From positions 62,001 through 126,000 of the forward strand of contig CAIOGO010000004.1 of NCBI GenBank assembly GCA_903857865.1: DNA of 64,000 nt, in the 5' to 3' direction. Shown here one piece after another: positions 1 through 64,000 of this stretch. The position numbers and the translations under genes are program-made. Source of the stretch: an uncultured bacterium. GTDB taxonomy: Bacteria; Bipolaricaulota; Bipolaricaulia; UBA7950; UBA9294. The first letter of the stretch is position 1. Each line of letters starts with the position of its first letter. Below the pieces are notes generated by a model, which was not told the origin of the DNA, made no database searches, and saw only the letters and a program-made list of their open reading frames with translations.

Positions 1-2
1 AG

Positions 3-731
3 AACGAATGGGCCGACGTCTCTCGTGACCCCATCACGGACATGCATTGCAGGAATGCTGACCTCGTCCAGCGTCTGGCTGGTGGCAGGATTGGCAGGGT
101 GCTCGAGTTGGGGGCCGGGGGCGGACAGAACGCCGCTGCGCTTGCCGATCTGGGCTACTCAGTTACGGCTGTCGAGCTTGTTCCGTCGGTGGCTCAGAAC
201 GCCTTGGAATTGGCCGCCCGGCCGCGGAAGGGGCAGCTGCGCGTCATCGTTGGCGACTTCTACGAGGTCGAGCTTGCGGAACGGTTTGACATCGTCTGCT
301 ACTGGGATGGCTTCGGCGTCGGGTCAGACGACGACCAGCAGCGACTGCTTAGGCGCATCGTAGGTTGGCTCGTGCCCGACGGCTTCGCGTTCATCGAGGT
401 CTATACGCCGTGGTACTGGTCTGGCATTGCCAGATCCGGCATGGCAGGGCGAGAGACGCAGTTCGGGGGCGTCTGTCGGAGATACGACTTCGACGCAAAC
501 GGCTCCAGGATGCTCGACACCTGGTGGCCCGTGGGACGCGAGACCGAAGCGGCGACTCAGTCTCTGCGATGCTACTCGCCGGCGGACCTTCAGCTTCTTC
601 TCAAGGATACGGGACTGTCTCTCGAGTCCGTGGAGCCGAGAGGGGCGTACGATCCCGCGCGGGATCGGTTCGTCGAAGACGCGCCGCTCGAGGAATCCAT
701 GCAGTACCTGGCCAAGTTCGTTCCGGCGTGA
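3..731 (+). CDS. class I SAM-dependent methyltransferase, 5' end cut by window
   Basis: Transfers a methyl group from S-adenosylmethionine to an unknown acceptor. Counting from the ATG at 42, the glycine-rich motif I (VLELGAGGGQNAAALA) lies near residues 20-35. It is followed by the acidic end of the next strand (VTAVEL), a GDFYEV segment and the FDIVCYWDGFG strand typical of the fold. The frame is open upstream of that ATG to the window edge and reads plausible protein (NEWADVSRDPIT), so the true start is probably outside the window. The stop is TGA at 729-731. The family is sure; the substrate is unknown. Confidence 0.85.
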   Translation, partial: NEWADVSRDPITDMHCRNADLVQRLAGGRIGRVLELGAGGGQNAAALADLGYSVTAVELVPSVAQNALELAARPRKGQLRVIVGDFYEVELAERFDIVCYWDGFGVGSDDDQQRLLRRIVGWLVPDGFAFIEVYTPWYWSGIARSGMAGRETQFGGVCRRYDFDANGSRMLDTWWPVGRETEAATQSLRCYSPADLQLLLKDTGLSLESVEPRGAYDPARDRFVEDAPLEESMQYLAKFVPA

Positions 732-898
732 TCGCCTGCACGTGTATCGTGGACCATGGGAGTGCGCCACTCAGGGGTGAGGGCACGGGCTCTACGAAAT
801 CGGTCAGCTTTCGGCTCGCAAACAACTACGTCGAGCGCGTGCGCGTAGAGGGCGGCGGCTGACGGTGGACTCGGGTCCTCCGGGCCAACTGGCTGTCT

Positions 899-1234
899 CT
901 ACGGATTGCGGGCGATGAACTTGACGCCGTTGTCGCCTATCCTGGTGACAGCAATCGGGAGCGTAGCTTCCTTCCCGTGGTTCTTCCACACGATCTCCGC
1001 CGCGCCGGGCTTGACCGCGGACAGAGCGCCCGCTTCGCCCGCCGTGAAGGTTCCGCTGATATCCGAAGGCCTGAAACCGGGTTGCGTCGATGCCGCCGCT
1101 ACGCTCGTCGTTGCCCCGATTTCGACGTAGAGCGTGCCACACATCAGGGCCTTCCCGGCGATCTTCTGTTCCCCAACGACCAGGGACGCGGGTCCGAGGA
1201 AGTTGACTCGCTGCCCCGAGAATGTCGATTTCAT
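899..1234 (-). CDS. hypothetical protein, Ig-like beta-rich
   Basis: A 111-residue protein of unknown function with no signal peptide or membrane segment. The second half (ISGTFTAGEAGALSAVKPG, then AEIVWKNHGKEATLPIAV) resembles the alternating strands of bacterial Ig-like (Big2-type) repeats, as far as can be judged by eye. The ATG at 1234 has no Shine-Dalgarno site but sits 6 nt after a good promoter -10 box, so translation may be leaderless. It is convergent with the methyltransferase and divergent from the acetyltransferase at 1402. The presence of a fitting promoter raises my confidence that it is real. Confidence 0.6.
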   Translation of the reverse strand: MKSTFSGQRVNFLGPASLVVGEQKIAGKALMCGTLYVEIGATTSVAAASTQPGFRPSDISGTFTAGEAGALSAVKPGAAEIVWKNHGKEATLPIAVTRIGDNGVKFIARNP

Positions 1235-1240
1235 GGGCCT

Positions 1241-1269
1241 ATTCTAGCGGGGTCGCGTGGCGCGGCCAA
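1241..1269 (-). promoter_or_regulatory. sigma-70 promoter of the 899-1234 gene
   Basis: On the minus strand, TTGGCC (1264-1269), a 17-bp spacer and TAGAAT (1241-1246). Only 6 nt separate the -10 box from the ATG, so the transcript should begin at or next to the start codon. Confidence 0.6.
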
Positions 1270-1401
1270 CACGGCGGCTCATGCCGAGACGCACCACGGC
1301 ACGGCTCGCAGGCTTTGCGTCCGTCGAGAGTGCCGGTCCCTTGCGTGGGCCGTGTCATCTGCGACCTAGCTTGGCTACGCCCCGACGCGCACAATGTTCG
1401 C

Positions 1402-2475
1402 ATGCCGAAGACTGCAAGTGATCAGACGGCCGGCTCTGCTCTGGTGTCCTTCCGCCCCTTCTGTGACGAGTCCGACTATGCGCGCATGCTCGCGATCCTG
1501 CTGGAGAGTGCGAAGGCAGACCGTGATGACTGGATGCCGTCGCTCGACGAGATCAAAGCGTGGTGCGCCCCGACGGCCAGGTTCGACCCGGCGAGGCAAC
1601 TCGTCTTCGCTTCAATGGCCGGCCGGGGCAGCGGGCTGCTCGGGGCGCCGAGCGGTGAGGGGCGAGGCAATGCCTCGCCCGAGGCGGGTGCCAGTCGTGT
1701 GAGCTGGTACACGACGCGGAATGGAGCGTGCATCTACGCCCAGACGAGCTTCCTTCTTCCCGAGTGGCGACAGCCCGGCGTCTGGCTGGCGCTCGTCCGA
1801 GAAGGCGACCGGCGGATTCGAGAGATGGCGGCCGGCCATCCCTCACTTTCTGAGCGCTACTTCCAGGGCTGGGCGACGGAAAGCCAGACGGAGTGGATCG
1901 CCGCGCTCAAGGCCGAGGGATACGAAGCCGTGCGCCACTTCCGCAACATGGTCCGCACTCTCGACGCGGTCCCTGCTCTCGCGACCGCGCCCTTGCCGGA
2001 CGGCCTCGAGCTCCGGCCCGTGCAGGCCGACCACATGCGCCGGATCTGGGAAGCCCAGGCGGAAGTGAACCGTGAGCTGTTCGAGTACGTCGCCGAGCAG
2101 TGGACGGAGGCGAGGTACCCCGGGTGGCTCGCGGACACATCGCACACGCCGCGCCTCTGGCAGGTGGCGTGGGATGGCGATCAAGTCGCCGGGATGGTCC
2201 TTCCGCGCATCGATGAGGAGGCGAACCAAGGACGGGAGCGCAAACGCGGTCACACGGAGCACGTCTTCGTCCGCCGTCCGTGGCGCGGCCGCGGGCTGGC
2301 CAAGGCCTTGCTTATCCGCAGCCTGCGGCTCCTCAAGGAAGAGGGCGTGGACGAAGCCGAGCTCGGAGTCGATTCGGAGAACGACAGCGGCGCCTACGGC
2401 TTCTACGAGCGCCTGGGCTACGTGACGGAGAGGACCGACATCTGGTTCCGGAAGCCGCTCGACGCGGGGAAGTAG
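1402..2475 (+). CDS. GNAT-family N-acetyltransferase, probably tandem-domain
   Basis: A 357-residue protein, long for a single GNAT domain. The C-terminal half carries a full acetyl-CoA binding region (RRPWRGRGLAKALL) followed by the GVDSENDSGAYGFYERLGY segment, so this half should be catalytic. The N-terminal half looks like a degenerate GNAT copy, as in mycothiol-synthase-like tandem proteins. I chose the ATG at 1402 because the upstream extension is unlike protein and overlaps the divergent promoter region; there is no clear ribosome site. Residues about 78-98 are a Gly/Ala/Ser-rich insert encoded by a DNA palindrome (1660-1680). The acetyl acceptor is unknown. Confidence 0.8.
   Translation: MPKTASDQTAGSALVSFRPFCDESDYARMLAILLESAKADRDDWMPSLDEIKAWCAPTARFDPARQLVFASMAGRGSGLLGAPSGEGRGNASPEAGASRVSWYTTRNGACIYAQTSFLLPEWRQPGVWLALVREGDRRIREMAAGHPSLSERYFQGWATESQTEWIAALKAEGYEAVRHFRNMVRTLDAVPALATAPLPDGLELRPVQADHMRRIWEAQAEVNRELFEYVAEQWTEARYPGWLADTSHTPRLWQVAWDGDQVAGMVLPRIDEEANQGRERKRGHTEHVFVRRPWRGRGLAKALLIRSLRLLKEEGVDEAELGVDSENDSGAYGFYERLGYVTERTDIWFRKPLDAGK
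1660..1680. repeat. perfect palindrome inside the acetyltransferase coding region
   Basis: GGGCGAGGCA (1660-1669), one base, then its exact reverse complement (1671-1680). It encodes a low-complexity stretch (GEGRGNASPEAG) that looks inserted between two ordinary parts of the protein. It resembles in style the intergenic hairpins elsewhere in this window. Confidence 0.7.
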
Positions 2476-2518
2476 GATCCCTCGCTGCGTGAGGGCATCT
2501 CGGGAGAGGGAGATCGTG

Positions 2519-3010
2519 GTGGAGTTCTCGCTACGGGAGTACGAAGCGAGCGACGCTGCGGCGGTGCTGCAGCTGAATGCCGAGTCCGTGGCCGTTCTGA
2601 GCCCGATGGACGCGGATAGGCTTCAGCTTCTCGCGGGAATGGCCAGCCTCCATCTTGTGGCCGTGGGCCCGTCGGGCGTGATCGGCTTCCTGATGGCGTT
2701 CGCAGATGGCACGGACTACGACAGCGTGAACTACCGCTGGTTTGCCACGCGGTTCAAGCGCTTCCTGTACCTCGACCGGATGGTCGTCACTGCACCGTTC
2801 CGGCAAGCCGGCGTAGGGCGCGCGTTCCACGCTGCAGCCGTGCAGCATGCCGCAGCGGCCGGACTGGCGTGGATCGTCGGGGAGATCGACCTTGACCCGC
2901 CGAATCCCGCGTCGCTAGCGTACCACGAGCGACTGGGATTCGTCGAGGTTGGGAGACAGACCCTGCCCAGCGGCAAAGTCGTGTCGATGCGAGCGCGCAG
3001 GATCGTGTAG
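2519..3010 (+). CDS. GNAT-family N-acetyltransferase
   Basis: A protein of about 163 residues with a single GNAT fold: FLYLDRMVVTAPFRQAGVGRAF holds the strand-4 and pyrophosphate loop (Q/RxxGxG/A) and LAYHERLGFVEVGRQ is the usual C-terminal signature. It is related to the family described as predicted GNAT enzymes that acetylate small molecules or protein N-termini. The GTG at 2519 follows a purine-rich AGGGAG by 6 nt and is preferred over the GTG at 2516 or 2489. It starts 43 nt after the previous acetyltransferase, so the two may be co-transcribed. The substrate is unknown. Confidence 0.8.
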   Translation: MEFSLREYEASDAAAVLQLNAESVAVLSPMDADRLQLLAGMASLHLVAVGPSGVIGFLMAFADGTDYDSVNYRWFATRFKRFLYLDRMVVTAPFRQAGVGRAFHAAAVQHAAAAGLAWIVGEIDLDPPNPASLAYHERLGFVEVGRQTLPSGKVVSMRARRIV

Positions 3011-3089
3011 CGCGTCGCGCCCCTCCTTCGTGTTGACAGGCGGCGACCGCTGCCGACTTCTTCCCTCCCATGTCTCTGCGCTCTCTGCG

Positions 3090-3302
3090 GTGAGTTCGGT
3101 CGGGCTTCCTCGGCTGGAGGTTGCGGGAGTGCCCTTCGCGAGCGCGCTTGAGAACGGCGGGACACTGCCCTGGAAGTACCGCGGGACCCCGTACGAGAAG
3201 TCGATCGATCCTGAGGGAGTGACGACCGAGTTCATTCGCTGCCCCGACCCGACGGCGTCGGGCATCGTCGTCAAGATCATCCGGGCGACGATGCCGGAGT
3301 AG
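3090..3302 (+). CDS. small hypothetical protein
   Basis: A possible 70-residue product from GTG at 3090. The C-terminal part reads like ordinary protein (VPFASALENGGTLPWKYRG, then EKSIDPEGVTTEF and IRCPDPTASGIVVKII), unlike the shadow frames around it. I see no good ribosome site and no recognisable family, and the N-terminus is uncertain. It could equally be the 3' remnant of a longer decayed gene. The remainder of the 3011-3441 gap holds only the promoter of the next gene. Confidence 0.35.
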   Translation: MSSVGLPRLEVAGVPFASALENGGTLPWKYRGTPYEKSIDPEGVTTEFIRCPDPTASGIVVKIIRATMPE

Positions 3303-3387
3303 CCGCGAGAGTCGGGACGCCGGGGCTGGCCGTGTGCTTCTGAGAGAGGAGACCCCCGCGGGCACACGTGGTCGGCGGACTCTCTCG

Positions 3388-3416
3388 TTGACGACTCGCT
3401 CGGATGACCCTAGGAT
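3388..3416 (+). promoter_or_regulatory. sigma-70 promoter for the DUF202-like gene
   Basis: TTGACG (3388-3393), 17-bp spacer, TAGGAT (3411-3416). It is followed by a purine-rich leader and the start at 3442. Confidence 0.65.
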
Positions 3417-3441
3417 CAGCGGGCAGAAGAGGTGGATGACG

Positions 3442-3816
3442 ATGAAACTCCGAAGGCGAAGCGGCGACGAATCACTCAACTCCTCCGCTCCTCTTGCGGA
3501 GGAGAAGGACGTCCCGATCCTCGTAGAGGTCCAGCTCCTCATGTCGGAGAAGAGGACCGGCCTATCGATCATGCGCACGGGCATTGCGATTCTCGCGCTG
3601 CCCTTGTCCGTCCTGTCCGTACTCATCGCGACGTCCAAGTACTACGACATCGGTCACATCGTCCACCTGTTCGTCGCCGTCCTCGTCCTGTGCGGCCTGC
3701 TCGTCGGGTTGTCCGTCTACCTCATCGTGCTCGCGTTCCTGCGGATTCGCGCCCTCGATCGCGTGATCCGGCGAGTTCGAGCCAAGTTCCCCAACCTGGC
3801 CGACCTCATTCGTTGA
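3442..3816 (+). CDS. DUF202-like small inner-membrane protein
   Basis: A 124-residue protein with a charged N-terminal tail and two membrane segments (GIAILALPLSVLSVLIA and LFVAVLVLCGLLVGLSVYLI). The stretch VQLLMSEKRTGLSIMRTG just before the first segment matches the conserved NERTFLAWIRTG pattern of DUF202 (YidH) proteins, whose function is unknown. The ATG at 3442 is preferred over the one at 3436 because the AGAGG site is better spaced. It is transcribed alone from its own promoter and converges on the PD40 lipoprotein. Confidence 0.7.
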   Translation: MKLRRRSGDESLNSSAPLAEEKDVPILVEVQLLMSEKRTGLSIMRTGIAILALPLSVLSVLIATSKYYDIGHIVHLFVAVLVLCGLLVGLSVYLIVLAFLRIRALDRVIRRVRAKFPNLADLIR

Positions 3817-3855
3817 GGCACGGGCGGAGCCATCGCGCGTGGCCGCGTCTCTCCC

Positions 3856-5199
3856 TCAAAGCTGCGGTCTCGCCGGGAGCCACCGGGACTCGGTCCAGAC
3901 CGGGTAGCCGCTCGTCTCGCTCGTCAGCCGCCGCACGTTCGTGCCGTCGGCGTCCATGACGTAGATCCGGAAGTCGCCATCCCGCGCGCTCTCGAAGGCG
4001 ATCTGGGTCCCGTCGGGCGACCAAGAGGGGCCGGCGTCCCAGTCATCGTTGTTCGTCAGCCGGCTCTGTCCGCTGCCGTCCGCGTCCATCACGTAGATCT
4101 CGGCGTTCCCGTCGCGCAGGCTGATGAAGGCGATCTTCGTACCATCTGGCGACCACGCCGGCCCGCCGTCGGGCGCCGGATTCTGCGTGAGGTTGTCCTG
4201 GCCAGACCCGTCGGCGTCCATGCAGAAGATCTCTCCTATGCCGTCGCGGTCGCTCTGGAAGGCGATCTTCGTCCCGTCGGGCGACCAGAGGGGGAACCAG
4301 TCGGTCCCCGAGATATGCGAGAGGTTCGTGATGTCTGTCCCCTCGGCGTCCATAACCATCACTTCATAGCTTTCTCCGTCAGGCAAGAGTGTTGGCGCCG
4401 CTTCGCCCTTTGCGTGGACGTGGACTCCCAGGGGCCACAGGGAGTAGAAGACAATCTTCGTCCCGTCAGGGGAAAATGAGGGCCAGCCGTCGAAGTCGGG
4501 GTGCCGCGTCAGGTTGATCGGTCGGCCCCCGTCGGCGTCCATGACGTAGACCTCGTAGTTGCCGTCTCGATTCGTCTGGAAGACGATCTCCGTTCCGTCG
4601 GGAGACCAGGCGGGAAACTGGTCGAGCGCGATGTCGTCTGTCAGACGGCTTTCGCTTGTTCCGTCGGCGTTCACGACGTAGATCTCCTGGTCGCCCGCAA
4701 CGTCTCGTACAAAGGCGACCTTCGTTCCATCGGGAGACCACTGAGGCCATCCCGCCACCCCGAGGGAGGTGAGGTCGAAGGAGTCCGATCCGTCCGGGCT
4801 CGCGAGGCAGATCACGTGGATCATCCCGCGGTCGGCGACGTACAGGATCCCGCGGACCACGGTGAACGAGCCGACGCCGGCAAGCTTACCGTCCACTGTG
4901 ACTGCGACTGCTACGACGTTCGAGTCGCCCTCGGACGTCGGCAGCAGCGGGACGGTGGCGGTGATGCTCGTGTCGCTCCACGAGACGACCGCCGCCTCGA
5001 GTCCTCCGAACGAAACCTCACTTCCGACCTGGGAACCTCCAAAGCCGGTCCCGACGATCGTGGCCTGCGTGCCCACGACGCCGCTCGTCGGGACGAGCGT
5101 GACCATTGTCGTCGCAGGCGGCAAGAAGAGGTCACATCCACCGACGGCGAGGCCCAGTAGAGCAAGGCCGATGCGCACACGAGGGATCCGTCTCTTCAC
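3856..5199 (-). CDS. PD40 beta-propeller lipoprotein with IPT/TIG domain
   Basis: A 447-residue envelope lipoprotein of TolB-propeller type. The signal peptide ends in a lipobox (LAVGGC, Cys22). Residues about 32-115 form an IPT/TIG Ig-like domain (TLVPTSGVVGTQATIVGTGF). The rest is a series of about six PD40 blades with the motif WSPDGTKIAF and the linker YVMDADG. Such proteins are presumed to bind proteins or carbohydrate at the cell surface; no enzyme motif is seen. The start is GTG with AGGAGG six bases upstream. The strong identity among the blades suggests recent internal duplication. It is monocistronic by position. Confidence 0.85.
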   Translation of the reverse strand: MKRRIPRVRIGLALLGLAVGGCDLFLPPATTMVTLVPTSGVVGTQATIVGTGFGGSQVGSEVSFGGLEAAVVSWSDTSITATVPLLPTSEGDSNVVAVAVTVDGKLAGVGSFTVVRGILYVADRGMIHVICLASPDGSDSFDLTSLGVAGWPQWSPDGTKVAFVRDVAGDQEIYVVNADGTSESRLTDDIALDQFPAWSPDGTEIVFQTNRDGNYEVYVMDADGGRPINLTRHPDFDGWPSFSPDGTKIVFYSLWPLGVHVHAKGEAAPTLLPDGESYEVMVMDAEGTDITNLSHISGTDWFPLWSPDGTKIAFQSDRDGIGEIFCMDADGSGQDNLTQNPAPDGGPAWSPDGTKIAFISLRDGNAEIYVMDADGSGQSRLTNNDDWDAGPSWSPDGTQIAFESARDGDFRIYVMDADGTNVRRLTSETSGYPVWTESRWLPARPQL

Positions 5200-5465
5200 G
5201 TTGGACCTCCTTCACTCCCTCCACTCAAGCGAGCCCAGTCTAGCGCGGGCCATGCGGACCGCGAAATTCCTCTCCTGTGTCGTGGAAGGCGACGGGGTCT
5301 TGTTTCCTGCATGCACTGCTGGGATTCCTCTTGCAGATGGCGAGATGCCCGCCCGCCTCAAGCATTGCGTCGAGGATGGCGCGCGGAGCGCATTGGAGCG
5401 CGTTCGCCCATTGCGGGGGTGGCTTGTGGCGACCTCTCCCTCTACCATCACGAACGCGTGAACCT

Positions 5466-6170
5466 ATGACTCCCGCCAAGCACGCATCCTCCTCATCGCG
5501 GCACGCCGTGCTCTTTGCCATCGTGGTCTCCATTGCCTTGCCTGCCTGTGCTCCCGCCACCGAGCGAGGCATGATGCTGCGCGAGATGCCGTTCGCCGTG
5601 AGTGCGGAGTCGCGGTACCTCATCTACCTTCACGGGCGAATCGTTGAAGACCAAGGGATTCGCCCGACGGATCCCCGTTTCGGCGTCTACGAGGTTGAGG
5701 CGATCCTCGCCACGCTTGCTGAGCACGGTTTCCAAGTCATTAGCGAGGTTCGTCCACCCAACGCGGATCCCCTCCAGTACGCGCAGAGGACGGCCGGTCA
5801 GGTCCGCGTCTTGCTTGCCGCCGGCGTGCCGCCGAGCCATATCACGATCGTCGGGATGTCGAAGGGAGGAGCCATCGCCATCCTGACGGCCTCGCTTCTC
5901 CAGAACGACGAAGTCCGGTTCGTGCTTCTTGCCAGCTGCGGCGACGAGATTCTGGTTGACTCCAAGCTCACCATCGCGGGCCGGGTCCTTTCCATCTATG
6001 AAGCCGCGGACGAGATGGCGTCCTCGTGCCAGCCCCTCTTCCGGAGGTCGCCCGGCTCGTCCGCCTTCGAAGAGATCCGCCTCGAGACTGGCCACGCGCA
6101 CGGGGAGTTCTACACGCCGAGGGATGAGTGGATCGAGCCCACGGTGCGCTGGGCGCTGGAGGAAGGCTGA
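5466..6170 (+). CDS. alpha/beta-hydrolase-fold lipoprotein
   Basis: A 234-residue protein with a lipoprotein signal peptide (lipobox LPAC, Cys28), so probably membrane-anchored. LIYLHGR near residue 50 is the oxyanion-hole region, and GMSKGG near residues 129-134 is the nucleophile elbow with serine as presumed nucleophile. The histidine in GHAHGEF near the C-terminus is a candidate for the triad. It is similar in layout to small secreted esterase or lipase-like proteins; the substrate is unknown. The ATG at 5466 is chosen because the lipoprotein signal starts there. No ribosome site is visible. Confidence 0.7.
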   Translation: MTPAKHASSSSRHAVLFAIVVSIALPACAPATERGMMLREMPFAVSAESRYLIYLHGRIVEDQGIRPTDPRFGVYEVEAILATLAEHGFQVISEVRPPNADPLQYAQRTAGQVRVLLAAGVPPSHITIVGMSKGGAIAILTASLLQNDEVRFVLLASCGDEILVDSKLTIAGRVLSIYEAADEMASSCQPLFRRSPGSSAFEEIRLETGHAHGEFYTPRDEWIEPTVRWALEEG

Positions 6171-6198
6171 GTCTCAGGGCAGCCGACGGCCGGGCGGC

Positions 6199-6233
6199 TT
6201 GCATACGGCTCCCCCAGCGCGAGAATCTCGCGC
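6199..6233 (+). promoter_or_regulatory. promoter plus inverted repeat abutting the start codon
   Basis: TTGCAT (6199-6204), 16-bp spacer and GAGAAT (6221-6226) form a weak promoter. GCGCGAG (6217-6223), AAT, CTCGCGC (6227-6233) form a perfect 7-bp inverted repeat that covers the -10 box and touches the ATG at 6234. It could be an operator or an RNA hairpin controlling the start. Confidence 0.45.
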
Positions 6234-6857
6234 ATGCGCGACATCCTGATCGATCAGGCGAGGCGACACCCGCGCTGGGCGCTCGAAGACCTCTACAAGC
6301 TCATCCACCAGGGCGCCATGGGCAGCGAGCACGCGGTGATCGACGAGGCCCACGGTCGCGAGTGGCTCACGCGCGAGCTCAAGGGCCTGGGATCCGGCCC
6401 CGAAGAGCCTCTTCTGGAGCCGATCTCGGGCGACAGGTTGATCGTGCGTGTGCACCTGCGTCCGTTCGCTCGCCTCGGTCTCGATTCCGAGGTCCTGCTT
6501 GCCGCATTCCTGCGTACGGGGAAGGAGTTCCGCGGGTCAACGGACCGCATCGAAGAGAGCTTCTCGGAAGCCGCGAGGCTTGCGCGCGAGGGGCTAATCG
6601 CATTCGACGAGGCGTACGTCGATGGCTTCTTTGCTCGGATGAAAGCCGCTGGGTTCCCGGCGATCCACCACTCTGCAGTCTTCCAGGCCGAGTACCACCC
6701 CGCGTATCGAGTCGTCGCTCGCGCGTTCCTCGCGCGGGAGCTTCTTGCAGCCGTCCTAGGACCGATGACAGGGCTTTGCGATGAGGTGTCCAATGAGGGC
6801 GCTGCCTGCGCTAGGTGCTTTGACTGCTCAGCGCGCGGTACAGGATTTGCACAGTAG
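6234..6857 (+). CDS. conserved hypothetical protein
   Basis: A 207-residue soluble protein. The N-terminal stretch ALEDLYKLIHQGAMGSEHAV and the following LTREL recall an uncharacterised family in which a similar helix is conserved; I know no function for it. The middle has a HLRPFARLGLDSEVLL segment and the later AIHHSAVFQAEYHPAYRVV contains a cluster of histidines. No Shine-Dalgarno site is present, and the ATG directly follows an inverted repeat and -10-like box, so it may be leaderless. The last about 30 residues are cysteine-rich and of doubtful quality. Confidence 0.6.
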   Translation: MRDILIDQARRHPRWALEDLYKLIHQGAMGSEHAVIDEAHGREWLTRELKGLGSGPEEPLLEPISGDRLIVRVHLRPFARLGLDSEVLLAAFLRTGKEFRGSTDRIEESFSEAARLAREGLIAFDEAYVDGFFARMKAAGFPAIHHSAVFQAEYHPAYRVVARAFLARELLAAVLGPMTGLCDEVSNEGAACARCFDCSARGTGFAQ

Positions 6858-6896
6858 AGCAGGCCCGTGTTGTGGCCCTCGCGGCAGCGTCGTCCC

Positions 6897-6925
6897 TTGC
6901 CCGTGTACCCCGCCCGTGCTACATT
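6897..6925 (+). promoter_or_regulatory. sigma-70 promoter of the dinJ-yafQ pair
   Basis: TTGCCC (6897-6902), 17-bp spacer ending in TGC, then TACATT (6920-6925). The antitoxin start lies 22 nt downstream behind a strong AGGAGGTG site. Confidence 0.65.
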
Positions 6926-6947
6926 GACGCAACGCAGGAGGTGGGCG

Positions 6948-7208
6948 ATGGCCAAGACGGAGACGGTGCGAGCCCGGCTCGAGCCGGAGCTGAAGAAACG
7001 CGCAGAGTCAGTGTTTCACCGGCTGGGGCTGAACGCCACTCAAGCGATCACGCTCTTCTACACGCAGGTCGAGCTCCGCGATGGCCTTCCTTTCGACGTA
7101 GTGATTCCCACGTCGACCACTCGGCGGACGTTCGAACAAACGGACAAGGGGCGCGACGTGACCGTCTGCGAGGACGCTGACGAATTGTTCGCCAAACTCG
7201 GCGTCTGA
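6948..7208 (+). CDS. RelB/DinJ-family antitoxin
   Basis: An 86-residue antitoxin of a type II toxin-antitoxin module. The N-terminus (KTETVRARLEPELKKRAESV followed by LGLNATQAITLFY) is the ribbon-helix-helix DNA-binding part shared with DinJ, and the C-terminal tail after residue 60 should wrap the toxin. The AGGAGGTG ribosome site just upstream fixes the ATG at 6948. The stop codon overlaps the toxin start by one base, indicating translational coupling. RelB/DinJ proteins normally repress their own promoter, here at 6897-6925. Confidence 0.88.
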   Translation: MAKTETVRARLEPELKKRAESVFHRLGLNATQAITLFYTQVELRDGLPFDVVIPTSTTRRTFEQTDKGRDVTVCEDADELFAKLGV

Positions 7209-7480
7209 TGCTGGCCCCGGCGTACACGGCGCAGTTTCGCAGGGATGTCGAGCGTGCGAAGCGGCGGGGCAAGAACCTCGAGAAGTGGAAGATCATCGTC
7301 CGCTCGCTGTTGGCTGGGGAATCTTTGGACCCAATTCATCGCGACCATCGATTGTTGGGAAGCTACGTCGGGCGGAGAGAGTGTCACATCGAGTCCGATT
7401 GGCTCCTGATCTACAAGGTCGAGCCGCCCGTCGTCATCTTCGAGCGCATGGGCTCGCATGCCGACCTGTTCCAAGAGTAG
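7208..7480 (+). CDS. YafQ-family mRNA interferase toxin
   Basis: A 90-residue toxin of the RelE superfamily, expected to cleave mRNA on the ribosome. YafQ-type features are visible: FRRDVERAKRRGKNLEK at the start, the DHRLLGSYVGRRECHIESDW core, and the C-terminal FERMGSHADLF with the catalytic-type histidine. The length matches YafQ (about 92 residues). It overlaps the antitoxin stop by one base (ATG at 7208). The module sits beside a nucleotidyltransferase gene that may share the transcript. Confidence 0.88.
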   Translation: MLAPAYTAQFRRDVERAKRRGKNLEKWKIIVRSLLAGESLDPIHRDHRLLGSYVGRRECHIESDWLLIYKVEPPVVIFERMGSHADLFQE

Positions 7481-7497
7481 AGAGTGTGGGCCCCCCG

Positions 7498-8301
7498 ATG
7501 GAGGCGGGCGAGGGATCCGGCAAAGATCCAAGCAGGTGGGACGTGAAGAGTGAGGTTCGCGATCTGTGCCAGGCGTTTGCCGACGGTCTGCGGGACAGCC
7601 TGCGGGAGAAGCTCCACGCGGTCTATGTCTACGGCGCGGTGGCGTTTCCCGAGACGGACTACACGGGCGACGTTGACTTCCACGTGATCGTCACGGAGCC
7701 ACCGACGGAAGCAGAGCGCGCGGCTCTGCTTGGACTGCACGACCGGCTGGCGCGCGACTTCCCGCCGCTTGGGGCGGAGCTCGATGGGTACTACATCCTG
7801 CTCGCTGATGCTCGTCGCTCGGAGCGGCCGCGGCACCTGCTGTTCGCCGACCTCGTCGACGACTCCTGGGCGCTGCACCGCGCTCACATCCTCGCCGGCC
7901 AATGCATCAGCCTCCACGGGCCGGACCCGAAGACGATCTACGTCCCGCCGACGCGATCGGAGATCGAGGGTGCCCTTCGCGGCGAGCTGGACTACGTCGT
8001 GGCTCACCTCGTCCAGTATCCGGCCTACTGTGTGCTGAACCTTTGTCGGCTGCTGCACAGCCACGAGACGGGCGACGTCGTCACGTCGAAGACGGCGTCC
8101 GCGGCGTGGGCCTCGGTGCGTCTCCCGACGTGGCGGCCACTTATCGACGCGGCCCGGAGGTCGTACGCGCATGAAGACACGGCCGAGGATCGGCTTGCGC
8201 TGTCGACGGGCGTGGGGACGTTCTACGAGTTCGCGGTCGGGCTCATCGAGCGTGTCCAAACGGCGGCGACGGACGGCGGCTTCCGATCGGAGCCGGTCTG
8301 A
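7498..8301 (+). CDS. aminoglycoside nucleotidyltransferase-like protein (AadA/DUF4111 type)
   Basis: A 267-residue protein of the nucleotidyltransferase superfamily. VYVYGAVAFPETDYTGDVDF carries the G-(x)-D-x-D metal-binding motif, with Gly-Ala in place of the usual Gly-Ser. The C-terminal half (YCVLNLCRLLHSHETGDVV followed by SKTASAAWA) matches the helical DUF4111 domain of aminoglycoside adenylyltransferases. It could adenylylate an aminoglycoside or another small molecule; resistance is not proven. The start is uncertain: ATG 7498 lacks a ribosome site, while GTG 7543 follows AGGTGGG. It lies 17 nt after yafQ. Confidence 0.7.
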   Translation: MEAGEGSGKDPSRWDVKSEVRDLCQAFADGLRDSLREKLHAVYVYGAVAFPETDYTGDVDFHVIVTEPPTEAERAALLGLHDRLARDFPPLGAELDGYYILLADARRSERPRHLLFADLVDDSWALHRAHILAGQCISLHGPDPKTIYVPPTRSEIEGALRGELDYVVAHLVQYPAYCVLNLCRLLHSHETGDVVTSKTASAAWASVRLPTWRPLIDAARRSYAHEDTAEDRLALSTGVGTFYEFAVGLIERVQTAATDGGFRSEPV

Positions 8302-8338
8302 CGTTGCGGTCCCACGGGTCTGTCGCGAGGAGGAAGAG

Positions 8339-8917
8339 ATGGAGCTGCGAACCGTAGACCTGAGCCCGTCGCTCTGGCCGCAGGTCGAGGTGCTGTTCGG
8401 GAAGAACGGCGCGTGTGGCGGCTGCTGGTGCCAGGCCTGGCGGATCGAGAAGGGCGAGCGATGGGACGACGTCAAGGGGGCGGAGGCCAAAGAGCGGCTG
8501 CGCCGGGGAATCGAGAGCGGCACAACCTTTGGCGTTCTGGCGTTCGACGGCGAGACGCCGATCGGCTGGTGCACCTACGGGCCGCGCGACTCGTTGCCTC
8601 GACTGAATCGCGCTCGCAGCCTGCGTTGCGACGACTCTTCCCGCGTTTGGTCCGTGCCCTGCTTCTTCGTCCTTCGGAACTACCGTCGGCAGGGCGTGGC
8701 GAAGGTTCTGCTCGACCACGCACTCGGCACGATGGCCGAACGCGGTGTCGAGATCGTCGAAGGCTATCCTGCGGCACCAAGCAAGGATGGCTCGTACATC
8801 GCTGCGTTCTCGTGGACGGGCACGATGGGGCTGTTCGAGAAGGCGGGATTCGCGATGGCCGGCAACGCCGAGGGGAGCAAGCGCCGCATGCGGAAGACGC
8901 TTCGCCCCGTGACATGA
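8339..8917 (+). CDS. GNAT-family N-acetyltransferase
   Basis: A 192-residue acetyltransferase. After the first strands the protein has NGACGGCWCQAWR, a cysteine motif seen in one GNAT subgroup. The acetyl-CoA loop NYRRQGVAKVLLDHAL lies near residue 118, and GLFEKAGFAMAG forms the C-terminal strand. A GAGGAGGAAGAG ribosome site directly precedes the ATG at 8339. It begins 37 nt after the nucleotidyltransferase and may be its operon partner. The substrate is unknown. Confidence 0.83.
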   Translation: MELRTVDLSPSLWPQVEVLFGKNGACGGCWCQAWRIEKGERWDDVKGAEAKERLRRGIESGTTFGVLAFDGETPIGWCTYGPRDSLPRLNRARSLRCDDSSRVWSVPCFFVLRNYRRQGVAKVLLDHALGTMAERGVEIVEGYPAAPSKDGSYIAAFSWTGTMGLFEKAGFAMAGNAEGSKRRMRKTLRPVT

Positions 8918-8928
8918 ATCCCTAGAAC

Positions 8929-10572
8929 TCAGTCTCCGAGCAGCCGTTGCGCCAAGAGCTTCGGCGGCAGTGAGCCGCAGGCGAGGATCGCGTCGTGCAT
9001 CTCGCGCATCGACGCGGCGGGGTGGCGAGCCTTGTAGGCGTCGATGAACTTGAGGATCTCGAGCTTGCCGATGAGATAGCTCATCGGCTGGGTCGGGCTC
9101 TGCGTGTAGCGCCGCACCTCGGCGAGCGCGTCCGCTGGCTCGAGGCCGACGCGATCGACGAGGAAGGCCACGGCCTCGTCGATCGTCATCCCCCGCGTGT
9201 GCAGCGAAACGTCGAGGACGATGCGCGCCGCGCGCCACAGCTGGTCTTTGCGCCGCGCCAGCGGTTGCACGGGGTCACTCAGGTACCCCAATTGCTCCAT
9301 CAGTTCCTCACAGTAGAAGGCCCATCCCTCAACGAACAGACTCGACAGCGCGGAGGCGAGCTTGCGCGGCAGCGTTGCGGTGCGGTTGGCGCGGACGAGC
9401 TGCAGATGGTGGCCAGGATACCCCTCGTGGAGTGTCGTGATCGGCAGCTTGGCGTAGTTGTGGCCGCGCAGCTTGGCCTCGCGGGCCTGGGCCGAGGCGC
9501 GTGGCGACACGGGCGTGACGAGGAAGATGCCCTCTTGTTTGGCGTCGAGCGGTCCGGGCGGCATGTAGGCGGCGTACGGCAGGACGCCGCGCAGGTAGCC
9601 GGGCGTCGGTTCGACGCGCAGGGACTCCCCTTCAGGGATCGAAGCGATGCCGTGGTCGATGACGAATGCGCGCGTCCGCGCCACCTCGCGTCGATAGGTC
9701 TCGAGAAGATCGCGCGGCTCAGGGTGCCGCGCTTTGGCCTCGTCGAGGATGTCACGGGGTGTCTTTCCGGGAGCGAGTCTTAGAGCGAGTTCGTCCATCG
9801 AGCGTTGTGTCTCGTCGAACAGGCGCTGTCCGGTCGCAAGGAGATCGTCGGCAGAGATGTCGAGGAGGTGCTGGTCGTGGAGCATCTCCTCAAACAGCGC
9901 TTGGCCGATCGCGAAATCGCCGCGCGCGTGCGGGACGATGTTCGAACGCAGGAAGCGCGTGTAGTCGTCGACCGCGGCGGCCGCCCGGCGAGCGGCGACG
10001 GCGACCTGTGGGAAGAGCCACGGCGTGCGCAGCGCGAGGAGTGGCACGAGGATCGTGAACAGCTGGCGGCCTTGCGTCGCGCTTTCGATCGCTATCTCCG
10101 CCCAGGCAGGGGGAACGCTTTCCGGGACGAGGTTTTTCTTCGCTTCGGCGAGCACGCGCGGAACCTCGCGTAGCCGACCTAGAACAGCCTTCATGCGGAC
10201 GGGGAACGGCGCGAAGTCACGCACGAGGATGAGGAAGACGCCACCGAGGCACTCGTCGACGTACGTGCCCGGCGAACGCTCGTGAGTGCGAAGGGGCTCG
10301 ATTTCACGTAGGAAGGAGCGCACGAGGCGTACGACCACGGTGTGGTCGACGGCGGTGTCCGGTCCGAAGGTCGATGTGTCCATCGCGTCGAGTTCCCGCA
10401 ACGCCTGACGGAACTGAGTCTCCTGTCGGCGCAGCGCGTCGACGCTGTGCTCGCCAAGGCGATGGTCGAAGCGGTGGTCTCCGAGCTGAGTGGCTGCGAC
10501 CGGCGCCTCGGTGAGCATCTGGCTCACGAACGTATCAACGGCAGAGTAGAACGCAGTTTCCTTCTGGTTCAC
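8929..10572 (-). CDS. DUF885-family metallopeptidase-like protein
   Basis: A 547-residue protein of the DUF885 family, whose members are zinc-dependent peptidases of the M3/M32-like gluzincin fold. The motif HEGYPGHHLQ near residues 381-390 supplies the zinc histidines and catalytic glutamate, and EGWAFYCEELM near residue 414 supplies the downstream glutamate. There is no signal peptide, so it is cytoplasmic. The start is GTG with GGAGAGGAG upstream. It stands alone and converges on the acetyltransferase at 8339 with only 11 nt between them. The peptide substrate is unknown. Confidence 0.85.
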   Translation of the reverse strand: MNQKETAFYSAVDTFVSQMLTEAPVAATQLGDHRFDHRLGEHSVDALRRQETQFRQALRELDAMDTSTFGPDTAVDHTVVVRLVRSFLREIEPLRTHERSPGTYVDECLGGVFLILVRDFAPFPVRMKAVLGRLREVPRVLAEAKKNLVPESVPPAWAEIAIESATQGRQLFTILVPLLALRTPWLFPQVAVAARRAAAAVDDYTRFLRSNIVPHARGDFAIGQALFEEMLHDQHLLDISADDLLATGQRLFDETQRSMDELALRLAPGKTPRDILDEAKARHPEPRDLLETYRREVARTRAFVIDHGIASIPEGESLRVEPTPGYLRGVLPYAAYMPPGPLDAKQEGIFLVTPVSPRASAQAREAKLRGHNYAKLPITTLHEGYPGHHLQLVRANRTATLPRKLASALSSLFVEGWAFYCEELMEQLGYLSDPVQPLARRKDQLWRAARIVLDVSLHTRGMTIDEAVAFLVDRVGLEPADALAEVRRYTQSPTQPMSYLIGKLEILKFIDAYKARHPAASMREMHDAILACGSLPPKLLAQRLLGD

Positions 10573-10746
10573 AGCTGTCTCTCCTCTCCGCCGTCACCGG
10601 CGCGGCGACGGCCGGACAATCCTACCCGAGATCCCGCGGCGCGCGGAAACGCCTTCCGTGAGTCTCGCGCGTTGGCCGCGGCGGTGAGCCGTTGAGGATG
10701 CAGAGCTGTCGTGTGCTGCAGCGGCCGTGCGGCCCGGGAGGAATCG

Positions 10747-10775
10747 TTGACGTGCCTCTGTGCTCCTGTTATGTT
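10747..10775 (+). promoter_or_regulatory. sigma-70 promoter of the PrsW gene
   Basis: TTGACG (10747-10752), 17-bp spacer, TATGTT (10770-10775), about 60 nt before the start at 10838. Confidence 0.6.
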
Positions 10776-10837
10776 GGGGCCGCGTTGAGTGGGGGAGGAG
10801 GCGGGCGCATGGCGCGGCGCGTCAGGCACGAGGCGCG

Positions 10838-11656
10838 ATGAACATCCAAACGGCGCTGGCGATCGTCTTCACCGTCCTGCCGATCGTCGTCCTGCTGTGC
10901 TACTTCTACACGCGCGACGTTCACCGCGAACCGCGGACGGCTCTCGTCAAGACCTTCCTACTGGGGCTTCTTGTCACGATTCCCGCGATCCCTCTCACGC
11001 TAGGCCTGAGTGCGGTTCTGCCGCTCTTCTCTCCTGGACCGTTGCTGGCGGCGCTCTACGATGCCTTCGTCGTCGCAGCGATCCCCGAGGAGCTGCTCAA
11101 GTTGCTGGTTGTTGCCCTCTACTGCGCACGGCGCGTGAGCTTCGACGAGCCGATGGACGGCATCGTGTACGGAGCGACCGCTGCGTTGGGCTTCGCCGCG
11201 CTCGAGAACGTGCTCTACGTGGTCGGCGGAGGGCTGACGGTCGCGTTAGTGCGGAGTGTGACCGCGGTCCCGATGCATGCCATCATGGGTGCGGTCCTCG
11301 GCCACTACATTGGGCGGGCTCGCTTCGGAGGCGGCCGACGCATCGACATCTGGAAGGGCTGGGGAATCGCCGTGCTCATGCACGGACTGTACGACTTCGG
11401 TCCGATGGCCTTCTCCCGCTTGGCGGGGCAGGAGACGCCGCCTGCAGGCATGGGCCTCCTCTTGCTGGGGTTCCTCCTCCTATTCCTGGCGGTCGTGATC
11501 ACGTCGGGCGTTTCTATGGGACGACTCATCCGGCGTCTGCGCGCCGAGCAGCTCGTGGTCCATCCACATGCGCGGGAGGGAGGCTCCGCGGCGGCTGCGC
11601 CGCTCAGCCCACAGGGAGCAGCGGAGGGAAGCGATGTGCCTCGACAGGTGCCGTAA
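10838..11656 (+). CDS. PrsW-family intramembrane glutamic protease
   Basis: A 272-residue multi-pass membrane protein. The PrsW signature is clear: the Glu-Glu pair in IPEELLKLLVV near residue 82, FAALENVLY, MHAIMGAVLGHYIG near residue 146, and HGLYDF near residue 181, which together form the CAAX-protease-like active site in the membrane. PrsW in Bacillus cleaves the anti-sigma factor RsiW; the partner here is unknown because no anti-sigma gene is nearby. The C-terminal 40 residues are hydrophilic and probably disordered. The start is ATG 10838 with a weak GAGG. Confidence 0.85.
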   Translation: MNIQTALAIVFTVLPIVVLLCYFYTRDVHREPRTALVKTFLLGLLVTIPAIPLTLGLSAVLPLFSPGPLLAALYDAFVVAAIPEELLKLLVVALYCARRVSFDEPMDGIVYGATAALGFAALENVLYVVGGGLTVALVRSVTAVPMHAIMGAVLGHYIGRARFGGGRRIDIWKGWGIAVLMHGLYDFGPMAFSRLAGQETPPAGMGLLLLGFLLLFLAVVITSGVSMGRLIRRLRAEQLVVHPHAREGGSAAAAPLSPQGAAEGSDVPRQVP

Positions 11657-11697
11657 CCTTGGGCGGCGCGGATGCCCGTCACTCATCCGGGCGCTGG

Positions 11698-12525
11698 CTA
11701 CTCGCCGCCGAGCCACTCACCTCGCACGATGGTGATGGCCTTGCCGCTCAAACGAACGCGGTCGCTGGCGACGCTGTCGCGGGCGGCGTCGCTAGCCACA
11801 GTACAGCGGACGATGCCACCGCGTGCCGATGCCTGGAAGCCGACCAGGTCGCCTTTTCCCAGCTTCCCTTGCCAATACGGAGCGAGGGCGCAGTGCGCCG
11901 ATCCGGTCACGGGATCCTCGTCGATCCCGACGCCCGGCGCGAAGAAGCGCGACACGAAATCCACGCTCGGGGTCCCGCTGCGAGCGGTGATCATCACGCC
12001 GCGAACGCCGAGCTTGCGGAGCGCGGCGAAGTCGGGCGTCGCCACGCGAACGGCGCCCTCGCTCTCGACCTCGACGAGGTAATCGAAGCGCGTCTTCCCC
12101 ACGTAGAGAGCGCGCAGACCGATCGCTTCGAGGAGTCCTTCCGGCGCAGCGGTCTCGCTCGGCGGATTGGCCGGGAAGTCGAGTTCGATCCACTCGCCCT
12201 GCCGCACGGCCGTGAGGAGGCCGCTCTGGGTGTGAAATCGAGCGGTCTCCGCGGGCGCGAGTTCGCCCAGTTCCCAGAGTGTGTGCGCCGTGGCCAAGGT
12301 GCCATGCCCGCAAAGCGCGACCTCGGCGGCCGGCGTGAACCACCGCAGGTCGAAGTCGCCATCGTCGCGTCGGCACACGAACGCCGTCTCCGACAGGTTC
12401 ATCTCCGCCGCGGCGCGCTGCATCCACTCCGCGATCACACCCTCGGTCAAGAGACACACCCCGGCCGGGTTCCCCGCGAACGGCCGGTCGGTGAACGCGT
12501 CGACGTGTTGGAATCGAATCGCCAT
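11698..12525 (-). CDS. PhzF-family isomerase/epimerase-like protein
   Basis: A 275-residue PhzF-like protein of the diaminopimelate-epimerase fold with two similar halves. The N-terminus FQHVDAFTDRPFAGNPAGV, the LSETAFV glutamate region that in PhzF acts as general acid/base, WFTPAAEVALCGHGTLA, and GSAHCALAPYW in the second half are all family hallmarks. The actual reaction in this organism is unknown; most chromosomal PhzF proteins lack an assigned role. AGGAGG six bases before the ATG at 12525 fixes the start. It is monocistronic. Confidence 0.88.
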   Translation of the reverse strand: MAIRFQHVDAFTDRPFAGNPAGVCLLTEGVIAEWMQRAAAEMNLSETAFVCRRDDGDFDLRWFTPAAEVALCGHGTLATAHTLWELGELAPAETARFHTQSGLLTAVRQGEWIELDFPANPPSETAAPEGLLEAIGLRALYVGKTRFDYLVEVESEGAVRVATPDFAALRKLGVRGVMITARSGTPSVDFVSRFFAPGVGIDEDPVTGSAHCALAPYWQGKLGKGDLVGFQASARGGIVRCTVASDAARDSVASDRVRLSGKAITIVRGEWLGGE

Positions 12526-12846
12526 CGATGACCTCCTCATGCTGTGTGCAGTTCGAGTCTACTTGGTTCACCGTTGGCGATCGGGCATGCAGAATGGGGT
12601 GCAGAAGCACGACATGGGCTCTCCCGGGATGCCCCGCGAGCGTTCGAGGCCCCCTCGGGAGAGAGGCACCGCCGTCCGGGGTGTCTGGGCGACGGCTGCG
12701 GAGTCCGCCGTTCGGGCGAACCGTCATCCCGCGATTGGCAAGTAGAGATCGAACTCCCACTTCTCCGCGTCGGGCTCGCCGGGTCCCGCGGCACGGGTAC
12801 AATCGGCCGCCGCCTGATTGGCGGTCGAGGGAAGGGAAGGTTGACG
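12526..12846. other. intergenic region between phzF-like gene and acr3
   Basis: No convincing gene in 321 bp. It holds the divergent control regions. A minus-strand TAGACT lies upstream of the PhzF gene, a plus-strand TACAAT at 12798-12803 lies upstream of acr3 without a good -35, and an 8-bp inverted repeat (CTCTCCCG with CGGGAGAG) lies roughly at 12616-12662. Confidence 0.5.
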
Positions 12847-13845
12847 ATGCGGGGATTCGAGAAGTATCTGGCGCTGTGGGTGGCCTTGTGCATGGGGCTC
12901 GGGCTGCTCTTGTCGCAGACGGTGCCTGGGGTCAGCGAGGCGATCGATTCCTGGCAGGTGCGAGGGGTGTCGGTGCCGATCGGAATCTGCCTCTTCCTCA
13001 TGATGTACCCGGCGATGCTCAACCTTCAGGTCGCCGAACTGCGGAAGCTGCGCGCCAACCCGAAGCCGATCCTGATCACGCTCTTCTCGAATTGGATCCT
13101 CGCTCCCCTCGTGGCTCTAGGGCTCGCGGCTCTCTTCCTCCGCGGCAACGAGCAGCTCATGGTCGCCGTGCTCTTGCTCGGCGCGAGCCCGTGCACGGCA
13201 ATGGTGCTCGTGTGGGGTAAGCTGGCGGAAGGGAATCAGGAGCAGAATGTCGTCAACACGAGCCTGAACACGCTCACGATCATGGTGCTCTACGTTCCGA
13301 TCGTGTCCTTGCTGACGGGCCTCCAGAACATCCCGCTCGATCGCGTCCTGTTGGCCATCTCTGCCGGAGTCTTCATCGGCGCGCCACTGGTCGTGGGGAT
13401 CCTAAGCAAGCGTCTTCTCGTTCGTGCCAGGGGGCAGGACTGGTTCGAGCGAGTCTACCGGCCCGTCGTCGGCAAGGTTGCGATCGTCGCCCTGCTCCTG
13501 ACGCTCGTCGTCCTGTTCGCGCTGAACGGCGAGGTGCTGCTCCACCACGCCGATCAGCTCTTGCTTGTGTCGGCGCCGCTCTTGGTCGGGTTTGCGATCG
13601 TCGTGGGGTTCAATCTGCTCGTGACGCGAGTGCTCAGACTCCGCTACCGCGAGGCGATCATCACGACGATCATCGGATCGTCGAGCCACTTCGAGATCGC
13701 AATTGCTTCGGCCGTCGCCATGTACGGCGTCGGCTCGTACGCGGCGCTCGGGACGACGATGGGCCTGTTCTGGGAGGTGCCGGTCATGCTCAGCCTCGTC
13801 TACCTCGGGAAGGCCCTGCGGCGCCGCGGATTCTGGCTCGCGTAG
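12847..13845 (+). CDS. acr3: Acr3-type arsenite efflux permease
   Basis: A 332-residue, about ten-segment membrane protein of the BASS superfamily that extrudes arsenite, probably driven by the proton gradient. Acr3 hallmarks are GICLFLMMYPAMLNLQ, the conserved cysteine in GASPCTAMVLVW near residues 112-123, the SSSHFEIAIA segment and EVPVMLSLV near the end. The ATG at 12847 follows GAAGGGAAGG. No arsR or arsC lies next to it, so it is an isolated resistance gene. The related function of antimonite transport cannot be excluded. Confidence 0.88.
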   Translation: MRGFEKYLALWVALCMGLGLLLSQTVPGVSEAIDSWQVRGVSVPIGICLFLMMYPAMLNLQVAELRKLRANPKPILITLFSNWILAPLVALGLAALFLRGNEQLMVAVLLLGASPCTAMVLVWGKLAEGNQEQNVVNTSLNTLTIMVLYVPIVSLLTGLQNIPLDRVLLAISAGVFIGAPLVVGILSKRLLVRARGQDWFERVYRPVVGKVAIVALLLTLVVLFALNGEVLLHHADQLLLVSAPLLVGFAIVVGFNLLVTRVLRLRYREAIITTIIGSSSHFEIAIASAVAMYGVGSYAALGTTMGLFWEVPVMLSLVYLGKALRRRGFWLA

Positions 13846-13873
13846 GGGCTGCAGTGGTAGGCATCGTGGTCTG

Positions 13874-14608
13874 ATGATTCGGACGATCGAAGAGCTATCG
13901 ATGAACGCCTGGCCCGCTCTGCGGTCTGTGGCCTGCGACGGTTGGGTCTTGCGGTTCTCCAACGGCTACACCCGCCGCGCCAACTCGGTCCATCCGCTGT
14001 ACCTACCAAGCCGCGATCTGGCCGAGAAGATCGCCGAGGCGGAGCGGCTGTATCAGGAGCGCGGTCTCCCCGCTATCTTCAAGCTGACGGCCGAGAGCCA
14101 GCCTCGCGCCCTTGAGGCGGCGCTTGTCGAACGTGGCTACGAAGTCGAAGCCGAAACGAGCGTCCGCGTTGCCGATCTCGGACCGATGGGAAGCGTTGCG
14201 GCCGTCGACATCGAGACTTCCTGGGGCAATGCCTCCGAGTGGCGTGAAGCGTTCCACGGGATGAGCAGGGTGGCACCGGAGCACCAGGCCACTCACGAGC
14301 GGATCTTGGCGTCGATCTCTCCCTTGGCGGGCTTTGCCGCGGTCCGACAGGACGGACGGATCGTCGGGTGCGGACTCGGCGTCGTGCAGGACGGATGGCT
14401 CGGCGTGTTCGACGTCATCGTCGACGGGGCCGCGCGTCGGCAGGGACACGGCGAGCGACTGATGCGGGGACTCATGGCGTGGGGACAGCGGATGGGCGCC
14501 GACAAGGCCTACCTTCAAGTCATGCAGAGCAACGTCGCGGCGGTGAGGCTCTACGAGGGACTGGGCTTTCGCGAAGCGTATTCCTACTGGTACCGCGTCA
14601 AACGTTGA
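13874..14608 (+). CDS. GNAT-family N-acetyltransferase with two-domain layout
   Basis: A 244-residue protein. The N-terminal part starts IRTIEELSMNAWPAL, then GWVLRFSNGYTRRANSVHPL, a conserved opening of a two-domain GNAT subgroup whose first domain is non-catalytic. The C-terminal domain holds DGAARRQGHGERLMRGLMAW as the acetyl-CoA loop and VMQSNVAAVRLYEGLGF as the C-terminal motif. The start at 13874 lacks a strong ribosome site (only GGTAGG farther upstream). It follows acr3 by 28 nt. The substrate is unknown. Confidence 0.83.
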   Translation: MIRTIEELSMNAWPALRSVACDGWVLRFSNGYTRRANSVHPLYLPSRDLAEKIAEAERLYQERGLPAIFKLTAESQPRALEAALVERGYEVEAETSVRVADLGPMGSVAAVDIETSWGNASEWREAFHGMSRVAPEHQATHERILASISPLAGFAAVRQDGRIVGCGLGVVQDGWLGVFDVIVDGAARRQGHGERLMRGLMAWGQRMGADKAYLQVMQSNVAAVRLYEGLGFREAYSYWYRVKR

Positions 14609-14805
14609 TGGAGAGACCGCACGCGTCTTCCGGATACGCATGCGGGCGCTGAGCGCCTGCGGGGTGCAGCACCGCGGGACCGCCCGGCGGAGCAACTTCC
14701 TCATCGCGTGACACAAGCGCGCCAACGGTGCGACCGCCCTGTAGAATGGGCCGGGCAACGCAGTGTCGAAGCGATGGCACCACCGTCGAAAGGAGGGATG
14801 CAGGC

Positions 14806-15279
14806 ATGGCCTACAGGAAGATCGCCATGGAGCACGACAAGAGGATCGCCTTGGTCGCACACGACAACAAGAAGCACGACCTGGTGGAATGGGCAAAGTA
14901 CAACCACGTGCTCCTGGAGCACCACACGATCTTCGCGACCGGGACGACGGGCGAGATCCTCGAGCGGGAGCTTGGTTTCACGGTCCACAAGCTGCAGAGC
15001 GGGCCGCTTGGCGGGGACCAGCAAGTAGGCGCCAGAATCGCTGACGGCGAGATCGACTTCCTCATCTTCTTTTGGGATCCCCTCGAGCCGCAGCCGCACG
15101 ACCCTGATGTCAAGGCCCTCCTGCGCATGGCGATCGTCTGGAACATCCCCATCGCCTGCAATCGCGCTTCGGCCGACTTCATGATCTCCTCTCCGCTGAT
15201 GGACGGCGACTACGACCGTCTCGTGCCTGACTACGACGGCTACCGATCTCGGAGGATTCCTGGTCCTGAGAGCGGCTGA
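14806..15279 (+). CDS. mgsA: methylglyoxal synthase
   Basis: A 157-residue enzyme that converts dihydroxyacetone phosphate to methylglyoxal and phosphate, a bypass used when phosphate is scarce or triose phosphates build up. The family features are complete: LVAHDNKK near residue 17, HHTIFATGTTG phosphate-binding stretch, the catalytic aspartate in SGPLGGDQQVGA, and FFWDPLEPQPHDPDV with the second essential acid. AGGAGG lies 8 nt before the ATG at 14806. A TAGAAT (14742-14747) may be its -10 box. It complements the phosphofructokinase at 23.9 kb in triose phosphate metabolism. Confidence 0.93.
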   Translation: MAYRKIAMEHDKRIALVAHDNKKHDLVEWAKYNHVLLEHHTIFATGTTGEILERELGFTVHKLQSGPLGGDQQVGARIADGEIDFLIFFWDPLEPQPHDPDVKALLRMAIVWNIPIACNRASADFMISSPLMDGDYDRLVPDYDGYRSRRIPGPESG

Positions 15280-15349
15280 TATCCGGGCGTTGAGACGCTC
15301 GTTGCGATGGCGATCGCACATCGGCCAGACGGGTCACGAGGAGGCCGGC

Positions 15350-15502
15350 ATGAACGCAAGAACGGAGGGGATGATTGCGATGGCGGCCGCTGTGCTCGTC
15401 CTCTTCAGCTCGATGTGGGATCCGCGCGCATCCGTCGTCGTGTCGGTTGTTGCGCTGGCGGGATTCGGCGCCCATAGGTTCGCGCGCCAGGGCAAGGCGT
15501 AG
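15350..15502 (+). CDS. small membrane protein
   Basis: A 50-residue product. Residues about 8-24 and 28-41 are hydrophobic (MIAMAAAVLVLFSSMW and SVVVSVVALAGFGAH), suggesting a two-segment hairpin in the membrane with a basic tail (RFARQGKA). GAGGAGG lies a few bases before the ATG at 15350, which supports real translation. It follows mgsA by 70 nt. No family recognised. Confidence 0.6.
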   Translation: MNARTEGMIAMAAAVLVLFSSMWDPRASVVVSVVALAGFGAHRFARQGKA

Positions 15503-15568
15503 ATGGATAGCGGGCACGGTGTGCAGACGGCCCGCGTTCAGGCTGTCGCGGGAGAGGGAGGAGCGTCG

Positions 15569-15823
15569 ATGCATCCCGTTCAAGAAGGCGGCCTTGGCTT
15601 CTCGTACCAGGAGATGAAGGGCGGCACCGTGTTCATTCGCCGCCTCGGGCGGGTCGTGACGCGCCTGCGCCACGGCGCGGCGCGCGACTTCCTTGCCGAA
15701 GTCGAGGGCGCATCGCCAGCCGACGCGCAGGAAACGATGGCGCACACCACGGGGAACTACAAGCGCGGCAACGAACGCCGGGCCGCCGAGCATCCGCGCA
15801 ACCAGGGCTCGCGGCGCGCGTAG
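15569..15823 (+). CDS. conserved small hypothetical protein
   Basis: An 84-residue, basic, soluble protein. The sequence GFSYQEMKGGTVFIRRLGR, then TLR-like VVTRLRHGAARDFLAEVEGA and a C-terminal MAHTTGNYKRGNERRA, resembles small conserved proteins I have seen in other bacteria with the pattern ATGNFKRGNER; no function is known to me. GGGAGG six bases before the ATG at 15569 supports this start over the ATG at 15503. It ends 23 nt before the convergent tlyA stop. Confidence 0.6.
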   Translation: MHPVQEGGLGFSYQEMKGGTVFIRRLGRVVTRLRHGAARDFLAEVEGASPADAQETMAHTTGNYKRGNERRAAEHPRNQGSRRA

Positions 15824-15846
15824 GTTCTCGCAGGGGCACCGTGGTG

Positions 15847-16572
15847 CTATCGCGCGTGGAGGAAGAACTCGACGTTGCCCTTCTCTCCCTGAACCGGCGA
15901 GACCATCTCGTCGACCACGTTCCACGGGGTTTCGTCGCGGAGGAAGCGGGCGACATCCTGCAGTGCCTTGGCCTGCGCGGCCGCGTCCTTGACGACGCCG
16001 TCCTTTGGCAAGACGTCCTTGCCCACTTCGAACTGCGGTTTGACGAGGGCGACGAGATCGCCGCCAGGAGCGAGGATCTCGACGAGCGGCGGCAGGATCA
16101 ACTTGAGCGATATGAAGGAAACGTCAACCGTCGCGAGGTCGATGGGCTCGTCGATGTCCTTCGGCTCGAGGTAGCGGGCGTTCAAGCCCTCGCGAGCGAC
16201 GACGAGCGGATGGCTGCGCAGGCGCGGGTGGAGCTGATCGTGGCCGACGTCGATGGCATACACCTTGGCGGCGCCGTGCTGGAGGAGGCAGTCGGTGAAG
16301 CCTCCGGTGGAAGCGCCCACGTCGAGGCAAACGCGCCCTTTCGGATCGATGCGGAACCGTTCGAGCGCCGCTTCCAGCTTCTCCCCGCCGCGGCTCACAT
16401 ACGGCTCGTAGCCAAGGATCTCGATCTCGGCCTCAGAGTCGATGGGGTGGCCGGGGCGGCTGACGATCTGGCCATTCACCTTCACGCGCCCGGCCTCGAT
16501 CATGCGCTGAGCACGTGACCGACTGCGGATCAGCCGGCGCTCCTTGATGACCTTGTCGAGGCGCTCTTTCAT
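15847..16572 (-). CDS. tlyA: TlyA-family rRNA (cytidine-2'-O)-methyltransferase
   Basis: A 241-residue enzyme that 2'-O-methylates cytidines in 16S and/or 23S rRNA. Residues 1-60 are an S4 RNA-binding domain (ERLDKVIKERRLIRSRSRAQ). The Rossmann methyltransferase follows, with VCLDVGASTGGFTDCLLQ near residue 80, DVSFISLKLILPPL and LVKPQFEVG. It is the last gene of the minus-strand ddl operon, 100 nt after the aminotransferase, with a poor ribosome site. TlyA methylation determines sensitivity to capreomycin in mycobacteria. It may modify the 16S encoded nearby. Confidence 0.9.
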   Translation of the reverse strand: MKERLDKVIKERRLIRSRSRAQRMIEAGRVKVNGQIVSRPGHPIDSEAEIEILGYEPYVSRGGEKLEAALERFRIDPKGRVCLDVGASTGGFTDCLLQHGAAKVYAIDVGHDQLHPRLRSHPLVVAREGLNARYLEPKDIDEPIDLATVDVSFISLKLILPPLVEILAPGGDLVALVKPQFEVGKDVLPKDGVVKDAAAQAKALQDVARFLRDETPWNVVDEMVSPVQGEKGNVEFFLHAR

Positions 16573-16672
16573 CGCGCCGCAATGACCGTGTTGAGTTTCT
16601 GTTTCATCGCGCTCGCGACGACCGTGACAATGAGCCTCTTCGTCGCGCCCCGATGAGGCCGCCAAACCCGTC

Positions 16673-17896
16673 TCATCGGACTGAGGCCACGCCCGCCTTC
16701 TCTTCGACGTACGCCGCGAGGCCGGCCTTGAGGACTTCGACCGCGCGCACAAGCTTCGGCTCCTCCAAAACGTAGGCGAGCCGGACCTCGTTCGTCCCCA
16801 TGCCAGGCGTCGCGTAGAAGTCGGCGCCCGGAGCGACCATGACGGTTTCGCCGTCGAGTTGGAAGTCGGTGAGCAGGTACTTGGCGAACGCTTCCGAGTC
16901 GTCGATCTGCGGGAACTTGACGAAAATGTAGAACGCTCCCTCCGGCCTTCGACAGACGACCCCGGGAATGGACTGGAGCGCGTCGAACAGCGTGTCGCGG
17001 CGCGCGTGGAACTTGCGCACGATGGCGGCGATGTCCTGCTTGTGATGCGGATCCTTGAGGAACGCGACGAGCCCGAGCTGCTCGAATGTCGGCGGCGACA
17101 GGCGAATCTGGCACAGCTTGTTGACCGCTGCGTGGAGTTCCTTGTTGCGGGTCGCCAGGCAGCCGATGCGGGCGCCGCAGGCCGAGAGGCGCTTGGAGAT
17201 CGAGTCGACGAGGATAGCGTTCCCGGCCAGCTCGGGGAACGACATGATGCTCGTCGCCTCACCGTCGTACATCAGTTCGCGATACGGCTCATCCGAGATG
17301 ATGAACAGGTTATGCTTCAGGGCGAGCTTCGCGAGTCCCGCGACCTCGTCGCGCGTGTACCCGACGCCGGTAGGATTGGCCGGGTTCGAGAAGAGGATCG
17401 CTCGCGTGCGGGGCGTGATCAGCTTCTCGATCTCCGCCATCGGCGGCAGGTGGAAACCATCCTCGATCCGGGTTGTGATCGGGACGACTCGGTTGCCGTT
17501 CATCGTCGAGTGCCCGACGTAGTTCGGGTAGAACGGCTCCGGGATCAGGACTTCGTCCCCCGGGTTGCACGTCGCCTGCAGCGCGAAGCAGAACGCCTCG
17601 CTGCCGCCGATCGTCACGATCAGCTCATCGTGCGCAAGATGGATGCCGAGTTCGGCGTAGTACGCGCACATCGCGTCGATCGTCTCGGCAATGCCCATCG
17701 CCGGGCTGTAGGAAAGCACATCGACCTTCGCGTTGCGAACTCCCTCCATGAACGAAGTCGGGGTTGGAATGTCCGGCTGCCCGATGTTCAGGTGGTAGAC
17801 CGCGATGCCGCGCTTCTTGGCCGCGTTGGCGAGCGGAGTGAGTCGCCGAATCGGTGACCCTTTGAGAGACTTCGCGCGTTCGGAAATGCTAAGCAT
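16673..17896 (-). CDS. class I/II PLP-dependent aminotransferase
   Basis: A 407-residue enzyme of the aspartate-aminotransferase fold, transferring an amino group between an amino acid and a 2-oxo acid. LNIGQPDIPTP near residue 37, the FSNPANPTGVGYTRDE loop, ISDEPYRELMYDG with the PLP-binding Asp and Tyr, and SISKRLSACGARIGC with the Schiff-base lysine near residue 234 are all present. The substrate pair cannot be told from sequence. The start overlaps the end of the MBL gene by 8 nt, so the two are translationally coupled. It belongs to the ddl operon. Confidence 0.87.
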   Translation of the reverse strand: MLSISERAKSLKGSPIRRLTPLANAAKKRGIAVYHLNIGQPDIPTPTSFMEGVRNAKVDVLSYSPAMGIAETIDAMCAYYAELGIHLAHDELIVTIGGSEAFCFALQATCNPGDEVLIPEPFYPNYVGHSTMNGNRVVPITTRIEDGFHLPPMAEIEKLITPRTRAILFSNPANPTGVGYTRDEVAGLAKLALKHNLFIISDEPYRELMYDGEATSIMSFPELAGNAILVDSISKRLSACGARIGCLATRNKELHAAVNKLCQIRLSPPTFEQLGLVAFLKDPHHKQDIAAIVRKFHARRDTLFDALQSIPGVVCRRPEGAFYIFVKFPQIDDSEAFAKYLLTDFQLDGETVMVAPGADFYATPGMGTNEVRLAYVLEEPKLVRAVEVLKAGLAAYVEEKAGVASVR

Positions 17897-18530
17897 GGCT
17901 GAGAACCCACACCTCCAGAGTCTCGGGCAGCGTCGCCTTCGTCAGGTCGACGTCCGAGCTCCCGATGTGTCGCACATTGTCCATGGTCCGCAGAAACTCG
18001 TCCACCGGCGCGATGGGCCAGTCGGCGATCTGCTTTGTGCGGTAGTGCATTGGGAAGACCAGGCGAACGTCGGGGAGCTGGCGAACGACTCCCGCTGCCG
18101 TCGCTGCGTCGATGGTGTAGTACCCGCCGACAGGCGTGAAGAGCACTTGGACGCCGCGCAGGGCGGCGACCTGCGTCTTGTCGAGCGGCGCGCCGAGGTC
18201 GCCCAGATGAGCCAGGCGAATGCCCTCGAGAGTGAAGGCGAAGATTGTGTTCTGCCCTCGCTGGGAACCTCCGGACGCGTCATGCGACGAGGCGATGCCG
18301 ACGATCTCAAGTCCGCCCGCGCGGTGCGCCCCGACTCCGCGCACCGCGGCCGGCTTCCCCGACACACGGTCCACGGCGTTGTGGTCATGGTGCTCGTGAC
18401 TGACGGTGACCGCGTCCGCGGTGACGGCGGGAAAAGCGCAAGGCACCTTGGCGGCAAACGGGTCGGTGAGGAGGCGCCCCTCCTTTGCCGCAATGAGGAA
18501 GCACGCATGCCCAATCCAGGTGATCTTCAT
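17889..18530 (-). CDS. MBL-fold metal-dependent hydrolase (UlaG-like)
   Basis: A 213-residue metallo-beta-lactamase-fold protein of the UlaG-like, L-ascorbate-lactonase-related group. MKITWIGHACFLI is the typical opening, VSHEHHDHN the HxHxDH metal motif near residue 44, LAHLGDLGAP the next metal-binding strand, and FPMHYRTKQ the late histidine. The substrate is unknown. Its ATG overlaps the ddl stop (ATGA), and its own end overlaps the aminotransferase start, so all three are translated as a coupled unit. Confidence 0.85.
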   Translation of the reverse strand: MKITWIGHACFLIAAKEGRLLTDPFAAKVPCAFPAVTADAVTVSHEHHDHNAVDRVSGKPAAVRGVGAHRAGGLEIVGIASSHDASGGSQRGQNTIFAFTLEGIRLAHLGDLGAPLDKTQVAALRGVQVLFTPVGGYYTIDAATAAGVVRQLPDVRLVFPMHYRTKQIADWPIAPVDEFLRTMDNVRHIGSSDVDLTKATLPETLEVWVLSHA

Positions 18531-19480
18531 GGCTCCATCTCCTTGTCGGCCGTGGCCAGCATGCGCACGACGAGGTCCTCGTAGGTGATCCCTGCCGCCT
18601 GCGCCGACCTCGGCAGGTCGCTCATCGGGGTCATCCCCGGGAGGCTGTTCACCTCGAGCACGAACGGGGCGTTCTCGTCGGTCAAGCGCACGTCGACGCG
18701 CGAGTATCCGTAGCAGCCGAGGGCCTCGTGAGCCCGCACGGCGTCCGATTGGACGGCCTCCGTGACTTCGTCGTCGAGCGGCGCCGGGGTGAGGAACTCG
18801 GCGATTCCGTCTGTGTACTTCGCCTCGTAGTCGAAGAACCCGCCAGGCGAGCGAACCTCGACGATCGGGAGGGCGACGTGGCGACCATCGATTCGGAGGA
18901 CGCCGACGGTGAGCTCTCGCCCGGGGATGAAGGCCTCGACGAGCAGCGTCTTGAACTCCGCGACGATGGAACGCGCAGCGCGCTCGAGCTCGTCGGCATC
19001 ACGCACGATGTGCACGCCGAGCGTCGAGCCGGCATCGCGGGGTTTGGCGACGAGGGGAAACGAGAGCTGCCCGCGGACGTCCGCGAGGAAGCGCCCGAGG
19101 TCCTGCTTGCCGAATGCGAGTCCGCTGGGTGTGGGCACACGCTTCTGCAAGAAGAGTGCTTTGGACTCTCCCTTGTCCATCGTTCGGTAGCTGGCCAAAG
19201 CGCCCGAGCCGGTGTACGGAATGCCCATTACGTCGAGTAAGAGCTGCACGGTGCCGTTCTCTCCGCTGCCCCCGTGCAGGCACGAGAGGACGACGTCGAT
19301 GCCGGTGAGCCGGGGAACGAGGTCGTTCAACGTGTCAATGCAGACCAGTTCAGCGTTGTACCCCAGAGCGACGAGCGTCCGATGGACGCTCTCGCCCGAC
19401 ACAAGGGAGACAGCGCGCTCTGGGGAATCTCCGCCGGCCAGCACCGCGATCCTGCGGCGATCAGATGGCATCTCAGACAT
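18527..19480 (-). CDS. ddl: D-alanine--D-alanine ligase
   Basis: A 317-residue ATP-grasp ligase making D-Ala-D-Ala for peptidoglycan. IAVLAGGDSPERAVSLVSGE is the N-terminal signature, VLSCLHGGSGENGTVQ the substrate loop, FPLVAKPRDAGSTLGV the ATP-grasp lysine region, and FVLEVNSLPGMTPMSD the metal-binding C-terminal motif. It heads the minus-strand operon. The start is placed at ATG 19480 because a perfect-looking TATACT box lies only 7 nt upstream with no Shine-Dalgarno site, so the mRNA is probably leaderless; ATG 19486 and 19471 are alternatives. It diverges from the 16S rRNA unit. Confidence 0.92.
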   Translation of the reverse strand: MSEMPSDRRRIAVLAGGDSPERAVSLVSGESVHRTLVALGYNAELVCIDTLNDLVPRLTGIDVVLSCLHGGSGENGTVQLLLDVMGIPYTGSGALASYRTMDKGESKALFLQKRVPTPSGLAFGKQDLGRFLADVRGQLSFPLVAKPRDAGSTLGVHIVRDADELERAARSIVAEFKTLLVEAFIPGRELTVGVLRIDGRHVALPIVEVRSPGGFFDYEAKYTDGIAEFLTPAPLDDEVTEAVQSDAVRAHEALGCYGYSRVDVRLTDENAPFVLEVNSLPGMTPMSDLPRSAQAAGITYEDLVVRMLATADKEMEP

Positions 19481-19487
19481 AGGCATG

Positions 19488-19493
19488 AGTATA
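19488..19493 (-). promoter_or_regulatory. -10 box of the ddl operon
   Basis: TATACT on the minus strand, 7 nt before ATG 19480. No good -35 is seen at 16-18 bp. The position implies a transcript that starts at or next to the start codon. Confidence 0.55.
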
Positions 19494-19566
19494 CTCCAGC
19501 CCGCGACAGGTCCCACCATCGAGACACGCAGTGAAAGCCGAGATGGGAAAAGGATTGGACGCTTCC

Positions 19567-19595
19567 TTGACAACGTTCCGGGGGCCGCCTATACT
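19567..19595 (+). promoter_or_regulatory. strong 16S rRNA promoter
   Basis: Consensus TTGACA (19567-19572), 17-bp spacer, TATACT (19590-19595), about 95 nt before the mature 16S end. It is the best promoter in the window, as expected for rRNA. The spacer ends in a GC-rich stretch just before the -10. Confidence 0.85.
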
Positions 19596-19613
19596 CCCCG
19601 CTGTTGTTGGTCC

Positions 19614-19662
19614 TTGAAAAGTGGATAGCGTGGTAAGTGTTCTTTGCGAGCACACTGATCAT
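19614..19662 (+). other. 5' arm of the 16S precursor processing stem
   Basis: Bases 19614-19634 can pair with the trailer at 21289-21308 over 20 bp with one bulged T and one G-U pair; 19655-19662 (CTGATCAT) pairs with 21280-21287 (GTGATCAG). Together they enclose the whole 16S gene, as in RNase III processing stems of other bacteria. Confidence 0.75.
19638..19646 (+). promoter_or_regulatory. boxA-like antitermination site
   Basis: TGTTCTTTG resembles the rRNA boxA consensus (TGCTCTTTA) and lies in the leader between promoter and 16S, where NusB/S10 antitermination complexes bind. A nusA gene is present at 33.9 kb. Confidence 0.6.
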
Positions 19663-19690
19663 TCAGTGATCAACTCGAAATAGCGAATAA

Positions 19691-21253
<1,563 letters not shown>

Positions 21254-21279
21254 CTAGGGAGTACCGGGACCGACAACCC

Positions 21280-21308
21280 GTGATCAGAACCACGCTGTCC
21301 CTTTTCAA
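21280..21308 (+). other. 3' arm of the 16S precursor processing stem
   Basis: 21289-21308 is complementary to 19614-19634 and 21280-21287 to 19655-19662. The trailer therefore closes a long helix around the mature 16S and shows that the precursor ends soon after the gene. I see no T-run terminator between here and 21456. Confidence 0.75.
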
Positions 21309-21434
21309 CCTTCTTCCCCTCGAGCGTGCTGTTGTCCACATCACCGTGGGACGCTTGTACCCTTTTCGGAGCGTGAATCTTCCCCCGCTTCGCCATCCGT
21401 TTCCTCTTGCCCCACTCGTCCGCCCTGTAGCCTC

Positions 21435-21444
21435 TCACCGGTGA
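21435..21444. promoter_or_regulatory. possible operator upstream of the Crp/Fnr gene
   Basis: TCACCGGTGA is a perfect 10-bp palindrome immediately before the ribosome site of the regulator. It could be an autoregulatory operator; the half-site TCACC shares TCAC with Crp-type sites. Confidence 0.35.
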
Positions 21445-21456
21445 AAGGGAGGACGG

Positions 21457-22119
21457 ATGCTATCCACGGCCAGTGAGAAAGCGAGCTTCGCTCGGCTGCT
21501 GACGGATCTCGGCGATCTGGTGCACGTCGAACGCGGCGAGACGATCTACCATCCCGGCTCAGCAAGCACCTCCGTGTTCGTGGTCGAGAAGGGACGAGTC
21601 AAGCTGGCCTACCTCGACGAGAGCGGCAAGAAGCTGACGCTGTCGATCCTCGATCAGGGGGAAATCTTCGGCGAGATGTGCCTAGTCGGGGAGAAGTTCC
21701 GGAGGCATCTTGCGTCGGCCGTCGACGACACGATCCTGCGCTGCGTCCCACGGAAGGAGTTCACGGACGCGATCAGCACCGACCTCGACGGGTTGCAGCA
21801 ACTCGTGCGTCACTTCGCGTTACGAATGCGCGAGTATGAGGAGACGCTCGAGGACCTCGCCTTTCGCGACATCCAGGCTCGACTGTCGCGCCAACTGCTG
21901 AAGCTATCCGACGAGTACGGGGTGGCAACGAAGGAGGGAATCCTCATTGGGTTCCCGGTGACGCACAAGGAGCTCGCGGACATGATCGGATCTGCGCGCG
22001 AGAATACCACGCTCGCGCTCAATCGGTTCGAGCGCGAGGGGATCCTCAACAAGAGTCGCTACAGAATCGTCATCAAGAACGAAGCGGGTCTCCGCCAGAA
22101 GATTCAAGTCCAACAATAA
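21457..22119 (+). CDS. Crp/Fnr-family transcriptional regulator
   Basis: A 220-residue regulator. Residues about 15-115 form the cyclic-nucleotide-binding-type barrel (VERGETIYHPGSASTSVF, later LDQGEIFGEMCLVGE), followed by a long dimer helix and a winged helix-turn-helix near residues 170-195 (VTHKELADMIGSARENTTLA). Only two cysteines are seen, so an Fnr-type iron-sulphur cluster is unlikely. The effector is unknown. AAAGGGAGG precedes the ATG. It lies directly downstream of the 16S unit but probably has its own promoter, and is followed by a strong terminator at 22149. Confidence 0.9.
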   Translation: MLSTASEKASFARLLTDLGDLVHVERGETIYHPGSASTSVFVVEKGRVKLAYLDESGKKLTLSILDQGEIFGEMCLVGEKFRRHLASAVDDTILRCVPRKEFTDAISTDLDGLQQLVRHFALRMREYEETLEDLAFRDIQARLSRQLLKLSDEYGVATKEGILIGFPVTHKELADMIGSARENTTLALNRFEREGILNKSRYRIVIKNEAGLRQKIQVQQ

Positions 22120-22148
22120 TCAGGTCATCCCATCTGAGGCGATGACCG

Positions 22149-22187
22149 CGCGGCGCGGAAGGGCTCTTCTGCGCCGCGTCTTCGTTT
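22149..22187 (+). terminator. rho-independent terminator
   Basis: A 13-bp stem (22149-22161 with 22166-22178, one G-U pair) with a 4-nt loop, followed by a T-rich run (TCTTCGTTT). It lies 30 nt after the Crp-family gene. Confidence 0.8.
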
Positions 22188-22250
22188 CCACGAAGGGTCT
22201 CTGGCATGAGGTGGCGCCCTCCCGTCGCGCTCCTCCCGGCCGGCGGAGTG

Positions 22251-22279
22251 TTGCCCGTCAAGGTGCCCTCTTGTAGACT
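22251..22279 (+). promoter_or_regulatory. sigma-70 promoter of the WD40 gene
   Basis: TTGCCC (22251-22256), 17-bp spacer, TAGACT (22274-22279), 64 nt before the start at 22343. Confidence 0.6.
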
Positions 22280-22342
22280 CCGCCCCGCACCGGGTCGCTG
22301 AGTCTGCGTGTGGGTCCAGGGTTCCGTCAAGGAGGACGAGGA

Positions 22343-23371
22343 ATGAAGCGCGCTGCAACGCTGCTCGCAGTTCTTGGCATCGCAATCGCCGCCGGCGGTG
22401 CCGGGCGCACAGCTGGCGCGGCGCCTCTCCCGACGCTTGAGGCAATCACCGTGCAGAACGTGGGCAGGCTTGAGCTATTGAGAACCCTGGAGATCCCGGG
22501 CTACAAGAAGGGCGCCGTGAGCCAATGCAGCGTGGCCTTCAGCCCCGACGGCCGGCTGCTCGTCGCGGCGTGCGGCGAGAGCCAGGTGCCCGTCTGGGAC
22601 GTGCAGACGGGGTCCATCGTGCGGGTTCTCTACGAAACGCCCCAGCACATCGTCGCGTGTGCCTTCAGCTCCGACGGCCGGCGCCTCGCTTGCGGCGGCT
22701 TCGACAACGCCATCACGCTATGGGATCTCTCGACCGGAGAGACGACGGCCGGCTTCGGCGTGCATGCCGGCCCGGTGTGGGAGCTTGCCTTCAGTCCGGA
22801 CGGGCAGACGCTCGCCTCGTGCAGCCTGTCGGCCGACGTGCGCCTTTGGGACCTCAGCACGCGCACCATGATGTGGAGCTATTTGGGCGCGAGCAGCTAC
22901 CTCAGTGTCGCCTTTGCGCCGTCGGGCAAGACCATCGCATGCGGCGGCCGATGGGACGGGGTCAGCATCCTGGACGCGACGACCGGGCAGCTCCTCGCGA
23001 AGCCGAGCGGACCCTCCTACGCGCCTGTTGGTGACGTGGCCTTCACCTTCTCCGGTGACATTCTGGCTGCGGGCGCCGACGATCGCGCGATCCACCTCTG
23101 GGACGCACCTACTTGCCAGGCCCTCGGGACGCTCCAAGGTCACCGCGGCTACGTGAACGGCATCGCCTTCAGTCCGGACGGGGCTCTGCTCGCATCGGGC
23201 AGCCACGACAAGACCCTAGGGATCTGGGACGTCGCCGGGCAGCGGCTGCTCAAGACGCTAGAAGGCCACACCGCGCAGGTCCTCCGTGTTGCCTTCAGCC
23301 CCGACGGAACGCTCCTCGCGTCGACGAGCTGGGACGGGACCGTCCGCCTGTGGGGAGTCCCCGCACCGTAA
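22343..23371 (+). CDS. secreted WD40-repeat protein
   Basis: A 342-residue exported protein. The signal peptide covers about residues 1-27 (MKRAATLLAVLGIAIAAGG onward, ending near AGAA). Seven WD40 blades follow, each with the pattern VAFSPDG, then a Gly/Ser-rich strand and LWDL or IWDV; the fourth blade is weaker. It should form a single beta-propeller acting as a binding platform in the envelope. AAGGAGGACGAGG precedes the ATG. It is not fused to any kinase or protease domain, unlike many bacterial WD40 proteins. The partner is unknown. Confidence 0.85.
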   Translation: MKRAATLLAVLGIAIAAGGAGRTAGAAPLPTLEAITVQNVGRLELLRTLEIPGYKKGAVSQCSVAFSPDGRLLVAACGESQVPVWDVQTGSIVRVLYETPQHIVACAFSSDGRRLACGGFDNAITLWDLSTGETTAGFGVHAGPVWELAFSPDGQTLASCSLSADVRLWDLSTRTMMWSYLGASSYLSVAFAPSGKTIACGGRWDGVSILDATTGQLLAKPSGPSYAPVGDVAFTFSGDILAAGADDRAIHLWDAPTCQALGTLQGHRGYVNGIAFSPDGALLASGSHDKTLGIWDVAGQRLLKTLEGHTAQVLRVAFSPDGTLLASTSWDGTVRLWGVPAP

Positions 23372-23690
23372 GTCCGGCCTCGACGTGGACGCACATTGGG
23401 CAGGGCGCCGGCCCCAACGTCGGCCTCGTCTTCGGCGGATGGGGCTACATCAAGCTCCTCTGGGTCGACGCGGCGTTGCGAGGCCGGGGACACGGGACGC
23501 GTCTCCTCCAGGTGTGGAAGAGGAAGCGCTCCGCCTTGGGTGCCGGAACGCCCACCTCGACACGTATAGCTTCGAGGCGCGGCCGTTCTACGGGAAGAAC
23601 GGCTACGAGGTATTCGCCACGCTCGACGACTTCCCGCCGGGGCACCAGAAGCACTTCTTACGCAAGCGGCTGGGGACGGAGATCCGATGA
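23372..23690 (+). pseudogene. GNAT acetyltransferase remnant with frameshift
   Basis: Two adjacent frames together give the second half of a GNAT enzyme: GLVFGGWGYIKLLWVDAALR with RGRGHGTRLLQ in one frame, then VEEEALRLGCRNAHLDTYSF and ARPFYGKNGYEVFATLDDFP in another. The switch lies near 23512 in GGTGTGG, consistent with a 2-nt insertion or a 1-nt deletion. The N-terminal half of the fold is missing: the homology begins right after the WD40 stop codon. It is probably a decayed gene whose front was lost. Confidence 0.75.
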
Positions 23691-23799
23691 GCTTCCGCAG
23701 GCCTGCTGCTTCGTCGAGGCGGAGCGCGGTCGATGTGCGGTCGTGGAGGAATCCCCTAGGGATGGCGGGCGCCCGCTCGTCCTTTGCACCCGGCGGAGC

Positions 23800-23827
23800 T
23801 TGATCGATCGAGTCTGTCCTGTAGGAT
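23800..23827 (+). promoter_or_regulatory. promoter of the phosphofructokinase gene
   Basis: TTGATC (23800-23805), 16-bp spacer, TAGGAT (23822-23827), 70 nt before the start at 23898. Confidence 0.5.
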
Positions 23828-23897
23828 GTGAGCTGGCAGCGCGCCGGCCGACGATAGCCCGCGCGCTGGCGCCTCACAGAGGCTGGACAGGAGCGCG

Positions 23898-25115
23898 ATG
23901 GCGACGGCGATCAAGCGAATTGGAATCATCACGAGCGGCGGGGACTGCGGCGGCCTGAACGCGGTCATTAAGGGCGCGGCCTTGGCCGCGGAGAGGCACG
24001 GCATCCGCACCTTCGTTATTCCGAACGGGTACGCGGGGCTCTACAACCTGGTCGACTTCGACTGCCTCGTCGAGCTCACGCCGGAGCGTCTCGAGGGGGT
24101 TGAGGCATCAATCGCCGGCGCGGAGAGTGGGCACTCGCGCGTCCAGCTGAAGAAGGTCGCGGATCCTGGCAAGTACGATCGAATCCGCCAGGGCCTCGCC
24201 AAGTTCAGCCTTGACGCGCTCCTCATCAGCGGAGGAGACGATACGGGGAACGTGATGCTCGACCTGGCCGCTCAGGGCGTGCGTTGCGTGCACGCGCCGA
24301 AGACGATGGACCTCGATCTTCAAACCTACTCAGTCGGCGGGGACTCGACGATCAGCCGCATCGCCGACTACGGGCGCGATCTCAAGACCACCGGGCGTAC
24401 GCACAATCGGGTCATTGTCGTCGAGGTGTTCGGGCGCTACGCCGGGCACACGGCGTTCCGCGGCGGCATCGCCGCGGAGGCGGACGCGATCCTCATCCCG
24501 GAGATCCCCGTCGACTTCGACCTCCTCTACGAGCACATGCAGCGGACCTATTGGGGACGCATCGCCGCGAGCGACGTGCGCGCGGGGACGTACCTGACCG
24601 TTGTGGCCGAGGGGTTGACCGACGCTTCGGGCTGCGAGTTGGTCGATGAGTCGGCGGGCTGCGACGCCTTCGGGCATAAGCGGCTGGCCGGCGCCGGCAA
24701 ATATGTCTGCGCCGAACTGACGAAACGGCTCAAGGCCGACTCGGAGACGCAGGTCCGGATGCGCGAGTTCGGGATGTTCGTCGAAGATTCGTACGAGATC
24801 CCCGAGGTCCGTTCGGTGACCCCCGGGCATCTCGTCCGGTGCGGCGAGACGTCGGCCTACGATGTGAACTTCGGGCTCGAAGCCGGAGCCGCGGCGGTCG
24901 AGTTGCTCGTTCGCGGGATAGACGCTGTCACGGTCGCCGAGGTGCGCGGAAGCGCGATCCGCTACATGAAAACCGCGGAAGCAATCCGGCAGCGGCACGT
25001 CGACCTGGCTCAGGTCGCCTTCCATGAGAACCTGGGCGTCTGCTTCGGCCGTTCCCCGGCGAAGCTCAAGTTCGAGTTCGTCGCGCTCACCTCGCCACCC
25101 GAGCGGTACATGTAG
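23898..25115 (+). CDS. pfk: 6-phosphofructokinase, pyrophosphate-type signature
   Basis: A 405-residue enzyme that phosphorylates fructose 6-phosphate. GIITSGGDCGGLNAVIKG is the N-terminal nucleotide/phosphate loop. The two residues that separate ATP- from PPi-dependent enzymes are both of the PPi kind: GGDDT (Asp where E. coli has Gly104) and PKTMDLD (Lys where E. coli has Gly124); the catalytic aspartates of TxDxD are kept. VVEVFGRYAGHTA is the usual fructose-6-phosphate region. It is longer than the 320-residue bacterial ATP enzymes, as PPi types often are. AGGAG precedes the ATG. It converges on the pyruvate oxidoreductase across a hairpin cluster. Confidence 0.9.
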   Translation: MATAIKRIGIITSGGDCGGLNAVIKGAALAAERHGIRTFVIPNGYAGLYNLVDFDCLVELTPERLEGVEASIAGAESGHSRVQLKKVADPGKYDRIRQGLAKFSLDALLISGGDDTGNVMLDLAAQGVRCVHAPKTMDLDLQTYSVGGDSTISRIADYGRDLKTTGRTHNRVIVVEVFGRYAGHTAFRGGIAAEADAILIPEIPVDFDLLYEHMQRTYWGRIAASDVRAGTYLTVVAEGLTDASGCELVDESAGCDAFGHKRLAGAGKYVCAELTKRLKADSETQVRMREFGMFVEDSYEIPEVRSVTPGHLVRCGETSAYDVNFGLEAGAAAVELLVRGIDAVTVAEVRGSAIRYMKTAEAIRQRHVDLAQVAFHENLGVCFGRSPAKLKFEFVALTSPPERYM

Positions 25116-25124
25116 GCGCCGGCG

Positions 25125-25432
25125 GCTGAACGCTGCTGAGCATCGTTCAGCTAGGCAGAAGGTGCTAAGCCCCTTCTGCACTCACGTTCCTAGGCTATTG
25201 GGTCAGCCCAGCCGAAGGGCACTCCGCCCGCCCTTCGGCCCTAGCGAGTCGCCCGCGGGCGACTCGCCGTTGGCTGCTCGGCACTTCCGGCTCCGGCCAA
25301 AGCAGCTGGGTGAACAGGATGTAAGGCTGTTCAGCTAAGGAGAAGGGAGCAGCTGCGCTGCTCCCTTCTCTTCGCATGCCAAGTCAGTCGGCTACGCCCC
25401 TTCCGCGCAGGAGAACGACAGAGTCGTTCTCC
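25125..25432. repeat. hairpin cluster A: seven perfect inverted repeats
   Basis: Between the convergent pfk and pyruvate oxidoreductase genes, which leave no room for a coding region. The stems are: 25125-25132 with 25144-25151; 25155-25162 with 25172-25179; 25211-25220 with 25230-25239; 25244-25267 (24-nt perfect palindrome); 25311-25317 with 25327-25333; 25340-25353 with 25357-25370 (14 bp); 25410-25419 with 25423-25432 (10 bp). Each is perfect yet nearly all differ in sequence. Many are separated by CTAG or CTAA. One or two could serve as terminators, but only weak T-runs follow. Confidence 0.85.
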
Positions 25433-25451
25433 CTAGCCGCCTGGGTTGCGC

Positions 25452-29144
<3,693 letters not shown>

Positions 29145-29260
29145 TCAACGGACGCGAGGGAAGGCGTTGCGCGTTCGAGGGATGTCTAGATTCCCCAGAG
29201 ATGAGGCATAACCGGGACGTTGGAGGTTGTTCGGCGAACGCGAACGTATGGAGGCATCGT

Positions 29261-29488
29261 ATGATGAAGAGACTCGTGGTTGTAGGGATGGTTGTTGCAC
29301 TCCTCCTCGGCGTGGCTGTGAGCGTGCTTGCCGACCCGATTCACGTGGGTGGCGGGCCGAAGCTCACCAGCACCCCGATCCATGTCGGTGGCGGGCCAAT
29401 GCTTCTGGGGTCCCCGATTCATGTCGGCGGGGGACCGCAGCTCATGAGCGCGCCAATTCACGTCGGCGGGGGGCCATTGGCGGAGTAG
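29261..29488 (+). CDS. small secreted protein built of four 13-residue repeats
   Basis: A 75-residue product. Residues 1-24 are a clean signal peptide (MMKRLVVVGMVVALLLGVAV, cut near VLA). The mature part consists only of repeats: PIHVGGGPKLTST, PIHVGGGPMLLGS, PIHVGGGPQLMSA and PIHVGGGPLAE. The core IHVGGGP is invariant in protein, while its codons vary at third positions between copies, which points to selection on the peptide. GGAGG lies before tandem ATGs at 29261 and 29264. No domain known to me matches. It may be a matrix peptide, a metal-binding (His) peptide or a multi-core precursor peptide; this is speculation. No modifying enzyme is adjacent. Confidence 0.75.
   Translation: MMKRLVVVGMVVALLLGVAVSVLADPIHVGGGPKLTSTPIHVGGGPMLLGSPIHVGGGPQLMSAPIHVGGGPLAE
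29336..29485 (+). repeat. 39-bp tandem repeat, 3.8 copies, coding
   Basis: Copies at 29336-29374, 29375-29413, 29414-29452 and 29453-29485. Each encodes PIHVGGGP followed by a variable five-residue spacer. Confidence 0.9.
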
Positions 29489-29689
29489 TCTGGAAGCGTT
29501 CGGGCCTCGGTGAGGCCATAGAAGAGGATGTGAGGGTGGCGAGCGTGCTCGTCACCCTTGCCTTGTTTGGCGCAGCTGTAGGTTCTCGGGCGTCGCACGG
29601 TGACAGCGGGTCGGCTTGGAGGCAGAATCGTCTGTGCCGGACGCACCACCGGGTGATGGGCGGAAGGGTGGCGCTGCGAGGAGAGTGGC

Positions 29690-30601
29690 GTGGTCAAAGG
29701 GTTGACGCTCGGAAAGGCTGACGAGGACGCGCAGAGGGCGGCGAAGCAGTCGTCGTCCGTTGAGCTTCTCGTGCAGCATCGAGCGCTCGAAGTGACGCGG
29801 CACCGAATCGCCGCTGGGAAGCACTTCTACCTTGACGAGGCGAGCGAGTGGTCGGGGTTCGAGTTCTTGTATGTGATTCGGGGCACGCTCACGCTCTCGA
29901 GCGGCGAGGGCAAGACGGCGGTCCATGAGGGCGAGTACCTCCACCACCACGGCCTACCAGAGCGAGCATACTTCCGAGTTGATGAAGACCTCGAGCTGCT
30001 CATGGTTTCGTCCCCGCCGAGCTATCACCTGGTCAAGGACGAGATCCAAGAGATCATGGCGCTGGCGCGATCCGTCGAAGAGAAGGACGAGGCGACGGAG
30101 GGCCATTGCCATCGACTTGAGCGTTTGGCCATCCGCACGGGGGAGCGACTGGGTCTGCCCGGGCAGCGGCTGATCGATCTCTCGTACGGCGCGTACCTGC
30201 ACGATGTGGGCAAGGTGCGCGTGCCCGATGGCATCTTGAACAAGCCGGGCCGACTCACGGATGAGGAGTGGGTGGAGATGCGGCGCCACCCGGAGCACGG
30301 GGCGGCGATGCTCCGCGAGAAGAGCTTCCTCAGGGCGGCAGCCCAGATCGTCGTCAGCCATCACGAGAACTACGACGGAAGCGGCTACCCACATGGTCTG
30401 CGCGGCGAGGAAATTCCCATGGAGGCGCGCGTTGTCTCGGTCGTCGATGCGTACGACGCCATCACCTCGGAGCGGCCCTACCAAGTTGCGGGGGCGAAGT
30501 CCAAGGCGGTCCAGGAGCTGCGGCTAAACGCGGGGACGCAGTTCGATCCGCGGGTCGTGCGGGCGTTCTTGTCGGTGATCGGGGAGGACGAGCTTGCGTA
30601 G
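29690..30601 (+). CDS. cupin plus HD-GYP protein, putative c-di-GMP phosphodiesterase
   Basis: A 303-residue cytoplasmic protein. Residues about 25-105 form a cupin-like barrel (FLYVIRGTLTLSSGEGKTAV, then EGEYLHHHGLPERAYF). The HD-GYP domain spans about residues 125-300, with LHDVGKVRVPDGILNKPGRL near 170, RHPEHGAAML, HHENYDGSGYPHGLRG near 224 and VVDAYDAITSERPY. HD-GYP enzymes hydrolyse c-di-GMP; the cupin could be the sensor. The GTG start has GAGGAG at good distance. It overlaps a small membrane-protein gene at its end. Confidence 0.85.
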   Translation: MVKGLTLGKADEDAQRAAKQSSSVELLVQHRALEVTRHRIAAGKHFYLDEASEWSGFEFLYVIRGTLTLSSGEGKTAVHEGEYLHHHGLPERAYFRVDEDLELLMVSSPPSYHLVKDEIQEIMALARSVEEKDEATEGHCHRLERLAIRTGERLGLPGQRLIDLSYGAYLHDVGKVRVPDGILNKPGRLTDEEWVEMRRHPEHGAAMLREKSFLRAAAQIVVSHHENYDGSGYPHGLRGEEIPMEARVVSVVDAYDAITSERPYQVAGAKSKAVQELRLNAGTQFDPRVVRAFLSVIGEDELA

Positions 30602-30767
30602 CCCATCGCTCGGTCGTTGGAAGCACCTGGCGATCCTGATTCCCCTCGGATTGGCCATCGGCGCGATCGGTGGCCTCGTGTGGAAGGATCTGTTGTTCGG
30701 CATCGCCGTGGGAGGAGGATTCGCCGTGCTCTATGGCCTGCTCTTCGCCCTGCGCAACGTGAGGTAG
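30594..30767 (+). CDS. small membrane protein with TTG start
   Basis: A 57-residue product: a basic N-terminus (LRSPSLGRWKHL) and two hydrophobic segments (AILIPLGLAIGAIGGLVW and LLFGIAVGGGFAVLYGLLFA). GGGGAGG lies six bases before the TTG at 30594, inside the end of the HD-GYP gene, which it overlaps by 8 nt. The layout recalls small AtpZ-like or DUF-type membrane proteins, but I cannot name a family. Probably translated together with the HD-GYP protein. Confidence 0.6.
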   Translation: MRSPSLGRWKHLAILIPLGLAIGAIGGLVWKDLLFGIAVGGGFAVLYGLLFALRNVR

Positions 30768-30787
30768 CGCAGAGAGAAGGGACCGCG

Positions 30788-30908
30788 GCCATGGCTCTGC
30801 CGACGGGAAGCCATGGCTAGGGAGAAGGGGGCAGCCTAGGCTGCCCCCTTCTCCTGGCCTTCTATGCCCTCTTCTGGTCTCACCCAGAGAGACAGTCTCC
30901 CTCTCTGG
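30788..30908. repeat. hairpin cluster B: three perfect inverted repeats
   Basis: Between convergent genes. Stems: 30788-30796 with 30809-30817; 30821-30854, a perfect 34-nt palindrome with half-site GGAGAAGGGGGCAG and centre CCTAGG; 30884-30891 with 30901-30908, which ends exactly at the neighbouring stop codon region. The middle element shares GAGAAGGG-GCAG with the 25340-25370 hairpin of cluster A. Confidence 0.85.
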
Positions 30909-32228
30909 CTACAGCTTCGGCATCAGGGTCGCGAACGCTCGCTCGAGGTCCGGCTGCCCGATCTCCTGTAGCTCGTAGCGAACGCGCGTCGTCGGGACCT
31001 TGAACTTGAGGAGTCGACCGAGGTCGATGGGGGTTCCAATGACGATGGCGTCGCACTCCACGCGGTCGACCGTCTTCTGGAGATCGCGTATCTGCTTCTC
31101 ACCGTAGCCCATGGCGGGGAGCAGCTTGCCGATGTCGGGGTACTTGCGGAACGTCGCGGTGAGGGAGTCGACCGTGTAGGGACGAGGGTCGACGAGTTCC
31201 GCGGCACCGAAGCGCTGGGCGGCGATCACGCCGGCCCCATACTCCATCCCGCCATGCGTGAGCGTCGGGCCGTCCTCGATCACCAGGACACGCTTGCCGC
31301 GAATGATGCTGGGATCGTCGACCTGGATTGGGGAGGCGGCCTCGATCACGAGCGCGTGGGGGTTCATCCCCATCACGTTCTCGCGGACGAAGTGGATGTC
31401 CTCAAGCGACGCGGTGTCGACCTTGTTGATGATGATCACGTCGGCCAACCGCACGTTCACACCGCTCGGGTAATAGAGCAGCTCGTGGCCGGCGCGGTGC
31501 GGGTCGACGACGACAATGGAGAGGTCGGGTTTGTAGAAGCAGAAGTCGTTGTTGCCGCCGTCCCAGATGATGACGTCTGCCTCTTTCTCGGCTGCGCGGA
31601 GGATCTTCTCGTAGTCGACGCCGGCATAGACGATGGTCCCGTTGTCGATGTGGGGCTCGTACTCCTCCCGCTCCTCGATCGTGCAGTGATGCTTCTCGAG
31701 GTCGGCATACGTCGCAAAGCGCTGGACTTCTTGCGCGACGAGGTCGCCATACGGCATGGGGTGACGAATGACGGCGAGCTTCTTCCCCTTCGCTTTCAGG
31801 ATGTCGCACACGCGACGCGTCGTTTGGCTCTTTCCGGAGCCCGTCCGGACCGCAGTAATCGACACGAGGGGCTTCACGGACTTCACCATCGTGGAGGCAG
31901 GCCCGAGCAGTATGAAGTCCGCGCCGGCTGCATTCACCTCGGCCGAGCGTTCCATGACGTACTGATTCGAGACGTCGCTGTAGCTGAACACCACGAGATC
32001 CGCTTTCTCTTCCTTGATCAGGGTCAGCAACTCGCTCTCCGCGTGGATGGCGATCCCGTTCGGATAGAGCTTGCCCGCCAGTTCGTGCGGGTACATCCGC
32101 CCAGCGATGTCCGGGATCTGCGTGGCCGTGAACGCGACGACTTCGTAGTCCTGATGGTTCCGGAAGTAGACGTTGAAGTTATGGAAGTCGCGGCCGGCAG
32201 CCCCCATGATGATGACCCGTCGTTTCAT
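30909..32228 (-). CDS. COG2403 predicted GTPase, cyclic 2,3-diphosphoglycerate synthetase-like
   Basis: A 439-residue P-loop protein. VIIMGAAGRDFHNFNVYFRN is the characteristic opening, the Walker A loop TAVRTGSGKSQTTR lies near residues 125-138, IIWDGGNND and ADVIIINKVDTAS (the latter NKxD-like) follow. The family includes archaeal cyclic 2,3-diphosphoglycerate synthetases, which close 2,3-diphosphoglycerate with ATP, and uncharacterised bacterial relatives. Whether this bacterium makes that compatible solute is unknown. A GAGGGAG site precedes the ATG. It is monocistronic and converges on hairpin cluster B. Confidence 0.8.
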   Translation of the reverse strand: MKRRVIIMGAAGRDFHNFNVYFRNHQDYEVVAFTATQIPDIAGRMYPHELAGKLYPNGIAIHAESELLTLIKEEKADLVVFSYSDVSNQYVMERSAEVNAAGADFILLGPASTMVKSVKPLVSITAVRTGSGKSQTTRRVCDILKAKGKKLAVIRHPMPYGDLVAQEVQRFATYADLEKHHCTIEEREEYEPHIDNGTIVYAGVDYEKILRAAEKEADVIIWDGGNNDFCFYKPDLSIVVVDPHRAGHELLYYPSGVNVRLADVIIINKVDTASLEDIHFVRENVMGMNPHALVIEAASPIQVDDPSIIRGKRVLVIEDGPTLTHGGMEYGAGVIAAQRFGAAELVDPRPYTVDSLTATFRKYPDIGKLLPAMGYGEKQIRDLQKTVDRVECDAIVIGTPIDLGRLLKFKVPTTRVRYELQEIGQPDLERAFATLMPKL

Positions 32229-32301
32229 GCGATTGTCTCCCTCTGTTGCAGGACTCGAATGTCCGCATTATGCGGTGCGGGGGAAACGTCTTCAAGGAGG
32301 C

Positions 32302-32330
32302 TTGTGCAGAGCAGTACGCGCGCTTATCAT
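32302..32330 (+). promoter_or_regulatory. promoter of the CDP-alcohol phosphatidyltransferase gene
   Basis: TTGTGC (32302-32307), 17-bp spacer, TATCAT (32325-32330). The start codon at 32339 is only 8 nt downstream, so the mRNA should be leaderless. Confidence 0.55.
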
Positions 32331-32338
32331 CGCATGCC

Positions 32339-32851
32339 ATGTCCGTCGCCAACCTCATCACGCTTGCCCGCGGGGCGCTCGTGGCGCCGGTCGTCTACCT
32401 CCTCCTCTCGGGTCAGCGCACGGCCGCCGCAGTCCTCTTCGTCGTCGTCTGCATCGGTGACATCGTCGACGGCATGGTGGCGCGGGCCCGCCATGAGGTG
32501 ACGCCTCTTGGGAAGGCTCTGGATCCGATTGTGGACAAGGCGCTGTACGTGTCGCTCCTTTCCGCGCTGCTCGTGCTCACAGAACTGTCCCCATGGGCGT
32601 ACGGGGCGTTTCTGGCTCCGCAGTTCGGCCTTGGCGTAGGTGCAATCTTCCTGCAGGTGAGGAGGCGGAAGGTCCAGGCGGCGCGCCTCATAGGGAAGGC
32701 TGCTTCTCTGCTGTCGTTCCTTGCGCTCCTCTTCCTGCTCGTGCGCTGGCCCGGAGGCCCGGAGCTCTTCTACGCGGCGATCGCCGCGACGTACGCGGCC
32801 GGTGTGGACTACTACCTCGCCGCGCGCTCGCTGGAGAAGTCGACCCCGTAG
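32339..32851 (+). CDS. CDP-alcohol phosphatidyltransferase
   Basis: A 170-residue membrane enzyme that transfers a phosphatidyl group from CDP-diacylglycerol to an alcohol, for example glycerol 3-phosphate (PgsA-like). The family motif D-x2-D-G-x2-A-R-x8-G-x3-D-x3-D is complete: DIVDGMVARARHEVTPLG followed by KALDPIVD near residues 44-70. About four to six membrane segments are seen. The alcohol substrate cannot be told. There is no Shine-Dalgarno site; the promoter is directly upstream. Its 3' end overlaps the convergent rluD-like gene by 40 nt. Confidence 0.85.
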   Translation: MSVANLITLARGALVAPVVYLLLSGQRTAAAVLFVVVCIGDIVDGMVARARHEVTPLGKALDPIVDKALYVSLLSALLVLTELSPWAYGAFLAPQFGLGVGAIFLQVRRRKVQAARLIGKAASLLSFLALLFLLVRWPGGPELFYAAIAATYAAGVDYYLAARSLEKSTP

Positions 32852-33726
32852 GTGTCCCACGGGAAGGTGGCTGGGGGCGGCGCCTCGAACGTGAGCGTCG
32901 CGCCGGTCGCGGGGTGTAGGATCGTGAGCTTCCATGCGTGCAGAAGGAGGTTCGCGTTGGGCGGGCCGCCGTACAGCGTGTCGCCGACGACGGGGTGGCC
33001 GATGTATGTGAAGTGCACGCGGATCTGGTGAGTTCTTCCAGTCCGAGGGCGCACGAGAACAAGCGAGCGGTCCAACTGACGCTGGAGGACGCGGAATTCC
33101 GTCTGGGCCGTGCGGCCGTCCAGGCGGACGGCCATTCGGCGGGGCGCACGAGGATCGCGACCGACGGGCGCATCAATGCACCCCTCGGATTCGCCGAACG
33201 ATCCCACCACGAGCGCGACGTACAGCTTCTCGACGACGCGTTCCGCGAATTGGCGCTTCAGCGACGCCAAGGCGCGCGGGGTCTTCGCAACGACGAGGAT
33301 GCCTGTCGTTTCCTTGTCGATCCGATGGACGATGCCGGGACGAGCAGGGTCGTCGGACGCGGGCAGGGTCCTCGTCGCCAGCAAACCCTCCACGAGCGTG
33401 GTCTTTCCAGTGGTTCCTGCTCCGGGATGGACGATGAGTCCCGCCGGTTTATTCACCGCCAGCACCTCGCTGTCCTCGTATACGATGTCCAGGGGCAACG
33501 GCGCCGGGGTTAGGATCTGGGGCATTCTCTGTTCCCAAGCGACTTGCTCGCCGATGCGAAGGCGGTGAGACGGCTGCAGGACCGGGCGGCCGCCGATCGA
33601 GACGCGTCCGTCTCGGATTTGCCGCTGGATCTCCGCACGAGAAACGTGACCCTCCAGCGCGACCAGGAATTGGTCGAGGCGGCGACCTTGATCTTCGGGG
33701 CCGATCTTTCGGGAGATCTGTTCCAT
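32812..33726 (-). CDS. rluD: RluD-family large-subunit pseudouridine synthase
   Basis: A 304-residue enzyme that isomerises uridines of 23S rRNA to pseudouridine. An S4 domain occupies about residues 15-70 (RLDQFLVALEGHVSRAEIQR). The catalytic motif HRIDKETTG with the essential Asp lies near residue 132, and RPRTGRTHQIRVHFTYIGHP and GDTLYGG follow, all typical of RluC/RluD. Which uridines are modified is not certain. The start at 33726 is one of several in-frame options. It is divergent from nusA. Confidence 0.88.
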   Translation of the reverse strand: MEQISRKIGPEDQGRRLDQFLVALEGHVSRAEIQRQIRDGRVSIGGRPVLQPSHRLRIGEQVAWEQRMPQILTPAPLPLDIVYEDSEVLAVNKPAGLIVHPGAGTTGKTTLVEGLLATRTLPASDDPARPGIVHRIDKETTGILVVAKTPRALASLKRQFAERVVEKLYVALVVGSFGESEGCIDAPVGRDPRAPRRMAVRLDGRTAQTEFRVLQRQLDRSLVLVRPRTGRTHQIRVHFTYIGHPVVGDTLYGGPPNANLLLHAWKLTILHPATGATLTFEAPPPATFPWDTYGVDFSSERAAR

Positions 33727-33742
33727 CGCGTCAGGGATTCGT

Positions 33743-33771
33743 TTGTCCGCGCTCGCGGACTTCCGTATAAT
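33743..33771 (+). promoter_or_regulatory. sigma-70 promoter of nusA
   Basis: TTGTCC (33743-33748), 17-bp spacer, consensus TATAAT (33766-33771). It gives a leader of about 135 nt before the start at 33913. Confidence 0.75.
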
Positions 33772-33801
33772 GCCCTCGTCGCGTATCCGAGCGAGCGAGG
33801 G

Positions 33802-33830
33802 GTGGTCGCCCCAGGGCGACCACGTTGTTT
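33802..33830 (+). promoter_or_regulatory. terminator-like hairpin in the nusA leader
   Basis: GTGGTCGCCC (33802-33811), CA, GGGCGACCAC (33814-33823), followed by GTTGTTT. A 10-bp perfect stem with a T-rich 3' side lies between promoter and start codon, so it could act as an attenuator through which NusA controls its own gene. Confidence 0.5.
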
Positions 33831-33912
33831 CCTGCGTGAGGGTATGGAAAGAGGGACGAGAAGTCCACTTCCGCGGGGGGTGGGCGAGGATGCGTGGCGG
33901 AGACGGAAGACG

Positions 33913-34872
33913 ATGAACATTGAGTTTATTGAGGCGCTGGAAGAGATGGCAAAGGAGAAAGGGATCCCGCGAGAGGATCTCTATGCGGCCGTTCGCAAGG
34001 GACTTGCCGCCGCGTTCGCAGAAGAGCACGGGCTCGACGATGAGGACATCGACGTCGAGATCGACCAGCACTCCGGCGACATCACCATTCGAGGCCAGCG
34101 TATCGATCTTGCCAAGTTCGGGAGGATTGCGACGAAGAAGGCCGAGGAGACGATCCGACAGGAGATCGTCCAGCGACGTCGGGAGATCGTCCATGGCTTG
34201 TTTGCGTCGCGCGTCGGTGAAGTGATCAGTGGATCGATCCACCGATTCGAGGGGAAGAGCGTGTGGGTCAACCTCGGAGAAGCCGAAGCGATTCTTCCTG
34301 AGGCGGAGCGGATTCCCGGGGAGCGGTACCACGCCGGCGAGCGGCTGCGCGCGTATCTCGTCAGCGTCGAGGAGACGCAGGGCGACCCGCGAATTCTCCT
34401 GTCTCGGACGCGGAAAGAGTTCGTCGCCGCCCTCATGCGGCTTGAGGTTCCCGAGTTGGAGGAAGGCATCCTGGTGATACGCGCCATTGCGCGCGAGCCG
34501 GGACGTCGCTCGAAAGTGGCGGTCGAGTCCCTCGATCGCAACGTAGATCCGGTGGGGACGTGCGTCGGGGCGGGAGGCGCCCGCGTGCGCATGGTCACGC
34601 GCGAACTGTCGGGGGAGAAGATCGATCTCGTCCGGTGGAGCGATGACCTGGTCCAGCTGTTGAAGAATGGACTCGAGCCGGCCCGTGTCCTTTCGGTGGA
34701 ACTCAACGAGGAGACGAGGAAAGCGAAGGTCGTCGTGCCGGACGACGAGCTCTCCTTGGCCATCGGGAAGGGCGGCCAGAACGTGCGACTGACCGCGAAG
34801 CTCCTCGGGTACGACATCGACGTGACGAGCCCGTCCGAAAGCGCGGCTGCCGCAGCCGCAGCCGCAGTCTAG
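33913..34872 (+). CDS. nusA: transcription termination/antitermination factor NusA
   Basis: A 319-residue RNA polymerase-binding factor controlling pausing, termination and rRNA antitermination. The N-terminal domain starts MNIEFIEALEEMAKEKGI. The S1 domain (GSIHRFEGKSVWVNLG) begins near residue 105, KH1 follows after EPGRRSKVAVES, and KH2 holds LAIGKGGQNVRL near residue 280. It ends in an alanine-rich tail and lacks the C-terminal acidic repeats of E. coli NusA, as in many bacteria. The usual neighbours rimP and infB are absent here. GGAGACGGAAG precedes the ATG. Confidence 0.94.
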   Translation: MNIEFIEALEEMAKEKGIPREDLYAAVRKGLAAAFAEEHGLDDEDIDVEIDQHSGDITIRGQRIDLAKFGRIATKKAEETIRQEIVQRRREIVHGLFASRVGEVISGSIHRFEGKSVWVNLGEAEAILPEAERIPGERYHAGERLRAYLVSVEETQGDPRILLSRTRKEFVAALMRLEVPELEEGILVIRAIAREPGRRSKVAVESLDRNVDPVGTCVGAGGARVRMVTRELSGEKIDLVRWSDDLVQLLKNGLEPARVLSVELNEETRKAKVVVPDDELSLAIGKGGQNVRLTAKLLGYDIDVTSPSESAAAAAAAAV

Positions 34873-35080
34873 GGCCGCAAACGATCCGCCCGCGCTCCTG
34901 GATCCGCCGCGGGAAACGCTGCTCCTCGATCGAAGGGCCGCGTAGCGTTCTCGCAGCCCAATGAAGACAGCCTCAGGCAAGTGCCCGGACGTGTGCCGTT
35001 CGTGGCGATCCCCTATGCGGGCGTGTCTCCTTCCTGCCCTCGCGCCGTTGCCGCGTCCATGCCGCAACGAAGGAAGAGGG

Positions 35081-35086
35081 TATAAT
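35081..35086 (+). promoter_or_regulatory. -10 box upstream of rny
   Basis: Consensus TATAAT, 34 nt before the rny start; no convincing -35 at 17 bp. Confidence 0.5.
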
Positions 35087-35120
35087 CGGACGCAAACTGG
35101 GCGAAGGGGAGTGGCGAGGC

Positions 35121-36638
35121 TTGGGCACAGTACTGAACACGGTCAGCGCGATAGTCAGCTTGGTGGCCGCCGTGCTCATCGGCCTGTTGATAGGGAGCGT
35201 ACCTCGCCGCCGGAGAGAAGCCGAGATTGTCGCTCAGGCCGAAGAGGAAGCGGATCGCCTCAAGAAAGAGAAGCTCCTCGAGGGGCGTCAGCACATCGAG
35301 GAGCTGAAGGACGAGTTCGAGGAGCGGGCCAAGCGGCGCGAGGAGGAAGTTGCCCGCGCCGAGGCGCGCATCCTTCGCCGGGAGGATCGACTCGGCAAGA
35401 AAGCGTCTCAGCTTGAGAAGACTGAGGATTCCCTGCGCGTCGACGAAGAAGAAATGCTCCGACTGAAGGAAGAGGGGATACGTCTTCTCGAGCAGGAGAA
35501 GCAGCAACTCGAGCACACCGCGGAGTGGACGCGCGAGCAAGCGCGCGAGCACCTGCTCAAGGTCGTGGAGAACGAGTCCCAGCTCTACTTCTCGAAAAAG
35601 ATGGAGGAGATCGAGCGCAAGGCGCGCGACGAGGCCGAGGAACGAGCGGCCCACATCGTGGCTACCGCGGTTCAGCGATACGCCGTCGAGTACATCGAGC
35701 AGAACGCGGTCAGCTCTGTCCCTCTGCCGTCAGAGGACTTCAAGGGCCGGATCATCGGCCGCGAGGGACGCAACATCAAGACGTTCGAGGCTCTAACAGG
35801 CGTCGAGTTGCTGGTTGACGACACGCCCGAGATGGTCGTTCTTTCCTGTTTCAACCCCCTGCGGCGGGAGGTGGCGCGCATGGCGCTGACTCGGCTGATC
35901 GAGGACGGCCGGATCCACCCCGCACAGATCGAAGAGAAGGTGCAGCGCGCGAAGGCGCGTCTCGCGGACCGTGTCAAGGAGGAAGGGAAGAAGGCGGCGT
36001 TCGATCTTGGGATCGATCTTCATCCCGAGTTGGCCGCACTCCTCGGGCGGCTCCGCTATCGCACGAGCTATGGCCAGAACCAGCTCGTCCACTCGATCGA
36101 AGTGAGTGTCGTAGCGAAGATCCTTGCCGACGAGCTTGGGTTGAACGCGAAGAAGGCGAAGAGGGCCGGCCTTCTGCACGACATCGGAAAGGCCGTTGAC
36201 CACGAGGTCGACGGGCCGCACGCTCTGATCAGCGCCGATCTAGCGCGGCGGTATGGCGAGAGCCACGACGTGGTGCAGGCGATCGCCGCCCACCATGAGG
36301 ACATCGAGGCGGTGGGAATCCTCGACGTGCTCGTCCAAGCCGCCGACGCGCTCTCCGCTGCGCGCCCCGGGGCGCGCCAGGAAACCTACGAACGATACGT
36401 CCAGCGGCTGCACGATCTCGAAGAGCTGTGCCGGTCGTTCCCGGCGGTCCAAGAGGCCTACGCGATCCAGGCGGGACGTGAAGTCCGCGTGATGGTCCAG
36501 CCCGACCGAGCGAACGACGAGCTTGCCGCCAAGCTGGCCTATGACATTGCGCGAGCGATCGAAGAGGAATTGAGTTACCCCGGCGAGATCAAGGTCAATG
36601 TCGTGCGACACACACAATTCTCTGAGAACGCGAAGTAG
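35121..36638 (+). CDS. rny: ribonuclease Y
   Basis: A 505-residue membrane-anchored endoribonuclease that starts mRNA decay. The order of domains is canonical: one N-terminal membrane segment (about residues 8-25), a long charged coiled coil to about 190, a KH domain with GRIIGREGRNIKTFE near 206, and an HD domain with GLLHDIGKAVDHE near 350 and AAHHEDIEAV. The start is TTG, with GAAGGGGAG upstream. It heads a run rny - spoVS - PpiC/TPR - mazG - DUF4911 - yqeG. Confidence 0.95.
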   Translation: MGTVLNTVSAIVSLVAAVLIGLLIGSVPRRRREAEIVAQAEEEADRLKKEKLLEGRQHIEELKDEFEERAKRREEEVARAEARILRREDRLGKKASQLEKTEDSLRVDEEEMLRLKEEGIRLLEQEKQQLEHTAEWTREQAREHLLKVVENESQLYFSKKMEEIERKARDEAEERAAHIVATAVQRYAVEYIEQNAVSSVPLPSEDFKGRIIGREGRNIKTFEALTGVELLVDDTPEMVVLSCFNPLRREVARMALTRLIEDGRIHPAQIEEKVQRAKARLADRVKEEGKKAAFDLGIDLHPELAALLGRLRYRTSYGQNQLVHSIEVSVVAKILADELGLNAKKAKRAGLLHDIGKAVDHEVDGPHALISADLARRYGESHDVVQAIAAHHEDIEAVGILDVLVQAADALSAARPGARQETYERYVQRLHDLEELCRSFPAVQEAYAIQAGREVRVMVQPDRANDELAAKLAYDIARAIEEELSYPGEIKVNVVRHTQFSENAK

Positions 36639-36654
36639 CGCAGCGAGGCGGGCA

Positions 36655-37056
36655 ATGAAAGTGCTCTGGGCGTCCGCGACGACGGATCCGACAGCCGCGC
36701 GTGGCGCCGTTGCGAGCGGAGTTCGCGAGGCGGGTGCCGCCGAGGCTCAGGTCGGCGGTTCCTGCGTCATGAACCGGGCCGTGGGAGACGTTGCCCGAGA
36801 GTGCTTGGTGTGCGCAGCGTGCGGTGTGGATGCGTTCTGGGCCCCGGGATTCGCCAGCGCCCAGGCTGCGGAGGATGAAGGGGAAGGACGGGGATCTGCT
36901 TCCGGGTCTGTCCTCGGCAACGACGTCCGCACGGCGACGTGTCGAGCGCGTCGTGACCGAGTGGGCGACGTCCTGCGCAAGGGTTCCTTGTTCCGCGAAG
37001 GCCGCGTCTGTACCATTCGGACGAATCCTGCAATTCTGGTCAAGGGAGTGACGTAG
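36655..37056 (+). CDS. SpoVS-related protein with C-terminal extension
   Basis: A 133-residue protein. The first about 60 residues ([20 protein letters not shown], then [20 protein letters not shown]) follow SpoVS/Alba-like proteins, and the rny-spoVS order seen in many bacteria supports the assignment. SpoVS is normally about 86 residues; here about 45 extra residues follow, rich in Gly, Ser and Arg. SpoVS supports spore coat assembly in Bacillus, but its homologues occur in non-sporulating bacteria with unknown role. It begins 16 nt after rny and ends 4 nt before the next gene. Confidence 0.7.
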
Positions 37057-37060
37057 AGCG

Positions 37061-39667
37061 ATGTCCACGTACTTGAAGCGCCATCAGAAAGCGGTCATTT
37101 GGGCCGTCATCATCTCGTTTGTCATCGGGGCGGGCGGACTGATCAGTCTCGATCGTGCCGGGGTCTTCAACAGCAAAACGTCCGGGACGAGCTCGACGCA
37201 GCCGAAGTTCGCTGCGATCGTCGAAGGCGACAAGGTCAGCCTGGAGACGCTCAACGCGCGGGCGACGCAGTTGATGACTCAGTACAAGAATCTCTACACC
37301 CAGGCGGGCATGGACCCGACTACGCTGTTCAACGGCGCGTCCGGCGCGATGCTCAAGCTGCGACTTGAGTCCGGCGCCCTGTCGGACCTGATTCGTGAGA
37401 CCATCTACGCTCAAGAGGCGCGCAGCCGCGGGATCCGGGTGGCCGACTCCGTCGTCGACGCGGAATTGGCCACGCAGTACGGGCAAGTCCTCACGTCGAA
37501 TGGAATCACCGAGGCCCAGCTGAAGGTGTATCTCGAGGCCCAAGGACAGACGCTCGAGAGCTTCAAGGCGTCGTTGCGTCCGTCGATCGCGACACAGCTC
37601 TTTGTGAGTGCCGTCAACGCGGAAGTGGCACCAAGCTCGACGCCCACGGAGGATGAGCTTGCGAGCTACTTCGAGAAGAACATCGCCAAGTACGACACCG
37701 GGGAGCAGGTCCACGCGATGCACATTCTCGTGGCTGATCTCGCTACCGCGCAGCAAGTCGAGAAGGAACTCATCGCAGGTGCCGACTTCGCGGCGCTGGC
37801 GGCCAAGTACTCTACGGACACAGGCAGCAAGGCCAAGGGTGGCGATCTCGGGTGGTTCGAGCGCGGGAAGATGGTGACGGAGTTCGAGGACGCCGCGTTC
37901 GCTCTGCAACCCGGGGAAACAAGCGAACCTGTCAAGACCCAGTACGGGTATCACATCATCCGCGTCGTGGAGCGGAAGGACGCGCACACGCCGACGCTGG
38001 CCGAGATTCGCAGCCAGGTGCTGGCGGACGTGCAGACGGAGAACCGGACCACGCAAGGCCAGGCCTGGTACACCGAAGTTCGCAAGACCAAGAAGGTCGA
38101 GATTGGCATCCCCGTCGTGCAGGCGTTCATGATGCAGGAACAGAACATCGATCGCGGGTTGGCGGAATTCGAGCGCCTGCGATCCGAGGACAAGGGGACG
38201 GATCCATACCTGTCGTACTACATCGGACAGATCTACGAGGCCAAGGCGAGTTCGGCCGCGAGCGGACGGACGACGCTGGAAGCCACAGCGTCGCCGACTC
38301 CGGAACAGGTCAGCCAGATTGCGCAATTGAAGGCGATCGAGAAGGAGAGCAAGGACAAGGCGTTGGCGGCGTACGTCGCCCTGGTGGAGGACGGCGAGGT
38401 GGACGAGGGTCTCCTGACGAAGATCCTCAACTTCGATCCCGGCAATATGGTGGCGATGATGGCGATGGGAACCCTCCTCGCGGAGAAGGGAGACTCGGCG
38501 GGGGCACAGACCCGCTACGAGCAAGTCATCTCCGCCAACCCGCAGTCGTCGGACGCTCTCATCGTTTCGGCCGACCTCGCGCAGAAGGACGGCAACTACG
38601 CGCTCGCCAGGCAACGGTTCCAGCAGGCGCTGGCGCTTCGGGCGCGCGATGCGAGCCTGGAGCTCAAGTTGGTCGCCGTGCTCCTCGCCCTGGACGACGT
38701 CGCCGGGGCGGACGCCATGGCGGCGGCGATCCGCCAGACCGATCCGCAGAACTCCCGCCTCGCGATTGCCGAGGCCGATGTGGCCAAGGCGAAGCTAGGG
38801 CGGGCTGTGGGGGAGCGCGACGCGCTCAAGGCCAAGTCGAATCGCACGGCGGCGGAGGAGACGCAGTTGGCTGCCCTGGGGCGCCAGGTTGACGAGCTGT
38901 ACCAGGCTGCGGTCACGCGTTACGAGACCGCCATCAAGGCCGGCGGAAACCTCGATCTCAACGTGAAGCTCGGCGAGACCCACCTCCTGGCTGGGAAACT
39001 CGACGCGGCCGAGAAGGAACTCCAAGCGGTTCTCGTTCGATCTCCGTACCGCGCCGACGCATACGAGGGCCTCGCCAAGGTCAACCTCGCCCGCGGCCAG
39101 ACGGACAAGGCGCTCGAGCAGCTGCGGACGGCGCTCGCGCGCTCGTTCGACAGCAACCAACGCATTCGCCTTGCCGAGCAGATCGTGAGGCTTGACCCGA
39201 AGGACACGTCGACGCGACTCCGCCTGGCGAAGCTGTACAGCGACGACGGCCAGTCGAGCGCTGCCATTCGCGAGTTCGGTCAGCTCATCGCGGCCGACCC
39301 GGCGATCGAGGACGCGTATTCCGGCATCGCCAAGGCCTACGTGGCCAGCGGCGAGTACGATTCGGCTCTCGACTACCTCAAGCGTGGAGTGGCCGGCGTC
39401 AAGCAGGATGCGGCGAAGATTCGCCTGTACCAGCAGGTTGTCGATACCGACCAAGCGGACGTCGGGCAGGGCAAGCCGCTCTCGTCCGCCGGCCTCGATG
39501 CGCTCATCGAGATCGCCAAGCTCGATATCTCGCGCGGCGACACGACCGATGCTCGGAATCGTCTCACGCAGGTACAGGCCGCAGACAGCAAGTACCGCGC
39601 CTCGGAAGTGTCCGCGCTGTCGGAGCAACTGGGCCCGGCAACCTCTGCGCCCGCATCCAGCCAGTGA
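37061..39667 (+). CDS. PpiC-type peptidyl-prolyl isomerase fused to TPR repeats
   Basis: An 868-residue envelope protein. A short cytoplasmic basic tail and one membrane segment ([18 protein letters not shown]) anchor it. A SurA-N-like helical region spans about 50-200. The parvulin rotamase domain is at about 214-303 ([20 protein letters not shown], then [13 protein letters not shown] and [14 protein letters not shown]). From about 355 to 860 there are at least eight TPR-like repeats. It should fold or hold exported proteins; the TPR part may bring clients. It is probably co-transcribed with spoVS and overlaps mazG by 4 nt. Confidence 0.85.
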
Positions 39668-40272
39668 TCGGCGATGACCTCGCCCGCCTCGTCGAGCTGA
39701 CGGCCCGGCTGCGGGATCCTGTCCACGGGTGCCCTTGGGATCTTGCGCAGGATCACGTCTCCCTGCGCCCGTATGTCGTGGAAGAGGCCCATGAGGTCGT
39801 CGCCGCGATCGACGCGCGCTCTCCCGAGGCCCTCGCCTCGGAACTCGGGGATCTCCTGCTGCAGGTACTCCTGCACAGCCGACTCGCCGAGGAGGCGGGG
39901 GAGTTCACCCTCCGCGATGTGATGGCCTCCCTGGAAGAGAAGCTCGTGCGGCGACATCCGCACGTGTTCGGCGACGCGCCGAAGGACCTCGGCCTCGGGT
40001 CGATTCACGCGCAGTGGGACGAGACGAAGGCCGCGGAGCAGCAACACAAGGCTGTCCTGCCGACGTTGCTCGCGGCGCGAAAGCTCGTGGCCGGAGTGCG
40101 CGAGTCGTCCCTTCTGTTCGATCTCGCGAAGTCATCGGACCGCGACGTGCAGGCGGGCGGCGAATTGCTGCTGGCGATCAAGCGATCGTGGGAGTCGGGC
40201 GTGGATCCGGAGATCGCGCTGCGCAAGGCCATGGACCGAATCGAAGCGGCGGGGGGAGAGCGCGGTGCGTGA
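39664..40272 (+). CDS. mazG: MazG-family nucleotide pyrophosphohydrolase
   Basis: A 202-residue enzyme that hydrolyses (d)NTPs to monophosphates and pyrophosphate. The N-terminal MazG domain has the signature [20 protein letters not shown] and the E-x2-E-x12-28-E-x2-D metal site ending in [25 protein letters not shown] is also typical. It is shorter than the 263-residue E. coli protein, with only a partial second domain. The GTG start overlaps the previous stop (GTGA), so translation is coupled. Confidence 0.9.
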
Positions 40273-40525
40273 GGAAGCCCTCGTCTACTGGGTGGGGACG
40301 TCGGAAGAGGAGATCCACTTCATCGACTCGATTCTGAGCGCGTACGACGGGGTTGCGTGCGTTCGCCGGGAGTTCAAGCTGGAGGATGGACAGGCGCTGT
40401 ATAAAGTCTACGTGACGGCAGGCATGGAACGGGAGTTCCTCGACGTGATGGGAAGACTGCGCACGAGGGCGGACATCCGGTCGGTGACTCGAGGCGAGGA
40501 CGATGCGGCTCTTCCGAGCGAATGA
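40265..40525 (+). CDS. DUF4911-like small protein
   Basis: An 86-residue protein: EALVYWVGTSEEEIHFIDSI, AYDGVACVRREF and a basic C-terminal part. The length and strand pattern resemble DUF4911, an uncharacterised family. GTG at 40265 overlaps the mazG end by 8 nt, and its own end overlaps yqeG by 23 nt, so it is embedded in a coupled operon. Function unknown. Confidence 0.6.
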   Translation: MREEALVYWVGTSEEEIHFIDSILSAYDGVACVRREFKLEDGQALYKVYVTAGMEREFLDVMGRLRTRADIRSVTRGEDDAALPSE

Positions 40526-40946
40526 GGTCGCGGCCTCGGTGTTCGACGTCGACTACGGGCGACTGTGGTCGATGGGAGTGCGCGCGCTCCTATTCGATCT
40601 CGACAACACCCTCGGCCGACGCGGCTCGAAGAGCCTCGGCGACGGGGCGCGGGAGTTGCTGCACGAGCTCGAGCAGCGTGGCTTTCGCGTCGGAATCCTG
40701 ACGAACCGCAAGCGGCGCCGGGCGGACGAACTGGCGGCGGAGCTCGCACGGGAGTTCACGATTCTCGACGTGGCTCGCAAACCGTCGCGAAAGGGCTACG
40801 CGAGCGTGCTCGCCCAGTTGGGCGAGGCCCCCGCTACGGCAGCAATGATCGGCGACCGCCGACTCACCGACATCCTCGGGGCGAATCGAAGCGGCATCTA
40901 CTCGATCCGCGTGAGAGGCTTCCGCAAGCGAATCGAGAGTCGTTGA
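40503..40946 (+). CDS. yqeG: YqeG-family HAD phosphatase
   Basis: A 147-residue HAD superfamily IIIA phosphatase. Motif I is ALLFDLDNTLGRRG near residue 30, motif II LTNRKRRRADEL, and the C-terminal KPSRKGYASVL with MIGDRRLTDILGANRSG supplies motifs III and IV. YqeG proteins are often linked to ribosome or lipid (phosphatidylglycerophosphate) genes; the substrate is not settled here. It is the last gene of the rny run; about 175 nt with a promoter separate it from argF. Confidence 0.85.
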   Translation: MRLFRANEVAASVFDVDYGRLWSMGVRALLFDLDNTLGRRGSKSLGDGARELLHELEQRGFRVGILTNRKRRRADELAAELAREFTILDVARKPSRKGYASVLAQLGEAPATAAMIGDRRLTDILGANRSGIYSIRVRGFRKRIESR

Positions 40947-41029
40947 CACTCGATTCGCCCGCGTCCGGCCCCGTCGACGCCGGATTCGCCGCGGCCGGCT
41001 CCGCCGATGCCGGATGCGTAGGCGTGCGC

Positions 41030-41059
41030 TTGGTCCCTCCTTCCGGGTTCGGCTATCAT
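41030..41059 (+). promoter_or_regulatory. promoter of the argF-cit operon
   Basis: TTGGTC (41030-41035), 18-bp spacer, TATCAT (41054-41059), 62 nt before the argF start. Confidence 0.5.
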
Positions 41060-41121
41060 TCCTACGACGCCCGAACCGGGTCTCAGACTGCGAGACAGGG
41101 GCGGCAGGAGGAAACTGGCCC

Positions 41122-42033
41122 ATGAAGGCTCGTCATCTCGTATCGTTGCGCGACGTGTCATCGGAAGACATCCTGGAGATCCTGGACGTCGCTCGTCATC
41201 TCAAGCTGGAGCATCGTGCCGGGGTGCGTCACGCCCAACTCGCCGGCAAGACGCTGGCGATGGTCTTTCAGAAGCCCTCCCTGCGGACGCGCGTGTCGTT
41301 CGAGGCGGGTATGTGGCAGCTCGGCGGGCACGCCATTTACCTCGGCCCCAGCGATATCAAGCTCGGCGAACGCGAGACGACGGAGGACATTGCGCTGAAT
41401 CTATCGCGGTTCTGCGACGGGATCATGGCGCGCGTGTTCAAGCACGAGACGGTGGTCGAGCTGGCGAAGCACGCGACCGTGCCCGTCATCAACGGCCTGT
41501 GTGACATGGATCACCCCTGTCAGGCGCTGGCCGACCTGCTCACGGTGTGGGAGAAGAAGCGAAGGTTCGACGGTCTGACGCTGGCCTTCATCGGTGATGG
41601 GAACAACGTCGCCCACTCACTCATCGACGGTTGTGCCAAGGTCGGCATGTCGTTCCGCATTGCGTGTCCATCTGGCTACGAGCCGAACGCGGACGTCGTC
41701 GCCGCGGCGCGGGCTCTTGGCGCGTCGGTCGAGATCACCCACGATCCCCATGAGGCCGCCCGAGGCGCGGACGCTCTGTATACGGACGTGTGGGTCAGCA
41801 TGGGCCAGGAAAGCGACGCGAAGTCGAAGCAGAATGCGTTTCGCGGGTTTACGATTGACTCCAAGCTCGTCGAAGTCGCCAACAAGGGCGCGGTCATTCT
41901 CCACTGCCTGCCGGCACACTACGGCGAGGAGATCACCTACGAAGCCTCGCGGAGCCCGGGGAGCGCGATCTTCGACCAAGCCGAGAATCGCATGCACGCT
42001 CAGAAGGCTGTCCTCGCCCTGCTGATGTCGTAG
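41122..42033 (+). CDS. argF: ornithine carbamoyltransferase
   Basis: A 303-residue enzyme forming citrulline from ornithine and carbamoyl phosphate. The carbamoyl-phosphate loop SLRTRVSFE lies near residues 53-61 (Leu replaces the usual Thr). HETVVELAKHATVPVINGL, the MDHPCQALADLLT motif, DVWVSMGQES for ornithine binding, and HCLPAHYGEEI with the active-site Cys all match. AGGAGG lies upstream of the ATG. Only 8 nt separate it from the citDE gene, so it is probably co-transcribed with the lyase operon, suggesting a link to amino acid fermentation or arginine synthesis. Confidence 0.93.
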   Translation: MKARHLVSLRDVSSEDILEILDVARHLKLEHRAGVRHAQLAGKTLAMVFQKPSLRTRVSFEAGMWQLGGHAIYLGPSDIKLGERETTEDIALNLSRFCDGIMARVFKHETVVELAKHATVPVINGLCDMDHPCQALADLLTVWEKKRRFDGLTLAFIGDGNNVAHSLIDGCAKVGMSFRIACPSGYEPNADVVAAARALGASVEITHDPHEAARGADALYTDVWVSMGQESDAKSKQNAFRGFTIDSKLVEVANKGAVILHCLPAHYGEEITYEASRSPGSAIFDQAENRMHAQKAVLALLMS

Positions 42034-42041
42034 GAGGAACG

Positions 42042-43244
42042 ATGCCGAAGGAAATCGTCGCCGGATCGGACGCGAAAGGCGACTGCTGCGTCACCGTGAC
42101 GGCTGCCAAGGCGCTCGCTGTCGCCGTGGCGACCGACGATCCCAACCTATTCGAGCGGGGGATCCGCGAGGTCGTGGACGAGACGCTGGCGGCGCTCGCG
42201 CCGCAAGGCCGAGTCAAGGCCACCGTCTCCGTCGCCGACAAAGGCTCTCTCAATTACGTCATCGCGGCTCGAGTCGAGGCGGCCGTTCGCCTCGCGTTCC
42301 CGGAGATCCCGGCCATCGCGCCCAAGGTGCGGCGTCGGCCGAGCGAAAAGGACGCGCCGCGCCGCAGCCGCCTGTACGCTCCCGGGAACAACCCGCGCAT
42401 TCTCGTAGGCATCGAGCTCCACGGCGCCGACTGCGTGCTCGTCGACCTCGAGGACTCCGTGCCGCCCGCCGAGAAGCCGGCAGCCCGCGTCCTCGTGAAG
42501 CACCTGCTCTGTGCCATCGACTTCCCGAACGAGGTCTGGGTGCGGATCAACCCGCTCTCGCTCGGAGGCGCCGACGACGTTCGCGAGGTCATCCTGGCGC
42601 GGCCGCACGGCGTCGCCTTGCCAAAGGCTGAGTCGAAGGACGATGTCGTCGCCCTATCCAAGGAGCTGGCGAAGGCTGAGCAGGCCGTCGGCGCCCCCCT
42701 TGGGTCGACGTGGATCATGCCCATCGTTGAGACGGCGAAGGGCGTCCTCCACGCCGCGGAGATCGCGGACGCCGATCCGCGCGTCGCCGTTGTTGCGTTC
42801 GGCGCCGAGGACTTCACGCGCGATGTCGGGGCGCGGCGTACGCTGGAATCCCTCCTCTTCGCGCGTTCGATGATCGTCGCCGCGGCCAAGGCGGCGGGCG
42901 TGCAGGCCTCGGACACCGTCTACGCCGACGTCGACGACGAAGTTGGCCTGGCGGCCGAAGCGAAGCTCGCGCGTGACCTCGGCTTCGACGGGAAGGGCGC
43001 CATCCATCCGGGACAGGTTCCGGCGTTGCACGCCGCCTTCACCCCGAGTGAGAAGGAGATGGACGAAGCGCGGAAGATCGTCGCGGCGGCGGAAGAGGCC
43101 GAGGTGCAAGGAATCGGAGCCATCGCGATCGGTGGGAAGATGGTTGACCGACCGGTGCTTGAGCGGGCAAGGCGCGCACTGCGTCTGGCCGACAGGCTAT
43201 CAGGGCGATTGACCAGCCCGTCGGCTGGAAAGGAGTCCCGATGA
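42042..43244 (+). CDS. CitD-CitE fusion: lyase acyl carrier and beta subunit
   Basis: A 400-residue protein joining two citrate-lyase subunits that are normally separate. Residues 1-100 resemble the acyl carrier CitD (VVDETLAAL, then VADKGSLNYVIAARVEAAV). The serine that carries the CoA-like prosthetic group (Ser14 in AGTLESSD of Klebsiella) aligns without gaps to lysine in AGSDAKGD. Residues about 108-400 are CitE, the acyl lyase: RSRLYAPGNNPRILV, VLVDLEDSVPPAEKPAAR, VALPKAES and AFGAEDFTRDVG. The product is citryl- or citramalyl-thioester cleavage to acetyl-thioester plus oxaloacetate or pyruvate. It overlaps citF by 4 nt. Confidence 0.85.
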   Translation: MPKEIVAGSDAKGDCCVTVTAAKALAVAVATDDPNLFERGIREVVDETLAALAPQGRVKATVSVADKGSLNYVIAARVEAAVRLAFPEIPAIAPKVRRRPSEKDAPRRSRLYAPGNNPRILVGIELHGADCVLVDLEDSVPPAEKPAARVLVKHLLCAIDFPNEVWVRINPLSLGGADDVREVILARPHGVALPKAESKDDVVALSKELAKAEQAVGAPLGSTWIMPIVETAKGVLHAAEIADADPRVAVVAFGAEDFTRDVGARRTLESLLFARSMIVAAAKAAGVQASDTVYADVDDEVGLAAEAKLARDLGFDGKGAIHPGQVPALHAAFTPSEKEMDEARKIVAAAEEAEVQGIGAIAIGGKMVDRPVLERARRALRLADRLSGRLTSPSAGKESR

Positions 43245-44785
43245 AGAACGCGCTCGGCCGTGAGATTCCGAAGACGATCGGCAGCCGTTCCGTCGAAGCG
43301 TACGCTGGCGCGTTTGCCAAGAAGCGGTCCGGCTTGAAGGCGCCGCAGCCGCAGAAATCGTGCGTGCCCGGTGAGAACAAGGTCCTCCCGTCGCTTGAGG
43401 CCGCCATCGAGGCGACCGGCCTCAAGGATGGAATGACGATCTCGTTCCATCACTCGTTCCGCGAGGGCGACCGCGTCATCAACCAAGTCGTCGACGCCTG
43501 CGCCCGGATGGGGTTGAAAGACCTGCGGCTCTTCCCGACCGCGCTCTTCGGCACGCATGCGAAGCTCGTCGACCACATCAAGTCGGGCGTCGTCTCCCGC
43601 ATCGAGGGTTCGATGAACGGGCCGGTCGGCGCCTACATCTCGCAGGGTGGGAAGCTGCGCGAGCCGGCGACCCTGCGTTCGCACGGCGGCCGCTGGCGGG
43701 CGATCGAGTCGGGCGACGTGGCGATTGATGTCGCGTTCATCGCCGCCTCGCAGGCCGACGCTTACGGCAACGCGAACGGCATCAACGGCCGGACGCCGTG
43801 CGGACCGATCACTTTCTGCATGGTGGACGCGCAGTACGCGAAGAAGGCCGTCGTCGTGACAAACGAGCTGGCGCCGTACCCGGCGTACCCGCTCGAGATC
43901 CAGCAGGGCTGGGTCGACTACGTCGTCGTGGTCGACGAAGTGGGCGACCCGGAGCAGATCGCGTCCGGCACGCTCGAGATGACGAAGTCCCCAGCACGCC
44001 TGCGCATCGCGCGCCTGGCCGCCGACGCGGTCGTCGCCTCGCCCTACTTCAAGGACGGCCTGAGCTTCCAGGGCGGCGCGGGCGGCGTCTCACTCGCTGC
44101 GACGATGTACCTTGCCGAGGCGATGGAGAAGGCGAAGATCGTTGGTGGATTCGTGATGGGCGGCGGGACGCGGATCATGGTCGAGATGCTCCACAAGGGC
44201 CTCGTCCGCACGATTCTCGACGGCCAGGCGTTCGACCCGATCGCCGTCGCGTCCCTCGGTGTGGATCCGGCGCACGTGATCATGAATCCAGGTCTCTATG
44301 CGAATTACGACTCGCGCGGCTGCGCGACCTACATGCTCGACGCCGCCTTCCTCGGAGCGACGGAGGTCGACCTCGACTTCAACGTCAACGTGAACACGCA
44401 CTCCGACGGACGATTGCTGCACGGCATTGGAGGGCACCAGGACGTGGCCGCCGGCGCGAAGATGACCGTGATCACGGCGCCATCGATCCGCGGCCGCCTG
44501 CCGGTGATCCTGGACCGCGTCACGACCGTGACGACGCCGGGCGAAGTGATCGACGTGATCGTGACGGAACGCGGCCTCGCCGTGAACCCGAAGCGCGGCG
44601 ACCTCAAGGAATGCTTCCTCGAGGCCGGGCTCCCGGTGCGCGATATCGTCGAGCTGAAGGCCGAGGCCGACGGGCTCGTGCGCCCGCTCGGGAAACCCGT
44701 GTTCGGAGACGAAGTCATCGCCGCGATCGAGTGGCGCGACGGAACCGTAATCGACGTGGTGCGAAAGGTGGAAGGATGGCAGTGA
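43241..44785 (+). CDS. citF: citrate/citramalate lyase alpha subunit (acyl transferase)
   Basis: A 514-residue CitF, which moves the acyl carrier or CoA between acetate and the hydroxy acid. The N-terminal NALGREIPKTIG, SFHHSFREGDRVINQVVDAC, SRIEGSMNGPVG, AASQADAYGNANGINGR and EIQQGWVDYVVVVDEVGDP all follow CitF. The glutamate-bearing GGAGGVSLAATMYL region is like that of CoA transferases. The start overlaps citDE by 4 nt. No citC (acetate ligase), citG or citX maturation gene is in the window. Confidence 0.92.
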   Translation: MKNALGREIPKTIGSRSVEAYAGAFAKKRSGLKAPQPQKSCVPGENKVLPSLEAAIEATGLKDGMTISFHHSFREGDRVINQVVDACARMGLKDLRLFPTALFGTHAKLVDHIKSGVVSRIEGSMNGPVGAYISQGGKLREPATLRSHGGRWRAIESGDVAIDVAFIAASQADAYGNANGINGRTPCGPITFCMVDAQYAKKAVVVTNELAPYPAYPLEIQQGWVDYVVVVDEVGDPEQIASGTLEMTKSPARLRIARLAADAVVASPYFKDGLSFQGGAGGVSLAATMYLAEAMEKAKIVGGFVMGGGTRIMVEMLHKGLVRTILDGQAFDPIAVASLGVDPAHVIMNPGLYANYDSRGCATYMLDAAFLGATEVDLDFNVNVNTHSDGRLLHGIGGHQDVAAGAKMTVITAPSIRGRLPVILDRVTTVTTPGEVIDVIVTERGLAVNPKRGDLKECFLEAGLPVRDIVELKAEADGLVRPLGKPVFGDEVIAAIEWRDGTVIDVVRKVEGWQ

Positions 44786-45312
44786 GAGACGAGATCCGAA
44801 AGGTTCTGCCGGAAGTCGACGAGATCCAGGACAAGGCGCTGCGCGACAAGGTCCTCGCGACGTGGGAGGCCGGCCTCGCCCGCGGTGGCTGGAAACCCGC
44901 CGACATCGCGCGGATGCCGTTCACGCTCCTGAAGCCGGTCAAGATCTCGTTCGCGGACCACGTCCGCGCCGTGACCAAGATCTGCATCGCGGCTTCCGAC
45001 ACGTTCGACGAGATCTACAAGGGCGAGTTGAAGCTCAAGCGCGACATCCTCATTGCCGGCGCGCTCCTGCACGACATCGGCAAGCTGCTTGAGATCGAAG
45101 AGACGAACGGCAAGTTTGGGAAGTCGAAGGATGGCGCCCTCGTGCGGCACCCGTTCTCCGGCGTGGCGCTCGCTGACGCGCAGGGCCTGCCCGCCGAGGT
45201 GCTCCACATCATCGGCGTCCACTCCAAAGAGGGCGACCACGGCAAGCGCACGGCCGAGGCGATCATCCTCCATCTCGCCGACTTCATGAACTTCGATCCG
45301 CTCGAGGGGTGA
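44776..45312 (+). CDS. HD-domain protein of the lyase operon
   Basis: A 178-residue protein with an HD phosphohydrolase fold: HVRAVTKICIAASDTFDEIY, then LIAGALLHDIGKLLEIEE with the HD pair near residue 98, RHPFSGVALADAQ and HIIGVHSKEGDHGKR. It carries two further histidines in the last segment that may complete a metal site. It overlaps citF by 10 nt and lies 4 nt before the hydro-lyase, so it is certainly part of the operon. The role is unknown; a thioester or nucleotide hydrolase that serves the lyase is possible. Confidence 0.75.
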   Translation: MAVRDEIRKVLPEVDEIQDKALRDKVLATWEAGLARGGWKPADIARMPFTLLKPVKISFADHVRAVTKICIAASDTFDEIYKGELKLKRDILIAGALLHDIGKLLEIEETNGKFGKSKDGALVRHPFSGVALADAQGLPAEVLHIIGVHSKEGDHGKRTAEAIILHLADFMNFDPLEG

Positions 45313-45316
45313 GACC

Positions 45317-46588
45317 ATGGGACAGACCTTTGCCCAGAAGGTGTTGGCGAAGAAGGCGGGGCTCCCGTCGGTCGCCGTCGGCCAGATCGTCGACGTCGAG
45401 CCGGACTTCTGCCTGTCGCACGACAACACCGCCGCGATCGCGAAGACGTTCGCCAAGTTCGGCGTCGAGAAGGTGAAGAACCCCGAGCGGTTCGTCATCG
45501 TGCTCGACCACACCGTCCCCGCGTCGACCGAGGAGTACGCGAAGGGGCACAAGGAGATCCGCGAGTTCGTCGCGAAACAAGGGATCAAGGCGTTCTACGA
45601 CGCCGGGGTCGGCATCTGCCATCAGGTCCTGCCCGAGATGGGCTTTGCCCTACCCGGCAGCCTCGTTCTTGGCTCCGACTCCCACACGACGGCCTACGGG
45701 GCGCTTGGCGCCTTCTCCGCCGGAGTCGGCCGCTCGGAGATGGCCGCCCTCTACGCGACGTCGCGCATCTGGCTCAAGACGCCGGCCTCATTCAAGATTG
45801 AGGTAGTGGGCAAGCTGAAGGAACCTGTCACGTCGAAGGATCTCGTCCTCAAGATCATCGGCGACATCGGCGCCGACGGTGCGCTCTACAAGTCGGTCGA
45901 GTACGCGGGCGAGGCGATCGAGGCGATGAGCCTCTCGTCGCGCCTCGTTCTCTCGAACATGGCGGTTGAGATGGGGGCGAAGAACGGCTACTGCGCGCCA
46001 GACAAGAAGACGTTCGCCTTCCTCGAGCACCGCGCGGTCGCCGAGTACACGCCCATCTATCCCGACGCTGAGGCTGTGTACGAGAGAACCCTGGGTTACG
46101 ACGCCTCGAAGCTCGGCCCGCAGGTCGCGAAGCCGCACACGGTCGACAACGTCGCCCCCGTTGAAGAGGTCGAGGGCACGAAGATCCACCAGGCCCTGCT
46201 CGGCACCTGCACCAACGGCCGGCTCGAGGACCTGCGCCTGGCCGCGCGATATCTCGAAGGGAAGAAGATCGCGAAGGGCGTGCGCATGATCGTCCTGCCC
46301 GCGTCGCAGGAAGTGCTGCTCGAGGCCCTGCGTGGAGGACTGATCGAGATCTTCGTCCGCGCCGGAGCGATGGTCCTGAGCCCCGGTTGCGGCCCCTGTT
46401 TGGGTGCGCACCAGGGCGTCTTGGCGGCCGGCGAAGTCTGCATCTCGACCGCGAACCGCAACTTCCAGGGCCGCATGGGCTCGTCCGAGGCTTCGACGTA
46501 CCTCGCCTCTCCGGCGACCGTCGCCGCGTCGGCCGTGGCAGGCGTGATCACCGATCCTAGGAAGGTTGGCCGTGGAGGTGGCGCATGA
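45317..46588 (+). CDS. aconitase-superfamily hydro-lyase, large subunit
   Basis: A 423-residue large subunit of the isopropylmalate isomerase/homoaconitase type. DFCLSHDNTAAI, LDHTVPASTEEYAKGHKEIR, GVGICHQVLPE, LGSDSHTTAYGALG are family motifs; the [4Fe-4S] cysteines are in GTCTNGR near 295 and GCGPCLG near 357-360. It dehydrates or hydrates a hydroxy di- or tricarboxylic acid. By context with a citrate/citramalate-type lyase it may act on mesaconate, citrate or dimethylmaleate rather than isopropylmalate. No leuA or leuB is near. It overlaps the small subunit by 4 nt. Confidence 0.9.
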   Translation: MGQTFAQKVLAKKAGLPSVAVGQIVDVEPDFCLSHDNTAAIAKTFAKFGVEKVKNPERFVIVLDHTVPASTEEYAKGHKEIREFVAKQGIKAFYDAGVGICHQVLPEMGFALPGSLVLGSDSHTTAYGALGAFSAGVGRSEMAALYATSRIWLKTPASFKIEVVGKLKEPVTSKDLVLKIIGDIGADGALYKSVEYAGEAIEAMSLSSRLVLSNMAVEMGAKNGYCAPDKKTFAFLEHRAVAEYTPIYPDAEAVYERTLGYDASKLGPQVAKPHTVDNVAPVEEVEGTKIHQALLGTCTNGRLEDLRLAARYLEGKKIAKGVRMIVLPASQEVLLEALRGGLIEIFVRAGAMVLSPGCGPCLGAHQGVLAAGEVCISTANRNFQGRMGSSEASTYLASPATVAASAVAGVITDPRKVGRGGGA

Positions 46589-47082
46589 TCGAGGGCAAGG
46601 TCTGGAAGTACGGCGACGACGTCAACACGGACGTCATCTTCGCCGGCAAGTACACGTACAAGCCGATGACGCCGGCCGAAATGGCCGAGCACGCGCTCGA
46701 GGACCTCGACCCGACGTTCGCCAAGGGCGTGAAACCGGGCGACATCCTCGTGGCCGGCGCCAACTTCGGCTGCGGCTCGTCGCGCGAGCAAGCGGCCACC
46801 TGCATCAAGGCCTCCGGCGTCGCCGCGGTGATCGCCGTGACGTTCTCGCGCATCTTCTTCCGCAACGCGATCAACGAGGGCCTGCCCGTCGTCGAGCTTG
46901 CCGACGGGACGACCATGATCGCGAAGGACGACACGATCAAGATCGACTTCGAGAAGGGCGTCGTCATCCACAACGGCAAGGAGTACCGCTTCCCCGCGTT
47001 GCCCAAGGAAGTGCTCGCCATCCTCAACGACGGCGGACTCATCCCGCACGTGAAGAAGGCGTTAGCGAACGCAAAGCCCTAG
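46585..47082 (+). CDS. aconitase-superfamily hydro-lyase, small subunit
   Basis: A 165-residue small (swivel) subunit. KVWKYGDDVNTDVIFAGKY is the opening, FGCGSSREQAATCIKASGV near residue 61 the active-site serine loop, and SRIFFRNAINEGLPVVEL the conserved helix. The substrate-recognition loop reads YTYKPMTP instead of the YLxT of typical LeuD, which supports a non-isopropylmalate substrate, though this is inference. The ATG overlaps the large-subunit stop. It is the last gene of the operon. Confidence 0.9.
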   Translation: MIEGKVWKYGDDVNTDVIFAGKYTYKPMTPAEMAEHALEDLDPTFAKGVKPGDILVAGANFGCGSSREQAATCIKASGVAAVIAVTFSRIFFRNAINEGLPVVELADGTTMIAKDDTIKIDFEKGVVIHNGKEYRFPALPKEVLAILNDGGLIPHVKKALANAKP

Positions 47083-47242
47083 CCCAAGGCGTAGCTTTGG
47101 CCGGCGAACCCCTAGCCAGGACATGACGGAACGCCGTGGCCGGTCGCAGAAGCCTGGAGCCCCTGCGCACCGAGGCTGCGACTGCCTCGCAATGCGCTGT
47201 CTCCGTACAATGGCGGGACTTGCAGCTCAGCGAGGTGACGGC

Positions 47243-47631
47243 ATGGTACGGATCGCGGTGGACGAGAAGATGATCGCGGCGTTCTGCCGCGAGCACCGGA
47301 TCCGACGCCTCGCGCTTTTCGGATCCGCGCTGCGCGACGACTTCCAGCCCGAGAGCGATGTTGATGTCCTCGTCGAATTCGAGCCTGGGTCTGCGCTCGG
47401 GCTCCTGCGGATCGCGCGCCTGGAGCGCGAACTCTCGCCGGCCTTTGGCGGACGGAAAGTGGACCTGCGGACCCCCAGGATCTGAGTCGCCACTTCCGTC
47501 AGAACGTGCTCGACCACGCCGCGGTGCACTATGCGGATAGGAAGGGACGCTCCTCCGTCGCCCAGTGCGTGGGAGTGCCAGCCGGCGCAACATGGCCCGT
47601 AGCAGGGCAGCCGTTGCCGCCAGAGAGGTGA
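47243..47631 (+). pseudogene. MntA-like minimal nucleotidyltransferase, frameshifted
   Basis: From ATG 47243 the protein reads HRIRRLALFGSALRDDFQPE, SDVDVLVEFEPG (the GSxRxDxxxxSDxD motif) and KVDLRTP, then stops at 47485. The normal C-terminus (QDLSRHFRQNVLDHAAVHYA) continues in another frame to 47631. A loss of one C in the run at 47472-47476 explains this. MNT proteins pair with HEPN proteins as toxin-antitoxin systems (MntA AMPylates the HEPN toxin); no HEPN gene is adjacent. GAGGTGA precedes the ATG. A TACAAT at 47206-47211 may be its -10. Confidence 0.75.
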
Positions 47632-47826
47632 GTGAGCGTGGCGTGCACCTACACAGCGGTAACCAAGCAGGATGGGGAATGGTGGATCGGCTGGATTGCG
47701 GAGATCCCCGGGGTCAACTGCCAGGAGCGCACGCGCGAGGAGCTTCTCGCCAGCTTGAAGACGACGCATGCCGAGGCGTTCGACCTCAACCGTAACGACG
47801 GCGCCCTCTTCTCAGACGGCAAGTAG
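47632..47826 (+). CDS. HicB-like antitoxin, solitary
   Basis: A 64-residue protein of the HicB/UPF0150 fold: YTAVTKQDGEWWIGWIAEIP, GVNCQERTREELLASLK, typical of the partial RNase H-like antitoxin. There is no HicA toxin beside it, so it is solitary or has a distant partner. GTG at 47632 or 47638 is the start, behind AGAGAGG. It follows the frameshifted mntA-like gene directly. Confidence 0.75.
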   Translation: MSVACTYTAVTKQDGEWWIGWIAEIPGVNCQERTREELLASLKTTHAEAFDLNRNDGALFSDGK

Positions 47827-47856
47827 GCACCTGGGAAACCGTGGGCCGCCGGCGGC

Positions 47857-49053
47857 CTAGAGGTCGGCCCACGAGGTGGCGACGACGCCTGAGCGGCGGA
47901 CCGAAGTGTCACCACCGTAGATGAGTGCGGCGGGCGCGTCGGGCGTGCCGGCGAGTTGGAGCCAGTAGCGCAGCCCGACGAACGCATCCTGAGCGAGGGT
48001 CTCTCCCGATTTGACCTCGATGGGAACCAGTTCCGCACCGCGGTCGAGCAGGATGTCCACCTCATGGCCGATCGAATCCCGCCAGAAGTAGAGGTCTGGC
48101 TCCTCGCCTCGGTGGAAGGCGTTCTTCAAGAGTTCAGACACGACGAAGCTCTCGAAGACTGCGCCGCGCGACGAATGGGTGCGGAGCTCGTCGGGTGAGC
48201 GGATGCGGAGAAGGTAGGCGAGGAGGCCCGTGTCGAGGAAGTAGAGTTTCGGGCTCTTCACCAGCCGCTTGTTGAAGTTGCGATGATGCGGACGGAGAAG
48301 AAGGATGAGGAAGCTGGCCTCCAAGACGGAGATCCAGCGCCGCGCCGTCGGCTGAGAAACGCCGCAGTCCGCCGCGAGTGACGATAGGTTAAGGAGTTGC
48401 CCGTTCCGCCCGGCGCAGAGCCGGACAAAGCGGCCGAAAGCCTCGAGATCGCCCACGTTCAGGAGCTCGCGAACGTCGCGCTCAACGTAGGTGCGATAGT
48501 AGTTGGCCAACCAGTTCTGGGGCCGCAGGTCCCGATCGTGGATCGCCGGGTAGAACCCCGTGAAGAGAGCTTCCATGAGATCCGCTGCCTGAGGCTTCTC
48601 GCGCGAAGGCGCTGTCCGTCCCAGAGTCTTGAGCGAGAGTGGTGGGCGCTCCTGCAGCTCGGACCACGCGAACGGCAGCAGGTGCAGGATGGCGGCGCGG
48701 CCGGCGAGCGACTGACTGACGGTCCGCATCAAGCGGAAACTCTGGGAGCCGGTGAGGATGTAGCGCCCGTTCGTCGTCTCACGATCCACCGCAGTCTGGA
48801 TGTACGAGAAGAGCTGGGGGACGCGCTGGACCTCGTAGAGGATGACGCGCTCGCGGAACTGGGCGAGGAAGCCGTGCGGATCCGCCGTCGCGAACTCGCG
48901 TTGGTCTGGATCCTCAAGGCTCGCGTAGGCGTGGTTCGGGAATGCTACTTTGGCGAGCGTCGTCTTGCCCGATTGGCGAGGCCCCGTCAGCGTGACGATC
49001 GGGTACTGCCGCGCTGCACGACGGAGCACGGGCTGTAGCACACGCTGGATCAC
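47857..49053 (-). CDS. AAA ATPase with DUF4143 domain
   Basis: A 398-residue protein of the AAA_14/DUF4143 family, common in mobile regions and of unknown function. Walker A is GPRQSGKTTLA near residues 24-34. At the Walker B position, where the family reads ILDEVQ, this protein has ILYEVQ, so the metal-binding Asp is replaced by Tyr (one base change). ILTGSQSFRLM is the sensor region. The C-terminal nuclease-like part has FLDTGLLAYLL, AVFESFVVSELLKN and WRDSIGHEVDILLD with PIEVKSG, a PD-(D/E)xK-like layout. The GTG start follows AAAAGGAGG. Confidence 0.88.
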   Translation of the reverse strand: MIQRVLQPVLRRAARQYPIVTLTGPRQSGKTTLAKVAFPNHAYASLEDPDQREFATADPHGFLAQFRERVILYEVQRVPQLFSYIQTAVDRETTNGRYILTGSQSFRLMRTVSQSLAGRAAILHLLPFAWSELQERPPLSLKTLGRTAPSREKPQAADLMEALFTGFYPAIHDRDLRPQNWLANYYRTYVERDVRELLNVGDLEAFGRFVRLCAGRNGQLLNLSSLAADCGVSQPTARRWISVLEASFLILLLRPHHRNFNKRLVKSPKLYFLDTGLLAYLLRIRSPDELRTHSSRGAVFESFVVSELLKNAFHRGEEPDLYFWRDSIGHEVDILLDRGAELVPIEVKSGETLAQDAFVGLRYWLQLAGTPDAPAALIYGGDTSVRRSGVVATSWADL

Positions 49054-49249
49054 GAAGCCTCCTTTTCAGATCTGAGTGTACAGTTTCAACATCCAATGTT
49101 CAATCTGTAAGGACGGCACGAGAACAGCATCCTGATCGCGATTCTGCGGCATGCAGACGACAGGGCCAGATCTCGTTGGCATCGAGAGGCAAGACCCTCG
49201 CGTCCTGGTCGATTGCAAAAGTGAGAAGCGGTGGCGTGATAATCATCCA

Positions 49250-49444
49250 CACGGTGGTGGAAGAACACCCACGAAGCAGCTAGTTGTGCGCGGGCTTGAA
49301 CTCCTCAAGGAACTCGCCGGCGAGCGGTTTCGACGTGGCATCGTGTTGTACTCGGGGAGACAGTGTGTCCCGCTGGGGAAAGATCTGCACGCCCTCCCGA
49401 TCGAATCGCTGTGGCGGATCAGAGCGCAGAACAGGCGCGCGTGA
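49250..49444 (+). pseudogene. C-terminal remnant of a second DUF4143 ATPase
   Basis: The stretch KQLVVRGLELLKELAGERF, RRGIVLYSGRQCVPLGKDL and HALPIESLWRIRAQ is the typical C-terminus of a DUF4143 ATPase, but there is no ATPase or start upstream. It is on the opposite strand to the complete gene. Its last part is duplicated directly downstream. Confidence 0.65.
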
Positions 49445-49650
49445 CGCTCTCTCCGTCTCGATGCTCCGAGCGAGTGAAACACCAAGAATGAAGATTTGAC
49501 CCCGCCGCCCCTGGGGAAAGACCTGTACGCTCTTCCGATCGAATCGCTGTGGCGGATCAGAGCGCGGAACAAGCGCACGCGACGCTTTCTCCGTCTCGAT
49601 GCTCCGAGCGAGTGAAACACCGAAAGTGAAGATCTGACCCCGCCGCCCCA
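49375..49650 (+). repeat. 138-bp tandem duplication
   Basis: Copy 1 at 49375-49512 and copy 2 at 49513-49650 are about 88 percent alike by eye. Each begins GGGGAAAGA and ends near TTGACCCCGCCGCCCC or CTGACCCCGCCGCCCC. Each holds the ATPase C-terminus (GKDL-ALPIESLW). The remaining 49651-49785 shows nothing I can identify. Confidence 0.8.
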
Positions 49651-49785
49651 TTCCGCGGACACCTGACTCGCTCGTAGTGCATGCCCACAGGCGGCCCTGT
49701 ACCTCGGCTCCTGCGAGTGTGTCAATGCAAGACCGGGCCCCGACGCTCCGACGGGAAGTGGAAGTGGCGCAACTCGAGGAGTCAC

Positions 49786-50124
49786 TCACCAACCGGCAGC
49801 GCCTTTGCCACCAAGTTCCTGTCCCAATCGTTCCGTGAACATCACGAGACCCCTCTGTGCTCCCCCTTCTGTCAGGAGGCCCTCTTTCCGCTGGGTCTGG
49901 ATTGCCACCTGGGTCTCTTCCCCACTCATCGATATCCTGAGGGTGACATAGACCCAATTGGTGGCCCAGGTGACCTTGAGTCTGCCAGCGATGATGCCAG
50001 TCTCACGCGACACGCTCTCGACTTCGCCAAGTTCGCCCAAGACGCGCTGGCACGCTTCCGCGACGCTCTTCGGTTCGGCGCGAAAGGACAGGGTCTGGTC
50101 TGCTCTTGATTCCGTAATTGGCAT
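49786..50124 (-). CDS. hypothetical protein
   Basis: A 112-residue soluble protein: LSFRAEPKSVAEACQRVLGE, ETGIIAGRLKVTWATNWVYV and a run of alternating strands (TLRISMSGEETQVAIQTQ), suggesting an alpha-beta plus beta-sheet fold like small ligand-binding proteins. GAAGGAGAACC before the ATG at 50124 supports translation. No family recognised. It is surrounded by remnants and repeats, so it may be part of the accessory island. Confidence 0.65.
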   Translation of the reverse strand: MPITESRADQTLSFRAEPKSVAEACQRVLGELGEVESVSRETGIIAGRLKVTWATNWVYVTLRISMSGEETQVAIQTQRKEGLLTEGGAQRGLVMFTERLGQELGGKGAAGW

Positions 50125-50238
50125 TGGTTCTCCTTCTCGCCGGGCACTCTGCCCTGCCCTATATCGGCTTAGTCTCCCGGACAGTCTATTGCCCTCTCGG
50201 CAACGGAGCGAACCGCCAAGGGTTCTCCGGAGGGTGGA

Positions 50239-50526
50239 TTACTTGAGTCCGGCCACCTGGGCCGCGACTCGCTGCCTCCGATCACACAGCGTCTCGAACT
50301 CGGCAGGCGGGATGTTCCCGATCGGCTCCAACAGACGTCGATTGTTTGACCAGTCTACCCAGCTGGGTGTCTCCGGCTCGACGGCCGTCACGCTCTCCCA
50401 CGGACCCGGTTGCTCGACGACCTCCATCTTGTACAGCCCAATCATCGTCTCTGCCAAGGCGTTGTCGTACGCGTCGTCGGCGTAGCCTACCGATGATGCG
50501 GTCCCCGCCACCCAGGTCCGGTTCAC
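50239..50526 (-). pseudogene. IS3-family transposase remnant (C-terminus of OrfB)
   Basis: The product ends like an IS3 integrase-core transposase: TASSVGYADDAYDNALAETM with the catalytic Glu, GLYKMEVVEQPGPWESV, WVDWSNNRRLLEPIGNIPP. The first two catalytic aspartates and the whole N-terminal part are missing, and the frame is closed by a stop just upstream (PKEALFVPTTVNRT, then TGA on its 5' side). It is a dead fragment that dates past transposition in this island. Confidence 0.8.
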
Positions 50527-50843
50527 CGTGGTCGGGACAAACAGCGCCTCCTTGGGTCACGGATTCGGCGTCGATTGCGTCGAACTGCGGCCCTGAGGCG
50601 GCAGCGCCGCCTGACAACCTGCTCGTGCCCGGGCAATGAGAAGGGCGACAGTCTCCGGCCTGTTCGTGCGGCCTATCGTGCCGCACTGAGGAGTTGAGCG
50701 GTATGCGTGATCGCGAGACCTGACCCCGGCGCCCTCCCGCCACCGAAGGAACGAGCAGCCTCAAGCTCATCGAAGGACAGCACCGGGTCCGGTTCACCGT
50801 GATCGGGACGAACAGCGCTTCCTTGGGCCACGGTTTCGGCGTC
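50515..50843. repeat. 58-bp direct repeat, two copies
   Basis: 50515-50572 and 50786-50843 match at about nine bases in ten, 271 bp apart. The first copy overlaps the transposase fragment; on the minus strand both encode KEALFVP(T/I)TVNRT. It may be a trace of a target or of element rearrangement. Nothing else is identifiable in 50573-50989 except the GACCTGACCCCG motif near 50720, similar to motifs in the 138-bp repeat. Confidence 0.65.
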
Positions 50844-50989
50844 TTGCCTCGAGATCCGGCCGGGGTACGGCACGCACGGAGCGCGTAGCGCAAGACCTGC
50901 CCTCGGCGCTCCGGCTGGTGGACCCATGGCTAGTGTACGCGGTAGACTGCAGCTCGGAGGATTGCCGAGGGTAGAGGAGGTTGCCTGAC

Positions 50990-51358
50990 ATGAGAAGCAC
51001 AGCACGCGTCGCAGCGACACTGGCACTCGGCCTCTTAGTCGCGACGATCGCCGCAGGTTGCTGGACGCCAGATCCGAGCCCGGTCGTACTGCACTTCGAG
51101 GGGGAAGCCGGGATGCTGACGGACCCCTTCACCCTTCCGGCCGGCGTCTACCGGGCCACGCTAACGACAACAGGCTACTGCATCGTCCATGTCGTGCCAG
51201 TAGCTGCTCCGGCCGACATCACGTACCTGTTCGCGTGTTCAGCAGGAGAAGCGACAGCTGGCGAGAGTGCGCTCTATGTGTCAGACAGCAGCCGCATCAT
51301 GCTGGAGTTCTCCAATGTCACGGCCCACTACGAGCTCGAGTTTGAGGGCATCGAGTAG
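50990..51358 (+). CDS. small secreted lipoprotein
   Basis: A 122-residue lipoprotein: signal peptide with lipobox IAAGC (Cys24), then a mature part of alternating strands (FTLPAGVYRATLTTTGYCIV, IMLEFSNVTAHYELEFEGIE), consistent with a small beta-sandwich. Two cysteines (in GYCIV and FACSAG) may form a disulphide. GAGGAGG lies 9 nt before the ATG at 50990, and TAGACT at 50943-50948 may be its -10 box. No family recognised. Confidence 0.7.
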   Translation: MRSTARVAATLALGLLVATIAAGCWTPDPSPVVLHFEGEAGMLTDPFTLPAGVYRATLTTTGYCIVHVVPVAAPADITYLFACSAGEATAGESALYVSDSSRIMLEFSNVTAHYELEFEGIE

Positions 51359-51446
51359 GTTTGCGAAACCAAAGGACAGATTGGGATGATCCCGGCTCTC
51401 TACTGCAAGGGAAACGAGCTCGCCGCCGTAGCCCAGGAGTAGGAAC

Positions 51447-51893
51447 GTGAGGACGACACCATGGTTGCCGAAGGAGCTCCTGCCCAGACGCGGGTCATGG
51501 GTCTGGTATGCGCGAGATGCCGTCTTTGCCGGCGTGTCGGTGGCCATAGCGCTCATACTGCTATGGCGTCCGCCTGACTGGGTATTGGCCATTGCCTCTG
51601 CCAGCAGCGCTCTCCTTATGGGCGGGTACGAAGCCATCAAGGGCTGGAGAGCGCCTGCCAAGTGGCGAGCTCGGCAGAGTGCCTACTACAGGACTCCGAT
51701 GTGGCAGGCCAGAAGGCGCGAGATTCTGCAGCGAGACAACTACAAGTGCCGTCATTGCGGCGAGCGGGCTGATGACGTGCACCACCTCAGTTACAGCGCA
51801 GATCACGACGAGCCTGATGGCCAACTCGTCGCGCTGTGCAGGGAGTGTCACGAAGAGGCACATGGACGGAGGTTCGACAGTGCCGTCGGTTGA
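51447..51893 (+). CDS. HNH endonuclease with N-terminal membrane segments
   Basis: A 148-residue protein. Residues about 20-62 hold two hydrophobic stretches (DAVFAGVSVAIALILLW and WVLAIASASSALLMGGY), so the nuclease should be membrane-anchored. The HNH domain follows: YRTPMWQARRREILQRDNYK, CRHCGERADDVHHLSY and LVALCRECHEEAH, with two zinc-binding CxxC pairs and the catalytic His pair. The GTG start at 51447 has AGGAG/AGGA upstream. A defence or DNA uptake role is possible; substrate unknown. Confidence 0.75.
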   Translation: MRTTPWLPKELLPRRGSWVWYARDAVFAGVSVAIALILLWRPPDWVLAIASASSALLMGGYEAIKGWRAPAKWRARQSAYYRTPMWQARRREILQRDNYKCRHCGERADDVHHLSYSADHDEPDGQLVALCRECHEEAHGRRFDSAVG

Positions 51894-52272
51894 GAGGGGT
51901 GCTCGACTCCTCAGGGCGATGAGATCTACCACCTGCTCGAAGCCACAGGGTCGGATCTGGGGTCTCGACATGAAGAGGCAAGATTGGATCCTGACGTCCA
52001 GACTGCTCGGAGCGAGCAGCCGTCTACGTCGTGCCGAACGAGCCTGGAGTTGCAGGCGCAACTCCCTAGCTGTCCGGTACAGCTGGACAGCCACCGTCCC
52101 CTGCACAAAATCCGATGGTAGACCCCGCCGCCGTGACTCCGTCGCCCCGTTGCCCAGCATGCTTTGGTTGTGACCTATGGTCTGCTAATGTAGGATGTAC
52201 TGCAACTGGGAGCCGGTCTCTTGAGGACGCAAGGATACGGGTTGCTGGAGTGTGCGGGAAGTGGGACGTGCT
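51894..52272. other. spacer between HNH and OLD genes
   Basis: 379 bp without a convincing gene. It contains a 7-bp inverted repeat (GCTGTCC near 52069 with GGACAGC near 52085) and the OLD promoter at 52168-52196. Confidence 0.45.
52168..52196 (+). promoter_or_regulatory. promoter of the OLD-family gene
   Basis: TTGTGA (52168-52173), 17-bp spacer, TAGGAT (52191-52196), giving its own transcript separate from the HNH gene. Confidence 0.55.
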
Positions 52273-54054
52273 GTGCAGTTTACGAGAGTCGATTTCGTCC
52301 GGTTCAAGGCGTTCAAGTCTTTCAGGCTGACCCTCGACCACTTCAACATCCTTGTTGGGCCGAACAACGCCGGCAAGTCCACGGTCCTGTCGGCATTCCG
52401 AATCCTCGCCGCTGGCATCAGGAGAGCGAACCAGCGGAAGGCTCAGATGCTGGAGTACGCTGGCGGCGCTCGTTTTGGCCACATCATTGACCTCAGTGCC
52501 GACACGATTGCAGATGAGAACATCTTCTATAACTACGAAGACGAGGAGCCAGCGTCCGTCACATTCACCCTCTCAAACGGCAATCAGCTCGTGCTGCTAT
52601 TCCCGGAACGCGGTATCTGCTACCTGATCGCGGACGATCCGTCCGCACAGGTACTCACGCCAGCTGTCTTTCGCTCTCGGTTCAACTGCTCGATAGGATT
52701 CGTGCCGATTCTCGGTCCGGTTGAGCAGCATGAGAGGGTGTTTGAGAAGGAGGCTGCACGAGCAGCGCTGTTCAACTACAGAGCCGCGCGCAACTTCCGG
52801 AATATCTGGCATCACTATCCCGAGCATTTTGACAGGTTCCGAGAACTGCTCAGAGAGACCTGGCCAGGCATGGACATCCAGCCCCCGGAAATCGATACGT
52901 CGTACGAGAAGACGGAACTCAAGATGTTCTGCCCGGAAGAGAGGATTCCGCGTGAGATCTTTTGGGCTGGGTTTGGGTTTCAGGTGTGGTGCCAGATGCT
53001 TACTCACCTGGTACAGTCAGCAGATGTGTCGCTCTTCCTCATCGACGAGCCAGACATCTATCTTCACTCAGACCTCCAGCGTCAGCTACTGACCCTGCTG
53101 CGCAACCTGGGTCCAGACATACTTATCGCGACGCACTCGACCGAGATCATTGCAGAAGCCGAAGCCAACGATATCGTGCTGATAGACAAGCGAAAGCGGA
53201 GTGCGCGTCGGATCAAGGACCCATCTCAGCTGAGTGAGGTGTTTGGGTTCCTGGGATCCAACCTGAATCCAACGCTCACCCAGCTTGCGAAGACGCGGCG
53301 GGCCGTGTTCGTGGAGGGAAAGGATTTCCAGGTTCTGGGCAAGTTCGCACGGAGACTTGGATTGACTGAGATCGGGAACAGAGCTCACTTCGCCGTGGTC
53401 CCTGTAGAAGGGTTTAGCCCCGATCGCATCAGGTCCATCAAGCGCGGTATCGAGACCACGCTAGGTGGAAGGATCGGTGCGGCCGCAATCCTTGATAGGG
53501 ACTACCGATCGGATGATGAATGCGAGGCTATCCTGGAGTCGTGTGAAGAGTTCTGTGATCTGGTTGTCATCCACGCATGCAAGGAGGTCGAGAACTTCCT
53601 GCTAGTTCCCGCTGCTCTGGACCGAGCTGCCAGCAGGAAGCTTGAGGAGCGCGCGCGCCGAGTGGGCAAGACTCTGACGTACTCGCCCAGCGCTGGGACC
53701 GTCCTACAGTCCTTTGCTGCATCGAAGAAGAGCTATGTCGTGTCACAGTACCTCGCGAAGAAGAGAGCGTTCGTCCGGCGAGGCAGTATCAACGTGCAAG
53801 AGACGACGCTCAACGAACAAGTGCTGGACGAACTGGAGACGGCCTGGGCGGATGAGACACGCCGTCTGCAGCTGATTCCAGGGAAGGAAGCAATGAGCGC
53901 GCTCGGCCGGCACCTACAAGAGAAGTACAGCACCAGTGTCACACCGTCGCTGGTCATCGACTGCATGCGCGAGGAGGATGTCCCCTTGGAGGTCACGGAC
54001 CTGCTCTCCAGGCTCGCGAAATTCGTCAAGCGCGAAGCGCGGAAGACCGGCTGA
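52273..54054 (+). CDS. OLD-family ATP-dependent endonuclease (AAA ATPase plus TOPRIM)
   Basis: A protein of about 593 residues. The ABC-type ATPase has Walker A GPNNAGKST near residue 30, and Walker B LFLIDEPDIYLHSDLQ near 254 followed by ATHSTEII. The TOPRIM domain has AVFVEGKDFQVL near 341 and AAILDRDYRSDDEC near 404, giving the Glu and Asp-x-Asp metal ligands. Such single-gene (class 1) OLD nucleases act in phage defence; relatives include P2 Old and GajA of Gabija. No UvrD-like helicase follows, so this is not Gabija. Base composition is clearly lower in G+C than the neighbours. The start among GTGs at 52252, 52261 and 52273 is uncertain. Confidence 0.87.
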   Translation: MQFTRVDFVRFKAFKSFRLTLDHFNILVGPNNAGKSTVLSAFRILAAGIRRANQRKAQMLEYAGGARFGHIIDLSADTIADENIFYNYEDEEPASVTFTLSNGNQLVLLFPERGICYLIADDPSAQVLTPAVFRSRFNCSIGFVPILGPVEQHERVFEKEAARAALFNYRAARNFRNIWHHYPEHFDRFRELLRETWPGMDIQPPEIDTSYEKTELKMFCPEERIPREIFWAGFGFQVWCQMLTHLVQSADVSLFLIDEPDIYLHSDLQRQLLTLLRNLGPDILIATHSTEIIAEAEANDIVLIDKRKRSARRIKDPSQLSEVFGFLGSNLNPTLTQLAKTRRAVFVEGKDFQVLGKFARRLGLTEIGNRAHFAVVPVEGFSPDRIRSIKRGIETTLGGRIGAAAILDRDYRSDDECEAILESCEEFCDLVVIHACKEVENFLLVPAALDRAASRKLEERARRVGKTLTYSPSAGTVLQSFAASKKSYVVSQYLAKKRAFVRRGSINVQETTLNEQVLDELETAWADETRRLQLIPGKEAMSALGRHLQEKYSTSVTPSLVIDCMREEDVPLEVTDLLSRLAKFVKREARKTG

Positions 54055-54175
54055 ATGCGGCCTGATGGGGTGACGGGGCCAGGTCTGTGGATCACACACT
54101 GAAGGAGGCGGGAAGGATCCCACATACGGCATACTCCTCGTAGCCCGGTGAGCAGCGCCGAGTGAGGAGGACGCG

Positions 54176-55121
54176 ATGAAGGCCATCGTCTACGAGAAGT
54201 ATGGGTCTCCCGACGTTCTCGAACTGAGCGACATCGACAAGCCGGCCGTTACCGACGACGGCGTCCTGGTGCGCATTCGCGCGGCGTCGGCGAATCCGTA
54301 CGATTGGCACTTCATGCGGGGCAAGCCATACTTCACGCGGCTGATGTTCGGGCTCTTCAAGCCGAAGGCCCACGGCCTGGGCGCGGATCTGGCCGGCGAG
54401 GTCGAGGCGGTTGGGAAGGACGTGACGCGGTTCCGCCCAGGCGATGCGGTCTTCGGTGAAGGCGCCGGGTCGTTCGCCGAGTACACGTGCGTTCCGGAGC
54501 GCTGGCTGGCACCGAAGCCGGCGAATCTATCGTTTGAGCAGGCGGCGGCGGTGCCGATGGCGGGAGTCACCGCCCTGCAGGGTCTGCGCGACCGCGGGAA
54601 GATCAGGGCGGGGCAGAAGGTTCTGATCCTCGGCGCATCCGGAGGCGTGGGCACGTTTGCGGTGCAGATTGCCAAGTCGTTCGGCGCCGAGGTCACCGGG
54701 GTCTGCAGCACGCGGAACGTCGAGATGGTCCGCTCGATCGGTGCCGACCACGTCGTCGACTACACCCGCGAGGACTTCACGCGAAGCGACGCGCTATGAC
54801 CTGATGCTTGACACCGTGGGGAATCGATCGCTCCGCGAGTGCCGCCGAGTGCTCAGCCCTCAGGCGGTCTACGTCCATGTCGGAGGGCGAATGGCCCGCG
54901 TCCTGACGTTGCCGATCGTCTCGCCGTTCGTGAGCCAGAACCTGGTGCAACTCATCGCGAAGCGCAACAAGGACGATCTCGAGTTCCTCAAAGGGCTCAT
55001 CGAAGCCGGAAAGATAACGCCCGTCATCGACCGGACCTACCCGCTGAGTCAGGTTCCCGAGGCCATCCGGTATCTCGAAGAAGGCCACGCCCGCGGCAAG
55101 ATCGTCATCACGGTGAATTGA
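54176..55121 (+). pseudogene. zinc-type alcohol dehydrogenase/quinone reductase, frameshifted
   Basis: The first frame gives MKAIVYEKYGSPDVLELSDI, GADLAGEVEAVGKDVTRFRP, LILGASGGVGTFAVQIAKSF (NADPH-binding) and IGADHVVDYTREDF, and stops at 54799. The rest, YDLMLDTVGNRSLRECRRVL to IRYLEEGHARGKIVITVN, follows in the next frame to 55121. One extra base near 54785-54797 explains the break. Together they form a complete medium-chain dehydrogenase/reductase of about 315 residues without the zinc-binding insert. AGGAGG precedes the ATG. Either a recent pseudogene or a sequence error. Confidence 0.85.
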
Positions 55122-55160
55122 GAAGGCCGGCTCCAGTCCTCTCGCCTTGTCGGGAAGCTG

Positions 55161-55306
55161 CTGGCCGGACACACTCTCGGAGCGAGCTGGCCAGTGGCTA
55201 CTCGCGGCGGTGTAGCTGGCTCCTCGCTCTGCGAGGAGCTAGGGACGATGGCTACTCGGCTAGGCCGAGTAGCTGGGGACGAAGCGTGATGGGGGGCGGC
55301 TTCGTC
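55161..55306. repeat. hairpin cluster C: four inverted repeats
   Basis: Stems: 55161-55166 with 55189-55194 (6 bp); 55219-55227 with 55231-55239 (GCTCCTCGC, loop TCT); 55251-55260 with 55264-55273 (GCTACTCGGC, loop TAG); 55278-55285 with 55299-55306 (GACGAAGC). All perfect, all different; the units are joined by CTAGG- and AGCTGG-like sequences as in clusters A and B. It lies between two genes of the same direction. Confidence 0.8.
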
Positions 55307-55373
55307 TGTACCGTCGGGCGATTGGGGGGCTTCGTCAGATCCGGGCAGACGCCAGTCTTGGAGAAGGGGGAAG

Positions 55374-55700
55374 ATGATTCACGAACTGCGTATCTACGAG
55401 TGTGTACCAGGCCGACTACCCGCGCTGCACCAGCGTTTCGAGACGGTCACGCTGCGAATCTGGGAGCGGCTCGGCATTCGCCAAGCGGGGTTCTGGACGG
55501 CGGTGATTGGCGAGTCCAATCAGACGCTCTACTACCTGCTCGAGTGGGAGAGCCTGGCTGAACGAGAGACGAAATGGGCCGCCTTCGTGCAGGATCCCGA
55601 GTGGCTGAAAGCGCGGGCCGAAACGGAGAAAGACGGCCCAATCGTCGCTAAGGTCACGAACTACATCCTCGAGCCCACTCGCTACTCCAGCGTGCGCTGA
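55374..55700 (+). CDS. NIPSNAP-family protein
   Basis: A 108-residue dimeric alpha-beta barrel protein: IHELRIYECVPGRLPALHQR, GFWTAVIGESNQTLYYLLEW and ETKWAAFVQDPEWLKARAE are family-typical. Bacterial NIPSNAP proteins are of unknown function, with the fold of ABM monooxygenases. GAAGGGGGAAG precedes the ATG at 55374. Stand-alone gene. Confidence 0.88.
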   Translation: MIHELRIYECVPGRLPALHQRFETVTLRIWERLGIRQAGFWTAVIGESNQTLYYLLEWESLAERETKWAAFVQDPEWLKARAETEKDGPIVAKVTNYILEPTRYSSVR

Positions 55701-55911
55701 GCGCACTGCGTCTACCGCAGAGAGCGCAGAGCGTTGCGGAGAACGACTAGGGACACAAACCCTATTTCGGGTGGAACCGGTTCTACCGACGAGCGCGCCC
55801 TCCGCCAGTCCGTGTTCCACGAGAGGGAGCTTCGCGCGGGAACGGACCTGGCGACGCGAAGCCTGACCCAGTAGCGCGCGGCCGGGCGGCGCTACACGAA
55901 TCCTGCAGGAC

Positions 55912-55940
55912 TTGTCGGATCCGCACTGCACTGTTACGCT
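55912..55940 (+). promoter_or_regulatory. promoter of the acyltransferase gene
   Basis: TTGTCG (55912-55917), 17-bp spacer, TACGCT (55935-55940), 33 nt before the start. The 55701-55911 stretch before it holds no gene. Confidence 0.5.
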
Positions 55941-55973
55941 CGCGGCTAGCCCGGATCCTGAGGAGGCGCGGAG

Positions 55974-57050
55974 ATGGCAGAACGCGAGAGGCTCTACTAC
56001 CTCGACAACCTCAAGGTGGCGCTGACGGTTCTCCTCATCGCTCACCATGTAGGCCAGGCCTACGGGCCGACGGGTGGGACGTGGCCGATCCAGGAGACGG
56101 CGCGGGCGGCGCTGCTCGGGCCCTTCTTCACCGTCAACCGTTCGTTCTTCATGAGCCTCTTCTTCCTCATCTCCGGCTACTTCGTGGCGCGATCCTTCGA
56201 CGCGAAGCCCGGTTGGCCGTTCGTGAAGAGCCGGCTCCTCCGTCTCGGGGTCCCGCTTCTCGTCTTCTCGCTGCTCATGATCCCGCTCCAGATCTTCGTC
56301 TTTGGCGCTCCGGGCTCTGACGGTCCCGGGTCGGCGTGGCCGATCGACGTCGGGTATATGTGGTACGTCGAGCACTTGCTCATCTTCAGCCTGGCCTACG
56401 CGCTATGGCGCGTGATCCGCGGACGGCGTGGAGCTCCGATTCCGACCGAAGCCCATCCTCTGCGCGTCTGGTCGGTACTCGTGTTTGCGGTGCTGCTCGC
56501 GGCCGCTTCCGCCGCGATCCGAATCGCCTACCCGATCGACCGGTGGGTCTACCTCCTCGGCTTCTTCCGGGTCGCCTTCGCCGACGTGCCGCGCGATCTC
56601 TCGTTCTTCGTTCTCGGTATCGTCGCCTTCCGACGGAACTGGCTGAAGACCGTCACGGCGAAGGCGGGGCGGAACTGGCTCGTCGTCGGCGTGGCACTGG
56701 TCGCGTTCTGGTACGCCTACGCGCTCGGCCTATACAAGATCCTGCCGATCAGCGGGATCGGGTTCGACGTCGTCCGCGTCCTGTGGGAGGCGGTCTTGTG
56801 CTGTGCTCTCTGCATCGGCCTCATCGTCCTCTTCCGCGAGAGGATCAACGTCCACGGGCGTTTGGCGGTCGCGCTTGGCAAGAGCCAGTACGCGGCCTAC
56901 ATCTTCCACGTGCCTGTGATCCTGGCGTTCCAGTTCGCCATCCTGAACGTCAGCCTGCCGCCGCTCGCGAAGTTCGCGCTCGTCACCCTGGCCAGCATCC
57001 CGGCGACGTTCGTGATCGCGAACGCTGTCCGTAGGCCGCTTCATCTCTAG
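55974..57050 (+). CDS. acyltransferase-3 family membrane protein
   Basis: A 358-residue integral membrane protein with about ten segments. The N-terminus RLYYLDNLKVALTVLLIAHH contains the conserved histidine of acyltransferase-3 proteins, and FFMSLFFLISGYFVARSF and SYRPLRLGVPLLVF-like (SRLLRLGVPLLVF) are family motifs; AAYIFHVPVILAF marks the last part. These enzymes move acyl groups onto sugars, lipids or antibiotics across the membrane. The substrate is unknown. GGAGGCGCGGAG precedes the ATG. Confidence 0.85.
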   Translation: MAERERLYYLDNLKVALTVLLIAHHVGQAYGPTGGTWPIQETARAALLGPFFTVNRSFFMSLFFLISGYFVARSFDAKPGWPFVKSRLLRLGVPLLVFSLLMIPLQIFVFGAPGSDGPGSAWPIDVGYMWYVEHLLIFSLAYALWRVIRGRRGAPIPTEAHPLRVWSVLVFAVLLAAASAAIRIAYPIDRWVYLLGFFRVAFADVPRDLSFFVLGIVAFRRNWLKTVTAKAGRNWLVVGVALVAFWYAYALGLYKILPISGIGFDVVRVLWEAVLCCALCIGLIVLFRERINVHGRLAVALGKSQYAAYIFHVPVILAFQFAILNVSLPPLAKFALVTLASIPATFVIANAVRRPLHL

Positions 57051-57078
57051 GCGGCACCGGACGTTGCTGACGACAAGG

Positions 57079-57107
57079 TTCACAGAAACATCACATTGTT
57101 CTATTAT
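57079..57107 (+). promoter_or_regulatory. promoter of the MFS exporter gene
   Basis: TTCACA (57079-57084), 17-bp spacer, TATTAT (57102-57107). The leader to the start at 57206 is about 90 nt and could allow regulation. Confidence 0.55.
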
Positions 57108-57205
57108 CATGCGCACGGCGTCCGGAGGGAGGCCGGGCAACGAGACGCCGCGGAGACGGAACCCACATAGGTTCTGCTACTGGTGCCGTACGTCCAGGAG
57201 ACAAA

Positions 57206-58552
57206 ATGAAGCGCGAGCAGTTCAAAGGGATGGGTGTGTTCACGGCGATCTGGGCTGGCCAGCTCTTGTCGCTCCTCGGCACGGGGATGACGCAGTTCGC
57301 GATGACGATCTGGGCGTGGCAGAGGACGGGGCAGGCGACGGCGCTTGCGCTCGTCGGCGTCTGCGCTTTCGCGCCGGTCATCCTCGTGAGCCCGCTCGCG
57401 GGGGCGATCGTCGATCGGGCGAATCGGAAGCTCATGATGATCCTCTCCGATGCGGCGGCCGGGCTCGGAACCCTGACGATCCTCTTCCTTCACCTTTCCG
57501 GAAGCCTCGAGGTCTGGCACCTGTACATCGTCGTTGCGTTCATCGGGACGTTCGGCGCGTTCCAGTTCCCGGCCTACTCCTCGACGATCAGCGTGTTGGT
57601 CGATAAGTCGCAGTACGCGCGGGCGAGCGGCATGATGTCGCTCGCCGGCGCGATCTCGGGCGTGTTCGCGCCGGTTGCGGCCGGCATCTTGCTCGCACCC
57701 ATCGGAATTGGCGGAATCCTTGGCGTCGACCTCGCGACGATGACGGCGGCGATCGTCATCCTCCTCTTGGCACGGATACCGCAGCCGACGGCGTCGGCCG
57801 AGGGTGCAAAGGGGCGCGGCTCTCTCTTCCGCGAGGCGGCCTACGGGTTCCGCTACATCCTCGCGCGGCGCGGCCTTCTGGGCCTGTTGGGGATGTTCTT
57901 CTTGTTCAACGTGACGACGACCTTCGGATTCACGGTGCTCGCGCCGATGATTCTCGCCCGCACCGGGAACAACAGCCTCATCCTGGGCAGCGTCCAGTCG
58001 GCGGCCGGCATCGGCGGTGTGGTTGGCGGCGTGCTTCTCAGCCTGTGGGGCGGCCCGAAGCCTCGCGTGCACGGGGTCCTGATCGGCTGCGCGCTCGGCG
58101 GGGTGATCGGGCTCGCCGGCGTAGGCATCGGGCGGTCGCTGCCAGCATGGGCCACAGCGATGTTCGTGATGGCGATGATCTTCCCTACCGTGAACGCCTC
58201 GAGTCAGACGATCTGGCAGTCGAAGGTTCCGCCGGATCTGCAGGGTCGCGTCTTCTCCGTCCGCCTGATGATGGCCCAGTTCGGGTCACCGCTGGCGATG
58301 CTCCTCGCCGGACCGCTTGCGGATCGTGTGTTCGAGCCGGGGATGCGATCTGGGGGTGCGCTTGCCCGCGTCTTTGCGCCGCTTGTCGGCACAGGTCCGG
58401 GCGCGGGAATGGCGCTCATGCTTGTGTTTGGCGGAGTCTTGGCGATGGTTGCCGCGCTGGTGGGCTACGCGTATCGTCCGCTACGCACGGTCGAGGCGAC
58501 GCTTCCTGACCACGACGCGGAGGTCGCGGGCGCTGCTCCAGACGGCACTTGA
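57206..58552 (+). CDS. major facilitator superfamily exporter
   Basis: A 448-residue, twelve-segment transporter of the MFS_3/macrolide-exporter type: FTAIWAGQLLSLLGTGMTQF at the first segment, SPLAGAIVDRANRKLMMILS with the typical loop motif between segments 2 and 3, and SKVPPDLQGRVFSVR in the second half. It would export drugs or natural products with protons. CAGGAGAC precedes the ATG at 57206. Specificity unknown. Confidence 0.88.
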   Translation: MKREQFKGMGVFTAIWAGQLLSLLGTGMTQFAMTIWAWQRTGQATALALVGVCAFAPVILVSPLAGAIVDRANRKLMMILSDAAAGLGTLTILFLHLSGSLEVWHLYIVVAFIGTFGAFQFPAYSSTISVLVDKSQYARASGMMSLAGAISGVFAPVAAGILLAPIGIGGILGVDLATMTAAIVILLLARIPQPTASAEGAKGRGSLFREAAYGFRYILARRGLLGLLGMFFLFNVTTTFGFTVLAPMILARTGNNSLILGSVQSAAGIGGVVGGVLLSLWGGPKPRVHGVLIGCALGGVIGLAGVGIGRSLPAWATAMFVMAMIFPTVNASSQTIWQSKVPPDLQGRVFSVRLMMAQFGSPLAMLLAGPLADRVFEPGMRSGGALARVFAPLVGTGPGAGMALMLVFGGVLAMVAALVGYAYRPLRTVEATLPDHDAEVAGAAPDGT

Positions 58553-58630
58553 GGCTTTTCGCGGGCCGCAGCCTGAGGGAGAACACGCCACACGATCGGA
58601 ACGGGTGAGCACAGAATGGCTCCGTGGGCT

Positions 58631-59119
58631 TTACTTCGCGGGGAACTTCTCGCGTAGCGCCTTCTCGACCGACTTCGGCACGAAGTTCGCGACGGCGCCG
58701 CCGTAGCGGGCCACTTCCTTGACCATCGAGGAGGCGAGAAAGCTGTAGTTGCCGGCCGTCATGAAAAAGACGCTCTCGAATTCCGGGGCGAGGTCGCGGT
58801 TGGCGAGCGCCATCTGGAATTCGTACTCAAAGTCGGAGTTGGCACGCAGGCCGCGCACGATGGCATCGGCGCCGTGGATGCGCGCGCACTCGACGAGGAG
58901 GCCGTCATAGCTCGTGACCTCGATTCCGCTCACGCCCTCCTCGCGCAGCGCCTGCTTCGTCAACTTGACTCTCTCCTCCAGGGTGAAGAGCGGGTTCTTG
59001 TGCGGATTCGCGACGACGGCGATGACGAGCTTCGAGAACAGCTTGCACGCGCGGCGGGCAATGTCGATGTGTCCGTGAGTGATCGGGTCGAAGCTTCCCG
59101 GGTAGATCGCGACGGCCAT
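58631..59119 (-). CDS. coaD: phosphopantetheine adenylyltransferase
   Basis: A 162-residue enzyme of coenzyme A synthesis, joining 4'-phosphopantetheine and ATP to dephospho-CoA. YPGSFDPITHGHIDIARR is the nucleotidyltransferase (T/H)xGH signature, NPHKNPLFTLEER the next motif, RGLRANSDFEYEFQMALANR the pantetheine-binding helix and YSFLASSMVKEVARYGG the ISSTxVR-like end. The ATG at 59119 is 9 nt after a promoter -10 box and lacks a Shine-Dalgarno site, so it may be leaderless. Confidence 0.94.
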   Translation of the reverse strand: MAVAIYPGSFDPITHGHIDIARRACKLFSKLVIAVVANPHKNPLFTLEERVKLTKQALREEGVSGIEVTSYDGLLVECARIHGADAIVRGLRANSDFEYEFQMALANRDLAPEFESVFFMTAGNYSFLASSMVKEVARYGGAVANFVPKSVEKALREKFPAK

Positions 59120-59128
59120 GGTGTCAGA

Positions 59129-59157
59129 ATCGTATCCCACTCCGCCCGTGGGGACAA
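59129..59157 (-). promoter_or_regulatory. sigma-70 promoter of coaD
   Basis: On the minus strand, TTGTCC (59152-59157), 17-bp spacer, TACGAT (59129-59134). It lies between the M16 peptidase stop and coaD. Confidence 0.6.
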
Positions 59158-59161
59158 AGCT

Positions 59162-60421
59162 CTACTCTTGCGCGGGCCCCACGGTGACGAGGTTGACGCC
59201 CTCCGGCTGGTCGTAGCGCTGCACGGCGGCGTGCACGGCCTCCGCATCCACGGCGGCGAGCTTCTCCAGAATCTCATCAGGCGACAGAATCTTCCGGTCG
59301 CTCAGCGACGCGTTGCCAAGGCGCATGGCGCGGTGCGCGTTCGACTCGAGGCCGAGGATGAAGGACCCGCGCAGCCGGGACTTGGCGAGCGCGATCTCCT
59401 CGGAGGGAATGGGCTCGGTGCGCAGGCGTTCGAGCTCGTCGATGAGAAGGGCGACGACGGTGTCGGCGGTGCCGGGGGCCACGGCGGCGTACGAGAGCCA
59501 GAATCCGGCGTCGCTGAACCGGTTGACGGCACTCTGTACGACGTAGGCCAGGCCGCGTTCTTCGCGGATGGCCGTGAACAGGCGCGAGCTCGTCCCGTCG
59601 CCGAGGACGGAGTTCGCCACCTCGAGCGGATAGCGGTCCGGGTCGGTCGCGAGAGGTCCGGGCAGCCCGAGGTAGATGTGCGTCTGGCCGGTCGGTTGGA
59701 TGTGATGGGCTCGCAACGTCTGGAAAGCCGGCGGTGTGCGGTGGACGCCCCTTTGTGCGCTCTGTGGCGGTATCTTCGGGGCGCGGCGCTCGATGTCGGC
59801 GACAAACGCCTCGGTATCGATGGCACCCGCCGCGGCGATGACGATGTTCGACGGGCGGTAGAAGACGTCGTGGAACCCGACGACATCGTCTCGGGTCGCG
59901 GCCTCCATGGAGATGCGGGTGCCGAGCACGGCGCGCGACAGCGGATGGTTGTCGGCCCACAGGCCCTCGACAAACTGGTCGAAGGCCCTCTGTTCGGGGT
60001 CGTCGTCGTAGCCGCGGATTTCCTCGAGAACTACGTTGCGCTCGAGCTCGATCTTATCCGGCGCAAACGCCGGGTTGAACACGAGGTCGAGCAGGAGATC
60101 CGTCGCTTTGGCGATTCCATCGGCGGGCACGTCCGCGTAGTAGAATGTGGACTCCTTGCCGGTGGCCGCGTCGAGAAAGCCCCCGACCGAGTCAATCTCC
60201 TGGGAGACTCGCAGGGCGCTCCGCGTGGTCGTCCCTTTGAACAGTAGGTGCTCGAGAAAGTGAGCCAGCCCTGGCGCGTGGCCCGGATCATCTCGCGATC
60301 CTACGTTGATCCACACGCCGACGCTCACGGAACGGGACTGCGGAACCTCCTCGACGAGGATCCGCAGTCCGTTCTCCAGCTTGAAGCTTCGCGTCCCGTC
60401 GTAGAGCGTTGTGCCTACCAA
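59162..60421 (-). CDS. M16-family zinc peptidase
   Basis: A 419-residue pitrilysin-type peptidase (YmxG/PqqL-like). The inverted zinc motif HFLEHLLFKGT lies near residues 52-62, with the remaining glutamate ligand in the downstream helix after VVLEEIRGYDDDPEQRAFDQ. The C-terminal half carries LGDGTSSRLFTAIREERGLA. The order rpsO - pnp - M16 peptidase is conserved in many bacteria. The TTG start overlaps the pnp stop by 7 nt, with CGAGGACC upstream. Confidence 0.9.
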   Translation of the reverse strand: MVGTTLYDGTRSFKLENGLRILVEEVPQSRSVSVGVWINVGSRDDPGHAPGLAHFLEHLLFKGTTTRSALRVSQEIDSVGGFLDAATGKESTFYYADVPADGIAKATDLLLDLVFNPAFAPDKIELERNVVLEEIRGYDDDPEQRAFDQFVEGLWADNHPLSRAVLGTRISMEAATRDDVVGFHDVFYRPSNIVIAAAGAIDTEAFVADIERRAPKIPPQSAQRGVHRTPPAFQTLRAHHIQPTGQTHIYLGLPGPLATDPDRYPLEVANSVLGDGTSSRLFTAIREERGLAYVVQSAVNRFSDAGFWLSYAAVAPGTADTVVALLIDELERLRTEPIPSEEIALAKSRLRGSFILGLESNAHRAMRLGNASLSDRKILSPDEILEKLAAVDAEAVHAAVQRYDQPEGVNLVTVGPAQE

Positions 60422-63138
60422 CGGTCCTCGGCTCCGAGCGACGACTCCTCTTCGGTCTGAAGCGGCTCGGTCTCGACGGCCGGGGGAGGCGCATCCTCCT
60501 TTGGCGCATGCGGTCGCCGCCGCCGCTCGGGTTCGCGCTGGGCCTCCGGCTCGCGGCGCCGTTGCGAGTCGCGCGGAGCCTCCGCGTCGCGACGTGTGGC
60601 TTCGGGATCGCGTCGTGGCTGCCGCTCTGGCTCAGGAGCCTGCTCGGGCTCCGCCGCACGCTCTTGCTCGGGCTCGCGTACCTTCGAGCCTTCGGGCTCG
60701 ATGCGGCGCAGCTTGTAGCGGCCGCGGTCGTCGATGTTCAGCACTTCGACCTTGACGCGGTCCCCCGTGCGGACGATGTCGGTCACGCGGCGCACGTACT
60801 CTTCGGACAGGGCCGAGATGTGGATCAGGCCCGTCACGTCCGGCGCGAGCTCGACGAACGCTCCGTAGTCCGTCGTGTTCGTGACGGTGCCGTCGATGAT
60901 GGCGCCTTGTTCGATCTGCACCGGCGGTGGGCCGTCCGGCTTCCGCGTAGCGCCGCTGCCTCCGCGGCGCGGGCCTTCGCGGTCTCCTCGCTCGCCACGG
61001 CCGCCGCGGGCTCTCGGCTCACGAGGCGTCGCCTCGGCTCCGTCCTCAATGCGGCGTAGGTCGGGACGCCCCATCTTGTCCTCGCCGATGACCTCGATCG
61101 TCATCTCGTCACCGACAGACACGATGTCGCGAACATTCTCGACGTATCCTGAAGACAGGTTCGAGACGTGAACCAAGCCTTCGCCGCCGCCGCGCAGCTC
61201 CACGAAGGCACCGAAGTCCACGATCCGCGTTACGTGCGTCTTGAGGATCGTGCCTACCTCCAGCTCGGAGGTGAGGTCCTCAATGCGCTGCTTGGCCGCC
61301 GTCGCCGATTCGCCGTCGACGGACGCGATTCTGACTGTGCCGTCGTCGGCGATGTCGATCTCGGCGCCGGTGTCCTCGATAATCTGGCGGATCGTCTTGC
61401 CTCCGGGTCCGATGACGAGGCCGATCTTGTCGACGGGGATTGTGATCGTGATCAGTTTCGGCGCGTATGGCGAGAGTTCGGCGCGTGGACCGGCGATCGT
61501 GCGCTCCATCTCATCAAGAACGGCCGAGCGCGCCCGCTTCGCTTGGTTGAGGGCTTGGCTCAGGGTGGCGCTGTCGATGCCGCCGACCTTCACGTCGAGT
61601 TGGAAGCCCGTGACGCCGTCGCGCGTGCCGACGACTTTGAAGTCCATGTCCCCGAAGTGGTCTTCGGTGCCGAGGATGTCGGTCAGGATGACACGGCGAT
61701 TCGTGAGCGAGTCCTCGATCATGCCCATCGCCACGCCGGCGACGGCCTTACGAATCGGGACTCCCGCATCCATCATGGCGAGCGAGGCGCTGCACACGGT
61801 CGCCATGGAGGAGGAGCCATTCGACTCGAGGATCTCCGACACCACGCGGACGACGTAGGGGAAGTCCGCCTCGCTCGGGATGACGGCCTGGAGAGAGTTC
61901 TCAGCCAGATAGCCGTGTCCGATGGAGCGACGGCTGGGGGACCCCATGCGGCCCACCTCGCCGACGGAGAACGGCGGGAAGTTGTAGTGCAGCATGAAGC
62001 GCTTCCGTCCGTCAAGCATCATCTGGTCGATGATCTGCTCGTCGGTGCGCGTGGCCCCGAGGGTCACGATCCCCAGGCTCTGGGTCTCCCCGCGGGTGAA
62101 CAGCGCCGAGCCGTGCGTGCGTGGCAGGACCCCGACGCGGCACGAGATGGGTCGGATGTCCTCCGGTCCCCGGCCATCCAAGCGCAGACCGCGGTCGAGG
62201 ATTTGGTGGCGCATGTACTCCTTGAGAAGTTTGTCCACGGCGGCGCCAAGTGCTGCGGCGCTTGCAGGGAGCACAAGCCCGTTCGGATCGCGCAACGCCA
62301 GCTTCTCCACGGCCCGCTCGCGCAGGATGTCGACGAAGTCGGCTCGCGCCTGCTTGCTTCCCAAGGTGTGAAGGTTCGAGAATTCGTTCCACACGAGATC
62401 GCGCACCTGGGCGGAGTTCACTCCACTCAGAGCGGGCGTGGGGGCAAGCACAACCGTCTTCACCGGCGCGACGCGCTCGGCGAACCGCTTCTGGAGTTCG
62501 ATGAGCTGCCGGATCGCGGTGTGCGCGAGTTCGATCGCCTCGACGACCTCGGCCTCGGACAACTCGTCCATCATGCCTTCGACCATCGTGACGGTCTTCT
62601 CCGTGCCGGCAACAGAGATATCCACTCCGCCTGTCGCCAGCGCATCGCCGTCGGGGTTGACGACCAGATGGTCATCCTTTCGCCCGATCTTCACGGCCGC
62701 AATCGGCCCCTGGAACGGGGCACTCGAGATCATGAGAGCCGCGGAGGCGCCGAGGATCGCGAGGACGCTTGGCGAGCAATCCGGCTCGGCGGAGAGAACG
62801 GTTGCGATGATCTGGACTTCCTCGTTGTACCCATCGGGGAAGAGCGGCCGGATAGGACGGTCGATCATGCGGCCGCTCAGCACGGCGGCGTCACTCGGCC
62901 TGCCTTCTCGTTTGAAGAAGCCGCCCGGGATCTTCCCGGCGGCGTAGAAACGCTCCTCGTAGTCGACACGCAGGGGGAAGTAGTCCTTCTCCTCCTTGGC
63001 TTTGGCCGTCACGACGGTCACGAGGACATGCGTGTCCCCGTACGTCGCCAGCACGGCGCCGTCCGCCTGCCGTGCGATTTGGCCTGTTTCGAGAGCGAGC
63101 TCCTTCCCGTTGAATAGAATGCTTTCGCGAATGTACAT
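60415..63138 (-). CDS. pnp: polynucleotide phosphorylase with two S1 domains
   Basis: A 907-residue phosphorolytic 3'-5' exoribonuclease. Two RNase PH domains occupy about 1-220 and 320-530 (GSALFTRGETQSLGIVTLG, IGHGYLAENSLQAVIPSE). The KH domain with IGPGGKTIRQIIEDTG is near 575. S1 domain one is at about 625-698 (GTILKTHVTRIVDFGAFVEL). Unusually, a second S1 domain follows at about 744-812 (IIDGTVTNTTDYGAFVELAP), separated by an RG-rich linker, and the last 95 residues are a charged Arg/Glu/Pro tail. Typical enzymes have about 700 residues and one S1. It lies 7 nt after rpsO. Confidence 0.95.
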   Translation of the reverse strand: MYIRESILFNGKELALETGQIARQADGAVLATYGDTHVLVTVVTAKAKEEKDYFPLRVDYEERFYAAGKIPGGFFKREGRPSDAAVLSGRMIDRPIRPLFPDGYNEEVQIIATVLSAEPDCSPSVLAILGASAALMISSAPFQGPIAAVKIGRKDDHLVVNPDGDALATGGVDISVAGTEKTVTMVEGMMDELSEAEVVEAIELAHTAIRQLIELQKRFAERVAPVKTVVLAPTPALSGVNSAQVRDLVWNEFSNLHTLGSKQARADFVDILRERAVEKLALRDPNGLVLPASAAALGAAVDKLLKEYMRHQILDRGLRLDGRGPEDIRPISCRVGVLPRTHGSALFTRGETQSLGIVTLGATRTDEQIIDQMMLDGRKRFMLHYNFPPFSVGEVGRMGSPSRRSIGHGYLAENSLQAVIPSEADFPYVVRVVSEILESNGSSSMATVCSASLAMMDAGVPIRKAVAGVAMGMIEDSLTNRRVILTDILGTEDHFGDMDFKVVGTRDGVTGFQLDVKVGGIDSATLSQALNQAKRARSAVLDEMERTIAGPRAELSPYAPKLITITIPVDKIGLVIGPGGKTIRQIIEDTGAEIDIADDGTVRIASVDGESATAAKQRIEDLTSELEVGTILKTHVTRIVDFGAFVELRGGGEGLVHVSNLSSGYVENVRDIVSVGDEMTIEVIGEDKMGRPDLRRIEDGAEATPREPRARGGRGERGDREGPRRGGSGATRKPDGPPPVQIEQGAIIDGTVTNTTDYGAFVELAPDVTGLIHISALSEEYVRRVTDIVRTGDRVKVEVLNIDDRGRYKLRRIEPEGSKVREPEQERAAEPEQAPEPERQPRRDPEATRRDAEAPRDSQRRREPEAQREPERRRRPHAPKEDAPPPAVETEPLQTEEESSLGAEDRW

Positions 63139-63145
63139 GTAGTGC

Positions 63146-63418
63146 TCAGACTCCTCTGATCTCGAGACGCTCAAGGAGCGTCTTGTACGCTGACAAGTCA
63201 CAGCGCTTGATGTACTTCAGAAGGCGCCGGCGCTGGCCGACGATTCGTCGCAGTCCGCGTTGCGAACTGAAATCCTTCTTGTGTTGGTTGAGATGCGCGG
63301 TCAGCTCTTGGACGCGCTCCGTGAGGAGCGCGACTTGCACGGCCGCAGATCCAGTGTCCTTGTCTCCTTGACCGAATTCGCGAACGATCTCCGCCTTCTT
63401 CTCCACTGCCAAACCCAT
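63146..63418 (-). CDS. rpsO: 30S ribosomal protein S15
   Basis: A 90-residue protein that binds the central domain of 16S rRNA. KKAEIVREFGQGDKDTGSAA, QVALLTERVQELTAHLNQHK, KDFSSQRGLRRIVGQRRRLL are diagnostic. GGAGGAGGCAGG precedes the ATG. rpsO-pnp is a classical pair, and in E. coli pnp and rpsO are both subject to post-transcriptional autoregulation. A ten-G tract lies just upstream. Confidence 0.97.
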   Translation of the reverse strand: MGLAVEKKAEIVREFGQGDKDTGSAAVQVALLTERVQELTAHLNQHKKDFSSQRGLRRIVGQRRRLLKYIKRCDLSAYKTLLERLEIRGV

Positions 63419-63440
63419 TCCTGCCTCCTCCCACGTCCGA

Positions 63441-63450
63441 GGGGGGGGGG
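63441..63450. repeat. G10 homopolymer tract upstream of rpsO
   Basis: Ten consecutive G (C on the rpsO strand), 23 nt before the rpsO start. It is followed by an imperfect GC-rich inverted repeat (CCGCC with GGCGG, 63458-63473). It could alter expression by slippage or just be hard to sequence. Confidence 0.6.
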
Positions 63451-63476
63451 ATGTTCCGCCCTCCCAGGCGGGGTAG

Positions 63477-64000
63477 CTAGTCTCTACGCAACCTCTTGGC
63501 GAGGCGCGCGACCTCCGATTGTACCCGCTCTTCGTCGATGGTGAGCAACCGGCGATCTCTCAGTAGGGGCCGGCCTCCAACGAACACGTCCGTCACGTCC
63601 GAGGCCTGGGACGCGAAGGCGAGCGTCGATCTTGCATCGTGCGGAGGAGCGGTGTGGGATCCCTCGACGTCCATGAGCACGACGTCGGCCGGGTCGCCTG
63701 GCTCGATGCCAGCCTTCGGGAGGTTGAGTGCGAGCCGTCCCTCGGTGGTGGCGAGCGAAAGCGCATCGCGGGATGAGAGGGACCGGGCGTCCTCGGATAG
63801 GGCTCGAGCGACCAGGCACGCGAACCGCAGTTCCTCCAAGACGTCGAGCCGATCGTTCGACGCTGCGCCGTCCGTGCCGATGGCGACGCGTACTCCCCGA
63901 TCCCTCATGGCGCGGACGGGAGCGATGCCGCTGCCCAACTTGGCGTTGCTCTTGGGGCAATGGGCGACGCGGACCCCGTTGCGGGCGAGAATATCGATGT
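63477..64000 (-). CDS. amidohydrolase of the MTA/SAH deaminase type, 5' part outside window
   Basis: The C-terminal about 174 residues of an amidohydrolase of the TRZ/ATZ and 5-methylthioadenosine/S-adenosylhomocysteine deaminase group. GVRVAHCPKSNAKLGSGIAP and VAIGTDGAASNDRLDVLEEL carry the conserved SNxxLxSG and metal-binding Asp motifs, and AGIEPGDPADVVLMD is the C-terminal beta part. The frame continues open through the right edge of the window, so the start is outside. Enzymes of this group deaminate adenosine derivatives or other amino-purines or triazines; the exact substrate is not known. Confidence 0.85.
   Translation of the reverse strand, partial: IDILARNGVRVAHCPKSNAKLGSGIAPVRAMRDRGVRVAIGTDGAASNDRLDVLEELRFACLVARALSEDARSLSSRDALSLATTEGRLALNLPKAGIEPGDPADVVLMDVEGSHTAPPHDARSTLAFASQASDVTDVFVGGRPLLRDRRLLTIDEERVQSEVARLAKRLRRD

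Follow-up and report, generated by a model that had tools for sequence, protein, structure and literature searches.

The closest described counterparts of the sequences reported here are the REP, BIME and REPIN elements. Sections of PMC3733652 show that the stems of published REP families carry complementary changes, and that TIR-flanked Y1 transposase genes carry a GGGGWSAS motif. According to part of PMC6006769, REP sequences are not associated with those Y1 subclasses that have a large C-terminal domain, and TnpAREP enzymes are described in excerpts of PMC8266576 as reading the tetranucleotide at the foot as well as the shape of the hairpin, to differing degrees. Perfect hairpins can also be made by template switching, which passages of PMC8794818 describe for RNA genes. 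The collection of open-access papers searched yielded no paper on palindromic repeats of Bipolaricaulota and none on intergenic hairpin repeats with CTAG; the papers retrieved for Bipolaricaulota together with REP or transposases concern other subjects, judging by their abstracts.

The window analyzed in this study is a stretch of 64,000 nucleotides from a draft genome of an uncultured member of the Bipolaricaulota (G000; 2.24 Mb, 22 contigs, 91% complete). Three intergenic clusters of perfect hairpins (A, B, and C) had been described in it by a first-pass annotation. Perfect stems of at least 7 bp with a loop of up to 20 nt were counted and compared with 1000 dinucleotide shuffles for each cluster. 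The seven hairpins of cluster A (25125–25432, stems of 7–14 bp) were all recovered, compared with a mean of 0.66 and a maximum of 4 in shuffles of the 336-nt gap, none of which reached 7. The three hairpins of cluster B were recovered as well (stems of 9, 17, and 8 bp; 2 of 1000 shuffles reached 3 at stems of at least 7 bp). Of the four hairpins claimed for cluster C, three (55219, 55251, and 55278) were found by the same rule, a number reached by 4 of 1000 shuffles; the fourth, CTGGCC/GGCCAG, has a stem of 6 bp and a longer loop, as seen by eye. Cluster A is located between a phosphofructokinase-like gene (23898–25115, best models under their cut-offs) and the convergent gene of a pyruvate:ferredoxin oxidoreductase (25452–29000; TIGR02176, 1933 bits), which among named sequences matches Candidatus Bipolaricaulota MAGs most closely (77% and 73%). 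Cluster B also separates convergent genes, and cluster C is flanked by genes that run in the same direction. The oxidoreductase-like gene that precedes cluster C (54176–55121) is split into two ORFs and contains two stops when read in a single frame, which may reflect a frameshift or a sequence error. The tetranucleotide CTAG is scarce in the window (50 occurrences, 209 expected from the base frequencies); eight of these occurrences are inside the three cluster gaps.

Hairpin density was determined in a 603-kb sample of G000, in which genes were called crudely by a simple codon-usage script. The 47 convergent gaps contained 19 stems of at least 10 bp (0.0 after shuffling), the 224 tandem gaps 29 (1.6), the 70 divergent gaps 5 (0.8), and the 515 kb of coding sequence 51 (32). 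The first-pass annotation had proposed this comparison, with a density no higher than in shuffled sequence speaking against its observation; the hairpins are far above chance. They are also clumped, with 35 of the 47 convergent gaps lacking any stem of at least 8 bp and six containing three or more.

The hairpin sequences had been regarded as mutually unrelated, which did not hold. Their arms share the feet (GC.. and GGAGAA/GGAGTT) and a linker, and in hairpin-rich gaps the elements keep to one order, which reads H1-TAG-H2 or, in reverse complement, H2-CTA-H1. H1 starts with GC(T/C/G)(G/A) preceded by G, and H2 with GGAGAA, GGAGTT, or a near variant. This two-hairpin unit, termed doublet in the following, can be written as G[GCyr..yrGC]TAG[GGAGaa/tt..CTCC], in which feet and linker are constant and the inner stems covary. 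Doublets are about 45–90 nt long and occur singly, in tandem, or in alternating orientation. Among the intergenic hairpin pairs with a linker of 0–6 nt, the linker is exactly TAG, CTA, or CCTA in 17 of 42, and the whole pair scan yielded 76 pairs compared with 28 in the shuffled genome. The linker reads TAG in 74, TTG in 14, TGG in 7, and TAGG in 5 of the 100 distinct copies that were aligned. With a probability of roughly 75%, we regard the clusters as belonging to a single dispersed family of non-coding DNA repeats similar to REP and BIME elements, each consisting of two hairpins joined by CTAG. A family defined by the consensus GAGAAGG..CCTTCTC was rejected as too narrow; within the genus (four genomes) it gave 15 matches and its reversed control 3, but the control equalled or exceeded it in 12 of 20 genomes.

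Two covariance models were built. R1 was based on 18 aligned pairs, whose seeds were picked for perfect pairing, and R2 on 101 matches that came from four species. R1 gave 52 matches at E ≤1 in the 603-kb sample, and six of its genome-wide matches (E ≤0.1) are inside the window. R2 detected seven doublets in the window. Cluster A comprises four of them in the alternating orientation +, −, +, −; same-direction tandem arrays were found elsewhere. A1 (25122–25182, +; 39.0 bits, E 1.6e-6) consists of H1 at 25125–25151, TAG at 25152–25154, and H2 at 25155–25179. In A2 (25208–25270, −; 41.4 bits, E 4.9e-7), H2 (25211–25239) is followed by a linker with CTAG at 25241 and by H1 (25244–25267). A3 (25306–25374, +) is the weakest (22.9 bits, E 0.0035; R1 E 0.097) and combines a 7-bp H1 (25311–25333), a GCTAAG linker, and a 14-bp H2 (25340–25370); an orthologous pair is present in G001, where the letters of H2 differ. 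A4 (25407–25463, −; 44.4 bits, E 1.2e-7) includes H2 at 25410–25432, CTA, and H1 at 25436–25460 (arms 25436–25442/25454–25460), the end of which overlaps the last bases of the oxidoreductase gene. Doublet B (30785–30857, +; 46.2 bits, E 5.2e-8) is composed of H1 (30788–30817), TAG, and an H2 of 17 bp without a loop (30821–30854). The third hairpin of this cluster (30884–30908, CCAGAGAG/CTCTCTGG) is outside any doublet. In cluster C, a lone H1-like hairpin (55219–55242, +) is followed by TAG with no H2 seen, and doublet C (55248–55309, +; 38.8 bits, E 1.7e-6) contains H1 at 55251–55273, the linker TGGG, and H2 at 55278–55306. The seventh doublet (52043–52094, −; 53.1 bits, E 1.9e-9) is absent from the first-pass annotation.

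Copy numbers from the genome searches are lower bounds, since they refer to the first-look candidates scored in each genome (150 for R1, in G000 150 of 2352; 53 for R2, in G000 53 of 2181). At E ≤0.1, R1 detected at least 69 copies in G000, at least 15, 28, and 16 in three congeners, at least 10 in G006, and at least 3 in G004; none was found in 14 other relatives among the candidates scored. In 100 genomes of the phylum, R2 (E ≤0.001) revealed copies in 14 of 33 genomes of the same family, belonging to six genera, and in none of 67 genomes outside the family among the candidates scored. This search was stricter (filters, E 0.001), yielding 43 copies in G000 compared with 69 by R1 at E 0.1. 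By eye, no doublet was found in the gap downstream of the oxidoreductase gene in a named relative (L010). The family does not account for every perfect hairpin, because 31 of the 53 intergenic stems of at least 10 bp in the 603-kb sample are outside model matches. In match-free flanks of 80 nt, stems of at least 7 bp were present at 22 of 211 gene 3′ ends (shuffled 6) and 19 of 298 5′ ends (shuffled 5); these may be half-copies, other repeats, or ordinary terminators.

Covariation was quantified in two alignments. Alignment A3, with 17 pairs and 100 distinct rows, was drawn from 69 sources (E ≤0.001) and therefore does not contain the doublets A2 and A3 of cluster A or doublet C. In it, 97.4% of the cells pair, and two-sided changes numbered 411 compared with 122.9 after shuffling (score 0.595 vs. 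0.155; slid controls ≤0.124). The corresponding values of alignment A2 (52 rows) were 192 and 58.1 (score 0.531 vs. 0.152). The numbers of pairs changed on both sides were less striking (14 vs. 12.0, with 7 of 500 shuffles as high, and 15 vs. 12.3, with 2 of 500). All these figures lean in favor of covariation, because the seeds were perfect pairs and alignments A2 and A3 were fitted to the model. Compensatory changes were also seen in orthologous gaps, the alignment of which the first-pass annotation had suggested as a check; in H2 of the orthologous A4, for example, three pairs differ, all of them by transitions, and both versions are perfect.

The copy content of orthologous gaps varies. 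The doublet of gap B is present in G000, G001 (together with further H1-like hairpins), and G003 and absent from G002, G004, and G006. Doublet C was found in G000 only, the orthologous gap of G001, G002, G004, and G006 being without it; in G001 (L246) and G002 (L245), this gap is filled by a different repeat, ACCGCGGAG..GCGCAGAG..GACGCGGAGG and its complement. The sets of doublets in gap A differ among G000, G001, and G002, and in two orthologous gaps (C16:54.6 kb and C10:298.3 kb) the copies have opposite orientation. A unit of about 150–160 nt around one doublet is common to C10:89.8 kb, C16:54.6 kb, G001 L214, and G003 L232, with an identity of mostly 88%–90% (L232 vs. C16, 80% over 231 nt). 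The unit of L214 is orthologous to neither of the two G000 units, since it is bordered by sequences matching C10:118 and C10:126 kb. Arrays at C104 of G081, which belongs to another genus, are similar to the one at C10:33.2 kb (up to 84% over 216 nt, 87% over 186 nt, and 88% over 142 nt); other array pairs are 72%–86% alike. The C10:33.2 kb and G081 C104 arrays occupy non-orthologous places, and their flanks showed no match at the DNA level. Small gene pairs near both (L277, G081 C104, 7105–7556; G000 C10:27389–27825), which we take to resemble HicB/HicA toxin–antitoxin pairs, are distantly alike in tblastx (46% over 67 amino acids), so that an old shared neighborhood might still account for the similarity. 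Recent spread or transfer fits, because the non-coding array is more alike than the conserved oxidoreductase gene, which is 79% identical in G000 and G081. Exact ends or target-site duplications of doublets were not found in the draft genomes. At several loci, doublets are located among tRNA genes and repeated tRNA 3′-end fragments with terminator hairpins (G000 C6:83153–84307, L198; C3:37883–39530, L204; C2:85157–85932, L195; C4:34700–35200, L210; G002 C178:5350–6373, L213), and in some cases a T-arm directly adjoins the outer end of H1, as would result if copies had inserted into tRNA ends or duplicated them. Integration linked to tRNA genes was rejected as a rule; the window is without a tRNA gene.

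The perfection of the stems could also stem from replication template switching, which would make palindromes and keep them perfect with no function needed. This had been one half of the first-pass inference, and we consider it unlikely as the explanation of the clusters. It agrees with two orthologous doublets (C3:38329 and C2:85230), in which the inner H1 stem is replaced in both arms and H2 is kept; at C6:83293, the replacement is partial. A further case is C15:9545, where the stem has 15 bp in G003 and 7 bp in G000 and G001; the 5′ arm of G003 resembles the 5′ arm plus loop of the other two, and its 3′ arm is unlike theirs. This trio is suggestive of one arm having been copied from the other, although for three sequences without an outgroup decay is also possible. 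The footprint of loop inversion, by contrast, was not convincingly found in 670 pairs of like-armed copies; reverse-complement-like loops occurred in 30 pairs, one of which was flagged as loop-only, weakly. Stem intermediates do exist, as H1 of gap B is imperfect in G003 and a variant whose stem carries a fixed internal mismatch is found repeatedly without repair, with six occurrences in a single G081 array and also in G000. At C16, the stems of G000 and G001 are identical and the loop of H2 differs. Template switching also leaves the constant feet, the CTAG linker, and the spread of one family unexplained. That the hairpins are instead intrinsic, often bidirectional terminators or stabilizers of mRNA 3′ ends, which arose independently at gene ends, appears quite unlikely. 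The 69 G000 copies are located between tandem (38), convergent (15), or divergent genes (4), in called CDS (5), or next to one unknown neighbor (7), a preference for convergent and tandem gaps that terminators would share. Gap B contains one plain hairpin after the stop codon in G002, G004, and G006 at the place of the doublet of G000, G001, and G003, so copies may assume a terminator role at some places. Against a terminator origin, no T-run terminator site was detected in cluster A or B when positions 20000–39000 were scanned, and the 12 sites in this region are at chance level (10.1, SD 3.5). The copies between tandem genes are read with the genes in 19 cases and against them in 19, they form a common sequence family, and Rho matches were obtained in 20 of 20 genomes, 18 of them above the cut-off. 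In the 603-kb sample, 5 of 47 convergent gaps have an R1 match and 42 have none, and the numbers with a match are 21 of 224 for tandem gaps and 1 of 70 for divergent gaps (51 of the 52 matches were used, a half-match inside another being omitted); the doublet is therefore no general gene-end device. A stem acting in RNA on one strand would be expected to show a clear G·U preference. G·T and A·C are similarly rare among the cells (14 and 13 of 797; 25 and 18 of 1603 in a larger set), which is also what template switching would allow. Together with the 19:19 orientation, this favors a DNA palindrome over a terminator or a one-strand RNA, and the elements more probably work at the level of DNA than of RNA. 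At Rfam gathering scores, the whole window contained 16S rRNA only, with no known RNA family at the clusters. The first-pass notion of a class of RNA or DNA structural elements at gene borders thus survives as one covarying family, with DNA favored and gene borders being only a preference.

A further source of the doublets might be the resident Y1 transposases of about 290 amino acids, of which they would be the ends or which would have moved them. We consider this very unlikely. Matches to Y1 transposases (PF01797) were found in 13 of 20 relatives, and G000 encodes four (C10:122.5, C22:9.0, C22:100.0, and C13:73.6 kb), two of which have good doublet copies in their vicinity, at distances of about 600 nt and 1.4 kb. 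However, 9 of 13 such genes examined are bounded by inverted GGGGTCAG-type repeats, which are unrelated to the doublet and fit the GGGGWSAS motif given in sections of PMC3733652. Two of the G000 genes have 928 nt in common at 94% identity, without a doublet and with GGGGTCAGATCTTC inverted repeats at both ends; on account of these shared features, they may be mobile themselves. G003 and G081 contain at least 16 and 23 doublets and no Y1 match (drafts, 67% and 92% complete), whereas Y1 matches were obtained in G010 and G016, where no doublet was found among the candidates scored. By their length and a weak HTH match below the cut-off, the proteins probably belong to the subclass with a large C-terminal domain. 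No Y1 or RAYT gene flanked by doublet copies was found in the draft genomes, and the doublet is accordingly not classified as a REPtron. RAYT-like genes in G002 and G016 (L189) are flanked by GTAG-type REP repeats, GTAG-CGTCGCAG(acaag)CTGCGACG-CTAC and variants; at the G002 gene (L177, C112, 2650–3550), one of these repeats carries a nested CTAG-type hairpin. Similar GTAG-type hairpins are present in G000 (C10:89714).

Under the preferred reading of one dispersed two-hairpin DNA repeat, the folded single DNA strand with its short constant feet would be recognized by a putative processing enzyme, and the remainder of the stem may drift provided that pairing holds. Copies would spread and then persist where they are least harmful, like REP and BIME elements. 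An enzyme that reads shape is reasonable, though unproven, in view of the reading of foot and hairpin shape by TnpAREP in the excerpts of PMC8266576. Pairing may be kept by selection or by arm-to-arm copying. As a tentative possibility, the doublets might represent a mobile family recognized almost only by its shape (two hairpins and a CTAG joint), whose stems are continually rewritten in both arms and which spread between genera without Y1/RAYT, through an enzyme for which no link with palindromic repeats has yet been made. Families with covarying stems are easily overlooked, because repeat finders group copies by sequence and the letters do not persist; here, a structure-aware model merged "unrelated hairpins" into one family. 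With its many orthologous and paralogous copies, this REP-like family, which lacks the customary tag and partner gene, lends itself to asking whether palindromes are kept perfect by selection on the folded single strand of DNA or because one arm is copied from the other.

Compared with known systems, the doublets resemble intrinsic terminators in their stable GC-rich hairpins close to gene ends and differ in the missing T run (clusters A and B) and orientation bias, in forming a common family, and in most gene ends being without a copy. With hairpins of quasi-palindrome correction or template switching, as presented in passages of PMC8794818, they have perfect stems and multi-base compensated changes in common; constant feet and dispersal, with no loop inversions found, set them apart. 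TIR-flanked tyrosine transposases of the type described in parts of PMC3733652 are represented in the same genomes by the GGGGTCAG-bounded Y1 genes, the repeats of which are unrelated to doublets. The first-pass annotation had separated the clusters from REP elements on the grounds that only the architecture repeats. This argument fails, since the sequence of the feet repeats and REP stems also show complementary changes (sections of PMC3733652). In relation to REP, BIME, and REPIN elements, as far as covered by portions of PMC3733652, PMC6006769, and PMC8266576, the differences concern the linker and foot, which are (C)TAG instead of the REP tag GTAG or CGTC, the two hairpins, which are unlike each other and have one common joint, the far more variable stems, and the lack of a Y1/RAYT gene flanked by copies among those found. 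A GTAG (GTGG) or CGTC tag, unpaired at the foot, was not detected in 100 distinct copies, and the doublet is therefore not placed in the GTAG or CGTC superfamilies. On the other hand, doublets are short, multi-copy, mainly intergenic palindromes, like REP sequences of about 20–65 nt, with 5 of the at least 69 G000 matches in called CDS. As to the dimers and clusters of opposite orientation formed by REP sequences, the doublets alternate in cluster A, and the arrays found elsewhere are tandem with one direction. They share with REP, BIME, and REPIN elements the complementary stem changes, the confinement to a lineage, and the location near gene 3′ ends, in convergent and tandem rather than divergent gaps.
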